Of a DNA stretch of 64,000 nucleotides, positions 1-64,000 are shown in pieces. The stretch is taken from NCBI GenBank assembly GCA_026874595.1, contig CM049309.1, positions 35,001-99,000 on the forward strand. The letters are read 5' to 3'. The notes below the pieces were generated by a model. That model was not told the DNA's origin. It was given only the letters and a program-made list of their open reading frames with translations, and did no database searches. Position numbers and translations under genes: made by a program. The stretch is from Sipunculus nudus. Its lineage: Eukaryota > Annelida > Sipuncula > Golfingiida > Sipunculidae. How positions within the stretch are numbered: position 1 is the first letter of the stretch; each line of letters starts with the position of its first letter.

Positions 1-331
1 AGTAAGATGGCATCTTTTCACACAAATTGCAATTTAATTTGTTCAATGTGCTACACCATTCGCAACTTTGAACTATCACGTAGCACATGTAAACAACAAA
101 AGCACCGCAAGTGTCAATAATAACCCCATTAATTTGAATTCTCTGTATACTTTGAGCCGTCTCCTTGTTCAGTGAGCACTCACCTCATTTAATGTGTACA
201 CATTATGCAGAAACGTTTTTAGTAAATAGGAATAGGAACTTTCAGAAAATCCAATTGACTTCCCGCAGGTTTCCCCGGCGATATAAAGAAGAACAATGAC
301 CATTGAAAGAATATACGTAAACATTACTTAC
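1..331. other. Intron or downstream sequence beyond the recombinase exon
   Basis: No exon can be supported here. On the minus strand this follows the splice donor at 331-326 (GTAAGT) and would be intron leading to the missing last exon, which should carry the final His/Trp and the catalytic Tyr of a tyrosine recombinase. I looked for an open segment with an acceptor and an H...Y spacing and found none. Confidence 0.5.
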
Positions 332-592
332 ATGAGTAACAGCGGCCTTCCGCAGGAGGCTGGCGGAAATGGGTTTGGACCCCATCGCCTCCTTCCACGC
401 CGACTGCACAGCTTTGTTGAAGTTTGAGTTCGTGAGTTTTTCCCCCGACCGCCCGACAAACATGCACGGGCATGTTTGGATGGCCAGGTCTCTCCGGATA
501 TATTTGACCCAGACGTCGAGTTGGTCTGAGTGTTTTGTGTCGACAACAAGCGTGGAGGGGCCGTAACTAGCCGTTGTCTTGTGCCTGGCAAC
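332..592 (-). CDS. Tyrosine-recombinase-like catalytic exon (partial gene)
   Basis: This is an 87-codon exon read from 592 down to 332. It follows an acceptor ending TTTATAG and is followed by the strong donor GTAAGTAATG. It joins in phase 0 to the exon ending at 1167. It begins VARHKTTASYGPSTLVVDTK, which fits the beta-hairpin of the tyrosine recombinase/integrase fold, with a candidate catalytic Lys at residue 5. It then runs through CMFVGRSGEKLTNSNFNKAV and ends SASLLRKAAVTH. The LLRK arginine (residue 81) fits box II Arg of the family. The usual His three residues earlier is Ser here, which occurs in some eukaryotic relatives but may also mean loss of activity. The next His/Trp and the Tyr nucleophile are not in this exon. 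The family is known for DNA strand exchange in Cryptons, DIRS elements and phage integrases. Whether this copy is a transposon or a host gene cannot be told from this window. Confidence 0.72.
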
Positions 593-1166
593 CTATAAAT
601 ACAGGCATCAAAATGTTATACCTTGATTAATTTGTAACTGTTGTAAATAGAATCCGGATTCTATGAAACTGTCACATGAAGGCAAACATCCTTTTTATGC
701 GCTTAGTGTTCATATTAGTGTTTGTTAGTAACATTTTGTGATTGGGTTTAAAGGTTTACTTTTTATGGCCTGATTATGGTGAAGTTTGACCTTTCTACAA
801 CCCAGGCGAAATAAATTTGAACAAGTCGGCGTGATGAGTAGGGACTAAGTCTTCCACATATATACCATATCTACTATTATCTAGACGTAACAACAGTGCT
901 ACAACGGTCACATGAACAGCATTATTCGAATTGATTCTTCAACTTTTCGGAAAAATTGACAAAAAATTACTTTAATTGCCCAACTACTAATTTATTATGA
1001 CACGATATGGTAGAAATAGATAAAATTGTCTGGCACATCAAAACATTGTACAACTCACCATCTTTGTTCCACATTAAGCAGTTTGAATTGTAAACCAGAC
1101 TCTTTATTCCGTCGAAGTTGATTAAAATGGAGACTACTTTAAATGTTAGAAAAGAGTGTTACGTAC
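593..1166 (-). other. Intron between the two recombinase exons
   Basis: On the minus strand it opens with GTACGTAACA after codon CTG and closes with TTTATAG. Its length is 574 bp. The protein is continuous across it: GNRKVIL followed by VARHKT reads in one frame. I see no other feature in it. Confidence 0.7.
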
Positions 1167-2056
1167 CAGAATAACTTTCCGGTTGCCGTGGACACTGGCA
1201 TTTTGGTAATCTTTAACCGTCATGTTAATGATGGGGCTAGGCCTTGTGGCGTTGTGGATCAGAAACTGCAGAAGCAGATGGTTTCGCATTTTGATAGTGG
1301 GTCCAGATTTAGTTTTAAAATACACTTCCATCTGTTTAGCGTATGGGCTGGTCAAGTAGTTGGCGATATCTTTGGCCGTCGGTATTTTAGTCTGTTCCTC
1401 AATCCTTAGTTCAGCTTGCCTCTGAGAGTAGTTTTTCGAGGTTGCCTTGAGCCAGTTCTTTAGAAGATTTTGGACAACATTCAAAGATGCCGATGTAACG
1501 TTGGACAATGGACCCTGTTCTTGCACACGGAATGTCAGGAAATTCGTGTAAAGCTGCAAGGAATGGATATAGCTCCTGAAGGTCCCGGGCTGAGAATTTT
1601 CTATGATATGTTTAATGTGTCCAGACTGCATGGAGTCCTGGAGCCCGGATGTTGTAAAGTGATGCACATCTTTGACATCCTTCAACATCTTCTCAACTTG
1701 GGAGGAGTGTTGTAATGCGGACTTGTCAGAGCGGGCCCCGCCGCTGAACGATGTAAGGTGCGTCTGGAACTCTTCCAGTAACAGGTTGGGTGAGGCTGGC
1801 ACCTTAAAATAGCGTTTGTGCAGATCTGTGCCCCGCTTAAATCCGTGCACGGTGACGAGGTGGGAGTCTAGTCGCTGGCCGACGAAGGGGCAGCCAGCGA
1901 CACTGCAGCTACTCAGTTGTGTTGTTTCTACCTTCACTTCTGGGTGTACCGATCTCATGTGCCTTTTCAGGTTGCTCTTACGCTGTTTGCATATAGGGCA
2001 CATGGCCCCTGAACCTCTGCGAGCCCCAATCCTGTGGCGTCGGCGCCCCCTGTCAC
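1167..2056 (-). CDS. C2H2 zinc-finger / tyrosine-recombinase N-terminal exon
   Basis: This exon is read from 2056 down to 1167. The acceptor is TTTTTGTTGGCAG and the donor GTACGT. Two bases complete a split codon, then 296 codons follow. The open frame extends upstream into the polypyrimidine tract, so the ATG at 2084 is not the start; an internal ATG lies at 2003. Exon residues 19-37 (CPIC...H-x4-H) and 50-70 (C-x4-C...H-x4-H) form two C2H2 zinc fingers. A basic patch precedes them. Residues of roughly 140-240 look like a helical core-binding domain, and the exon ends with NATRPSPIINMTVKDYQNA, whose Arg (residue 271) and following hydrophobic-Asp pattern match box I of tyrosine recombinases. 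The likely role is DNA binding plus strand exchange, or a derived DNA-binding function. The acceptor phase equals that of the mini-exons upstream, which suggests it is their continuation. It is incomplete at the 3' side. Confidence 0.75.
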
Positions 2057-2479
2057 CTGCCAACAAAAATAATAAGTGAAACATGGACTACGACACCAAA
2101 CTTGCTTAACAAAGTTGTGGAGAAGGATATCTACAGACAAGCCTGTGCATTGTATAGATAGCGGCCCCAAACAAGAGTCGCTTCACACATAAGAGCTGTG
2201 TTAAAGCCAGATTCTGCTGAAGTTTAGGACCAAAACAAGGTAAGATTTGGACCATGACAACGTAAATTTGCGACCATAATATCGTAGGTTTTAGACCATA
2301 ACACTCAAGGTTTAGGACCGTAACGTAACTTTAGCAACATAACACTAAGTTTAGAACCATAAGAGTGAAGTTAAACAGCCAGGGTCCGCATCGTCCTACA
2401 GTGATACATACATACATATATGCATACATGCGTACATACATACATACATACACATACCCATGTTATGTTGTATACACAC

Positions 2480-2485
<6 letters not shown>
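2057..2485. repeat. Intron with scattered AGGACCATAAC-type short repeats
   Basis: From about 2220 the plus strand holds degenerate copies of a roughly 20-bp word of the form (AAG)TTTAGGACCATAACACT, with variants such as TTTGGACCATGAC and TTTAGAACCATAAG. Short CATA microsatellite runs follow at about 2400-2455. The same word returns in many gaps of this window. No gene is seen. Confidence 0.6.

Positions 2486-2543
<58 letters not shown>
2486..2543. repeat. (TA)n microsatellite
   Basis: An uninterrupted TA run of about 29 units. Confidence 0.95.
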
Positions 2544-2545
<2 letters not shown>

Positions 2546-2585
2546 CACGTACGTTTAGGACCATAACAGTGACATTACACAGCCA

Positions 2586-2591
<6 letters not shown>

Positions 2592-2631
<40 letters not shown>
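2592..2631. repeat. (TA)n microsatellite
   Basis: A second TA run separated from the first by one AGGACCATAAC-type copy. Degenerate ATACA repeats continue to about 2700. Confidence 0.9.
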
Positions 2632-2633
<2 letters not shown>

Positions 2634-2814
2634 TCATATACCATATATAAATACATATATTTTTAGATATATACCTAAATATACACACATATTTACATAC
2701 ATTTGTCAACAGTATTCTAAGCTTAGGTTTAGAACCATGAGATTGTTAGTTTAGGACCATAACAATGTAAGTTTAGGACTATAACACTTTATCTTTGAAC
2801 CATAACCCTGTAAG

Positions 2815-3130
2815 CTGTCGCCTATGTTTATGATCAAAGGGGTTATGTTTACTCCTTCATTTGTTATCATCAAAGAGCGTTTTTTTCACCTGTGTTTAAT
2901 ATCAAGCTCGTTTATATTTTCACCTCTATTTATTGTAAAGGAGATTGTTTTCTACTGTTTATTATCAAGGAGTGTTAAGTTGTAACTTATGTTTATGATC
3001 AAATAAGTCACGTTTTCACCTGTGTTTATCATAATTAAGGAGATAATGTTTTCATCTGTGTTGATGATAAAGGAAGTCATATTTTCACCTTTGTTAATAA
3101 TCAAGGTGTTCATGTTTCACCTGTTTTATT
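2815..3130. repeat. Degenerate ~45-bp tandem repeat
   Basis: About seven diverged copies of a unit of the form TTTATGATCAAAGG...TGTTTTCACCTG. Periodic TTTCACCTGTGTTTAT and ATCAAGG words mark the units. Open stretches in it are incidental. Confidence 0.6.
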
Positions 3131-3808
3131 GTTCTTCTAATATATAAAGACATCCAGGAAAAAACAGAGCACATTGAGGGAAAATCTGGTGTTTTTCTGA
3201 AAAGTTGAATGCACCCTTGCATGAATTTTAATTATATTATGTGTGCGTAAAGAATCAGTAACATTACACTACAGATACAGTAAAACCGAATAAATAAATA
3301 AATGTTACAGATACCCGAGTGTTATTTATTGAAGCTTTAAACTGGGAAATGCATGCCTGAGAATATGAAACAGCATTGCGGGTGACAGGAATAGTACAAG
3401 GAATGCTATGGAGTATAAGGTGTGTCTGCACAACTTTTATTAAATTGTAAATTTTTCTAATATATAAAGACATCAAGGATAAATATGTGGAGCACATTGT
3501 ATGACAATCTGGGTGAATATTAATGAAAAGTTCCCTGTACACTTGCATAAGTGTGAATTTTCTAATATGTATATAATGAAACAGTCACATGACATAACAG
3601 ATTAAGTTAATACGAAATAAAAAGATAAGTCACAGAGAGTCCGACTGTTAGTTATGGAGTAACAAGGATTCTTTGGTTATCCCATTCAATGACTTAAATA
3701 GTTTTACACGACCCTGTTCTTTCATATTTTTAAAGTTTTGCATGGAAACTAAGAATAAATGACTAATCTGGGAAATATGGGAATGAGAATATGCAACAGC
3801 ATCCCTAC

Positions 3809-3868
3809 CTTCTTGGCACGGCTCCAATTGCGTTTCCTCCTCTTGGACCGCCGCTTCCCCTTGGTCTG
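3809..3868 (-). CDS. Acidic mini-exon, EEETQL family, copy 1
   Basis: A 60-bp exon read from 3868 to 3809. The acceptor is TTTTACAG followed directly by CAG, a NAGNAG tandem acceptor. The donor is AAG|GTAGGG. In the phase-1 frame (2 + 57 + 1 bases) it reads DQGEAAVQEEETQLEPCQE. The other two frames are also open in this copy, so phase is inferred from the neighbouring exon families. Confidence 0.55.
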
Positions 3869-4460
3869 CTGTAAAAGAATGATATGTACAGACAAGTTTT
3901 GCTACTGTAGAGATAGCGGCTGCACAGAAGAGTTGCTTCCCATTTAGGCTGATGGGAAAAGGCAAACGCAGTTGTGGAGAGATGGTCTCTGACCACTGTG
4001 GGTGAAATGATATACAGCCATTTTGTACACAGTGCCAAAGGGAATTGGCCAAGGAATGCTATCGAGTATCAGGTGTTTCAGCACCACTTTGATCAAATTG
4101 TAACGTTTTTAATATATAAAGACGTCCAGGATAAAGCTGTGAAGCACATTGTATGACAATCTGGGCAAATATTAATGAAATGTTCACTGCATAATTGCAT
4201 TAAATTCTAATTTTCTTATATGTATGTAAAGAAACAGTCACATAACACAACGAATTAAGTTAATACGAAAATTCAGATAAGTCACAGAGAGTGCGTATGT
4301 TATTTGTGGAGTAACATAGATTCTTTGGTTATCCCATCCGTTGCATTAAATAGTTTTACACGACCCTGTTCTTTCATATTTTTAAAGTTTTGCATGGAAA
4401 CTAAGAATAAATGACTAATCTGGGAAATATGGGCATGAAAATATGCAACAACATCACTAC

Positions 4461-4520
4461 CTTCTTTGCACGGCTCCAATTGCGTTTCCTCCTCTTGCAC
4501 CGTCGCTTCGCATAGGCCTG
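4461..4520 (-). CDS. Acidic mini-exon, EEETQL family, copy 2 (A form)
   Basis: The acceptor is TTTTACAG|CAG and the donor AAG|GTAGTG. The phase-1 frame gives GLCEATVQEEETQLEPCKE. Confidence 0.55.
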
Positions 4521-5112
4521 CTGTAAAAGAAGAACATGTACTGACAAGGTTTTCGACTGTATAGATAGCTGTTGCACAGAAGAGTTGCTTCCCATTGAGG
4601 CTGATGGGAAAAAGCAAACGCAGTTGTGGAGAGATGGTCTCTGACCACTGTTTGTGAAATGATTAACAGACATTTTGTACACAGTGCCAAAGGGAATAGG
4701 CCAAGGAATGCTATCGAGAATAAGGTGTGTCAGCACAACTTTTATAAAATTATAACGTTTTTAATTTATAAAGGCGTCCAGGATAAACATGTGAAGCACA
4801 TTGTATGACAATCTGGGCAAATATTAATGAAATGTTCACTGTACAATTGCATTAAATTCTAATTTTCTTATATGTATGTGAAGAAACAGTCACATTACAC
4901 AACAAGTTAATTTAATACGAAAAATACAGATAAGTCACAGAGAGTCTGAGTGTTAGTTATGGAGTAACAAGGATTCTTTGGTTATCCCATTCATTGCATT
5001 AAATAGTTTTACACGACCCTGTTCTTTCATTTTTTAAAGTTTGGCATGGAAACTAAGAATAAATGACTAATCGGGGAAATATGGGCATGAAAATATGCAA
5101 CAACATCACTAC

Positions 5113-5172
5113 CTTCTTTGCTCGGGTCCAATTGCGTTTCCTCCTCTTGCACCGCCGCTTCGCCTAGGCCTG
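5113..5172 (-). CDS. Acidic mini-exon, EEETQL family, copy 3 (B form)
   Basis: The splice borders are the same as in copy 2. The phase-1 frame gives GLGEAAVQEEETQLDPSKE. The phase-0 frame (basic, QA-stop-AKRRCK) is interrupted by TAG, which argues against that frame being the coding one. Confidence 0.55.
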
Positions 5173-5764
5173 CTGTAAAAGAAGGACACGTACAGACAAG
5201 GTTTTCGACTGTACAGATAGCTGTTGCACAGAAGAGTTGCTTCCCATTGAGGCTGATGGGAAAAAGCAAACGCAGTTGTGGAGAGATGGTCTCTGACCAC
5301 TGTGGGTGAAATGATATACAGCCATTTTGTACATAGAGCCAAAGGGAAATGGCCAAGGAATGCTATCGAGTATAAGGTGTTTCAGCACCACTTTGATCAA
5401 ATTGTAACGTTTTTAATATATAAAGACGTCCAGGATAAACCTGTGAAGCACATTGTATGACAATCTGGGCAAATATTAATGAAATGTTCACTGTATAATT
5501 GCATTAAATTCTAATTTTCTTATATGTATGTAAAGAAACAGTCACATAACACAACGAATTAAGTTAATACGAAAATTCAGATAAGTCACAGAGAGTGCGT
5601 ATGTTATTTGTGGAGTAACATAGATTCTTTGGTTATCCCATCCGTTGCATTAAATAGTTTTACACGACCCTGTTCTTTCATATTTTTAAAGTTTTGCATG
5701 GAAACTAAGAATAAATGACTAATCTGGGAAATATGGGCATGAAAATATGCAACAACATCACTAC

Positions 5765-5824
5765 CTTCTTTGCAAGGCTCCAATTGCGTTTCCTCCTCTT
5801 GCACCGTCGCTTCGCATAGGCCTG
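5765..5824 (-). CDS. Acidic mini-exon, EEETQL family, copy 4 (A form)
   Basis: Read as GLCEATVQEEETQLEPCKE. It differs from copy 2 by a synonymous CCG/CCT change in the phase-1 frame; the same base would change Arg to Leu in the basic frame. Confidence 0.55.
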
Positions 5825-6416
5825 CTGTAAAAGAAGAACATGTACTGACAAGGTTTTCGACTGTATAGATAGCTGTTGCACAGAAGAGTTGCTTCCCATT
5901 GAGGCTGATGGGAAAAAGCAAACGCAGTTGTGGAGAGATGGTCTCTGACCACTGTTTGTGAAATGATTAACAGCCATTTTGTACACAGTGCCAAAGGGAA
6001 TAGGCCAAGGAATGCTACCGAGTATAAGGTGTGTCAGCACAACTTTTATAAAATTGTAACGTTTTTAATTTATAAAGGCGTCCAGGATAAACATGTGAAG
6101 CACATTGTATGACAAACTGGGCAAATATTAATGAAATGTTCACTGTACAATTGCATTAAATTCTAATTTTCTTATATGTATGTGAAGAAGCAGTCACATT
6201 ACACAACAAGTTAATTTAATACGAAAAATACAGATAAGTCACAGAGAGTCTGAGTGTTAGTTATGGAGTAACAAGGATTCTTTGGTTCTCCCATTCATTG
6301 CATTAAATAGTTTTACACGACCCTGTTCTTTCATTTTTTAAAGTTTGGCATGGAAACTAAGAATAAATGATTAATCGGGGAAATATGGGCATGAAAATAT
6401 GCAACAACATCACTAC

Positions 6417-6476
6417 CTTCTTTGCTCGGGTCCAATTGCGTTTCCTCCTCTTGCACCGCCGCTTCGCCTAGGCCTG
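6417..6476 (-). CDS. Acidic mini-exon, EEETQL family, copy 5 (B form)
   Basis: Same product as copy 3 (GLGEAAVQEEETQLDPSKE), with TAG in the phase-0 frame and the NAGNAG acceptor retained. Confidence 0.55.
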
Positions 6477-7068
6477 CTGTAAAAGAAGGACACGTACAGA
6501 CAAGGTTTTCGACTGTATAGATAGCTGTTGCACAGAAGAGTTGCTTCCCATTGAGGCTGATGGGAAAAAGCAAACGCAGTTGTGGAGAGATGGTCTCTGA
6601 CCACTGTGGGTGAAATGATATACAGCCATTTTGTACACAGAGCCAAAGGGAATAGGCCAAGAAATGCTATCGAGTATCAGGTGTTTCAGCACCACTTTTA
6701 TCAAATTGTAACGTTTTTAATATATAAAGACGTCCAGGATAAACCTGTGAAGCACATTGTATGACAATCTGGGCAAATATTAATGAAATGTTCACTGTAT
6801 AATTGCATTAAATTCTAATTTTCTTATATGTATGTAAAGAAACAGTCACATAACACAACGAATTAAGTTAATACGAAAATTCAGATAAGTCACAGAGAGT
6901 GCGTATGTTATTTGTGGAGTAACATAGATTCTTTGGTTATCCCATCCGTTGCATTAAATAGTTTTACACGACCCTGTTCTTTCATATTTTTAAAGTTTTG
7001 CATGGAAACTAAGAATAAATGACTAATCTGGGAAATATGGGCATGAAAATATGCAACAACATCACTAC

Positions 7069-7128
7069 CTTCTTTGCACGGCTCCAATTGCGTTTCCTCC
7101 TCTTGCACCGTCGCTTCGCATAGGCCTG
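7069..7128 (-). CDS. Acidic mini-exon, EEETQL family, copy 6 (A form)
   Basis: Same product as copies 2 and 4, with intact splice borders. Confidence 0.55.
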
Positions 7129-7719
7129 CTGTAAAAGAAGAACATGTACTGACAAGGATTTCGACTGTGTAGATAGCTGTTGCACAGAAGAGTTGCTTCC
7201 CATTGAGGCTGATGGGAAAAGCAAACGCAGTTGTGGAGAGATGGTCTCTGACCACTGTTTGTGAAATGATTAACAGCCATTTTGTACACAGTGCCAAAGG
7301 GAATAGGCCAAGGAATGCTACCGAGTATAAGGTGTGTCAGCACAACTTTTATAAAATTGTAACGTTTTTAATTTATAAAGGCGTCCAGGATAAACATGTG
7401 AAGCACATTGTATGACAAACTGGGCAAATATTAATGAAATGTTCACTGTACAATTGCATTAAATTCTAATTTTCTTATATGTATGTGAAGAAGCAGTCAC
7501 ATTACACAACAAGTTAATTTAATACGAATAATACAGATAAGTCACAGAGAGTCTGAGTGTTAGTTATGGAGTAACAAGGATTCTTTGGTTATCCCATTCA
7601 TTGCATTAAATAGTTTTACACGATCCTGTTCTTTCATTTTTTAAAGTTTGGCATGGAAACTAAGAATAAATGATTAATCGGGGAAATATGGGCATGAAAA
7701 TATGCAACAACATCACTAC

Positions 7720-7779
7720 CTTCTTTGCTCGGGTCCAATTGCGTTTCCTTCTCTTGCACCGCCGCTTCGCCTAGGCCTG
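7720..7779 (-). CDS. Acidic mini-exon, EEETQL family, copy 7 (B form)
   Basis: Reads GLGEAAVQEKETQLDPSKE. One Glu-to-Lys change separates it from copies 3 and 5. Borders are intact. Confidence 0.55.
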
Positions 7780-8190
7780 CTGTAAAAGAAGGACACGTAC
7801 AGACAAGGTTTTCGACTGTATAGATAGCTGTTGCACAGAAGAGTTGCTTCCGATTGAGGCTGATGGGAAAAAGCAAACGCAGTTGTGGAGAGATGGTCTC
7901 TGACCACTGTGGGTGAAATGATATACAGCCATTTTGTACACAGAGCCAAAGGGAATAGGCCAAGGAATGCTATCGAGTATAAGGTGTGTCAGCACAACTT
8001 TTATCAAATTGTAACGTTTTTAATATATAAAGACGTCCAGGATAAACCTGTGAAGCACATTGTATGACAATCTGAGCAAATATTAATGAAATGTTCACTG
8101 TATAATAGCATTAAATTCTAATTTTCTCATATGTATGTGAAGAAACAGTCACATTACACAACAAGTTAAGTTATGCAACAGCATCAGTAC

Positions 8191-8250
8191 CTTTATTGCA
8201 AGGCTCCAATTGCGTTTCCTCCTTTTGGACCACCGCTTCCCCTTGGCCTG
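8191..8250 (-). CDS. Acidic mini-exon, EEETQL family, copy 8 (first in gene order)
   Basis: The distal acceptor AG has mutated to AA (TTTTACAACAG), but the second AG of the former NAGNAG pair remains, giving a likely exon of 8191-8247. The donor is AAG|GTACTG. The phase-1 frame is GQGEAVVQKEETQLEPCNK. It is the most diverged copy and lies at the edge of the array, as expected for an end unit that escapes homogenisation. Confidence 0.45.
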
Positions 8251-8275
8251 TTGTAAAAGAAGGATATGTACAGAC

Positions 8276-8398
8276 AAGGCATATAAGATTTTATATATAT
8301 AAGATACATACGGTTTTGTATCAAATTTAGTATTATGCTGTGGGGGGGGGGGGTGGTAATTCGGAGCCAGATAACTCAGAGAATATGTCACAGTATGC

Positions 8399-8399
<1 letters not shown>
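8276..8399. other. Short unique spacer with a G run
   Basis: Contains a G12 run near 8342-8353. No gene is seen. Confidence 0.6.

Positions 8400-8463
<64 letters not shown>
8400..8463. repeat. (TA)n microsatellite
   Basis: An uninterrupted run of about 31 TA units. Confidence 0.95.
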
Positions 8464-8466
<3 letters not shown>

Positions 8467-8774
8467 TCACTGTTGGTGTCTGTGCAAATAACACCCAGTA
8501 GTGTGACAATGCCAAGATGAGGTTACAATTCATCACGTCTCAACAAAATACAAACGCAGATTCGACAATTGAAACTTTTCCAGGACGATAGACCACCGCG
8601 TAAAAGGAGGGAGTTAAAAGAATATAAACAGCCTTTGGTGTTCCAATATATGCTGCTCTAACCCTGACACCGGATTTCACGAAACATTAAAACTGACGTG
8701 TCACTCATTTATACACATGTGACAACATTTTGTCTCTAGACTGGCTTATCTTGTACATTGCGAAGAAAAACAAC

Positions 8775-8859
8775 CTACGCAAACTAGAGTCCTGCTCCCT
8801 CTCGTCAATAGGCACTTTTAGTATGAAGATCTGGCCCGAGGGTAATCTGATGGTTGTGC
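8775..8859 (-). CDS. Candidate exon, unknown function
   Basis: Read from 8859, after a good acceptor (GTTTTGTTGCAG). With two leading bases, as in the mini-exons, it gives TTIRLPSGQIFILKVPID followed by EREQDSSLR. It is non-repetitive and protein-like. The 3' border is uncertain. Ending at GTAG|GTTGTT (8775) leaves two trailing bases and breaks the phase. Ending at TCTA|GTTTGC (8785) leaves one trailing base and keeps the phase, but that donor is weak. I do not recognise the domain. It could also be a relic exon. Confidence 0.35.
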
Positions 8860-8912
8860 CTGCAACAAAACACAGTCTAATTAAAAAAAGTTTACATGGG
8901 TTACATGGGTTC

Positions 8913-8945
8913 ACACGGGACACATGGGTCACGTCGCTCAGCTGA
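8913..8945 (+). mobile_element. Orphan left end of a CTCAGCTGA-type element
   Basis: ACACGGGACACATGGGTCAC followed by GTCGCTCAGCTGAA matches the left ends of the large elements at 38188 and 50939. No matching body or right end follows. Confidence 0.5.
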
Positions 8946-9353
8946 AGTTGGAAAAAAATTGGAACTTAAACGTCATCATGTAACTGATATATGAGAAGTA
9001 AAATATAGTTTTATTAATATTCTTTTTCATAAATATAAATATTGAAAATATGAAAAATGAGAGAACAACAAACCCAATCACTGAGGCAAGAAAATAATGA
9101 ACAAAGTTTTGTATTAATTTTTTTTAATAAGTATATTTTTAATATACAAATTTCACTAAACAGTTTCAGTCGTATATATTTGAATATTTAAGTTGATTAA
9201 AATATTTTAAATTGCATCAACATTTCTAGTTAATCTGGTCAGGCAACATCACATCATTTACGCAGATGTTCTGATGGTTTCTGAAATATAATTTTTTTTT
9301 TAAATGTGCTATAACAATACTTATCTGGGAAAAAATCTTGATTCACGATTGAA
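8946..9353. other. AT-rich spacer
   Basis: No gene is seen. It is A/T-rich sequence with poly-T and poly-A stretches. Confidence 0.6.
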
Positions 9354-9386
9354 ACAAGAGACCCATGGGTCTCGTGGCTCAGCTGA
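9354..9386 (+). mobile_element. Second orphan element left end with a 16-bp palindrome
   Basis: ACAAGAGACCCATGGGTCTC is followed by GTGGCTCAGCTGAA. GAGACCCATGGGTCTC is a perfect palindrome, so this end can form a hairpin. It is the same family as the orphan end about 440 bp to the left. Confidence 0.55.
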
Positions 9387-9618
9387 ATTTTTTGGAAATT
9401 TTTGTCAAATATAAATATACATGATTTTTATATATATATAAAATAACATTTTATTAAAATGTACCTATTTCGTTTGTTAAATATATTAGCATTTGAAAAG
9501 CTAAGAGGAAATAGCCCTGCTTCTGATAATTAAACATTAATTATATGTTTTATTAACTAATTCTGTGCACAGTTATGGTTTATATGAAAGATATAGAAGA
9601 GTCTGATGATCAAATATT
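9387..9618. other. AT-rich spacer
   Basis: Nothing recognisable apart from short TA runs. Confidence 0.6.
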
Positions 9619-10000
9619 TCAGTTAACATGCCTAACACTATGCAATGTCAATGATAGTTGTCTAAAAGCCCTGTTAACATGTCTAACAGTCTGCACCGTC
9701 ACTGATACTTGTCTAAAAGCACTGTTAACATGTCTTACAGTCTGCACGATCACTGAAGCTTGTCTAAAAGCCCACTTAACATGTCTAACAGTCTGCACGG
9801 TCACTGATACTTGTCTAAAAGCCCTGTTAACATGTCTAACAGTCTGCACGGTCACTGATACTTGTCTAAAAGCCCTGTTAACATGTCTTACAGTCTCCAC
9901 GGTCACTGATACTTGTCTAAAAGCCCAGTTGACATGTCTAACAGTCTGTACGGTTACTGATACTTGTCTAAAAGCCCTGTTAACATGCCTAACAGTCATT
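9619..10000. repeat. 51-bp minisatellite
   Basis: Seven to eight tandem copies of a unit containing CTGTTAACATGTCTAACAGT and TGCACGGTCACTGATACTTG. The internal TTAACATGTCTAACAG makes it partly palindromic. The period is a multiple of three, so both strands stay open for over 100 codons (17-residue periodic peptides). I read this as a consequence of the repeat and not as a gene. Confidence 0.9.
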
Positions 10001-10038
10001 CATACATACCGATATTCATTCATAAATACCTGTAAACA

Positions 10039-10040
<2 letters not shown>

Positions 10041-10109
<69 letters not shown>
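10041..10109. repeat. (TA)n microsatellite
   Basis: A TA run of more than 30 units abutting the minisatellite flank. Confidence 0.95.
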
Positions 10110-10111
<2 letters not shown>

Positions 10112-10574
10112 CAATGTCAACTGTATTCTAAGCTTAAGTTTGGGAGCATAATTCTATATGTTTAGCACCATAACCATAAGTTTAGGACCATACCATCGTA
10201 AGTTTAGGATCATAACACTGTTAGTTTAGCACCATATCAATGTAATTTTAGGATCCTAACATAAGTGTAAGACCATAACGCTAAGTTTAAGACCATAGCA
10301 CTTCAAGTTTAGGAACATAACGTAAATTTAGGACCATATCACTGTATGTTTAGGAACCTAACAATGTAAGGTTATGGACATAGTGTACGTCTACGACCAT
10401 AACACTGTACCTTTAGGACCATAACATGTTGAGTTGAGGACCTTAACACTGTCTGCAGTTGAAATTACAGTCACTTGTCAGTGTTAGGAGCATAACCCGT
10501 CGAGTGTACGTTTATGACCATAACATGTTGAGTTGAGGACCTTAACACTGTCTTAAGTTGAAATTAGAATCACT
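10110..10574. repeat. AGGACCATAAC short-repeat block
   Basis: About 15-20 degenerate copies of a 20-25-bp word (GTTTAGGACCATAACACTGT and variants). No gene is seen. Confidence 0.75.
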
Positions 10575-10765
10575 TGTGGTAAAGCACTGTTCACATGTCA
10601 AACAGTATGCACGATCCCTGATACTTGTCTAAAAGTCATGTCAACAGGTCTAACAGTCTGCACGGTCACTGATACTTCTCTAAAAGCCCAGTTAACATGT
10701 CTATCAGTCTGCACGGTCACTGATACTTGTCTGAAATCCCAATTAAGATGTCTAACAGTGTCCAT
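10575..10765. repeat. 51-bp minisatellite, second block
   Basis: Three to four further copies of the 9619-10000 unit, cut off from the main block by the TA run and the AGGACCATAAC block. Confidence 0.85.
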
Positions 10766-11355
10766 GGTTATGGACGCTGTTGTTAACGTTGACTTAAATA
10801 CAAAGATGAACCGAGAAAGGTTAGTAATGATGCACAGCCATTACGTCCACAATGGAAATAAGTGAAAGAGTTCGTTTTCATATTGATCACAATGTTTTGG
10901 GGCACACGAACTTTCCATGTTATTCGTTATAACGGATGAGAGAGTCCTAGGTAAACAATACTTATTGCTGCTACAAGGACACACGGTCCTGGAGAGATGC
11001 TCCCTCATCGCTGTGTTAGTAATGATGTACAGACATTATGTCTACAACGGAAATAAGGGAAAGAGTTCGTTTTTCATATTGACCACAATGTTTTTGGGCA
11101 CACAATCTTTCCATGTTATTCGTTATAACGGGCGACAGAGTCCTAGGTCAAAAACAAGTGTCGCTGCTAAAAGAACTGATAACAATTAACTTTAGAGAGA
11201 GATTAATGAGAGAGATATATATAGAGAGAGATAGAGAGAAAAAAGGGGAAATACATGGAGTAGACATAAAGACCGTGATGGAAAAGTACTATACTGACAT
11301 ATGACAAAAATCAATGATTAATCAACATTATTCCATTAAAATAAAAATTACTCAC

Positions 11356-11412
11356 TGGACATGTTTTTGTCTGTGTCGTCTGACGCCTCGCTTAACTGGC
11401 TGTCTTCTTCAC
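11356..11412 (-). CDS. Acidic mini-exon, EEDSQL family, copy a
   Basis: A 57-bp exon read from 11412. The acceptor is CATTCAG and the donor TCCA|GTGAGTAA. The phase-1 frame gives EEDSQLSEASDDTDKNMS. The other two frames stop within seven codons, so the acidic frame is the only one that can code. Confidence 0.62.
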
Positions 11413-12126
11413 CTGAATGAATAGATTTAAATCAGAAGGATTAATACATCGAAAAAGTGATCTTGTGCACAGATTGAACTCAGAACGGTACAATAAATTT
11501 TCTAAAATAAATTGAAATTGTTTTTATACCTTATATATTAGTCTCGCCAGCTTCACTGTGACTGGAAGCTGATGTTAACGTTGAATTAAACACAAGCATC
11601 ACGTTACTTGAGAGTGTAAGTTGGATAAGTGTTGCATTCAATGTTCTGAACCGGATTCAATCTAACGCATGGCTGCGCAAAGAACAGTTTAACAGAGAAA
11701 GGCTAGTGGTATAGCTTCACCTGCGGATAAAAAGAATATGTACAGACAAACACGGTCCTGGAGAGATGCTGTCTCATCGCTGTGTTAGTAATGATGTACA
11801 GCCATTATGTACACAAAGGAAATAGGGGTAAGAGTTCGTTTTTCATATCGACCACAATGTTCTGGTGCACACAATCTTTCCATGTTATCCGTTATAACGG
11901 ACGACAGGGTCCTAGGTAAAAAATACGTGTCGCTGCTAAAAGAACTGATAACAATTAACTGTAGAATTTTATGAGAGAGACAGGGAGAAAGAAAGAAAAA
12001 GAGAGAGAGAGAAAAGGCGAAATACATTTAATAGATATAAAGACCGTGATGGAAAAGTACTTAACGGACATATGCCAAAAATCAATGAATATTAAACATT
12101 ATTCCATTAAAATAAAAATTACTCAC

Positions 12127-12183
12127 TGGACATGACCATGTCTTTGTCGTCTGACGCCTCGCTTAACTGGCTGTCTTCTTCAC
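12127..12183 (-). CDS. Acidic mini-exon, EEDSQL family, copy b
   Basis: Same borders as copy a. Reads EEDSQLSEASDDKDMVMS in phase 1. Confidence 0.6.
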
Positions 12184-12922
12184 CTGAATGAATAGATTTA
12201 AATAAGAAGGATTAATAAATAGATTAAAATCAGAAGGATTAATACATCGCAAAAGTGATCTTGGGCCCAGATTGAACTCAGAACGGGAAGATAACCTTTC
12301 TAAAAGAAATTGAAATTGTTTTCACCTTATATGTTAGTCTCGCGAGCTTCACTGTGACTGGAAGCTGATGTTAACGTTGAATTAAACACAAGCATCACGT
12401 TACTTGAGAGTGTAAGTTGGATAAGGGTTGCATTCAATGTTGTGGACCGGATTCAATCTAACGCATGGCTGCGCAAAGAACAGTTTAACCGAGAAAGGCT
12501 AGTGGTATAGCTTCACTTGCGATTAAAACGAATATGTACAGACAAACACGGTCCTGGAGAGATGCTGTCTCATCGCTGTGTTAGTAATGATGTACAGCCA
12601 TTATGTACACAAAGGAAATAGGGGTAAGAGTTCGTTTTTCATATCGACCACAATGTTCTGGTGCACACAATCTTTCCATGTTATCCGTTGTAACGGACGA
12701 CAGGGTCCTAGGTCAAAAATACGTGTCGCTGCTAAAAGAACTGATAACAATTAACTGTAGAATTTTATGAGAGAGAGAGGGAGAAAGAAAGAAAGAGAGA
12801 GAGAGAGAGAAAAGGCGAAATACATTTAATAGATATAAAGACCGTGATGAAAAGTACTAAACCGACATATGACAAAAATCAATGAATAATAAACATTATT
12901 CCAATAAAATAAAAATACTCAC

Positions 12923-12982
12923 TGCATTCAATGTTTAGGTCTTTGTCGTCTGACGCCGCGCTTAACTGGCCGTCTTCTTCAC
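12923..12982 (-). CDS. Acidic mini-exon, EEDSQL family, copy c (60 bp)
   Basis: Reads EEDGQLSAASDDKDLNIEC, one codon longer near the donor (TGCA|GTGAGT). The length change is three bases, so the phase is kept. The acceptor is CATTTAG. Confidence 0.58.
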
Positions 12983-13686
12983 CTAAATGAACAGATTTAA
13001 AACAGAACAATTAATACATAGGAAAAGTGATCTTGTGCACAGATTGAACTCAGAACGGTAAGATAATTTTTCTAAAATATATTGAGATTTTTTTGTTCTC
13101 TTATATATTCGTCTCGCGAGCTTCACTGGAACTGGACGCTGTTGTTAACGTTGAATTAAACACAAGCATCACGTTACTTGACAGTGTAAGTTGGATAAGT
13201 GTTGCATTCAATGTTCTGAACCGGATTCAATCTAAAGCATGGCTACGCAGCAAACAGTTTAACAGAGAAAGGCTAGTGTTATGGCCTCAACTGCTGTAAA
13301 GAAAAATATGTACAGAAACAAACGGACCTGGAGAGATGCTCTCTCATCGCTGTGTTAGTAATGATGTACAGCCATTATATACATAAAGGAAATAGGTGTA
13401 AGAGTTCGTTTTCATATCGACCACAATGTTTTGGTGCACACAATCTTTCCATGTTATTCGTTATAACGGATGACAGAGTCCCAGGTAAAAAATACGTGTC
13501 GCTGCTAAAAGAACTGGTAACAATTAACTTTGGGATTTATGAGAGAGATGTATATATTCAAAGAGAGAGAGAAAAGAGGAAATATGTAGAGTGGACATAC
13601 AGACCGCCATGGAAAAGTACTATGGCGACATATGACAAAAATCAATGAATAATCAACTTTATTGCATTTAATTTAAAATTACTCAC

Positions 13687-13743
13687 TGGACATGTTTATG
13701 TCTTTGTCGTCGGACGCCTCGCTTAACTGGCTGTCTTCTTCAC
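13687..13743 (-). CDS. Acidic mini-exon, EEDSQL family, copy d
   Basis: Reads EEDSQLSEASDDKDINMS, with intact acceptor and GTGAGT donor. Confidence 0.6.
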
Positions 13744-14444
13744 CTGAATGAACAGAAAGATTAATACATCGTACAGTGGGCTTGTGCACAGATTGAACTC
13801 AGAACGGTAAGATGAATTTTCTAAAATAAATTGATAGTTGAGTTTTTTTCCTAATATATTCGTTTCGCGAGCTTCACTGAGACTGGACGCTGTTGGTAAC
13901 GTTGAATTAAACACAAGCATCACGTCACTTGAGAGTGTAAGTTGGATAAGTGTTGCATTCAATGTTCTGAACCGGATTCAATGTAACGCATGGCTGCGCA
14001 ACGAACAGTTTAACATGAAAGGCTAGTGTTATAGCTTCACCTGTGGTAAAAAAGAATATGTACAGACAAACACGGTCCTGAAGAGATGCTGTCTCACGGC
14101 TGTGTTATTAATGATGTACAGCCATAATGTATCAATGGAAATTGGGGAAAGAGTTTGCTTTCAGATCAATCACAATGTTTTGGGGCACACAATCTTTCCA
14201 TGTTATCCGTTGTAACGGATGACAGAGTCCTAGGTCAAAAGTACGTGTCGCTGCCATAAGAACGGGTAACAATTAACTTTAGAATTTATAAGATAGAGAG
14301 AGAAAGAAAGAAAGAGAGAGAGAGAAAAGAGAAATACATAAAATAGACATAAAGACAGTTATGGAAAGTACTTTATCGACATATGCCAAAAAGCAATGAA
14401 TAATCAACATTATTCCAATAAATAAAAATTACTTTAACACTCAC

Positions 14445-14470
14445 TGGAAATGTTTCTGTCTTTGGCGTTA
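14445..14470 (-). pseudogene. Truncated EEDSQL mini-exon, copy e
   Basis: Only the donor half remains (AACATTTCCA|GTGAGT preceded by CCAAAGACAG). The acceptor half is missing, and a GA-rich stretch and a full unit follow. It explains the long 935-bp interval between copies d and f. Confidence 0.6.
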
Positions 14471-14621
14471 AAATTCATGAGAGCGAGTGAAAAAAATGAG
14501 AGCGAGAAAAGCGGAAATTCATAGAATAGACATAAAGACCCTGATGGAAAAGTACTTAACCGACATATGACAAAAATCAATGAATAATCAGCATTATTCC
14601 ATTAAAGTAAAAATCACTCAC

Positions 14622-14678
14622 TGGACATGTTTCTGTCTTTGTCGTCTGACGCCTCGCTTAACTGGCTGTCTTCTTCAC
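14622..14678 (-). CDS. Acidic mini-exon, EEDSQL family, copy f
   Basis: Reads EEDSQLSEASDDKDRNMS in phase 1. The acceptor is CTTTCAG. Confidence 0.6.
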
Positions 14679-15368
14679 CTGAAAGAACAGATTGAAAACA
14701 GAACAGTCAATACATATGAAAAGTGATCTTGTGCACAGATTGAACTCCGAACGGTAAGATGATTTTTCTAAAACAAATTGAAATTGTTTTTTTTTTCTCA
14801 TATATATTCGTCTCGCGATCTTCACTGGGACTGGACGCTGTTGTTAACGTTGAATTAAACACGCGCATCACGTTACTTGACAGTGTACGTTGTTCTGAAC
14901 CGGATTCAATCTAAAGCATGGCTACGCAACAAACAGTTTAACAGAGAAAAGCTAGTGTTGTGGCTTCAACTATTGTAAAGAAGAATATGTACAGAAACAA
15001 ACGGTTCCGGAGAGATGCTCTCTCACAGCTGTGTTAGTAATGTTGTACAGCCATTATGTATCAATGGATAGAGGGGAAAGAGTTCGTTTTCATATCGACC
15101 ACAATGTTTGAGTGCACACAATCTTTCCATGTTATTCGTTATAACGGATGACAGAGTCCGGGGTCAAAAATACGTGTCCTTTCTACAAGAACTGATAACA
15201 ATTAACTTAAGAATTTATGATAGAGCGAGAGAAAGAAAGAGAGAGAGAGAAAGAAAGAAAGGGGAAATCCATAGAATGGACATAAAACCGTTAAGGCAAG
15301 TACTAGGGCGACATATGAAAAAATAAATGAATAATCAGCATTATTCCATTAAAGTGAAAATCACTCAC

Positions 15369-15425
15369 TGGACATGCTTCTGTCTTTGTCTTCTGACGCA
15401 GCGCTTAACTTGCTGTCTTCTTCAC
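15369..15425 (-). CDS. Acidic mini-exon, EEDSQL family, copy g
   Basis: Reads EEDSKLSAASEDKDRSMS. It has more changes than the others, but the frame and borders are intact. Confidence 0.58.
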
Positions 15426-15990
15426 CTGAATGAACAGATTTAAAACAGAAAGATTAATACATGGTACAGTGGGCTTGTGCACAGATTGAACTCAGAACGG
15501 TAAGATGAATTTTATCAAATAAATTGATAGTTGAGTTTTTTCCCCTAATATATTCGTCTCGCGAGCTTCATTGGGACTGGACGGTGTTGTTAACGTCGAA
15601 TTAAACACAAGCATCACGTTACTTGACAGTGTAAGTTGGATAAGTGTTGCATTCAATGTTCTGAACCGGATTCAATCTATATAACGTATGGCTGCGCAAC
15701 AAACAGTTTAACAGAGAAAGGCTAGTGTAATGGCGTCAACTATTGTAAAGAAGAATATGTACAGAAACAAACGGTCCTGGAGAGATGCTGTCTCACAGCT
15801 GTGTTAGTAATGATGTACAGGTATCATGCATCAATGGAAATAGGGGAAAGAGTTCGTTTTCATATCGACCACAATGTTTTGGTGCACAGAATCTGTCCAT
15901 GTTATTCGTTATAACGGTCCTAGGTAAAAAATACGTGTCGCTACTACAAGAACTAATAACAATTAACTTTAGAATTTTATGAAAGAAAGA

Positions 15991-16026
<36 letters not shown>

Positions 16027-16140
16027 AAAGGGGAAATATATTTAATAGACATAAAGACCGTCATGGAAAAGTACTATATCGACATATGACAAAAATCAAT
16101 GAATAATCAACATTATTCCATCAAAGTAAAAAGTACTCAC

Positions 16141-16197
16141 TGGACATGTTTCTGTCTTTGTCTTCTGACGCCTCGCTTAACTGGCTGTCTTCTTCAC
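16141..16197 (-). CDS. Acidic mini-exon, EEDSQL family, copy h with damaged acceptor
   Basis: Reads EEDSQLSEASEDKDRNMS with an intact GTGAGT donor. The acceptor AG is AC (CATTCACGTG where the others have CATTCAGGTG), so normal splicing to this border should fail. The next AG is six bases inside (GTGAAG|AAGACAG) and would keep the frame, but it has a poor tract. It may be skipped. Confidence 0.4.
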
Positions 16198-16473
16198 GTG
16201 AATGAACAGATTTAAAACAGAAATATTAATACACCGGAAAAGTGATCTTGTGCACAGATTGAACTCAGAACGGTAAGATGATTTTTCAGAAATAAACAGA
16301 CGGCCTGAGAAACCGTAGGGCAAAAGGCATAAATCATTCATTGTATCGGAATCATGACCGAAACACAACTGATAATAGAATATAAGACTGCTGTTAAATG
16401 TTATAAGATTATTGCTGTAAATGAATAATTACACACTAGATAAGATTATTTCATTAAAGAAATTATTACACAC

Positions 16474-16518
16474 CCGAATCATCTTGGTCGTCGCTTGAAC
16501 CAGTATCAGTACCGTACT
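16474..16518 (-). CDS. Acidic mini-exon YGTDTGSSDDQDDS
   Basis: 45 bp, read from 16518. The acceptor is ATTACAG and the donor TCGG|GTGTGT. In phase 1 (2 + 42 + 1) it reads YGTDTGSSDDQDDS, Ser/Asp-rich like the neighbouring exons. It is single copy and lies just upstream, in gene order, of the EEDSQL array. Confidence 0.55.
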
Positions 16519-16857
16519 CTGTAATGCATATAATTATAAAAATGTTAAAGTTTTATTAATCGTATTCAATTTATCAAATTAAAAACCTAAGAGGAATTTA
16601 TAAATAAAATATTTGAGCTGTTATAATGAACAAACTCGTTATAAATGAGCTGTGGCCTGACCTGTGGCCTTACAGGTTGATTATCCGATAGAGTAATTTT
16701 TAAGTTCACCTAACTAGAGAGCTGACTTGGACATGAACAAAGTTTAACCGTGTTTATTTATGAGGTATTAAACAATTTGAGCTCAAGGATTAGGAATATG
16801 ACAAATTGAAGAATATCTCATTCTGTATGCTTTGCAAAATGATTAGGCAATACCTAC

Positions 16858-16899
16858 CTAACTGGACTACCTCAGGTGTCTCCAATTCTTCAGGTAATT
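16858..16899 (-). CDS. Acidic mini-exon LPEELETPEVVQL
   Basis: 42 bp, read from 16899. The acceptor is ATTTACAG and the donor TTAG|GTAGGTA. Only the phase-1 frame is open (LPEELETPEVVQL); both others stop. Confidence 0.57.
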
Positions 16900-17203
16900 C
16901 TGTAAATGTATTGAATAAATTTTCTTTACTCAAATACGTTAGTTTATGAAAAAAAATACGACGTGAAAAATATGACAATATTAAAACTTTAAATTTACTT
17001 TGGAGCTATCTTCCTGTGAAGCACAAATTAAAATACCACTATGTTATACATCAGAAAGCTATATATGACACGGGTGACTCATTGGCACGAGGCTCAAGCC
17101 ACGGAGTTAGTTCTATACACATGAACAGTACTAATAAAATGATTCGCTCACAAAAGTTGTTGGTTTAATATAAATCAACATGATGCTTGCATGAATAACG
17201 TAC

Positions 17204-17242
17204 CTGGCATTGTTTCTTGCCCGAACATCTCAAGCCTGAAAG
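17204..17242 (-). CDS. Mini-exon FRLEMFGQETMP
   Basis: 39 bp, read from 17242. The acceptor is CTGTTGCAG and the donor CCAG|GTACGTT, both good. Phase 1 again (2 + 36 + 1), giving FRLEMFGQETMP. Confidence 0.57.
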
Positions 17243-17447
17243 CTGCAACAGATGTAAAACACAATACATTTAAACAGTAATGTGAAAGCTGGATAGATAC
17301 TTGCTTGTATTGCGTTTGTTAATAGCTGGGTTGGAGATTTTTAAATAAAGTTTCAATTGTGATACCTTAAAAAGTTTTTTTCAGGATAACTTTTATAAAA
17401 TATAAAGGTATCTTTTTCGCAAAATTAAGTTCAATAAAGAATCTGAC

Positions 17448-17504
17448 CTTTCCAAAACTCTTCATCCAGCTCTGGTGAATCCTTTTCTGCCATTTCATGA
17501 GGTT
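17448..17504 (-). CDS. Acidic mini-exon PHEMAEKDSPELDEEFWK
   Basis: 57 bp, read from 17504. The acceptor is chosen at AAGGCCAG because it preserves phase 1 and gives PHEMAEKDSPELDEEFWK. An earlier AG (TTATTTAAG, 6 bp upstream) would also keep this frame. The donor is AAAG|GTCAGA. Confidence 0.5.
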
Positions 17505-18495
17505 CTGGCCTTAAATAAAATGTGACGAACTTAGTGTCATTGGCATGCACGGCAAAGTAAGGGTGTCATTTCACAAATGTCATTCGTCAACTAGATGGTA
17601 ATATAAGCAGATAGCGAATTGAAGATATGGTACATGAGCGTTGGTATGAGTTAATCAACATCAGTATTGTTCGGTATGGAAAGTGCGTATTTATACACAA
17701 ATTCTTGCATTTTGACACAGCATACACTGTAAAAGACAAGATGCTGATATATTTTGTAGAGTCATAGAAAAATCAAAATCAAAAAGATTTAATCTCGATC
17801 ACGTGACAATATTTTACTAGCTTTTATTTTAACTAAGTAATTTTTGCACCAAATACTTTTCCAGAACCATGTAAAAAGCGCGAGGGGTTGGAGTGTAGTG
17901 GTCGGTTCGGGATAAGAGTCTGACACGGTCACACACCAATCTATACTGTCATTGTGACAATGTGCAACAATGTAAGTTTAGGACCATGACGTAAGTTTAG
18001 GACCAAAACGTAAGTTTAGGACCATAAAAATGCATGTTTTGGATTATATACCGACATATATACACATATATACATATATAGAGAATGAACAATTTAGTTA
18101 TAATGAACAACTTGTTATAATGAACAACTTGTTATAATGAACAATTTGGTTATAATGAACAACAGGACCTGTGTGCTTTCCAATGCATTAGCATTCACTT
18201 GACCCCTATGTATCTTTAGGACCATAACCCTCAAGTTGAGTTCAAACGGTTATAAAAAGATATCCCTGGAAACATTATTAGAATTGTTAACACGTTTAAA
18301 TTAAAACCACAAACATGTATGTTTTGAAACAAAACTCTTTTTTTATACATTTCAAGAACTTAATGAAAATGTATAACCTGGGCATCGGACTAAGAATATT
18401 GAAACCCTTGTGACTGTAAGCCATAAATTTTTGTTTGTAATAAGTTACACTTGGAAAGCGGCAAATAATAAAAGTAGGAATGACCATCGAATTAC
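17505..18495. other. Intron-like spacer with short repeats
   Basis: Three to four AGGACCATAAC words at about 17965-18050 and again near 18215. At 18085-18165, five copies of a 17-18-bp word (GAACAACTTGTTATAAT) resemble the minisatellite at 31-32.7 kb. No exon could be supported. Confidence 0.6.
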
Positions 18496-18562
18496 CATCG
18501 AATCTTGTGACCGGGTGCCTGATGGCTCTCCAACTTTAACACTCTTCAGCTTACTTAGCAAT
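18496..18562 (-). CDS. Candidate exon with a different phase
   Basis: 67 bp, read from 18562. The acceptor is CTTTGTACAG and the donor GATG|GTAATT. Only the frame with one leading base is open (LLSKLKSVKVGEPSGTRSQD then SM), ending in phase 0. That does not fit the phase-1 exons downstream, so either an exon is missing between them, a border is misjudged, or this belongs elsewhere. Confidence 0.35.
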
Positions 18563-18954
18563 CTGTACAAAGAGAAAAGAAGTTAAAGAAAAAACTAAAT
18601 ATGTGAAAGTTGTGCAATATGTTCAACTTAATCTTATCACAGAATATGAGAAAAAATAAAACATGAAATAATTTCAGTTTTTAACTCTAATATCTGTCAA
18701 AATTATATTTAGGTAAAATGATCAAAAATGATAACAAGTTGAAGCACTGGAAGTGAAACTTTTCCTATCACTTACATATAAACATATGTACAAACACTAA
18801 ATATATAATCTAGATACATTTAGAATTTTATTACAAAGATTGCAAGGGATACTTAAAGAAGCACTAACATATAGCATTTGACCTAGTACGAAATATATAT
18901 ACGCAATATACATATTCAATCTTATTATATTTATTAATGTATCATAATGACATA
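18563..18954. other. AT-rich spacer
   Basis: Nothing recognisable. Confidence 0.6.
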
Positions 18955-19237
18955 TATTCGAGCCGAATAACTTATCGGCATAAGCGACAATGTTCAAATA
19001 CTGAGAAAATCCCTTAGTGCCTGGACTAGGACCAAAAGTACTATAATTTTTAAGCATTTCCACTTATATATTTAACGGTTCACATTTCAGAATAAAATAA
19101 CTTATCGACACTACCGACATTTTCAAAATAGCCGGATGACTTATCGGCATAAGAGACAAGGTTCAAATACTGAGAAAATCCCTAATTGCCTGGAGTAGGA
19201 CCAAAACTACTATCATTTTTTAACATTTCCAATTATA

Positions 19238-19375
19238 ACAAAAGCTATGTTGAACAACATAAGTTTAAGTTGATAGACTTAAGACTTCAACATAAGCTAT
19301 GTTGATCAACTTAAGCTTAAGCTGATCAACTTAAGGCCTAATATTTATCAGTTCTTGTTTCAGACTTAAGAAAAT
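19238..19375. repeat. AAGCTTAAG-type satellite segment inside the 168-bp array
   Basis: Repeats words such as AACTTAAGCTTAAGCTGATC and CAACATAAGCTATGTTGA. It is rich in CTTAAG, AAGCTT and TGATCA palindromes and interrupts the array once here. Confidence 0.75.
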
Positions 19376-22300
19376 TATCGAAACTACTGATATTTTCAAA
19401 ATAGCCGAAAAACTTATCGGGAACAACCGACAATGTTCAAATACTGAGAAAATCCCTTAATTATTTATTCCCTGGAGAAGGACCAAAAGTACTATAATTT
19501 TTCAGCATTTCCACTTATATATTTAGCGGTTCACATTTCAGACTAAAATAACTTATCGTCACTACCGACATTTTCAAAATAGCCGGATGACTTATCGGCA
19601 TAAGCGACAATGTTCAAATACTGAGAAAATCCCTTATTGCCTGCACTAGGACCAAAAGTACTTTAATTTTTAGCATTTCAATATGTGTATTTAATGGATC
19701 ACATTTCAGACTAAAATAACTTATCGACACTACAGACATTTTCCAAATAGCCCGATGACTTATCGGCAAAAGCGACAATGTTCAAATACTGAGAAAATCC
19801 CTTATTGCCAGGAGTAGGACCAAAAGTACTATAATTTTTCAGCATTTCCACTTATATATTTAACGGTTCACAATTCAGACTAAATTAACTTATCGACACT
19901 ACCGACATTTTCAAAATAGCTGAATAACTTATCGGCATAAGCGACAATGTTCAAATACTGAGAAAATCCCTTATTGCCTGGAGTAGGACTAAAAGTACTA
20001 AAATTTTTCATCATTTCCACATATATTTAACGGTTCACATTTCAGACTAAAATTACTTATCGACACTACCAACATTTTCAAAAATGCCCGATGACTTATC
20101 GGCATAAGCGAAAATGTTCAAATACTGAGAAAATCCCTTATTGCCTGGAGTAGGTCCGAAAGTACCATAAGTTTTCAGCATTTCCACTTATATGTTTAAC
20201 AGTTTACTATTGAGACTAAATTAAGTTATGGACACTACTGACATTTTCAAAAAATCTGAATAACTTATCGGCAACACCGACAATGTTCAAATACTGAGAA
20301 AATCCCTTATTGCCTGCACTAGGACCAAAAGTACTAAAATTTTTCAGCATCTCCCTATATATTTAACGGTTCATATTTCAGACTAAAATTACTTATCGAC
20401 ACTACCGACATTTTCAAAATAGCCCGATGACTTATCGGCAAAAGCAACAATGTTCCAATACTGATAAAATCCCTTATTGCCTTGAGCAGGACCAAAAGTA
20501 CTATCATTTTTCAGCATTTCCACTTATATGTTTAACGGTTTACTATTAAGGCTAAATTAACTTATCGACACTACCGACATTTTCAAAAAAGCCAAAAAAA
20601 TTATCTTCAACACCGACAATGTTCAAATACTGAGAAAATCCCTTATTGCTTGGAGTAGGACTAACAGTACTAAAATTTTTCATCATTTCCACATATATTT
20701 AACGGTTCACATTTCAGACTAAAATACTTATTGACACTACCGACATTTTCAAAAATGCCGGATGACTTATCGCCATAAGCGAAAATGTTCAAATACTGAG
20801 AAAATCCCTTATTGCCTGGAGTAGGACCAAAAGTACTATAAGTTTTCAGCATTTCCACTTATATGTTTAACGGTTTACTATTAAGACTAAATTAAGTTAT
20901 CGACACTACCGACATTTTCAAAAAATCCAAATAACTTATCGGCAACACCGACAATGTTCAAATAATGAGAAAATCCCTTATTGGCTGCACTAGGACTAAA
21001 AGTACTATATTTTTCAGCATTTCCACTTATATGTTTAACGGTTCACATTTCAGACTAAATTAACTTATCGACACTACCGACATTTTCAAAAAAGCCGGAT
21101 GACTTATCGGCATAAGTGACAATGTTCAAATACTGAGAAAATCCCTCATTGTCTGGAGCAGGACCAAAAGTACTACAATTTTTCAGCATTTCCACTTATA
21201 TATTTAACGGTTCACAATTCAGACTAAATTAACTTATCGACACTACCGACATTTTCAAAATAGCCGAAAAACTTATCTTCAACACCGACAATGTTCAAAT
21301 ACTGAGAAAATCCCTTATTGCTTGGAGTAGGACTAACAGTACTAAAATTTTTCATCATTTCCACATATATTTAACGGTTCACATTTCAGACTAAAATACT
21401 TATCGACACTACCGACATTTTCAAAAATGCCGGATGACTTATCGGCATAAGCAAAAATGTTCAAATACTGAGAAAATCCCTTATTGCCTGGAGTAGGACC
21501 AAAAGTACTATAAGTTTTCAGCATTTCCACTTATATGTTTAACGGTTTACTATTAAGACTAAATTAAGTTATCGACACTACTGACATTTTCAAAAAATCC
21601 GAATAACTTATCGGCATAAGCGACAATGTTCAAATACTGAGAAAATCCCTTATTGCCTGGAGTAGGACTAAAAGTACTAAAATTTTTCATCATTTCCACA
21701 TATATTTAACGGTTCACATTTCAGACTAAAATTACTTATCGACACTACCGACATTTTCAAAAATGCTGGATGACTTATCGGCATAAGCGAAAATGTTCAA
21801 ATACTGAGAAAATCCCTTATTGCCTGCACTAGGACCAAAAGTACTAAAATTTTTCACCATCTCCCTATATATTTAACAGTTCATATTTCAGACTAAAATT
21901 ACTTATCGACACTACCGACATTTTTAAAATAGCCAGATGACTTATCGGCATAAGCGACAATGTTCAAATACTGAGAAAATCCCTTATTGCCTGGACTAGA
22001 CCAAAAGTACTTTAATTTTTAGCATTTCAATATGTGTATTTAATGGATCACATTTCAGACTAAAATAACTTATCGACACTACCGACATTTTCCAAATAGC
22101 CCGATGACTTATCGGCAAAAGCGACAATGTTCAAATACTGAGAAAATCCCTTATTGCCTGGGGTAGGACAAAAAGTACTATAATTTTCCAGCATTTCCAC
22201 TTATATATTTAACAGTTCACAATTCAGACTAAATTAACTTATCGACACTACCGACATTTTCAAAATAGCCGAATAACTTATCGGCATAAGGGACAATGTT

Positions 22301-22384
22301 CAAATACTGAGAAAATCCCTTATTGCCTGGAGTAGGACCAAAAGTACTATCATTTTTCAGCATTTCCACCGATATATTGAACGG

Positions 22385-22590
22385 TTCACCTTAGTCAGAT
22401 TCAAATAGCCTAAGTTGATCAAATTAGGATTCAACATAAGCTTAAGTTTATCAACCTACCCTAAGTTGTTCAACTTAAGATCCAACATAAGCTTAAGTTG
22501 ACATTCAACATAATAAGTTGACAAACTGAAGATTTCAATATAGGCTTAAGTTTATCAACTTAACTAACCCTAACCCTAACCTAAAGTACT
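22385..22590. repeat. AAGCTTAAG satellite plus short CCCTAA segment, copy 1
   Basis: Starts after GTTCACCTTAGTCAGATTC, runs through CATAAGCTTAAGTTTATCAA words and ends in TAACTAACCCTAACCCTAAC before the 168-bp array resumes with CTAAAGTACTTTAAATTTTC. Confidence 0.85.
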
Positions 22591-24304
22591 TTAAATTTTC
22601 AGCATTTCTACTTATATATTTAATGGTTCACAATTCAGACTAAATTAACTAATCAACATTTCCGACATTTTCAAAATAGCCGGATGACTTATCGGCATAA
22701 GCGACAATGTTCAATTACTTAGAAAATCCCTAATTGCCTGGAGTAGGACCAAAAGTACTATAATTTTTCAGCATTTCCACCTATATATTTAACGGTCCAC
22801 AATTCAGAATAAAATAACTTATTGACACTACCGACATTTTCAAAAAAGCCGGATGACTTATCGGCATAAGTGACAATGTTCAAATACTGAGAAAATCCCT
22901 CATTGTCTGGAGCAGGACCAAAAGTACTATAATTTTTCAGCATTTCCACTTATATATTTAACGGTTCACAATTCAGACTAAATTAACTTATCGACACTAC
23001 CGACATTTTCAAAATAGCCGAAAAACTTATCGGCAACACCGACAATGTTCAAATACTGAGAAAATCCCTTATTCCCTGCACTAGGACCAAAAGTACTAAA
23101 ATTTTTCAATATCTACACATATATTTAACGGTTCATATTTCAGACTAAAATTACTTATCGACACTACCGACATTTTCAAAATAGCCCGATGACTTATCGG
23201 CAAAAGCGACAATGTTCCAATACTGATAAAATCCCTTATTGCCTGGAGCAGGACCAAAAGTACTATCATTTTTCAGCATTTCCACTTATATGTTTAACGG
23301 TTTACTATTAAGGCTAAATTAACTTATCGACACTACCGACATTTTCAAAAAAGCCGAAAAACTTATCTTCAACACCGACAATGTTCAAATACTGAGAAAA
23401 TCCCTTATTGCTTGGAGTAGGACTAACAGTACTAAAATTTTTCATCATTTCCACATATATTTAACGGTTCACATTTCAGACTAAAATACTTATTGACACT
23501 ACCGACATTTTCAAAAATGCCGGATGACTTATCGCCATAAGCGAAAATGTTCAAATACTGAGAAAATCCCTTATTGCCTGGAGTAGGACTAAAAGTACTA
23601 AAATTTTTCATCATTTCCACATATGTTTAACGGTTCACCATTAAGACTAAATTAAGTTATCGACACTACCGACATTTTCAAAAAATCCGAATAACTTATC
23701 GGCAACACCGACAATGTTCAAATACTGAGAAAATCCCTTATTCCCTGCACTAGGACCAAAAGTACTAAAATTTTTCAATATCTACACATATATTTAACGG
23801 TTCATATTTCAGACTAAAATTACTTATCGACACTACCGACATTTTCAAAATAGCCTGATGACTTATCGGCAAAAGCGACAATGTTCCAATACTGATAAAA
23901 TCCCTTATTGCCTGGAGCAGGACCAAAAGTACTATCATTTTTCAGCATTTTCAATTATATGTTTAGCGGTTTACTATTAAGGCTAAATTAACTTATCGAC
24001 ACTACCAACTTTTTCAAAAAATCCGAATAACTTATCGGCAACACCGACAATGTTCAAATACTGAGAAAATCCCTTATTGCCTGCACTAGGACCAAAAGTA
24101 CTAAAATTTTTCAGCATCTCCACATATATTTAACGGTTCATATTTCAGACTAAAATTACTTATCGACACTACTGACATTTTCAAAATAGCCCGATGACTT
24201 ATCCGCATAAGCGAAAATGTTCAAATACTGAGAAAATCCCTTATTGCCTGGAGTAGGACCAAAAGTACTATCATTTTTCAGCATTTCCACCGATATATTG
24301 AACG

Positions 24305-24510
24305 GTTCACCTTAGTCAGATTCAAATAGCCTAAGTTGATCAAATTAGGATTCAACATAAGCTTAAGTTTATCAACCCACCCTAAGTTGTTCAACTTAAG
24401 ATCCAACATAAGCTTAAGTTGACATTCAACATAATAAGTTGACAAACTGAAGATTTCAATATAAGCTTAAGTTTATCAACTTAACTAACCCTAACCCTAA
24501 CCTAAAGTAC
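24305..24510. repeat. AAGCTTAAG satellite plus short CCCTAA segment, copy 2
   Basis: Nearly identical to the segment about 1.92 kb to the left, including both junctions. Confidence 0.85.
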
Positions 24511-27345
24511 TTTAAATTTTCAGCATTTCTACTTATATCATTAATTGTTCACAATTCAGACTAAATTAACTAATCAACATTTCCGACATTTTCAAAATAG
24601 CCGGATGACTTATCGGCATAAGCGACAATGTTCAATTACTTAGAAAATCCCTAATTGCCTGGAGTAGGACCAAAAGTACTATAATTTTTCAGCATTTCCA
24701 CTTATATTTTTAACGGTCCACAATTCAGACTAAAATAACTTACTGACACTACCGACATTTTTAAAAAAGCCGGATGACTTACTGGCATAAGCGACAATGT
24801 TCAAATACTGAGAAATTCCCTCATTGTCTGGAGTAGGATCAAAAGTACTATAAGTTTTCAGCATTTCCACTTATATGTTTAAGGGTTCACCATTAAGACT
24901 AAATTAAGTTATCGACACTACCGACATTTTCAAAAAATCCGAATAACTTATCGGCAACACCGACAATGTTCAAATACTGAGAAAATCCCTTATTCCCTGC
25001 ACTAGGACCAAAAGTACTAAAATTTTTCAGCATCTCCACATATATTTAACGGTTCATATTTCAGACTAAAATTACTTATCGACACTACCGACATTTTCAA
25101 AATAGCCGGATGACTTATCGGCAAAAGCGACAATGTTCTAATACTGATAAAATCCCATATTGCCTTGAGCAGGACCAAAAATACTATCATTTTTCAGCAT
25201 TTCCACTTATATGTTTAACGGTTTACTATTAAGGCTAAATTAACTTATCGACACAACCGACATTTTCAAAAAAGCCGAAAAACTTATCGGCAAAAGCGAC
25301 AATGTTCAAATACTGATAAAATTCCTTATTGCCTGGAGCAGGACCAAAAGTACTATGTTTTTCAGCATTTCCACTTATTTGTTTAACGGTTTACTATTCA
25401 GGCTAAATTAACTTATCAACACTACCGACATTTTCAAAAAAGCCGAAAAACTTATCGTCAACACCAACAATGTTCAAATACTGAGAAAATCCCTTATTGC
25501 CTGCACTAGGACCAAAAGTACTAAAATTTTTCATCATTTCCACATATATTTAACTGTTCACATTTCAGACTAAAATTACTTTTCGACACTACCGACATTT
25601 TCAAAAATGCCGGATGACTTATTGGCATAAGCGAAAATGTTAAAATACTGAGAAAATCCCTTATTGCCTGGAGTAGGACCAAAAGTACTTTAATTTTTAG
25701 CATTTCAATATGTGTATTTAATGGATCACATTTCAGACTAAAATAACTTATCGACACTACCGACATTTTCCAAATAGCCCGATGACTTATCGGCAAAAGC
25801 GACAATGTTCAAATACTGAGAAAATCCCTTATTGCCTGGAGTAGGACCAAAAGTACTATAATTTTTCAGCATTTCCATTTATATATTTAACGGTTCACAA
25901 TTCAGACTAAATTAACTTATCGACACTACCGACATTTTCAAAATAGCCGAATAACTTATCAGCAACACCGACAATGTTCAAATACTGAGAAAATCCCTTA
26001 TTGCCTGCACTAGGACTAAAAGTACTATATTTTTCAGCATCTCCACTTATATGTTTAACGGTTCACATTTCAGACTAAATTAACTTATGGACACTACCGA
26101 CATTTTCAAAAAAGCCGGATGACTTATCGGCATAAGCGACAATGTTCAAATACTGAGAAAATCCCTCATTGTCTGGAGCAGGACCAAAAGTACTATCATT
26201 TTTCAGCATTTCCACTTATATGTTTAACGGTTTACTTTTAAGGCTAAATTAACTTATCGTTACTACCGATATTTTCAAAAAAGCCGAAAAACTTATCGGC
26301 AACACGGACAATGTTCAAATACTGAGAAAATCCCTTATTGCCTGGAGTAGGACCAAAAGTACTAAAATTTTTCATCATTTCCACATATATTTAACGGTTC
26401 ACATTTCAGACCAAAATTACTTATCGACACTACCGATATTTTCAAAAAAGCCGGATGACTTATCGGCAAAAGCGAAAATGTTCAAATACTGAGAAAATCC
26501 CTTATTGCCTGGAGTAGGACCAAAAGTACTATAATTTTTCAGCATTTCCACTTATATATTTAACGGTTCACATTTCAGACTAAAATAACTTATCGACACT
26601 ACCGACATTTTCAAAATAGCCGGATGACTTATCAGCAAAAGCGACAATGTTCAAATACTGATAAAATCCCTTATTGCCTGGAGCAGGACCAAAAGTACTG
26701 TAATTTTTCAGCATTTCCACTTATATATTTAACGGTTCACAATTCACACTAAAATTAACTTATCGGCACTACCGACATTTTCAAAATAGCCGAATAACTT
26801 ATCAGCATAAGCGACAATGTTCAAATACTGAGAAAATCCCTTTTTGCCTGGATTAGGACCAAAAGTACTATAATTTTTCAGCATTTCCACATATATTTAA
26901 CGGTTCATATTTCAGACTAAAATTACTTATCGACACTACCGACATTTTCAAAAAAGCCGGATGACTTATTATCAGCATAAGCGACAATGTTCAAATAGTG
27001 AGGAGATCCCTCATTGTCTGGAGTAGGACCAAAAGTACTATCATTTTTCAGCATTTCCACGTATATATTTAACGGTTCACATTTCAGACTAAAATTACTT
27101 ATCGACACTACCGACATTTTCAAAATAGCCGGATGACTTATCGGCAAAAGCGACAATATTCAAATACTGAGAAAATCCCTTATTGCCTGCACTAGGACTA
27201 AAAGTACTATATTTTTCAGCATTTCCACTTATATATTTAACGGTTCACAATTCACACTAAATTAAATTATGGACACTACCGACATTTTTAAAAAAGCCTG
27301 ATGACTTATCGGCATAGCGACAATGTTCAAATACTGAGAAACATC

Positions 27346-28430
27346 TTCCGGACATGAGAATCTGATACTGAATGCAACTCTTTTAAGCATTTGTACAATA
27401 AGTACATTAACTTGTACCATAAAGTAAGTTTAGGAAGATAACACTGTATGTTAGGATTATAACATTCTATGTTTAGGACCATAACTTAATTTAGCACTAT
27501 AACAGTAATTAGCACTATAACGTAAATACAAGAGGATAATCATGTAAGTTTAGGACCATAACCTTTGTCCCACGCTCAGGCATGAGTTTTGACGTGTGAC
27601 AACAGGCGGGAAATCAGCACGTTGTCTTGGCGCGAAATGAAACATCATAAAGATCACATTACTATATTTCCAAGGATTCTAAACTTCTTGTCGGCAAAAG
27701 CGATTAGCAGAACACCTGCGTGATTATTAAGCAGCCCTGCCTTAGCTATGACATGGTTCATTAACAAACGAGATTACAAAATATTTATCCTCTAAAGCTT
27801 AATATAAGTGCGCTGTCAAGCAGCCTTCTCCGCCAGGGAGAGCCAGTGAGAGTGCAGCAAAGTGTTCTTACCGCGTTAACTTTTAACTTCGTCTTGTTCT
27901 TATATAACTTCTCTAAGCTGAAACACCTGCTGTCCTGTCCAGATTCCGCGCACCTGTGCCAGTTCTGAACACAGGTCTACAGGCTGTAATATCACACCGC
28001 GCAAGGTAATGCGGTCCAGTTTACATGTATCTTGAGTTAAAACTCTCAAACTCACTCTCTGTATCAATGCGCGACCAGCCCGCTACTTTTCCTGTCAATC
28101 ATGTGTCGGCAAATAGTCCCCGTTTACATAACATATAAAGCTATTAATCTTAATGTACTGAGTATTCTGAAATGCGACACACAATCAATATGAATTATAA
28201 TGTTAACAGCTTTATTTATCTCGGGTGTATGATGAACCAGAACTTATAAAACATGCCCAATGAGATAACGAAAAGCAGGCAGCGGTGCACTGTAGCAGCC
28301 ATGCAGGATAGTCCATTGCAAGACAGGGGTGGCGGCTCCAGTTAGCCTGCGCGATAATCGACAATAGAACACATAACTATTACATATAATACTGAAATTA
28401 ATATATTAATAAGAATTATGACCTAGGGCA
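27346..28430. other. Single-copy island inside the satellite; candidate promoter or first exon
   Basis: About 1.1 kb of non-repetitive, visibly less AT-rich, CpG-containing sequence between two satellite blocks. Its left 200 bp holds AGGACCATAAC words. E2F-like sites lie at 27605-27614 (GGCGGGAAAT) and 27627-27638 (TTGGCGCGAAAT). On the minus strand a good donor (GCG|GTAAGAAC) sits at 27872/27871, preceded by TATATAAG and by an AG after TTTC (GTGTTTCAG). The short open segment before the donor reads LEKLYKNKTKLKVNA. This could be the 5' end of the minus-strand gene to the left, but nothing links them directly. Confidence 0.35.
27605..27638. promoter_or_regulatory. Pair of E2F-like sites
   Basis: GGCGGGAAAT and TTGGCGCGAAAT lie 12 bp apart. 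Both match the known E2F/DP core (TTTSGCGC on one strand). Chance occurrence of one is common; two in 34 bp of otherwise AT-rich DNA is less so. Confidence 0.35.
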
Positions 28431-28539
28431 TAAGCGAAAATGTTCAAATACTGAGAAAATCCCTTATTGCCTGGAGTAGGACCAAAAGTACTAGTATTTT
28501 TCAGCATTTCCACCGATATATTGAACGGTTCATGCACCT

Positions 28540-28735
28540 TAGTCAGATTCAAATAGCCTAAGTTGATCAAATTAGGATTCAACATAAGCTTAAGTTTATC
28601 AACCTACCCTAAGTTGTTCAACTTAAGGTCCAACATAAGCTTAAGTTGACATTCAACATAATAAGTTGACAAACTGAAGATTTCAATATAAGCTTAAGTT
28701 TATCAACTTAACTAACCCTAACCCTAACCTAAAGT
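28540..28735. repeat. AAGCTTAAG satellite plus short CCCTAA segment, copy 3
   Basis: Same insert and same junction words as the copies at 22.4 and 24.3 kb, with a few differences (GTTCATGCACC at the left edge). Confidence 0.85.
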
Positions 28736-29789
28736 ACTTTAAATTTTCAGCATTTCTACTTATATATTTAACGGTCCACAATTCAGACTAAACTAACTTA
28801 TTGACACTACCGACATTTTTAAAAAAGCCGGATGACTTATTGACATAAGCGACAATGTTCAAATACTGAGAAATTCCCTCATTGTCTGGAGTAGGATCAA
28901 AAGTACTATAAGTTTTCAGCATTTCCACTTATATGTTTAACGGTTCACCATTAAGACTAAGTTAAATTATCTACACTACCGACATTTTCAAAAAATCCAA
29001 ATAACTTATCGGCAACACCGACAATGTTCAAATACTGAGAAAATCCCTTATTGCCTGCACTAGGACTAAAAGTACTATATTTTTCAGCATTTCCACTTAT
29101 ATATTTAACGGTTCACATTTCAGACTAAAATAACTTATCGACACTACCGACATTTTCAAAAAATCCAAATAACTTATCGGCAACACCGACAATGTTCAAA
29201 TACTGAGAAAATCCCTTATTGCCTGCACTAGGACTAAAAGTACTATATTTTTCAGCATTTCCACTTATATATTTAACGGTTCACATTTCAGACTAAAATA
29301 ACTTATCGACACTACTGACATTTTCAAAATAGCCCGATGACTTATCGGCAAAAGCGACAATGTTCAAATACTGATAAAATCCCTTATTGCCTGGAGCAGG
29401 ACCAAAAGTACTATGTTTTCAACATTTCCACTTATATGTTTAATGTTTTACTATTAAGACTAAATTAAGTTATCGACACTACCGACATTTTCAAAAAATC
29501 CGAATAACTTATCGGCAACACCGACAATGTTCAAATACTGAGAAAATCCCTTATTGCCTGCACTAGACCAAAAGTACTAAAATTTTTCAGCATCTCGATA
29601 TATATTAAACGGTTCATATTTCAGACTAAAATTACTTATCGACACTACCGACATTTTCAAAATAGCCGGATGACTTATCGGCATGAGCGAAAATGTTCAA
29701 ATACTGAGAAAATCCCTTATTGCCTGGAGTAGGACTAAAAGTACTATCATTTTTCAGCATTTCCACCGATATATTGAACGGTTCACCTT

Positions 29790-29995
29790 AGTCAGATTCA
29801 AATAGCCTAAGTTGATCAAATTAGGATTCAACATAAGCTTAAGTTTATCAACCTACCCTAAGTTGTTCAACTTAAGATCCAACATAAGCTTAAGTTGACA
29901 TTCAACATAATAAGTTGACAAACTGAAGATTTCAATATAGGCTTAAGTTTATCAACTTAACTAACCCTAACCCTAACCTAAAGTACTTTAAATTT
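29790..29995. repeat. AAGCTTAAG satellite plus short CCCTAA segment, copy 4
   Basis: Fourth copy of the same insert, again followed by CTAAAGTACTTTAAATTTTC. Confidence 0.85.
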
Positions 29996-30890
29996 TCAGC
30001 ATTTCTACTTATATATTTAATGGTTCACAATTCAGACTAAATTAACTAATCGACATTTCCGACATTTTTAAAATAGCCGGATGACTTATTGGCATAAGGG
30101 ACAATGTTCAAATACTGAGAAAATCCCTAATTGCCTGGAGTAGGACCAAAAGTACTATAATTTTTCAGCATTTCCCCTTATATATTTAACGGTCCACAAT
30201 TCAGACTAAACTAACTTATTGACACTACCGACATTTTTAAAAAAGCCGGATGACTTATTGGCATAAGCGACAATCTTCAAATACTGAGAAAATCCCTTTT
30301 TCCCTGGAGTAGGACCAAAAGTACTATAATTTCTCAGCATTTCCACTTATATATTTAATGGTTCACAATTCAGACTAAATTAACTTATCGACACTTCCGA
30401 CATTTTCAAAATAGCAGAATAACTTATCGGCAAAAGCGACAATGTTCAAATACTGAGAAAATCCCTTATTGCCTGGACTAGGACGAAAAGTACTATGATA
30501 TATCTCAGCATTTCCATATGTATATTTAATGGATCACATATCAGACTAAAATAACTTATCGACACTACCAACATTTTCAAAACAGCCGAATAACTTATCG
30601 GCAACAACGACAATGTTCAAATACTCATAAAATCCCTTATTGCCTGGAGTAGGACAAGAATGTACTTTAGTTTTTCAGCATGTCCACATATATACATAAC
30701 GGTTCACATTTCAGACTAAAATGACTTATCAACACTGCCAACATTTTCAAAATAGCCGAATAACTACCAATATTTTCAAAATAGCCAGATGACTTATCGG
30801 CAAAAGCGACAATGTTCAAATACTGAGAAACTACGTTATTGCCTGGACTAGGACCAAAAGTTCTATAATTTTTCAGCATTTCCACTTATA

Positions 30891-31090
30891 ACATCAGCTA
30901 TGTTGAACAACATAAGTTTAAGTTGATAAACTTAAGACTTCAATATAAGCTATGTTGATAAACTTAAGCTTAAGCTGATCCTGTTAAAATAACTTATCGA
31001 CACTACCAACATTTCTTCTTTCTTCTCACTTTCTTCTCACTTTCTTCTCAGTTTTATCACTTTTCTCACTTTGTTCTCACTTTTCTTCTT
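30891..31090. repeat. AAGCTTAAG segment and pyrimidine-rich junction
   Basis: A short AAGCTTAAG-type stretch to about 30980, then TTTCTTCTCACTTTCTTCTC-like repeats (about 12 bp) leading into the 18-bp minisatellite. Confidence 0.7.
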
Positions 31091-32720
31091 TTTTAAGGTT
31101 AGGGTTGTTCATAGTAACGAGGTTTGACATAATAACGAGGCTGTTCACAATAACAAGGTTCGACATAGCAACAAAGTTGTTTAAAATAACAAGTTTGTTC
31201 AAAATGACAAGGTTGTTCATAATAACGGGGTTGTTCATAGTAACGAGGTTGTTCATAATAACAAGGTTGGACCTAATAACGAGGTTGTTCAAAGGAACGA
31301 AGAGAGACATAATAACGAGGTTGGACAAAATAAAAATGTGGGACATAAAAACGAGGTTGTTCATAATAGCAAGGTTGGACATATAAACGAGGTTGTTCAT
31401 AGTAACGAGGTGGGACATAATTACCAGGTTGTTCACAATAACAAGGTTAGACACAGCAACAAGGTTGTTTATAATATCAAGTTTGTTCATAATGACAAGG
31501 TTGTTCATGATAACGAGGTTGTTCATAATAACTACGCTGTTCACAATAACAAGGTTGGACATATAAACGAGGTTGTTGATATTAACGAAGTGGGACATAA
31601 TAACGAGGATGTTAATAAAAACGAGGTTGTTCATAATAACGAGGTGGGACATAATAAACAGGTTAGGGTTATTCAAACGAGGTTGAACAAAATAATAACG
31701 GGGTTGTTCATAATAACGAGGTTCTTCACAATATAGAGGTTGTTCCTACTAACGAGGTTGTCCATAATAACGAGGTTCTTCATAATATAGAGGTTGTTCC
31801 TACTAACGAGGTGGTTCATAATAACGACGTTGTTCATAATAGCAAGGTTGGCCATAATAATGAGGTTGTTCATAATAACGAAGTTGCCCATAGTAACGAG
31901 GTTGTTTATGAAAACAAGGTTGTTCATAATAACGAGGTTGTCCATAGTAACGAGGTTGTTCATAATATAGAGGTTGCTCCTAATAACGACGTTGTTCATA
32001 ATAACAAGGTTGTCCATAGTAACGAGGTTGTTCATAATATACAGGTTGTTCCTACTAACGAGGTGGTTCATAATTACGACGCTGTTCATAATACCAATGT
32101 TGGCCATAATCACGAGGTTGTTCATAGTAAGGAGGTGGGACATAATATACAAGTTGTTCATAAAACAAGGTTGCTCATAATAACGAGGTTGCCCATAGTA
32201 ACGAGGTTGTTTATGAAAACAAGGTTGTTCATAATAACGAGGTTGTCCATAGTAACGAGGTTGTTCATAATATAGAGGTTGTTCCTAATAACGAGGTTGC
32301 CCATAGTAACGAGGTTGTTTATGAAAACAAGATTGTTCATAATAACGAGGTCGTCCATAGTAACGAGGTTGTTCATAAAATAGAGGTTGTACCTACTAAC
32401 GAGGTGGTTCATAATAACGACGCTGTTCATAATATCAAGGTTGGCCATAATAACGAGGTTGTTCATAGTAAGGAGGTGGGACATAATATCCAAGTTGTTC
32501 ATAAAAAACAAGGTTGTTCATAATAACGAGGTTGTCCATAATAACGGCGTTGTTCATAATAACGACATTGTTCATTATGACGAAGTTGGACATTTTATCC
32601 AGGTTGCTCATAATCACAAGGTTGGTCATACTAACGAAGTTGTTCATAATAACGAGGTTGCCCATAGTAACGAGGTTGGCCTTAATAACGGGGTTCTTCA
32701 TAATAACGAACTTTTTAAAT
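31091..32720. repeat. 18-bp minisatellite
   Basis: About 90 tandem copies of AACGAGGTTGTTCATAAT with variants (GGTTGTCCATAGTAACGA, GAGGTGGGACATAATAAC). Because 18 is divisible by three and the unit has no stop in several frames, open stretches of 60-200 codons occur on both strands (hexapeptides like NNLVIM, ITRLFI, EVVHNN). Local higher-order copies exist: 31810-32110 is repeated at about 32280-32480. I read it as non-coding. Confidence 0.9.
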
Positions 32721-33039
32721 AGCCGAATGTTCAAATACTGAGAAAAGTTAAGTGATTTCATTGATTGGCCCATTTTATTCCATACATAATAACTTTAAGT
32801 TTAGGACCATAACACTATGTTTAGGACCATACTAGTGGCGTAAATTTGATAAAGAAGAGAATTGTTTCGGGGTTTTCCGCGGGACAAAGAAGGGCCAGGG
32901 TGCGGTTTCGACACTACTGGTGTATGCGAAATGGGTCTTTTGCCGCGGCTCAATCCTCTTTCTGAGCTTCGAGGGGAAATTGTGTGATTCCAGCCGACCT
33001 TAGTTTTTAAGATAATTTAATCATTTAATACACTGCAAA
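32721..33039. other. Spacer with AGGACCATAAC words
   Basis: A fragment of the 168-bp satellite (GTTCAAATACTGAGAAAAGT) at about 32728, two AGGACCATAAC words near 32795-32830, then unique sequence. Confidence 0.6.
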
Positions 33040-33745
33040 TGACCTTCTAGTCTGATTAAGACCCCCGATATGACACAGAGGCCCTTGTGTTTGGAATTTA
33101 TAGAAAGATCTCGACTAGACAAACCCGTAGCCAATAGCATTTGGCTCTACTCCTACAGCTTTAGAATCCAGCCTGCAATGAAATTCAAAATTTCCCCCCT
33201 ACTGCTGAAATCTCATTCTCCTGCACATTGCTTTTTTCAAACTATTTCCAAACTATTTGTCACAGCGACCCCATTCTGGTGCCAAAAGTTCAGGTTTACA
33301 CCACATATACACCAGGTACAGCCATTTTACCCTGCTCCCAAGAGAACAGATTTCTCAACCATCAAAGGTTGCAAAACAAAACAGTTTGTCATATGGACAC
33401 CGAAAATGACCTCCCAGCCTGATTCAGACACCCCATATCACACATAGGCCCTTGTAATTGGTATTTTAGGAAGCTCTCGACGAGACAAACCTGCAGCTAA
33501 AAGCATTTGGCTCTACTACTATTACTTTAGAATCCAGCCTGCAAAGAAATTCAAAATTTCACCCCTTCTGCTGAAATGTCATACTCCTGCACACTGCTTT
33601 TTTCAAACCATTTCCAAACTATTCGTCACAGCGACCCCATTCTGGCGCCAAAAGGTTGGGTTTACACCCAATATACAGCAAGTGCATCCGTTTTACCCTG
33701 CTCCCAACAGAACTGATTTCTCAACCATCAAAGTTATCAAACCAT
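33040..33745. repeat. Two-copy ~363-bp tandem duplication
   Basis: Copy 1 starts GACCTTCTAGTCTGATTAAG and copy 2 starts at about 33403 with GACCTCCCAGCCTGATTCAG. Both share GCATTTGGCTCTACT, GAATCCAGCCTGCAA, GCGACCCCATTCTGG and CTGATTTCTCAACCATCAAA-like words. They are moderately diverged. The open stretch in copy 1 is not conserved in copy 2, so I do not call a gene. Confidence 0.8.
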
Positions 33746-34872
33746 AACACTATGTTTAGGACCATACTATTGACTAGGGGGCGCCACGTCCTAGAGTAGA
33801 GCATATATAGACACGTACAGAATGGTTAGGGTTAGATCATGTTATTTATTAAGCTCAGAGACCAGGGGAACTCTGAGATCCTGGCAAATTCAGCCGAGGT
33901 GCCACGTTTTGTCCATGTTCAGAAAACTTTGTCATTTTTTAAGTTTCAACCTTTAAACTTAGGATATTTGTAAAAGTCAGTAAAACTTCTTTTTTTGTAA
34001 AAGAAAAAAATCAACCTCAACTTTTTTTTGGGAGAAAATTGAGTTTAAAAATTTAGGACCGAAATTACAAAATTCAACTTAAGGCTAACCGTGACTGATT
34101 TGAAGCGTTAAAAGACACAGTAAAAACACAGAAAACATAATTTATTTGGTTAACTGTCGTCTGTTATCCGTTTTTGTCACCGTCTGGAACGCAAAAATAG
34201 AAATTCAATATTCAAATAAAAAAAATAAACATTTTGAATTTTTAATTTTTAACTTTGAAATTTGCTCATAAATTATGCGAAAGGCATATTTCGTTTGTTT
34301 TCTTTTCCAAATACAATAGGTTGTCGATTACAGAACTAACCCTTGGGAAAAAATAGATTTTTCCAAGTTTATTCGAAAAGTTGTTAGCATAATTTGAAAT
34401 TTTAAGAAATTTTTATTTTTAGTGACTTTAAGTTCTTATCTTGACATGATATGAAAGTATTAACGTTTCTACTTGCTACAGTTCGGTAAAACAAACTCTA
34501 TTGCAGGTATTTTGAGTGTTTTTATACTTTTATTATCGTTTCCCTATTTTTTTACCGACTTTAAAGAATTGATGCTCCTTTTTAAGTATAGCCGCGATAA
34601 CCCTAGTTTGCTATAACCCTATAGGGTAACTTATGTTTAGGACCATAACACTAAGTTTAGAACCATAGTCAATAGATTATCATTTCAGACCTCAGATATA
34701 ACGGTTTTGTTCATTATAACCATTTTTTCGTTATAACGAGGTTTTTCATAATAACGAGGTTCTTCATAATAACGAGGTAAATTTGTAAAATCTGAAAGCA
34801 AACCTGGATTCAGGAAAATCCATGCAATGCCATTAAAACTAGGGTACTCATTGTAACTAGTGTGGTCATTGT
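33746..34872. other. AT-rich non-repetitive stretch
   Basis: No gene is seen. An A/T-rich tract occupies 33940-34600. AGGACCATAAC words occur near 34630-34665, and a scrap of the 18-bp minisatellite (TTCATAATAACGAGG, repeated) at about 34735-34775. Confidence 0.6.
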
Positions 34873-35460
34873 ATAAGCGAAAATGTTCAAATACTGAGAA
34901 AATCCCTTATTGCCTGGAGTAGGACCAAAAGTACTTTAATTTTTAGCATTTCAATATGTGTATTTAATGGATCACATTTCAGACTAAAATAACTTATCGA
35001 CACTACCGACATTTTCCAAATAGCCCGATGACTTATCGGCAAAAGCGACAATGTTCAAATACTGAGAAAATCCCTTATTGCCTGGAGTAGGACCAAAAGT
35101 ACTATAATTTTTCAGCATTTCCATTTATATATTTAACGGTTCACAATTCAGACTAAATTAACTTATCGACACTACCGACATTTTCAAAATAGCCGAATAA
35201 CTTATCAGCAACACCGACAATGTTCAAATACTGAGAAAATCCCTTATTGCCTGCACTAGGACTAAAAGTACTATATTTTTCAGCATCTCCACTTATATGT
35301 TTAACGGTTCACATTTCAGACTAAATTAACTTATGGACACTACCGACATTTTCAAAAAAGCCGGATGACTTATCGGCATAAGCGACAATGTTCAAATACT
35401 GAGAAAATCCCTCATTGTCTGGAGCAGGACCAAAAGTACTATCATTTTTCAGCATTTCCA
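34873..35460. repeat. 168-bp satellite, isolated 3.5-monomer block
   Basis: Matches 25627-26215 almost base for base, including private variants such as TTATCAGCAACACCGAC and ACTTATGGACACTACC, so it is a recent copy of that exact stretch and not an old relic. Confidence 0.9.
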
Positions 35461-35560
35461 CATGTAAAGTTGTATATGTGTATGTCTGTACGTATGTATG
35501 TATGTATGTATGTATGTATGAACGGAACACAATTTTAAGTATAAAGTCTTTATTATTCAT
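35461..35560. repeat. (TATG)n microsatellite and flank
   Basis: GTATGTATG repeats at about 35490-35521 follow the satellite end directly. Confidence 0.85.
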
Positions 35561-35975
35561 ATTCAACTTAAATATTCAACATAACATTCAGATTCAACTT
35601 AAGTAATCAACGTAGCCTAAGTTGATCAACTTAGGATTCAACATAAGCTTAAGTTTATCAACTTAACCTAAGTTAATCAACTTAAGATTCAACATAAGCT
35701 TTAGTTGACAAACTTAAGATTCAACATAACCTTAAGTTTATCAACTTAACCTAAGTTGATAAACATAAGATTCAACATAAGCTTAAGTTGACATTCAACA
35801 TATTAAGTTGATAAACATAACATTCAACATAAGCTTAAGTTGACATTCGACATAAGAAGTTGACAAAATTAAGATTTCAACATAAGCTTAAGTTGATCAA
35901 CATAGCCAAAGTTGACAAATTTAAGATTTCAACATAAGGTCAAGTTGACATTTAGATTCAACTCAAGGAGAACTC
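35561..35975. repeat. AAGCTTAAG satellite block
   Basis: About nine degenerate ~45-bp copies of CAACATAAGCTTAAGTTGAC / TAAGTTGATCAACTTAAGAT. It is strongly self-complementary because CTTAAG, AAGCTT and TGATCA are palindromes and AACATAAGCTTAAGTT is nearly one. Confidence 0.88.
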
Positions 35976-36197
35976 ATTTTTTCTTGACCCGATGGAGTCT
36001 GACTGACCAACCGGACTCCAAAGGTCATTGCTCAGGTCTGAAATGGTAATTTTATTGATTATGGTCCTAAACTTAATGTTATGGTCCTAAACATAAGTTG
36101 ACTAGGGTTACATACATACATACAAACATACATATTTAAAAGTGTCCACTGTATTCTGATTAGGATTAAGATTATGAACATAACAATGTAAGTTAGG
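35976..36197. other. Spacer with inverted AGGACCATAAC words
   Basis: Two copies of GTTATGGTCCTAAAC (the reverse orientation of the usual word) at about 36058-36096, and ACATACATACAAACATACAT. No gene. Confidence 0.6.
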
Positions 36198-36650
36198 GCA
36201 AGTACAAGTTCAGTTTTTTTTCAACATATTATATATGCGCTTTTATTTTTCTCCTACTTGTAAGGAAAGAGCACACTATTTAGACCCTTCGTAAGCTTGA
36301 AAAACTCCCATTTTCTTGACACAAACAGTTTTTCAACTTTAAGTTTCCGACCATAACATTCTAAGTTTAAGACCATATCCGACCATTACATTCAAAGTTT
36401 AAGACCATATCACATGAAAAGATACCGAAAAGTGGCAAGTACATGTTCAGTTTTTTCGGCATATTAAATATGCGCTTTTATTTTTCTCTTACTCAGAAGG
36501 AAAGGGCCCACTATTTTGACAACTTGTAAGTTTGAAAAACTGTCTTTTTCTTGACATTTAACTGTTTTTCAAATTTAAGTTTCCGACCATAACATTCTAA
36601 GTTTAAGACCGTAACATATGTAAAGATACCAAAAATTGGCAAGTACACGC
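36198..36650. repeat. Two-copy ~235-bp tandem duplication
   Basis: Both copies contain GCAAGTAC.TGTTCAGTTTTTT, ATATGCGCTTTTATTTTTCTC, TTTTTCTTGACA and AGTTTCCGACCATAACATTC. The AGGACCATAAC-like word sits inside the unit. Confidence 0.8.
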
Positions 36651-36903
36651 TAAGCTCCGAGGTGGCGCTACCTCCTAGAGTCCACTAAGCCAACATGGAC
36701 ACGAAAAAACAAGTGTTTGGAGTCAACATAAGCTTAAGTTGATAAACTTAAGGACACCTTAAGTTGAAATGAAAGGACCAATACAAGATTAAGTTGAACG
36801 TAATTTTCAACTTAAGATTTTTCTCTGTAAAGTTGAAAAATACACAAATTAAGTTGTATTTAGGACTGATAATACACGTTTTCAACTTATGTTAAGTCTA
36901 AGA
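36651..36903. repeat. AAGCTTAAG-type degenerate stretch
   Basis: Scattered CATAAGCTTAAGTTGATAAA and AAGTTGAA words leading into the telomeric repeats. Confidence 0.6.
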
Positions 36904-37234
36904 CCCTAGCCCTAACCTAAACCCTAACCCTAAACCCTAACCTAAAACCCTAACCCTAACCCTAACCCTAACCCGAACCCTAACCTAACCCTAACCTAAA
37001 CCTAACCCTAACCCTAACCCTAACCCTAACCCTAACCCTAACCTAACCCTAACCTAACCCTAACCTAACCCTAACCTAACCCTAATCTAACCCTAACCCT
37101 AACCCTAACCCTAACCCTAACCCTAACCCTAACCTAACCCTAACCCTAACCCTAACCCTAACCCTAACCTAACCCTAACCCTAACCCTAACCCTAACCCT
37201 AACCTAACCCTAACCCTAACCCTAACCCTAACCT
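36904..37234. repeat. Interstitial telomeric repeat, (CCCTAA)n with CCTAA variants
   Basis: About 330 bp of CCCTAA units, with 5-bp (CCTAA) and 7-bp (CCCTAAA) variants. TTAGGG is the usual metazoan telomere repeat. Sequence continues on both sides, so this is internal and not a chromosome end. The C-rich strand is the plus strand. Confidence 0.92.
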
Positions 37235-37297
37235 CTAGGGTAGGTTACTTAGTTGGTAAGCAGGTCCTCTAGGGTAGGGTACTTAGTCGGCAGGCAG
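37232..37297. repeat. Inverted 35-bp satellite monomers (head-to-head junction)
   Basis: About two monomers read in the opposite direction (CTCTAGGGTAGGGTACTTAG) to the array that follows (TACCCTACCCTAAAGGACC), meeting at GGCAGGCAG|TACCCTACCC. They abut the telomeric block. The same junction recurs at 58890-58957. Confidence 0.85.
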
Positions 37298-37860
37298 TAC
37301 CCTACCCTAAAGGACCTGCCTACCGACTAAGTGCCCTACCCTGGAGGACCTGCCTACCGACTAAGTACCTTAGCCTAAAGGGACCTGCCTTCAACTAAGT
37401 AACCTACCCTAAAGGGACCTACCTACGGACTAACTACCCTAGCCTAAAGGGACCTGCCTTACAACTAAGTTCCCTAACCTAAAGGGACCTGCCTGAACAA
37501 TAAGTACACTACACTAAAGGGACCTGCCTACCGACTAAGAACCCTACCCTAAAGGGGCCTGCCTACCAACTAAGTACCCTAACCTAAAGGGACTTGCCTA
37601 CCCACTAAGTGCCCTACCCTAAAAGGACCTGCCTACCGACTTATTACCCTAGCCTAAAGGACCTGCCTACCGACTAATTACCCTACCCTAAAGGACCTGC
37701 CTACCAACTAAGTACCCTTACCTAAAGGGACCTGCCTACCGACTGAGTACCCTAACCTAAAGGGACCTGCCTACCGACTAAGTACCCTACCCCAAAGGGA
37801 CCTGCCTATCGACTAAGTACCCTACCCTAGAGGACCTGCCTAACGACTAATTTCTCTTTA
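37298..37860. repeat. 35-bp satellite, block 1
   Basis: About 16 copies of ACCTGCCTACCGACTAAG plus TACCCTACCCTAAAGGG. Monomers are 33-36 bp. The CCCTAAAGGG core is palindromic and the monomer contains telomere-like CCCTA.CCTAAA, which may reflect origin from telomeric sequence. Confidence 0.92.
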
Positions 37861-38187
37861 CTAATGACCTCCCTGACTGCTTACCTTTTATGGAGTGGGG
37901 TACTGTCCACTGATGCAGGTTGTGTCAGGATCTCTTGTGTCGGTAATTGCCAACTGTCCATAAATCCAGAACGATTGTTGATAGGAACTCCAGTCTTGTT
38001 TTTTTTCTGAAAAATGGGTAAGCAAATATATTAGAAACTCCAATTGGTTTGACAATCATCCTCAGAGGGCCCCACATATACTAAACTATAAATATATTTA
38101 TTTATATATATGGTCAAAATGTAAACCTTTTATGATTTTTATCGATATTAACCACCCCAGTAAATTGATGATAAAAACTCCATAATA
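37861..38187. repeat. Left part of a segmental duplication (with 59700-59922)
   Basis: The satellite edge and following flank (ATGACCTCCCTGACTGCTTA ... AATTGCCAACTGTC ... CCCAGTAAATTGATGA) match 59703-59922 closely, apart from about 130 bp missing from the second copy. No gene. Confidence 0.85.
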
Positions 38188-41100
38188 ACAAGTGACCCAG
38201 GGGTCATGACGCTCAGCTGACCAGGAAGACATTGACAAAAGTAATTTTATCATCTGAATGTCAAATTTGAATGAAATACTTTTTCCAAACTTGACCTTTT
38301 GTATAAAATCATCCAATATTCATTGGGGTACTATGGAGCTCTGTAGCATGAAGGATATGGGTAACAGACACCTATTTTCAAGGTTTACAAGATGACTTTT
38401 CAGGGGTCTCCCAGCATGTCAAAAAATAAAATTCTAGGTCCAGTTATTATGATTTGTGCCCTGTTAACAAATCCAAATGTTTATTTTGGGGGGTATTTCA
38501 AAGCCGCATAGGATGAAGGATATGGGTAACAGAGATGTAATTTCAGGTGCACAAGGAGACTTTTCAGGGGCCTCCCAGCATATCAAGAAAGGAGATTCTA
38601 GGTCAAGTCATTATAATTTGTGCTCTGTTAACAGATGACCAAATCTTTATTCTGGTGGGTACTTCAGAGCCCCATAGCTCACAGAATATGGGTAACAGGG
38701 ACCTTATTTCGGGTTTCCATGTAGACCTTTTATGGGCTTCCCTGGAGGTGAGGACAGAAGATTCTAGGTCCAGTCATTATGATTTGTGCCCTGTTAATAT
38801 ATGACCAAATCTTTATTCTGGGGGGTACTTCAGAGCCCCATAGCTCACAGAATATGGGTAACAGGGATCTTCCTGCGGGTTTCCATGTAGACCTTTTATG
38901 GGCTTCCCTGGAGGTGAGGACAGAAGATTCTAGGTCCAGTCATTATGATTTTTGCCCTGTTTACAGATGACCAAATGTTTAAAGATCACAAAAATAGAGA
39001 AAAAAAATCGTAAAAAATAAAAAAATATAGGTGGCACCACCAATCTCCAGAAATTGATGAAACACTCCATGATCAATATCCATGCAAAGAGTCATGGTGA
39101 TTAATGCTTTAGTTGTTCAGATACTTGAGCTTTTGTATTAAATTTTGCATTATTCTTGGGGGTACTTCAGAACCCCATAGCTTAAAGAATATAGGTCTCA
39201 GTAACCTAATTTCAGGTTTACAAGGAGAATTTCCATAGACCTCACAGGATTTCAAGTAAGAAGATTCCCGGTCTAGCGGTTATGATTTGTGCCCTATTAA
39301 CAGACAGACGCCTGGATGGCCGGCCGGACGACGGACAAAAGGTGATCCCTACAGCTCAGATGACTTTCAGTCAGCTGAGCTAAAAATTGAAAAAATACAG
39401 GTGGCGCCACCAGAATGCAGAAACTGATGAAACATTTCATGATCAATATCCATGCAAAGAATCATGGTGATCAATATAATAATTGTTCAGATACTTGAGC
39501 TTTTGTATCAAATTTTCCATTATTCTGGGGGGTACTTCGGAGCCCCATAGCTCAGAGGTTATGAGTAACAGAGACCTAATTTCAAGTTTTTAAGGAATTT
39601 TTTCATGGGCCTCTCAGCATGTCAAGAATGAAGATTCTAGGTCCAGTTGTTACGATTTGTGCCATGTTAAAAGATGACCGCATCTTATGAGGTCTCAAAA
39701 ATAGAGAAAAAAATTCGTAAAAATAAAAAAAATACAGGTGGCCCCACCATACTGCAGAAACTGATGACACATTCCATGATCAATATCCATGCAAAGAATC
39801 ATGGTGATCACTGCAATAGTTGTTTAGATACTTGAGCTTTTGTATCAAATTGTCCATTATTCTGAGGGATACTTCAGATGACTTACAGTCAGCTGAGCTA
39901 AAAACACTTAATGGTCAATATCCATGCAAAGAATCATGATGATCTCCGTATTAGTTGTTCAGATACTTCAGCTTTTGTATCAAATTGTCCATTATTCTGA
40001 GGGATACTTCAGAGTCCTATAGCTTCAAGGATATGGGTAACAGAGACCTAATTTCAAGTTTCCACAGGCACTCTTCATGGGCCTCCTTGCATGACAAGAA
40101 TGAAGTTTCTAGGTCCAGTTGTTGCAATTTGTACCCTCTTGATAGATATCATAGGTGGCGCCACCAGTCTGCAGGAACTGATGGAACATCTCATAATCAA
40201 TATGTATGCCAAAAATCATGACCATCAGTGATGTAGTTATTGAGATATTGAAGTTTTTGCATGAAATTTTTGACTACTCTTGGGGGGGGTACTTTGGGGC
40301 CCCATAGCTCGAAGGATATGGTTAACAGAGACCTAATTTCTGGTTTCCAAGGATATTTTTCATGGATCTCTCAGTGTCTCAAGAATGAAGATTCTAGGTC
40401 CAGTCGTTAGGATTTGTGCCATGCTAACAGATGACAGCATCCTTAAAGGTCTCAAAAATAGAGGAAAAAATCGTAAAAAATCGAACAATAAAGGTGGCAC
40501 TACCAGTCTGCAGGAGGTGATGACATGATCAATAGTTATGCCACAAATCATGACCATCAGTCAAGTAGTTAATGAGATATTGAAGTTTTTGTATGAAATT
40601 TTTTACTTTTCTTGGGGGTACTTTGGGGCTCCATAGCTCGAAGAATATGGGTAACAGAGACCTAATTTCTTGTTTCCATGGAGACTTTTCATAGGTCTCT
40701 CAGTGTGTCAAGAATGAAGATTCTAGGTCCAGTCTTTACGATTTGTGCCTTGTTAACAGATGTTTACATTTTGAAAGGTCTCAAAAATAGAGAAAAAAAT
40801 ACGTAAAAAATTGAACGATACAGGTGGCGCCACCAATCTGCAGGAAGTGATGGAACATCTCATGATCAATATGTATGACAAAAATCATGACCATCAGTCA
40901 AGTATTTAATGAGATATTGAAGTTTTTGTTTGAAATTTTTTACTTTTCTGGGGGGTAGTTTGGGGCCCCATAGCTGGAAGGATATGGGTAACAGAGACCT
41001 AATTTCTGGTTTCCATGGAGACTTTTCATAGGTCTCTCAGTGTGTCGAGAATGAAGATTCTAAGTCCAGTCATTACGATTTGTGCCTTGTTAACAGATGT

Positions 41101-41531
41101 TCATATTTTTTAAGGTCTCAAAAATAGAGAAAAAAATTCGTAAAAAATCGAAAAATACAGGTGGCGCCACCAGTCTTCAGGAACCGATGGAACCTCTCAT
41201 GATCAATATGTATGCCAAAAATCATGACCATCAGTCAAGTAGTTAATGAGATATTGAAGTTTTTGTATGAAATTTTGGACTTTTCTGGGGGGTACTTTGG
41301 GGCTCTATAGCTCGAAGGATATGGGTAACAGAGACCTAATTTCTGGTTTCCAAGGAGATTTTTCATGGACCTCCCAGGATGTCAAGTAAGAAGATTCCAG
41401 TTCTAGCGGTTACGATTTGTGCCTGGTTAACGGACAGACAGACGGACAGACGGACAGACAGACAGACAGACAGACGGACGACGGACAAAGAGTGATCGCG
41501 AAGCTCAGATGACTTCCAGTCAGCTGAGCTA
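38188..41531 (+). mobile_element. Large non-autonomous element A with tandem monomers
   Basis: The ends are defined by comparison with the empty paralogous site at about 59923 (CCATAATA joined to AAAATGTGTG). The left end is ACAAGTGACCCAGGGGTCAT then GACGCTCAGCTGACC; the right end is CAGTCAGCTGAGCTAAAAA. GCTCAGCTGAC and GTCAGCTGAGC are inverted repeats. The body is about ten ~335-bp monomers with words GGTGGCGCCACC, CATGATCAATATGTATGCC, GGGCCCCATAGCTCGAAGGA, TATGGGTAACAGAGACCTAA and GATTCTAGGTCCAGTC. A GGAC/GACA simple repeat (41425-41485) precedes the right end. Two internal right-end relics lie at 39300-39390 and 39875-39900. It encodes no recognisable transposase. It resembles bivalve tandem-core elements of the pearl/Helitron-like kind, but the class is not proven. 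Confidence 0.8.
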
Positions 41532-41720
41532 AAAATGTGTGTATTTCTAACGATCTTTTTTTTACAGATGAAAAAGTATAAACATTTACACAGGTATTAG
41601 TAATTTTAGTGAACAATTTCCAAACAACACGCGTATGGTTGCAAATGGTAATAAATCACAAAAAAATTTAAGTAGAAAATGTTTTACACTGGAAACCATT
41701 GCATATGGTAGTAAATAAAA
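41532..41720. repeat. Right part of the segmental duplication (with 59923-60114)
   Basis: AAATGTGTGTATTTCTAACG through GTTTTACACTGGAAACCATT matches 59926-60095. The two halves are contiguous in the other copy. Confidence 0.85.
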
Positions 41721-42325
41721 AAAAATAGGAGTAGCAAATGATCAACATTTGCATATGGTTACATATGGTATTTAATTACTAAAGATTTTGTGCTAAATCA
41801 CCATAGGCATAACTAGCAAACATGTAAATTCACCAGTAAAATTGATACAAAAAAAGTTTTCTGTAACTAAAATATCAGTATTTATAATGATCTTTATTAC
41901 AAAAGAAAATGTATAAACTGGTATTTTCATCAGAATTTTTAGTTTCATCTAACATATTCCACAGAAAATTTTCACATGGTTGCAAATGATATTAAATCAC
42001 TAAAGATATGTACTAAATCACCAAAGACATGAGTCGCAAATGGTCATTACAGTTCATCTAGACTCTACCAAACCCTTCAAAATCTTTGTCGTCTGACTGC
42101 AGGAATATTTGCATCCTCTGTCCTCATCATGTCTTCGTACTTGAAAAAAGTTCATCCTCATCGTCATCATCAGAGCAACAGTGCTTGAATGATTAGATTT
42201 TTACGTTGCTATCAAGTTCGTGTGTCCCATGTGTCCTTGACCTGTTTCTGATTGCGAAAATGTTTCCGACAGAAAATCTCTGATCGTGGACTGGCTGCCG
42301 TATAGTACTTTGGGTGGGTATGTTA
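41721..42325. other. AT-rich spacer
   Basis: A loose repetition of GCATATGGTTACATATGGT and CTAAATCACCA.AGGCAT words to about 42030, then unique sequence. No gene. Confidence 0.6.
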
Positions 42326-43020
42326 TTTGACTGGGATGGCACCAATGTCCCTTCGAATTTGAGAAAGATCAAGCATGTTCTTGTTGAGGTATCTGGTGTG
42401 AAATAAACTCACCGATTTAGCTCTGGCAGCCATATTGCAGTTCCACCAGGTGGGTAATTCGATAGGTCTGAAGCCTTCATAGGTTCCAATCATACTGTGA
42501 ATATGATGAAAATCAAGCATCTTCTTATTGAAATATAGCACACAACAACAAAAATCACAGATTGTGCTCTGGCAGTTATAAAGCGATTCCGACAAGTCTG
42601 TAATTCCACAGGTCTGGAGCCATGTTAGGTACTAACCATACCTGTGAATATGAGAAAGATCAAGCAAGTTCTTATAAAGATATTTTATGCCAAATAAAAC
42701 CGGAATAACTAGAGGGGATGTCATTCGATATGTCTGGAGCCCTTATAGGTACCAAACATCCCTGTGGATATGAGAAAGATCAAGCATGTTCTTTTTAAGA
42801 TATCGAAGGTGTAAGAAAATCACCAGTTGTCCACTGGTGGCCAAATTGGAATATATACAGTTCTAGCTGTAATTCGAAAGGTCAAGATTCCTCAGAGCTG
42901 CCAATCATCCCTGTGAATATTAGAATGATCAAGCTTGTTTTAGTAGAGATATCATGCATGAAGAAAATCATCCATTGTGCTCTGTGAGCAATATTGGAAT
43001 TCCAACCGGTCTGCAATTAA
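42326..43020. repeat. Degenerate ~145-bp tandem repeat
   Basis: Four to five diverged copies marked by TGAATATGAGAAAGATCAAG, CATGTTCTTATTGAGATAT, CCAAATTGGAATTCCA-like and AATTCGATAGGTCTGGAGCC words. An open stretch at 42323-42595 on the minus strand spans two copies and is not conserved, so it is not called. Confidence 0.75.
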
Positions 43021-43378
43021 ATAGAGGAACTATGCAGGAAACAAGACCAAGTCAAATTTGTATTGAGGAAACTTTAGTAAATATACAATGAGAGTGAAAG
43101 GAATAGGTATACCATACATTATCGTTTCAGTTGGAAGTGCTAAGTTTTTTTAATATCCATTGCCCAGGGCAGATCCAGCACACAACAGGTTGGAATGATG
43201 CACTGCCTGCACCAAAACAGTTGAGGTCTTACGCCACCAGGAACAGGTATTCAGTGACCTGGAAATAAAGAAAATGATGTAAGTATCGACTTGTGAGACA
43301 AATTATCTCACAAGTCAATACTAACATCATTATGTAAGCAGACAGGTTTCTTTCTACCTGTAGTCTGACTACCCTATA
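43021..43378. other. Single-copy spacer containing a perfect-looking hairpin
   Basis: No gene is seen. Holds the 25-bp-arm inverted repeat at 43274-43330 listed separately. Confidence 0.6.
43274..43330. repeat. Short inverted repeat (25-bp arms, 7-bp loop)
   Basis: Arms 43274-43298 and 43306-43330 are complementary at 23 of 25 positions by my count (TATCGACTTGTGAGA facing TCTCACAAGTCAATA), with loop CAAATTA. It could fold as an RNA hairpin or be the remains of a tiny palindromic element. Confidence 0.8.
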
Positions 43379-43466
43379 CTAACAAACTGCCTACAGACTT
43401 AAAACCCTATCTTAAAGGACATGCCTACTGACTAACTACCCTTTCGTAAAAGCCCTGAATACAGAC
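43379..43466. repeat. 35-bp satellite fragment (left of inserted element)
   Basis: Diverged monomers (AACAAACTGCCTACAGACTT, GGACATGCCTACTGACTAAC) interrupted by the TA-flanked element that follows. Confidence 0.75.
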
Positions 43467-43468
43467 TA

Positions 43469-45345
43469 CCGTATTCGACGTAATAAGCGCCCTGGGCGCG
43501 CTCAAAATTAAATTTTTCCAAATTTTTTATACCCTAATAAGCGCCCCCCCCCCAACATCTGCCAACTTCCAAAGTGCATTACGATCTTCCAATTCAACAC
43601 TGCGGCTTGTGTACACGTGTTTCACTTCAAAGCACATTCAGGGCAATTCAGAAAAAAACAATGATCATTTAACAATGGTTGTGTAATCCAAGTGATACCA
43701 ATTTGCAGACGATTTTATTTTGTGTTGCATGAGAGAATTGTCTGAATGACTACAGTTCGAGATTTCCTTTGCAGGTGAAGAGGAAAAATAAGGATGGTAA
43801 TAAATGAACGCTTTTATAAAAGTCAACGCCTAATAAGGTAGCAGAATATATAAAATGTTCATATAAAAATATGTAAAACAGTATTTATTTGAACGATGAA
43901 AAAAAAATTACGGGACATCGGTACCCCGATTATGTCAGTCACCTTGCGCAAATACCAAATACAAAATGCGGGGTTTTGGTTTTAAAATTGTTAGGAAATT
44001 TGTCATATTTATATCCCACGGAACAAGGTCCCTTTCTTGAACTTTGTTGACCCGTTATAATACATTCATTTCTCGACGTAGTCCAAAAATACAAGCTTGA
44101 CAAACATTGTCACCTGAGGAAAGGCCGCTTCATATTTATAATTTTAATGCGCTACTGGTTGTCTTGTAATTGAAGTGCCATGAGCGAGTCTCCGTGTATG
44201 TCAGTGTGCAAGCCAGCTGACAGCGTCCGCATTCACTGGACTCGTGAATATTTTACGCAGTAAATACGGCACCATATGAAAAATTCATCCTTGTTTTAAC
44301 ATGCATATTACGTGCTACTGGATGGCACTTGGTTAGGCAAGTTCCCAGCATCCCTTGCGCAAGCGCTGTATACACACAGATTAACCCAGGGCACTGGGAT
44401 CTTGAGTACACAGGTAAGCCCTGCATGCTGTCAGCGGCATCGACAAATATATCACTGTGTACATGTTTCTAAGTGCCTTGACAAGATATTTTTTGGCAAT
44501 AAACGCATTAAAACTTATATTTTATCAGGATTGGGAATTCCGTTTTGGTCTGTCAATTCCGCAATTCTGTCCGCGGTCGCGTAAATTCACTGGCTCTACT
44601 GTCAGAAGGGCTTTCATATATTGATTCAGTTGAAATCCCTGTGTCAATGTGTCAAGGGCAAACCTTTTCTTACCAATTATTTAGCTATGTGCGCATGGAA
44701 ATCTGATGTATAAACGATAAATTCAAACAAAAACAAAGCATTGTAATGTTCTTTATTGAGTGTATATTACCACCATACGGACATGATCACTGATATTCAC
44801 GGCGTCAAGTTCGGCCGACGTAATAATTCAAATTGCCGTAAATTTTCCTTGGCGGCCCTGAGGACGCTGAGAAACTTGTACCAGTGTATAAGACGGCCAC
44901 CCTTCTTTGCCATTATTTTAGGATATAATTTATCGTCCTGTACACGAGCAACTACGGTAAGTAATATATATTTCATTGCATAATACATCCACATACGTAC
45001 CTGAATTCAGGTCACCCGATCAGCATGGCCACCTGCAGGGTCTGCCTTCACGGACACCGTCATTCAGTGTTATCTATGATACACTTGACCACTGATTCTG
45101 TTATGTGTAACTAATATTATTATTATATTAGATGATAAAGCTTAACGGAGATTGAATAAAAACTGGTTGTAACTTTTAAGCTTGGCAGGGAGAAATGAAA
45201 GCATTACGTTGTCCTTTGTTATATTGGCTAGGGAGAAAAGTAAGGTTAGGGTTAGGATGACTCATCCTTTAGTTTCATAAAGTGATCTCCCAATTCCGGT
45301 GGGGGGCGCTTATTACGGGAGGGGCACTTATTACGTCGAATACGG
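43469..45345. mobile_element. TA-flanked terminal-inverted-repeat element, non-autonomous
   Basis: Left terminus CCGTATTCGACGTAATAAGC and right terminus GCTTATTACGGGAGGGG...TTATTACGTCGAATACGG are inverted copies. The outermost 18-20 bp match, then a second TAATAAGCGCCCCCC copy follows inside each end. TA lies directly outside both ends (43467-43468 and 45346-45347), the target duplication of Tc1/mariner-like elements. The 1.88-kb interior has only short open stretches (for example 44312-44584 and 44756-44983) with no transposase motif that I recognise. It is inserted within a short 35-bp satellite array. Confidence 0.8.
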
Positions 45346-45425
45346 TATATACCAATATGCTTAAATCTTGCCTACAGACTATACACCCTATGGTAGAGGA
45401 CCTGCCCACAGACTAACTGCCCTAC
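45346..45425. repeat. 35-bp satellite fragment (right of inserted element)
   Basis: TTGCCTACAGACTATACACC and GAGGACCTGCCCACAGACTA are diverged monomers that continue the array broken by the element. Confidence 0.75.
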
Positions 45426-45934
45426 CATTTTTATTCTAATTTGGCGACCACTTGAAAATAATTTATTTTCTCAGAGATCGAAATAATGGAGGATATTTGA
45501 AAATAATCTTCCAGCTAAATATACGGTGGTCTAGATTTGGGGCATTCAGTTCGATAACCTTCCTTAGAGACGCTGAGCCGCTCTGACACTCGGGCGGTCA
45601 TACAGAACGAGTGTTAATATGGGTATTTATAAGTCTGTATTGTTGGCTTAACAGAATTCATACAAACGGGCTTCCAACCGTCACATGATAAACGATAAAT
45701 AATCAAACTGAGTTCAGTCACTTTACAAAATGATCACTACTTTGAGTGTAAGTATGATCACTTGTCATAAGACAGCAACTGGCGTAACTACCAGTTGTTT
45801 CAGGTTTACCCATCTGGTGGCAATATCAGCAGGCCAAAAAGAGACAAGCAGCTGCCATAAGTTGGAAGAAGACTGTATAAAACAAACTGACTATTGTCAG
45901 TTAACATTTATTTGCATAATACTTAATAAATATC
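45426..45934. other. Single-copy spacer
   Basis: No gene could be supported. A 74-codon open stretch at 45730-45954 has no recognisable features. Confidence 0.55.
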
Positions 45935-46920
45935 GGAAATTAAAGAAGCATTAAATATACATACAACCAGAAATGGTCCTAGCTCCTGTGCCCTCAATAG
46001 GACCCTGTTTTGTAAGCGTGGTCACCCATAAACAAACTAACCGTGGTAGAACTAGTCTAAGATGATTGTTCCAAAGGTGTCACCATTGATCCACATGCGT
46101 GCTTCACGTATTTTGTAAATATTATTGCTAAATATCCCACGTAAACTGCACACAGGGCACGAGTGTACCAGCAACGGTACACCAGTTTGCAAAGTCCCAG
46201 ACATCCATTTGGAACTTGAACACTTTATAATGTTTGAAAAATATTATTTCCATAATAAGTAATAAATATAGGAAATTAAAGGAGCATTAAAAATATAAAT
46301 GACCAGAAATGGTCCTAGCTCCCGTGCCCTCCATCGGACCCTGTTTTGTATGTGCGGTCCCCATAGAAAACTAACCGCAGTTGAAATAGCCTAACTAAGA
46401 TGATTGTTCCAACGGTGTCACCATTGTTCTACCATGCGTGCTTCACGTATCTCCTAAATATTATTGCTAAATATCCCACGTAAACTGTACACAGGGCACG
46501 AGTGTACCAAGAACGGTACACAAGTTTGCGAAGTCACAGACATCGTTTTGAAACTTGAAAGCTTTACAATGTCTAATAACTTTTATTTGCATAATATGTA
46601 ATATATATAGGAAATTAAAGCATTAAATATACATATGACCGGAAAAGGTCCTAGCTCCTGTGCCCTCAATCGCAACCTGTTTTGTATGGGCGGTCACCCA
46701 TCAGAAAACTAACCGCTGTCGAAATAGCCTAACTAAGATGATTGTTCCAATGGTGTAACCATTGTTCCACCCTGCCTGCTTCAAGTATCTTGTAAATAAT
46801 GTTGCTAAATATCCAACACAAACTGCACACGGGGCACAAATGTACCAAGAACAGTACACCAGTTTCCTAAGTCAAAGACATCCGTTTGGAACTTGAACGC
46901 TTTATAATGTTTATATATTT
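45935..46920. repeat. Three-copy ~336-bp tandem repeat
   Basis: Copies begin near 45935, 46270 and 46608 with GGAAATTAAAG.AGCATTAAA. Shared words are AAATGGTCCTAGCTCC, AGATGATTGTTCCAA, GCTAAATATCCCACGTAAAC and CACAAGTTTGCGAAGTC. Moderate divergence. Confidence 0.85.
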
Positions 46921-47204
46921 TGGAAAACGCAAACAAGCTTAGGTTTGATATAGATCCTCAGTGTAATAAGAATCTAGTCAGATACAAAATGCAGTGCCCA
47001 CAAGAGATGGAGGCATTTGCACCTAAAAATCAGCGACAGAAAACATCTTCAGCAGTCCCATAACTGAAGTAAAATTTAGAAATGATGCTTTCATAGATAT
47101 TTTTTGGTTCAAGAAATTAGTGTGATCGCCAAATAGGAATAATTACAGTATTTTTAAAGACCGGAATACAAACTAAACTACACTGCCTATATCGTTACAA
47201 TCCT
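46921..47204. other. Single-copy spacer
   Basis: Nothing recognisable. Confidence 0.55.
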
Positions 47205-47738
47205 ATTCTAAAATCCTACCAACTAATTACCCTAGCCTAAAGGACCTGCCTACTGACTAATTACCCTAGCCTAAAGGACCTGCCTACCAACTATTTACCC
47301 TTGCCTAAAGGACCTGCCTACCGACGAAGTACCCTACCCTAAAGGGACCTGCCTACCCACTAAGTACCCTACCCTAAAGGGACCTACCTACGGACTAAGT
47401 ACCTTAGCCTAAAGGGACCTGCCTACCGACTAAGTACCCTACCCTAAAGGGACCTGCCTACCGACTAAGTACCCTACCCTAAAGGGACATGCCTACCCAC
47501 TAAGTACCCTTCCCTAAAGGGACCTGCCTACCGACTAATTACCCTAACCTAAAGGACCTTCCTACCAACTAATTAACCTAACCAAAAGGGACCTGCCTAC
47601 CGACTGAGTACCCTAACCTAAAGGGACCTGCCTACCCACTAAGTACCCTACCCTAAAGTGACCTGCCTACCCAGTTAGTACCCTAGCCTAAAGGGACCTG
47701 CCTACCCACTAAGTACCATAGCCTAAAGGGACCTAGCG
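47205..47738. repeat. 35-bp satellite, block 2
   Basis: About 15 monomers of the ACCTGCCTACCGACTAAGTA...CCCTAAAGG type, all in plus orientation. Confidence 0.92.
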
Positions 47739-48824
47739 ACAGCCTGTCACCCCAAACATTGATTTTAGATGAAAAATAGAACGATGGATGACAGTACAAG
47801 CTATTGGGTTCACATCAATTCTAGTATGTGCAGATGTGCACGCCATTTCTGACACTACTTTTTAATGTTCATCTACTTCTAGAACTGTCATTTTCCTGAG
47901 TTAAGACAAAAAGTGAAGTTATTCTGTTAGGGATAATAATAATTATTATTACTTCCACGGTTGACTTACGTGTATTCGTGCAGCAGTTTTTAATACCGAG
48001 GCTGGATTCACTAAAAAAAACTCGTCTACACGGCTTCAGCGAGAGAATCATAACATCCGGTAGGGGATTCCCAGACAGCTATGTGTAAAACTTGGAAGTC
48101 CGAAGTCGGAAGCAAGGATTTTTAAGCAAAATAAAGCAATGATCAAAGCACAATTATAATGCTACTACATCAACGGAAAGTACCATTTTATATTTATTGA
48201 TAGAATTAGGTTTATTCTATCATTATGTAAAAAACCAAGGTCATCCATCCGAAGTAATAGACTATTTTTTGCTCAGAAATGCTCGATTATAGTCCAAATA
48301 TGTAAAACTCGGAAGCCAGTAATGGCTAATGCAGTGGTCATCATATCGTCAGCAACGTGTCAAGCATTTTCAATTTCTTCAATATGACATATTTTTCATA
48401 AACTCAATCTGTTCTGTAAGATTCATGATGCTGTTTTTTTTTATAATATATTATATTGATATTTTATTTCATTTTATAAACAAGATTATATTAACTTCTC
48501 AATATTTTACTCTGTTACCGTATTTAATGATGGTGGAAACATGAAAAAATTAAAGGTTTTGATAATATTTTATTCACACTACAAATATGTCCCTATAAAA
48601 ATTACCCTGATAATATCATAGAGACATAAACAGAAAATTTGACAGAACCTCAAAACATCCAGTCAATATTTTTTACAAGGTTGTTTTGAATAAAATATTT
48701 ATTTTCCTCTTCCATTGGCCAAAATACTTCATTAGGATAATGAATCTCTGAAGCTCTTATCTATAATGTAATACTTTTTATGCCAATTTATATTTTACAT
48801 TTCATGGTCAGGTGGCACACATTG

Positions 48825-48880
<56 letters not shown>

Positions 48881-49522
48881 CCCTATATGTTCCTGCTGTA
48901 AATGGAACCTGTTTCAAGTCATGTTTTGAAATTTTGCCAAAATAGCATAATATACATGATGCTTTACAATAATTTGTTTGATAATGATTTCATCAGACGT
49001 ATCCTGCAAATTTAAAAAGAAAACACAAACATTAACAATACCTTGACAGAGAGAAATACACAATGCATGTGTAAATAGATATGTTGCCGATTGTAAATTT
49101 TTTTGATAATATAAAAACAATAGTTTCTGTTTTTGCAGAATGATTCAATATTTAATTGATATTTTTTATGCTGTTAGGTACAATAGTCATCAAATTAATG
49201 TTCTGAAATGTTGTAAAACCGCAGGACACAAACATCAATACTTTTTATAGATATATTGTAAAATACGTCAAATCAATAAAACATTAAATAAAACATTTGG
49301 CATAGCCAGAAAAGTACCGTAAATGTTATAAAATAAATGAGCAAAGAGCAAATGTTATAGATATAAAAAAAATTCTGTTTAATAATAGAAACTGATACCA
49401 GCAACTATCAAGTCCGAAGGGAAGAAGGTCCGAAAGCGCACGGTACTACTGTATCGAGAATTCCGACTATAGACCAGTGATTACCAGGCCTTAAGACTAG
49501 AATATCAGCAGAAGCTGAAAAA
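47739..49522. other. AT-rich single-copy region
   Basis: No gene is seen; only short open stretches (for example 47869-48051 minus and 48914-49120 minus) without recognisable features. CTTGGAAGTCCGAAGTCGGA at about 48092 recurs in inverted, diverged form at about 56178-56199. Confidence 0.55.
48828..48878. repeat. (TA)n microsatellite
   Basis: A TA run of about 25 units. Confidence 0.95.
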
Positions 49523-49715
49523 GCCCTCAGCCAAAAGAACAGTGTTTAGAGGTGGTAACAGTGAAAAGTACTAAATATCTGTTCTCACATGGATGTATAT
49601 CAGTACATGTCTCAGTTATAAATTTAAAATGGAGAGGTATGTACCATGACTCATAACAATCCATCAAATGCTTCCTGAAAATAAGCTTCTAAGTTTTATT
49701 CTATTGTAAGCTCTG

Positions 49716-49741
49716 TGACCTTGAAAAGCAGGTCAAGGTCA
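49716..49741. promoter_or_regulatory. Inverted pair of TCAAGGTCA half-sites, copy 1
   Basis: TGACCTTGA, an 8-bp spacer, then TCAAGGTCA. TCAAGGTCA is the extended half-site known for ERR/NR5A-type nuclear receptors. It is part of element C's monomer, so function is not implied. Confidence 0.4.
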
Positions 49742-50017
49742 CCCATCTTCGAACTTGACCGAGATTTTGTTGATATGCATCTTCACCAAAGAAATAAAAT
49801 TCCTATTGTGAATCCTTTTAGAGATATCCTGCTCACAAGGCCACAATTTAAAAATCGAAGAAAAATTCATTAAAAATCAGAAATTGCAGGTGGCGCCCCC
49901 AAATTTGTTCAGCAGTTACAAACCATCAGTTCCTATGATCATAGTAAGTATTGTAAAAATCCACCCAATGGTTCCTGAGAAATAAGCTTCTAAATGTTTT
50001 TTCTATAATCAGCTCTG

Positions 50018-50043
50018 TGACCTTGAAAAGCAGGTCAAGGTCA
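50018..50043. promoter_or_regulatory. Inverted pair of TCAAGGTCA half-sites, copy 2
   Basis: Same arrangement in the next monomer. Confidence 0.4.
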
Positions 50044-50319
50044 CCCATCTTCGAACTTGACCGAGATTTTGTCAATATACATCTTCACCGAAAAAATAAA
50101 AATCCTACAGTGAAACCTTTTAGAGATATCCCGCTCACAAGCCCAAAGTTGAAAAATCCGATAAAAATTCATAAAAAATCAGAAATTGTAGGTGGCGCCA
50201 CCAAACTTGTTATGCAGGTACAGATTATCAGTCCCAATAATCATAGTAAGTTTTGTGAAAATCCACCCAATGGTTCCTGAGAAATAAGCTTCTAAATGTT
50301 TTTTCTATAATCAGCTCTG

Positions 50320-50345
50320 TGACCTTGAAAAGCAGGTCAAGGTCA
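50320..50345. promoter_or_regulatory. Inverted pair of TCAAGGTCA half-sites, copy 3
   Basis: Same arrangement in the third monomer. The fourth monomer (about 50637-50645) keeps only the right half-site. Confidence 0.4.
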
Positions 50346-50837
50346 CCCATCTTCGAACTTGACCGAGATTTTGTCAATATACATCTTCACCGGAAAAATA
50401 AAATTCCTACGGTGAAACCTTCTAGAGATATCCCGCTCACAAGCCCAAAGTTGAAAAATCTGATAAAAATTCATTAAAAATCAGAAATTGTAGGTGGCGC
50501 CACCAAACTTGTTTAGCAGGTACAGATTATCATTCCCAATAATCATAGGAAGTTTTGTGAAAATCCACCAAATGGTTCCTGAGTAATAAGCATCTAAGTG
50601 TTTTTCTATAATCAGCTCTAAAATGTAGAAAAATGGGTCAAGGTCACCCATCTTCGAACTTGACCGAGATTTTGTCGATATACATCTTTACCGAGGAAAT
50701 AAAATTCTGACGGTGAATCCTTTTCAAGATATCCCGCTCACAAGGTAAAAGTTAACGGACGCCGGACGGACGGACGGACGGACGGACAGCTTGGGTGACG
50801 ACAATAGCCCATCAGCCTAAGGGCTGAGGGCTAAAAA

Positions 50838-50938
50838 AGCATCCCATCTGTTAATTTTGTTTCTGAGGATTAAAATATAAGAATCAAATAAAAATAGTGA
50901 GTATGCACGGAATATTCAGATGGATTATATAAAGATAA
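50838..50938. other. Short spacer between two elements
   Basis: Unique AT-rich sequence. Confidence 0.6.
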
Positions 50939-53900
50939 ACAAGTGACCAATGGGTCATGACGCTCAGCTGACTGGGAAGAGATTCGCAAAAGGAAACTTT
51001 ATCATCAGAATGGTAGTATATACCCATTCAACTGAAGCATCAAACAGATTAACCAACAGGCCAAAATTTAGTCTGTATTTATATATCTCAAAAATAGAGA
51101 AAAAATGTGTAAACATTAAAAACTAGAATACAGGTAACCGACATGGGACTACATGTATCCGCCAAAATCAGAGTGGAACGGGTGAATTGAGGCATGGATT
51201 GAGTGGCAAGGGGAAATAGAATGAGGTATGTTGCATATTAGCATGGATGTCTGCAGCCTAAATGTGTATGTAGGTTGTGCCACCTACCACAAATCCAGAA
51301 AGCTGTCGAAGTTGTATACACCTGCAAAATTTTAGGCAGAAAAGTCAAACCACTACATGTATATGAGTGATTTTTGCCCATGGCAGACAAACAGCTGGAC
51401 AAACACTGTGCAAAAATCTTTGCAGGTGACCCCTCCAGTTTTGTGTATGATAAAGACCTATGTGAGATCTAAACACATGCACAATTTTGGCCCAATCGGT
51501 CAAATGGTTCCTCATATATGAGCTTGGATGTGTGCAGTGTTAACCAGAATGTCGGTGGTGCCACCTGTCATAAAATCAAGAAAGCTGTCCACGATGTATA
51601 AGCCTACAAAATTTTAGGCAGTTATGTCGAACCACTACAGAGAAATGAGTGATTTTAGGCCACGGCAGACTAACAGACAGACGCTGTGCAAAATGGTTGC
51701 AGGTGGCACCACCAGTTTTGCGTATGATAAAGAGCTATCAAAGGGCTACATTTGTATAAATTTTATTTCCTGATCGGTCAAACGGTTCCCAAGATATGAG
51801 CTTGGATGTCATCAGCGTGAAAGTGAATGTAGGTGGCGCTACCTGTCATAAAATCAAGACAGCTATCCAGGATGTATACACATGACGAATTTCAGGTAAA
51901 TTAGTCAGTTCACTGCAGAGATATGAGTGATTTTAACCCAAGGCAGATGAACAGATGGACACTGTGCAAACATGGTTACAGGTGGCGCCACCATTTTTTG
52001 TGTATGTTAGAAAGCAATCCAAGGGCTACATTTGTATCAATTTTATTTCCTGATTGTTCAAACGGTTCCCAAGATATGAGGGTTTATGAGTGGAAACAGA
52101 CCCACAAATGGACACTGGATAGAGAGGAAGGGACAACGCAAGAGGTCAACGCAAATTAGGCACCAGTTCACATGTGACCCGATAATTGGTGTAAGTTTCG
52201 GAAAAATGGGTCCATTAGTCTCCGAGGAGCTCTCTGGAAACGAACGCGGCGGCGGCGGAGGAATCGGTCAAAAACATAGTATCTGAAAACTTTGTTTTGG
52301 CGGATACAAAAATACAGGTGGCTCCACCAGTCTGCAGAAACTAATAAAAACACTTAATGGTCAATATCCATGCAAAGAATCATGGTGATCTCTGCATTAG
52401 TTGTTCAGATACTTCAGCTTTTGTATCAAATTGTCCATTATTCTGAGGGATACTTCGGAGTCCTATAGCTTGAAGGATATGGGTAACAGAGACCTAATTT
52501 CAAGTTTCCACAGGCACTTTTCATGGGCCTCCTTGCATGACAAGAATGAAGATTCTAGGTCCAGTTGTTGCAATTTGTACCCTCTTGATAGATAACCACA
52601 TTTTCAAAGGTCTCGAAAAAAGAGAAAAAAATTCGTAAAAATTTGAAAAAAATAGAGGTGGCGCACCCTCTCTGCAGAAACTGATGGAACAGCTCATGAT
52701 CAATATGTATGCCAAAAATCATGACCATCAGTGTTGTAGTTATTGAGATACTGCACTTTTTGTATCAAATTTTCCATTATTCTTGGGGGTATTTTGAGCC
52801 ATACAGCCTAAAGAATATGGGTAACAGAGACCTAATTTCAGGTTTCCATGGAGAATTTTCATGGGTCTCCCTGTGTGTCAAGAATGAAGATTCTAGGTCC
52901 AGTCGTTAGGATTTGTGCCATGCTAACAGATGACAGCATCCTTAAAGGTCTCAAAAATAGAGGAAGAAATCGTAAATAAATCAAACAATATAGGTGGCGC
53001 CACCAGTCTGCAGGAACTGATGGAACACCTCTTGATCAACAGTTATGCCACAAATCATGACCATCAGTGATGTAGTTATTGAGTTATTGAAGTTTTTGTA
53101 TGAAATTTTTTTACTACTCTGGGGGGTACTTTGGGGCCCCATAGCTTGAAGGATATGGGTAACAGAGACATAAGTTCTGGTTTCCATGGAGACTTTTCAT
53201 AGGTCTCTCAGTGTATTGAGAATGAAGATTCTAGGTCCAGTCGTTACGATTTGTGCCATGCTAACAGATGACAGCATCCTTAAAGGTCTCAAAAATAGAG
53301 GAAGAAATCGTAAAAAATTCAAACAATATAGGTGGCGCCATTAGTCTACAGGAACTGATGGAACATCTCATAATCAATATGTATGCCAAAAATCATGACC
53401 ATCAGTGATGTAGTTATTGAGATATTGAAGTTTTTGTATGACATTTTTTACTACTCTGGGGGGGGGGGGGGTACTTTGAGGCCCCATAGCTCGAAGGATA
53501 TGGGTAACAGAGACCTAATTTCTGGTTTCATGGAGACTTTTCATAGGTCTCTCAGTGTATTGAGAATGAATATTCTAGGTCCAGTCGTTACGATTTGTGC
53601 CATGCTAACAGATGTTCATATTTTTAAAGGTCTCAAAAAAAAGAGAAAACAATTCGTAAAAAATAATAAAAAAAAATAGAGTTGGCGCACCCAGGCTGCA
53701 GAAACTGATGACACACTCCATGATCAAAATCCATGCAAACAATTATGGTCATCCCTGCATTCGTTGTTCAGATACTTCAGCTTTTATATCAAATTTTCCA
53801 TTAGTCTGAGCTGAACTTTGGAGTGCCACAGCTTAAAGGATATGGGTAACAGAGACCTTATTTCATATTTCCATGGAGACTTTTCATGGGTCTCCCTGTG

Positions 53901-55047
53901 TGTCAAGAATGAAGATTCTAGGTCCAGACGTTACTATTTGTGCCATGCTAACAGATGACAGCATCCTTAAAGGTCTCAAAAATAGAGGAAAAAATCGTAA
54001 AAAATTGAACGATACAGGTGGCGCCACCAGTGTGCAGGAACAGATGACACATCTCATGATCAATAGTTATGCCACAAATCATGACCATCATTCAAGTAGT
54101 TAATGAGATACTGAAGTTTTTGTATAAAATTTTTTACTTTTCTTGGGGGTACTTTGGGGCTCCATAGCTCGAAGAATATGGGTAACAGAGACCTAATTTC
54201 TGGTTTCCATGGAGACTTTTCATAGGTCTCTCAGTGTGTCAAGAATGAAGATTCTAGGTCCAGTCTTTACGATTTGTGCCTTGTTAACAGATGTTTACAT
54301 TTTGAAAGGTCTCAAAAATAGAGAAAAAAATTCGTAAAAAATTGAACGATATAGGTGGCGCCACCAGTCTGCAGGAAGTGATGGAACATCTCATGATCAA
54401 TATTTATGACAAAAATCATGACCATCAGTCAAGTATTTAATGAGATATTGAAGTTTTTGTATGAAATTTTTTACTTTTCTGGGGGGTAGTTTGGGGCCCC
54501 ATAGCTGGAAGGATATGGGTAACAGAGACCTAATTTTTGGTTTCCATGGAGACTTTTCATAGGTCTCTCAGTGTGTCGAGAATGAAGATTCTAAGTCCAG
54601 TCATTATGATTTGTGCCTTGTTAACAGATGTTCACATTTTTAAAGGTCTCAAAAATAGAGAAAAAAATTCGTAAAAAATCGAAAAATACAGGTGGCGCCA
54701 CCAGTCTTCAGGAACTGATGGAACCTCTCATAATCAATATGTATGCCAAAATCATGACCATCAGTCAAGTAGTTAATGAGATATTGAAGTTTTTGTATGA
54801 AGTTTTGGACTTTTCTGGGGGGTACTTTGGGGCCCCATAGCTCAAAGGATATGGGTAACAGAGACCTAATTTCTGGTTTCCAAGGAGATTTTTCATGGAC
54901 CTCCCAGGATGTCAAGTAAGAAGATTCCAGTTCAAGCGGTTACGATTTGTGCCCTGTTAACGGACAGACGCCCGGACGGCTGGACGGACGACGGACAAAA
55001 AGTGATCCCTATAGCTCAGATGACTTTCAGTCAGCTGAGCTAAAAAA
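50939..55047 (+). mobile_element. Large non-autonomous element D with two monomer types
   Basis: The left end ACAAGTGACCAATGGGTCAT then GACGCTCAGCTGACT matches element A; the right end is TTTCAGTCAGCTGAGCTAAA. The left third (to about 52290) uses ~270-bp monomers with CGGCAGAC.AACAG, CAAGATATGAGCTTGGATGT and AGGTGGCGCCACC. From about 52310 it uses the ~335-bp monomers of element A, and 52330-52600 and 54100-54960 match A at 39890-40140 and 40560-41420 almost base for base. A GACAGACGCCCGGACGG tail precedes the right end. No coding capacity is recognised. Confidence 0.78.
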
Positions 55048-56484
55048 TTGAACAGGAATTAATTTAAGTTTACTTTTCAGTTCACAAGTTGGCGATATTA
55101 ATGAACAAGTCTGTGATTTACTCCACTTAGAGAGCATCCAAAAATATACTAGTATATCGAGAGATGGAGTCCTTCTGTTAACACGTCACTTTTCTAGGTC
55201 ATAACACGGCTCCTCCGTTGATACTCAGACTCACGCACTGTACTCTGCTGTCCGAGCTGGTGCACTCACAGATCACAAAAGTCGGTAAAATGCAAAGATT
55301 GTTATAAGACTTAAACATATCAATTATTTTACAACGAGTACGACATTTAAAAGGTGACATTTTGCAATTTTAAATGTATAGACGCGTATTTCATCATTGA
55401 CATTAACATCTTACAAACTTTTGGATATTTGGATTTTCCAGTTTTTACCGTAATTTTATAGAATTATAAATATTTAAGTCCATCAACCTTAAGGTTGATT
55501 ACATTTTTCAAAAACATGTAGGAGAATTGTTGCGGAACAGAAAATCCTCATTATCTTTTGTTTAAGGTGCCTTAAAATGTCCTCTTTACATTGTATATTT
55601 TAAGATTTAAAATCATCCCCTCCCCTGCCCTACCCATGTGAATATAAATATCTTTAACAAAAACATGGCTCTAGATTTTATTTATATATTTCATGGGGTG
55701 AAAAATATTATTTGAAAATACACCCACATATCTGTATACATTTATATTAAATTTACAAAACAAAAATTTGAGAACATAGTTTTCCGATTTTGTATCATGT
55801 ATTTTATTATACCCTCATTGAAAGCAGAATCATTCATAAGCAATTAAAATATATGCATGCAACTATAATATAATGAAACTGCATTTGGGCTGTGGCTCAT
55901 AACTGACCACAAGTTAACCAGTGCGTCACTGTGACTTACGAGTTATACATATTTGAATCACATCCCAGCACTTCTGAGTGACTTTCGAGATGGCTTCCGA
56001 GCACAAAATCGTCCATAACTTTCAGATCAAAGAATAAATAACTATAATTGTTCACAGAATGATAGTAAAGATCTTATTCTATCAGGAAAAAGCAAAACGG
56101 TATTAAAGCGTTAGCATTTTGTATATGCTTTAAACTGCATTATTTATAAAACAATTCCTTGGTTTCGGGCTTCCGGCTTCGGACTTCCAAGTTTACATAC
56201 ATGACCCGGTCATGAGACTTCAGTTTTGATCGAGAAGTACCGCTTCACGTGAATCAGTGCCACAGTGATGAAAGGAGGTAATAAATGTAATAATTTTTGT
56301 GTAACAACCCTTTTTCTTTGATATTAAGCACATATAATACGACCATATAAGCCTGTAATGCCAAATAATACCAGACAGGAAATATTTTGATCCAACCCTT
56401 AGAATGGGCGTTCTGTTGTGACTGCCATCATGACTCCAGGCCCTATCAGTTTATTTCCAAAGGCCTGAGTGTCATGTTGTCATG
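55048..56484. other. AT-rich single-copy region
   Basis: No gene is seen. An inverted relative of the 48092 sequence (GGCTTCGGACTTCCAAG) lies at about 56180-56196. Confidence 0.55.
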
Positions 56485-59400
56485 GCTAAAAGGGACCTGC
56501 CTACTCACTAAGTACCCTACCCTAAAGGACCTGCCTACAGACTAGGTAACCTACCCTAAAGGACCTGCCTATGGACTACGTACCCTAACCTAAATGGACC
56601 TGCCTATCGACTAAGTACCCTACCCTAAAGGACCTGCCTACCAACTAAGTAACCTACCCTAAAGGACCTGCCTACGGACTAAGTACCCTAACCTAAAGGG
56701 ACCTGCCTACCCACTAAGTACCATAGCCTAAAGGGACCTGCCTACCGACTCATTACCCTAGCCTAAAGGGACCTGCCTACCGACTGAGTACCCTAACCTA
56801 AAGGGACCTGCCTACCAACTGAGTATTCTAACCTAAAGGGACCTGCCTAGCAAGAAATTACCCTACCCTAAAGGACCTGCCCAACGACAAAGTACCCTAC
56901 CCTAAAGGGACCTGCCTACCCACTAAGTACCCTACCCTAAAGGGACCTACCTACGGACTAAGTACCTAAGCCTAAAGGGACCTGCCTACCGATAAGTACA
57001 CTACCCTAAAGGGACCTGCCTACCAACTAAGTACCCTACCCTAAAGGTACATGCCTACCCACTAAGTACCCTTCCCTAAAGGGACCTGCCTACTGACTAA
57101 TTACCCTACCCTAAAGGACCTGCCTACTGACTAAGTACACTACCCTAGAAGGACCTGCCTACCCACAAAGTACCCTGGCCTAAATGGACCTGCCTACAGA
57201 CTAAGTACCATACCCTGGAGGCGTGCCTACTGACTAAGTACCCTAACCTAAAGGGACCTGCCTACCGACTAAGTACCGTAAACTAAAGGGACCTGCCTAC
57301 TGACTAAGTACTGTAACCTAAAGGGACCTGCCTACTCACTAAGTACCCTACCCTAAAGGACCTGCCTACAGACTAGGTAACCTACCCTAAAGGACCTGCC
57401 TTTGGACTACGTACCCTAACCTAAATGGACCTGCCTATCGACTAAGTACCCTGCCCTAAAGGACCTGCCTACCAACTAAGTAACCTACCCTAAAGGACCT
57501 GCCTACGGACTAAGTACCCTAACCTAAAGGGACCTGCCTACCCACTAAGTACCATAGCCTAAAGGGACCTGCCTACCGACTCATTACCCTAGCCTAAAGG
57601 GACCTGCCTACCGACTGAGTACCCTAACCTAAAGGGACCTGCCTACCAACTGAGTATTCTAACCTAAAGGGACCTGCCTAGCAAGAAATTACCCTACCCT
57701 AAAGGACCTGCCCAACGACAAAGTACCCTACCCTAAAGGGACCTGCCTACCCACTAAGTACCCTACCCTAAAGGGACCTACCTACGGACTAAGTACCTAA
57801 GCCTAAAGGGACCTGCCTACCGATAAGTACACTACCCTAAAGGGACCTGCCTACCAACTAAGTACCCTACCCTAAAGGTACATGCCTACCCACTAAGTAC
57901 CCTTCCCTAAAGGGACCTGCCTACTGACTAATTACCCTACCCTAAAGGACCTGCCTACTGACTAAGTACACTACCCTAGAAGGACCTGCCTACCCACAAA
58001 GTTCCCTGGCCTAAATGGACCTGCCTACAGACTAAGTACCATACCCTGGAGGCGTGCCTACTGACTAAGTACTGTAACCTAAAGGGACCTGCCTACCGAC
58101 TAAGTACCGTAAACTAAAGGGACCTGCCTACTGACTAAGTACTGTAACCTAAAGGGACCTGCCTAACCACTAAGTATCCTACCCTAAAGGGACCTGCCTA
58201 CTGACTAAGTACCATACCCTTGAGGACCTGCCTACCCACTAAGTACCCTACCCTAAAGGGACCTGCCTACCGACTAAAGTACCCTAGCCTGAAGGGACCT
58301 GCCTACCCACTAAGTACCTTACATTAAATGGACCTGCCTACCCATTAAGTACCCTACTCTAAAGGGACCTGCCTACGGACTAAGTACATTACCCTAAAGG
58401 GATCTGCCTACCGACTAAATACCCTACCCTAAAGGGACCTGCCTACTGACTAAGTACCATACCCTGGAGGACCTGTCTACTGACTAAGTACCCTACCCTA
58501 AAGGGACCAGCCTACCGACTTAGTACCATACCCTAAAGGGACCTGTCTACCAACTAAGTACCCTACCCTAAAGGGACCCTGCCTACTCACTTAGTACCCT
58601 ACCCTAAAGGGACCTGCCTACCCACTAAGTACCCTAACCTAAAGGGACCTGCCTACCCACTAAGTACCCTACACTAAAGGGCCCTACCTACCCACTAAGG
58701 ACCCTAACCTAAAGGGACCTGCCTACTCACTAAGTACCCTACCCTAAAGGGACCTGCCTTCCCACTAAATACCCTAGCCTAAAGGGACCTGCCTACCCAC
58801 TAAGTACCATAGCCTAAAGGAACCTGCCTACCCACTAAGTACCCTACTCTAAAGGGACCTGCCTACCAACTAAGTACCCTACCCTCAAGGTCCTCTAGGG
58901 TAGGGTACTTAGTTGGTAAGCAGGTCCTCTAGGGTAGGGTACCTAGTCAGCAGGCAGTACCCTACCCTAAAGGACCTGCCTACCGACTAAGTACCCTACC
59001 CTGGAGGACCAGCCTACCGACTAAGTTCCCATAGCCTAAAGGGACCTGCCTTCGACTAAGTTCCCTAGCCTAAAGGGACCTGCCTACCGATTAAGTACCC
59101 TAGCCTAAAGGGACCTGCCTACCGACTAAGTACCCTACCCTGGAGAACCTGCCTACCGACTAAGTACCCTAGCCTAAAGGGACCTGCCTACCAACTAAGT
59201 ACCCTACGATAAAGGGACATCCCTACCCACTAAGTACCCTTCCCTAAAGGGACCTGCCTACCGACTAAGTACCTTACCCTAAAGGGACCTGCCTACCCAC
59301 TAAGTACCCTACCCTAAAGGGATCTGCCTACCCACTAAGTACCCTACCCTAAAGGACCTACCTACAGACTAAGTACCCTACCCTAAAGGGACCTGCCTAC

Positions 59401-59702
59401 CCACTAAGTACCCTACCCTAAAGGGACCTGCCTACCCACTAATTACCCTAGCCTAAAGGGACCTGCCTACCCACTAATTACCCTAGCCTAAAGGACCTGC
59501 TTACTGACTAATTACCCTACCCTAAAGGACCTTCCTACCGACTAAGTACCCTAACCTAAAGGGACCTGCCTACCAACTGAGTACCCTACCTTAAAGGGAC
59601 CTGCCTACCGACTAAGTACCGTACCCTACCCTAAAGAGACCTGCCTACCGACTAAGTACCCTACCCTAAAGGGACCTGCCTACCGACTAATTACCCTATA
59701 CT
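56485..59702. repeat. 35-bp satellite, block 3 (largest)
   Basis: About 90 monomers of the ACCTGCCTACC.ACTAAGTACCCTACCCTAAAGGG type. The stretch 56500-57330 is repeated at about 57331-58161 with only scattered differences (offset about 831 bp, some 24 monomers), a higher-order unit. The inverted junction at 58890-58957 splits the block. Confidence 0.93.
58890..58957. repeat. Inverted 35-bp monomers, second copy of the junction
   Basis: TCTAGGGTAGGGTACTTAGT ... GCAGGCAG|TACCCTACCC is the same two-monomer inversion as at 37232-37297, including the TTGGTAAGCAGG variant, so both derive from one event. Confidence 0.85.
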
Positions 59703-60114
59703 AATGACCTCCCTGACTGCTTACCTTTTATGAAGTGGGGTACTGTCCACTGATGCAGGTTGTGTCAGGATCTCTTGTGTTGGTAATTGCCAACTGTCAA
59801 TAAATCCAGAATGATTGTTGATAGGAACTCCAGTCTTGGTTTTCTCTGAAAAATGGGTAAGCAAATATATTATTTATATCGATATTAACCACCCCAGTAA
59901 ATTGATGAAAAAAACTCCATAATAAAAATGTGTGTATTTCTAACGATCTTTTTTTCACAGATGAAAATGTATAAACATTTACGCAGGCATTAGTAATTTT
60001 ATTGAACAATTTCCAAACAACACGCGTATGGTTGCAAATGGTGATAAATCACAAAAAAATATAAGTAGAAAATGTTTTACACTGGAAATCATTGCATATA
60101 TAGTAGTAAATAAA
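59703..60114. repeat. Segmental duplication of 37861-38187 plus 41532-41720 (empty site of element A)
   Basis: The flank sequence runs without element A: CCATAATA continues directly into AAAATGTGTG at about 59923. Its right edge is the insertion point of element B. Confidence 0.85.
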
Positions 60115-62311
60115 ACAAGGCCTACGGGCCTAATGCGAACCTGTGCATATGGATATACACCAGGTATAACGCTTCAATGCTGAACCACTACTTTTCATTT
60201 ATATGAACAATGCAAGTACTTAACATTTTGAACAAGATCAATACACAAACATCACTGCTGAAATTCTGGCATGGGTGCACACAACACAAAAATTATTGTA
60301 GGTGGCACCACCAGTCTTGTATACGACAAAGCTATTTGACATGTATAAATATGCCCAATTTCAGGCTGATATATCAAATTCCTCCGTAGAATTAAGCAGG
60401 CACATACATTTGCAAAAGTCATTGGAGATGGCGACATGCACCTGTCTTGTGAACAAGAAAGCCATTAAAGACACATAGACAGGTCAGAATATCAGGCCTC
60501 GAGTCTGATGCACCAGGCTGACCAGGCTTAGGTGAGAAAGGCTGTTGCCCCCGAGTGTACTGTGACAAATTACTGGCTCAGGCTACTGCACTTAGTGAAC
60601 TCTTGACCTGCACCTGGCTAGACTGAGTGAACTTTTGACCTGTACTTGGCTGCACTGAATGAACATGAGGTGATCACATGATACTCATGAGGTGATCACA
60701 TGCTACCCATGAAATGATCACATGCTGCCCATGAGGTGATCACATGCCTTGTGCTTGGCTGCACTGATTGAACTCTTGGCCTAAATCTGGCTGCACTGAT
60801 TGGGGATGGTAGCTCCTGCTATTCCTGAGAAATTATGAATTGTGTACAGATGATATGTAATATCATAAATCTACATTTTTTAAAAGCTTTTAAAAAACAT
60901 TTTTTTTCAATATTTTCCATTGATATTCTGAAATCTAAATGTCTAGAGGCATGATGTAATGGATGCTGATAAACTGGTGCTAGGCTAGATGTATCTGCTT
61001 CACACAGCTAACATATATGGTAAAATGACTCAATTCAATCTTTATAATTCAGCCAAAATTCATTTTTTTGAACCATAAAAGACAATTATGATAAGAATTA
61101 TTCAGGGAATTGTTCTTGCAAAATATTAAACAAACTGGCCTCAGAATCATCAGTCGAAAAACATTTTGTAGGTTTATAACTCATATGGGAAAATACAGCA
61201 AAATGGCAAAGTTCAGCTTCCCATAACTCAGTCAAAAATCATTCAACCAAAAGCATTTGAACAAACTTGAATCATCATCGTCTAAGGATAATTAATGTGT
61301 GTGATTTAAGAATTTAGCCCAGTGGTTTTTGAGAAGAAGATTTTTGTAACCACTTACAAAAGTGGGAGTGCCGTCAAATTTTTTGGCGCCTGCCGCAGGT
61401 TTGTGAATAAAAACAGTACACTTGACACGGCGCGATGGAAGTTAAGTTTAAGAGGAACCATGGTAATCCCAAAAATCACTGAACCAAAACCATTATAACA
61501 AACTTGAATTATCAACATCTAAGGATAATTAATGTGTGAGATTTAAGAATTTGGCCCAGTGGTTTTTGAGAAGATCTTTGTAGCCACTGAGCTAAAATGG
61601 GCTGTTACAGCATATGACTAAATTCAGCTTCCCATAACTCAGCCAAAAGTCACTGAACTTAGACCATTTGAACAAATTTCAGAAAGCACTACCCTAGGAT
61701 CATTTCTGTGCAATATTGAACTATTTGGCCATATGGTTTCAGAGAAGAAGTTTTTTGTAGCCGTCAGTATGGTACGGGCACTGATGACCCCCGTACAAAA
61801 AAGGTTGATGCAGGTGGCGCAACCAATACCTCAATTTCAGATATGTCTCATGTGAACAACATTGGCATAAAATTTGTTGATGATATCTCCAGCCTTTTCT
61901 GAGATTGTAATTTTAGTATGCTTTTATGGACAGATGACTAAGTTCAACTTTCTGTAACTCGGCCAAAAATCACCGAACTTAAACCATTCGAACAAACATG
62001 AGAAAAATTATTCCATGAATCATTTCTGTGAAATATTGGACAATTTGGCTGAACAGTTTTGGAGAAGAAGATTTTTAAAGCTTTTTTTAGCTTTTCCCCT
62101 ATAAAATCTAAGAAAATGCAGTTAGCCAAAAAATAAGCAAAATTCGATATAGTTTTTTAGATGACTTATTTTTTGCATAAAATTTCGTGATGCTACCTCT
62201 TGCCGTTTTCTAGATAATATGGGTTAACGTACAGACGACGGACGACAGTTGACAGCCGACGGACGCTGGACGACACCACACCATCGCATAAGCTCACAGG
62301 TTCGCTAAAAA
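60115..62311 (+). mobile_element. Non-autonomous element B
   Basis: The left end is ACAAGGCCTACGGGCCTAAT then GCGAACCTGTGC; the right end is AAGCTCACAGGTTCGCTAAA. GCGAACCTGTG and CACAGGTTCGC are inverted. GACGACGGACGACAG and similar form the tail (62232-62270). The internal monomers share ATAACTCAGCCAAAA.TCA, GAACAAACTTGA and TTTTGAGAAGAAGATTTTTG words. Palindrome variants are GGTGGCACCACC (60300-60311) and GGTGGCGCAACC (61813-61824). No protein. It occupies a site that is unoccupied in the paralogous copy near 41715. Confidence 0.72.
60667..60748. repeat. 22-bp tandem repeat
   Basis: Four copies of GAGGTGATCACATGCTACCC-like units inside element B, each with a TGATCA palindrome. Flanked by CTGCACTGA.TGAAC repeats. 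Confidence 0.85.
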
Positions 62312-62934
62312 TGACAGGGACCTTCTTAGCCTGTTCCAGCTTAGGGAACGGTCATTAGAATATTGTCGGGAATCCATTATCCTACCTGTGGACTCGGACG
62401 GACAAGAAAACCACAATTATACGGGTATCCATAAAATTGTATGTCAAAATAAATACATTTATCTATAACGCGGACAGCTGGAGAATTCATCATGATGATA
62501 TCATTAAATGTGAGCATAAGTACAATTTATTTCCTTAAGAACCTGTAAATTTGATATCCTGCATGGTTTGTAACGGTTTGCACAATAAACTGTTGAAACG
62601 TTATATAGTGTCTTGCGTTTTCGTCTTATGTAAGATCGGTAGTCAATGTTAGCTGGTGATCCAGATTGGTGTTAGTGGCAATCCCATATTTTTGCGTTTA
62701 AAATTCTTAATTTTGAACAGATTATTTCGGTAATTTAACAGTGAATAAATGTCTTATGAATAATATGTGTAGATTTTTAAGTTATTTTAACGTCTAATTA
62801 AAAGTATCATCGCATATAAAAACTCCGCGTTTAGATATTGACTGATATTCATGCCAAACCTATCTTGAAATTTCCTGTACTTTAGTCATAAATCAGTGTA
62901 CAAGCTAGAAGAGTTTAAAATTACATTTTCGCTT
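62312..62934. other. Single-copy spacer
   Basis: No gene could be supported. Confidence 0.55.
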
Positions 62935-63560
62935 GTAAAAAACACATCAATGTAGGTGGCACCACCAAAAATCAGATATGACATATGTGAAAATCATTGG
63001 TATAAAATTTGGTGATTATAGCTCTAGCTGTTTCTGAGATTTTAATTTTAGTGTGCCTTTTTGGACAGCTGACTCAGTTCAACCTCCTGTAACTCACCCA
63101 AAAATCTCTGAACTGAAACCATTCGAACAAACTTAAAAGAGATTGTTCTAGGGATCATTTCTGTGAAATATAGGACAATTTGGCTGGACAGTTTCAGAGA
63201 AGAGGATTTTTATAGCTTTTTTAGCTTTTCCCTCATAAATATCTAAGAAAATGCAGTAAGAAAAAAAATAAACAAAATCCGATATAGTTTTTGGATTACT
63301 GATTATTTACAAAAACTTTGGTGATGCTAGCTCCTGCCGTTTTTGAGATAGCTATGGTTGGGGCCCCATAGCTCGAAGGATATGGGAAACGGAGACCTAA
63401 TTTCTGGTTTCCAAGGAGACTTTTCATCCACCTCTCATAATCCCAAGTCACAAGATTCTAGGTCCATCATTTACGATTTGTGCCTGGTTAACAGACAGAC
63501 AGATGGACGACGGACAAAGAGTGATTAGCCCAGATGACTTTCAAACAGCTGAGCTAAAAA
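62935..63560 (+). mobile_element. Hybrid element fragment
   Basis: The left part resembles element B monomers (GGTGGCACCACC, GGACAATTTGGCTGGACAGT); from 63360 it switches to element A/D sequence (GGGGCCCCATAGCTCGAAGG) and ends with ACAGACAGACAGATGGACGA and CAGCTGAGCTAAAAA. No left terminus is found. Confidence 0.65.
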
Positions 63561-63683
63561 CAGGACTAATTATTTAAAACATGATATAATATGGCTAAAC
63601 ATCACTGGATTTCACAATCAGACACTGTCAGTAGAAAACTGAATTTCTAATTTATGAATTATCATGACTCCATTTACACATCT

Positions 63684-64000
63684 GTTTTACTGGTTCGGAC
63701 ATGCACTGTAAGAAACAATTTTATTGGTTGGAATATGCTCTTGAAGTAACTGTTAGAACATGCCATATAAGTAACCATTGTATTCACTGAGTTGTGCCAT
63801 AAAATAGCTTTCATCAGATGGAACATGGATTGTAGGTAACTAACTGAATTATTGGTTCGATAATGCACTGTAAACAACTGTTTTTTATGGGAATATGCTT
63901 TGTAAGGAACCATTTTATTGACTGAAACATGCCCTGTAAGTAACTATTTTTAGTAACTGTATTATTGGTTCGATAATGCACTGTAAATACTGTTTTTTAT
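63684..64000. repeat. Degenerate ~35-45-bp tandem repeat, cut by the window end
   Basis: Repeated ACATGCCCTGTAAGTAACTA / TTTTATTGGTTGGAATATGC words, about eight copies. Open stretches within it are not called. Confidence 0.75.

Follow-up and report, generated by a model that had tools for sequence, protein, structure and literature searches.

What kind of gene would join long arrays of tiny, interchangeable exons to a core that resembles a zinc-finger recombinase, and how could such arrays change in length? This question is raised by the window analysed here, 64,000 nucleotides at one end of a 97.5-Mb contig of the 1.43-Gb genome of Sipunculus nudus. An earlier note had described phase-locked mini-exons in front of a zinc-finger recombinase exon; its observation of the sequence is right and is part of something larger, and its interpretation is supported in part. 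The candidate coding exons in the window, all on the minus strand, are the following:

17448..17493, minus strand: E1, first coding exon from the ATG (MAEKDSPELDEEFWK plus 1 nt), with a GT donor and a phase that agrees with E2
17204..17242, minus strand: E2, mini-exon of 39 nt, phase 1-1, with AG/GT borders and 100% identity across the 7 loci read (see below)
16858..16899, minus strand: E3, mini-exon of 42 nt, phase 1-1, with a single open frame
16474..16518, minus strand: E4, mini-exon of 45 nt, phase 1-1
11356..16197, minus strand: A array, 7 acidic exons of 57/60 nt at a spacing of ~0.75-0.94 kb
16197-16141, 15425-15369, 14678-14622 and 13743-13687, minus strand: A1 to A4, 57 nt each
12982-12923 (60 nt), 12183-12127 and 11412-11356 (57 nt), minus strand: A5, A6 and A7
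3809..8247, minus strand: B array, 8 acidic exons of 57 nt
8247-8191, 7776-7720, 7125-7069 and 6473-6417, minus strand: B1 to B4, 57 nt each
5821-5765, 5169-5113, 4517-4461 and 3865-3809, minus strand: B5 to B8, 57 nt each
1167..2056, minus strand: Y1, with two C2H2-like motifs, the N-terminal part of the tyrosine recombinase (YR) and the start of its catalytic domain, phase 1 in and phase 0 out
332..592, minus strand: Y2, exon of the YR catalytic domain, phase 0-0

To the left of the window follow exon Y3, a basic K array of 69-nt exons in phase 0-0 and a C-terminal exon, so that Y1 bridges the phase 1-1 exons of the N side and the phase 0-0 exons of the C side; for exons C6 and C7, the AG that preserves the phase was taken as the start. 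Read through these predicted exons, the product would begin with an acidic tail encoded by the phase 1-1 mini-exon arrays and continue with two C2H2-like motifs, a tyrosine-recombinase-like domain, a basic linker from the phase 0-0 array of 69-nt exons and a C-terminal domain, to which a C16 relative gives a 48% match.

The proposed reading of the mini-exons with two leading bases and one trailing base holds for every N-side exon from E2 on, and Y1 indeed opens with the split codon that they have in common. We model the N-side exons from E2 on as phase 1-1 and as mostly acidic; the acidity that had been noted returns in the joined N part, which has a net charge of -78 to -116 at seven loci (with A1 counted in and B1 missed by the search pattern at two of the seven). 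That this frame is the only open one is true of 7/7 A exons and of the 42-nt exon but not of the B exons, where frame 1 is also open in 7/8 and frame 0 in 5/8. In-frame stops flank the A exons on both sides, while the frame of the B exons runs open into their near flanks. Every A and B exon identified at the seven loci keeps the frame, and every one but A1 keeps AG/GT borders; A1 has AC in place of the AG acceptor at each of the 7 loci read.

The core downstream of the arrays agrees with the earlier note in having C2H2-like motifs and a match, though a weak one, to Phage_integrase. The spliced core reaches 26.6 bits (E=5.8e-6) against the Pfam family PF00589 (Phage_integrase), just below the curated cut-off of 27.1; a paralog scores 19.0 bits (E=0.0013) and exon Y2 alone E=0.15. 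Tyrosine recombinases share the catalytic motif R..K..HxxR..H..Y, and R271, K301, R377, H400 and Y412, assigned by eye from this motif, are invariant across two paralogs; the His position of box II is Ser (S374) in both by the same kind of alignment. The two C2H2-like motifs (CPIC-x9-H-x4-H and CSVAGC-x9-H-x4-H) retain 8/8 Cys/His ligands in the paralog L013, and they have 9 residues where classical C2H2 fingers have 12; Pfam zinc-finger matches of the core stay under the cut-off. A PDB sequence search for relatives of solved structure gave weak, unrelated-looking matches only (E 0.77; 0.31 and 1.5), and a single-sequence structure model of Y1 alone had a mean pLDDT of 38, too low for use. Matches to PHROGs were weak as well, the best reaching E=0.014 against an integrase family, and that for one of the two members, and the 116 and 55 pattern matches in viral and prokaryote collections (two peptide patterns each) included no relative by tblastn.

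The gene in the window has many siblings. Its zinc-finger/recombinase exon occurs at 11 places: 10 of the copies are full and listed as 100% identical, 1 is partial, and all lie 25-324 kb (within ~330 kb) from contig ends, with 10/11 oriented outward. In addition, a spliced 183-nt query (E2-E3-E4-A1) found exon-by-exon places and no retrocopy among the 40/99 candidates scored. It placed E4/A1 at two further ends (C8 at ~46 kb and the right end of C9) that are missing from the results of the Y1 searches, although Y1 might there lie hidden in masked sequence. The arrays differ in length from copy to copy: the B exons number 6, 8, 8, 8, 8, 10, 10, 10, 10, 12 and 14 at the 11 loci (7 read directly, 4 derived), and the A exons 6 or 7 at seven loci; these counts presuppose that the near-identical repeats were assembled correctly. 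Among near-identical copies, exons of one and the same phase vary from 6 to 14 (B, 11 loci) and between 6 and 7 (A, 7 loci), which supports the phase-symmetric arrays that had been proposed, and the seven loci read through show no change of frame. From B2 onward, the B array consists of 651/652-bp units of two alternating types that form 1.3-kb dimers, and the B count is even at every one of the 11 loci, which matches this dimer unit. The earlier note does not mention that the gene is multiplied at chromosome ends, nor the basic phase 0-0 array past Y1, the dimer register of B, the loss of the A1 acceptor or the intron/exon anomaly among paralogs described below.

A YR-like domain, many near-identical copies and several decayed relatives elsewhere in the genome might suggest a Crypton-like YR transposon with chromosome ends as its insertion sites. 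We consider this very improbable, for the shared sequence does not stop at the gene: at the five loci whose upstream flank was long enough, identity of 99.7-99.9% continues into minisatellite DNA, and at six loci identity continues downstream for 0.5-1.6 kb counted from exon C7, of which only a part lies past the last exon. The size of the gene also argues against it, with ~25 kb and ~30 predicted exons in the C8 copy. The relatives on C16 and C5 match in two pieces that meet near residue 222 and therefore look exon-split too. No element ends were seen in the short flanks compared.

A different reading would accept Y1-Y3 and the C-side exons as a real YR gene and take the N-side arrays for mostly subtelomeric tandem repeats with relic or optional exons that are rarely spliced. 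The B array lends itself to this: its exons are no more conserved than flanks or introns, their frame is open into the near flanks, and they are 47% divergent from those of the paralog L012 where the flanks differ by 13-14% (7/8 window units against 3/5 L012 units, the rest left out). The lost acceptor of A1 fits as well. Unit differences fall 10/30/23 (A) and 48/12/30 (B) on codon positions 1/2/3, and since the third position is not favoured and B exons behave like flanks, amino-acid constraint on the mini-exons is unsupported. The A exons, however, differ by 8.9% between units against 17-25% in the intron beyond 50 bp, and this lower divergence, with lengths and phase that recur in two paralogs, exceeds chance. 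The first of these paralogs, L012 at 68%, carries B exons of 57 nt in the phase of the window's, five in number, and 5/5 found keep length and phase; the second, L013 (278/431 residues identical, dN 0.29, dS too high for NG86), carries different mini-exons of 75/69 nt and 39 nt in the same phase as the N-side exons. Given also the frame and, A1 apart, the borders kept at seven loci, we regard passenger arrays as unlikely, though to be taken seriously. Between loci, 0 of 9 variable sites lie inside Y1/Y2 (P=0.018), a point for the reading favoured below; from E1 to B1, 1/36 is coding (P=0.30), a point against it. An S/TQ cluster was rejected as a conserved feature, with SQ in 5/7 A and TQ in 8/8 B exons of the window against 0/5 B exons of L012.

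We therefore favour, as the probable reading of these sequence comparisons, that the window locus belongs to a Phage_integrase-like (YR) gene family with 11 near-identical copies at chromosome ends, whose arrays are altered by exchange and whose product would bind DNA. Identity beyond the gene and the common orientation suggest that subtelomeric blocks were exchanged between chromosome ends and carried the copies with them. Inside each copy, unequal exchange between near-identical units would add or remove exons (two at a time in the B array), and the frame survives because the phase is symmetric. Weak points of this reading are the lost acceptor of A1, B exons no better conserved than their introns, and the C8 copy, in which an 11-bp duplication shifts the frame in Y3. 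The protein would most likely bind DNA and might also carry out strand exchange, and its charged tails may be length-variable disordered segments that could lengthen or shrink without breaking the protein by way of apparently interchangeable tiny exons. With exon copy numbers from 6 to 14 among 11 near-identical loci, one genome offers a natural series for studying how symmetric exon arrays grow and how tail length affects a predicted DNA-binding protein. Placed as it is at several chromosome ends, this recombinase-like gene may be carried along passively by subtelomeric exchange or may take part in it.

Among the paralogs, introns and exons diverge in an anomalous way. In 13/15 paralog pairs, introns are 74-90% identical (gap columns excluded) and fourfold sites 14-41%, while the two shallow pairs behave normally. 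Change at the splice junctions is marked for B; for Y1-Y3 an abrupt change was not significant (0.76 vs 0.83, p=0.06), and two further pairs showed none. That divergence in this chromosome-end family is several-fold higher in coding exons than in introns, synonymous sites included, is a tentative and rather doubtful claim. Either introns are homogenised again and again between ends and any exchange that would replace an exon is rejected or selected out, or there is strong constraint on the introns, or something drives recoding of the spliced RNA. Selection breaking identical exon runs as an escape from RNA silencing found no support in the one pair tested, where runs are if anything longer than shuffled. 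The anomaly is a test case for gene conversion versus selection. Taken with the acidic and basic exon arrays it would, if true, point to a recombinase-like family that multiplies in subtelomeres and whose introns and arrays undergo exchange while its coding core is left untouched.

The earlier note knew of no described gene with this layout, which is too strong, as repeat arrays that carry exons and change in copy number are, in principle, known; no published gene of such layout was found among the matches listed, as judged by titles and abstract openings. In LPA, unequal exchange changes the number of kringle IV-2 exon repeats and creates length variants, a likeness in repeated exons that vary in number, but LPA is a single locus with folded kringle domains and not a multicopy gene of chromosome ends. 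NBPF/Olduvai genes encode a different protein from 1.6-kb units in triplets and without a YR or zinc-finger part, unlike the 1.3-kb dimers and the YR and zinc-finger-like core seen here. They nevertheless form, like our locus, a multi-copy family with tandem exon-bearing units that follow a higher-order register and vary widely in copy number (DUF1220; PMC9584774, PMC9313022, PMC11675761). Crypton YR transposons and the Crypton-derived DUF3504 host genes of animals, including zinc-finger MYM genes, likewise place a tyrosine-recombinase-like domain in animal genomes, as described in PMC3212892. Against the R-H-R-Y tetrad of Cryptons, our locus has R, R and Y, with Ser at the His position in two paralogs by eye; DUF3504 is absent among the core's profile matches up to E 5, and unlike Cryptons this is a many-exon gene within shared subtelomeric blocks. 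The gene families of Schistosoma mansoni differ in being plexin-domain proteins and others, and the words "recombinase" and "micro-exon" are absent from the main text of PMC10900676; as that text describes them, they resemble our locus as subtelomeric genes expanded by segmental duplication with varied exon composition.

The predicted gene lies on the minus strand and comprises, within the window, exons E1-E4, an A array (A1-A7), a B array (B1-B8), Y1, which is C2H2-like and begins the tyrosine-recombinase (YR) part, and Y2. Its C-side exons were taken from copies of the gene, with the starts of exons C6 and C7 set at the AG that keeps phase:

Predicted exons left of the window (minus-strand gene)
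Y3, YR exon, 147 nt
Exon C4, 54 nt
K array, 69-nt exons, TTTTVYKPKRKRQRTPSPAAEKK and variants, net charge +6 to +9
Exon C6, 72 nt
Exon C7, 78 nt
Terminal (C-terminal) exon, 267 nt

From E2 onward the N-side exons are in phase 1-1, and the exons after Y1 are in phase 0-0, so that Y1 would be an adaptor joining two phase-locked halves, mostly acidic upstream of it and basic downstream. At seven loci the joined acidic part has a net charge of -78 to -116 over 305-457 residues without a stop (B1 was missed by the pattern in two of them, and A1 is included despite its AC acceptor). Most B exons of the window (3809-7776) have tandem acceptors (ACAGCAG) that would add one codon and keep the frame. 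At L009 (~1815-2060), the gene is followed immediately 3' by the greater part of the C-terminal exon in a second, slightly differing version.

The window (C4, 35001-99000) comes from close to the left end of a contig of 97.5 Mb; the assembly totals 1.43 Gb in 153 contigs. A DNA search with Y1 found 13 places. Ten are full-length with a listed identity of 100% (C17, C15, two on C13, C8, C6, a pair at C4's right end, the window, and C12), one, at C3:25001, is partial, and the other two are paralogs with 68% identity (L012 and L013). For the 11 near-identical loci, the distance to a contig end is 25-324 kb (C12 is counted as near-end by its position, 241 kb, alone), and all except C13:101539 read toward that end. 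E4/A-exon places occur at two further chromosome ends (C8, ~41-46 kb, and the right end of C9, 79.74 Mb), where Y1 searches list none.

Upstream of the gene, 99.7-99.9% identity extends into 169-bp minisatellite DNA at five loci, and the C6 locus matches at 99.5% over the only 200 bp compared; C8 fuses two window stretches ~5 kb apart, and the match of C13b falls to ~89% at the point of this fusion. Downstream from exon C7, identity is 99.9-100% over the 0.5-1.6 kb compared. Subtelomeric block exchange would fit this better than a discrete transposon, as judged on these short flanks. The window also holds large 168/169-bp (~336-bp dimer) minisatellite arrays partly common to other chromosome ends (19358-30765 and 34875-35460), ~330 bp of interstitial telomere-like ACCCTA repeats (36903-37233) followed by 35-bp satellite arrays containing CCCTA (37296-37850, 47215-47734, and 56489-59698), and an 18/36-bp repeat array (31103-32709) in which either strand has long open frames, perhaps by chance.

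From B2 onward the B array consists of 651/652-bp units in which two exon types alternate, so that the repeat unit is a 1.3-kb dimer, and the number of B exons is even in 11/11 loci:

B exons per locus
6: C13a
8: window, C13b, C8, distal right end of C4
10: C17, C15, C12, proximal right end of C4
12: C3
14: C6

Counts were read directly at seven loci, with B1 of C13b and C8 located separately; those of C12, C3, and the two right-end C4 loci are full-length matches plus 2, a rule that is true at the seven read loci. The A array has seven exons in 6/7 loci and six in C8. C8 has six K exons; counts elsewhere are lower bounds because masked stretches extend into the K region.

Evidence on whether the mini-exons are real differs between arrays. 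A exons diverge by 8.9% between units, compared to 17-25% in introns more than 50 bp away (9-10% in the nearest 50 bp), stops close their frame on both sides, and their sole gap is a 3-nt step, while 21 of 76 gap runs outside exons are multiples of three. K exons likewise diverge by 5.1%, compared to 15-26% at more than 50 bp. In L012 (C3:8.6 Mb), five 57-nt B exons share the window's phase, and L013 (C13:180 kb) carries two different kinds of mini-exon, one of 75/69 nt and one of 39 nt, also 2+1, with two copies of each matched by pattern. On the other hand, B exons (B1 excluded) diverge by 7.5% between units against 3.7-9.9% in their flanks and their frame remains open into the near flanks, differences in A (A5 excluded) and B lack third-position bias, and A1 has AC instead of an AG acceptor in 7/7 loci. 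Between loci, none of nine variable sites falls in Y1/Y2, which hold 1151 of the 3213 sites (P=0.018), and the YR exons therefore look constrained; in the E1-B1 segment, 1 of 36 variable sites is coding (631 of 9463 sites; P=0.30). The array described in the earlier note stands, with its frame kept at seven loci and closed around the A exons. Its reading as an expandable acidic region on a zinc-finger recombinase stands in part, in agreement with symmetric phase, charge, and varying copy number; what the sequences indicate for the mini-exons is kept frame and splice sites, and apparent amino-acid constraint is limited to the YR exons.

The core obtained by splicing Y1 and Y2 of the window to Y3 of copy L003 matched PF00589 at E=5.8e-6 (26.6 bits, cut-off 27.1), with zinc-finger models under cut-off. 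It shares 278/431 residues with L013 (dN 0.29), and NG86 gave no computable dS, as expected if saturated. By eye, R271, K301, R377, H400, and Y412 are invariant between the two, and both have Ser at the box II position where tyrosine recombinases usually have His. Y3 is intact in three of four readable loci (L002, L003, and L006); in the C8 copy, an 11-bp duplication shifts the frame. A protein search of the genome gave 34 matches: the 11 loci, L013, and L012; relatives in decay at 0.85 Mb (C10), 3.2 Mb (C7), and 0.67 Mb (C9) from the end; and, on C2, C3, C4, C5, C6, C10, and C16, matches that are short or more remote (29-50%). Given these relatives elsewhere, the family looks older than its chromosome-end spread. 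In the C16 relative, an exon of 266 aa is open and carries Cys/His motifs as in Y1, and ~1 kb upstream of it on the same strand lies a stretch 48% identical to the family's C-terminal domain, perhaps the end of a tandem neighbor.

In 14/14 candidates, the Y1-Y2 intron was found beside family YR exons only. Six paralogs (15 pairs; L036 and L038 with part of the intron only) were compared, including:

Regions in the intron comparison
Window intron, 593-1166, minus strand
L012, 5703-8354
L013, 4521-7487

In 13/15 pairs, introns are 0.74-0.90 identical (gap columns excluded) and fourfold sites just 0.14-0.41, while the two shallow pairs (L013-L037 and L036-L038) are normal. Intron identity is alike for the window family with L012 (0.90) and for L013-L037 (0.91), whereas fourfold identity is 0.41 versus 0.86. 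With gaps counted the contrast is smaller, at 87, 73, 68, 77, and 77% for introns beside 68, 62, 61, 60, and 60% for Y1 (L012, L013, L037, L036, and L038). Candidate causes are gene conversion limited to the intron, constrained introns, which the shallow pair L013-L037 cannot exclude because L037 is broken by stops, and exon-specific acceleration. Near the Y1-Y3 junctions, intron and exon sides are alike in divergence; B exons contrast sharply with their flanks (47% versus 13-14% against L012; 7/8 window and 3/5 L012 units). We lean toward intron-limited gene conversion.

To the earlier note, this adds a setting of 11 chromosome-end copies, even exon counts, and two phase-locked arrays of opposite charge in a predicted gene. 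A chromosome-end YR gene of C2H2-like type combined with exon arrays was not found among the literature matches listed, as far as their excerpts go. The note's statement that it knows of no described gene with this layout is too strong for exon-bearing arrays of changing copy number as such: LPA is a known case, and the window gene family resembles it in this respect. According to the excerpts consulted, the same likeness links the family to NBPF, where exon-bearing repeat arrays also change in copy number (PMC9584774, PMC9313022, PMC11675761).
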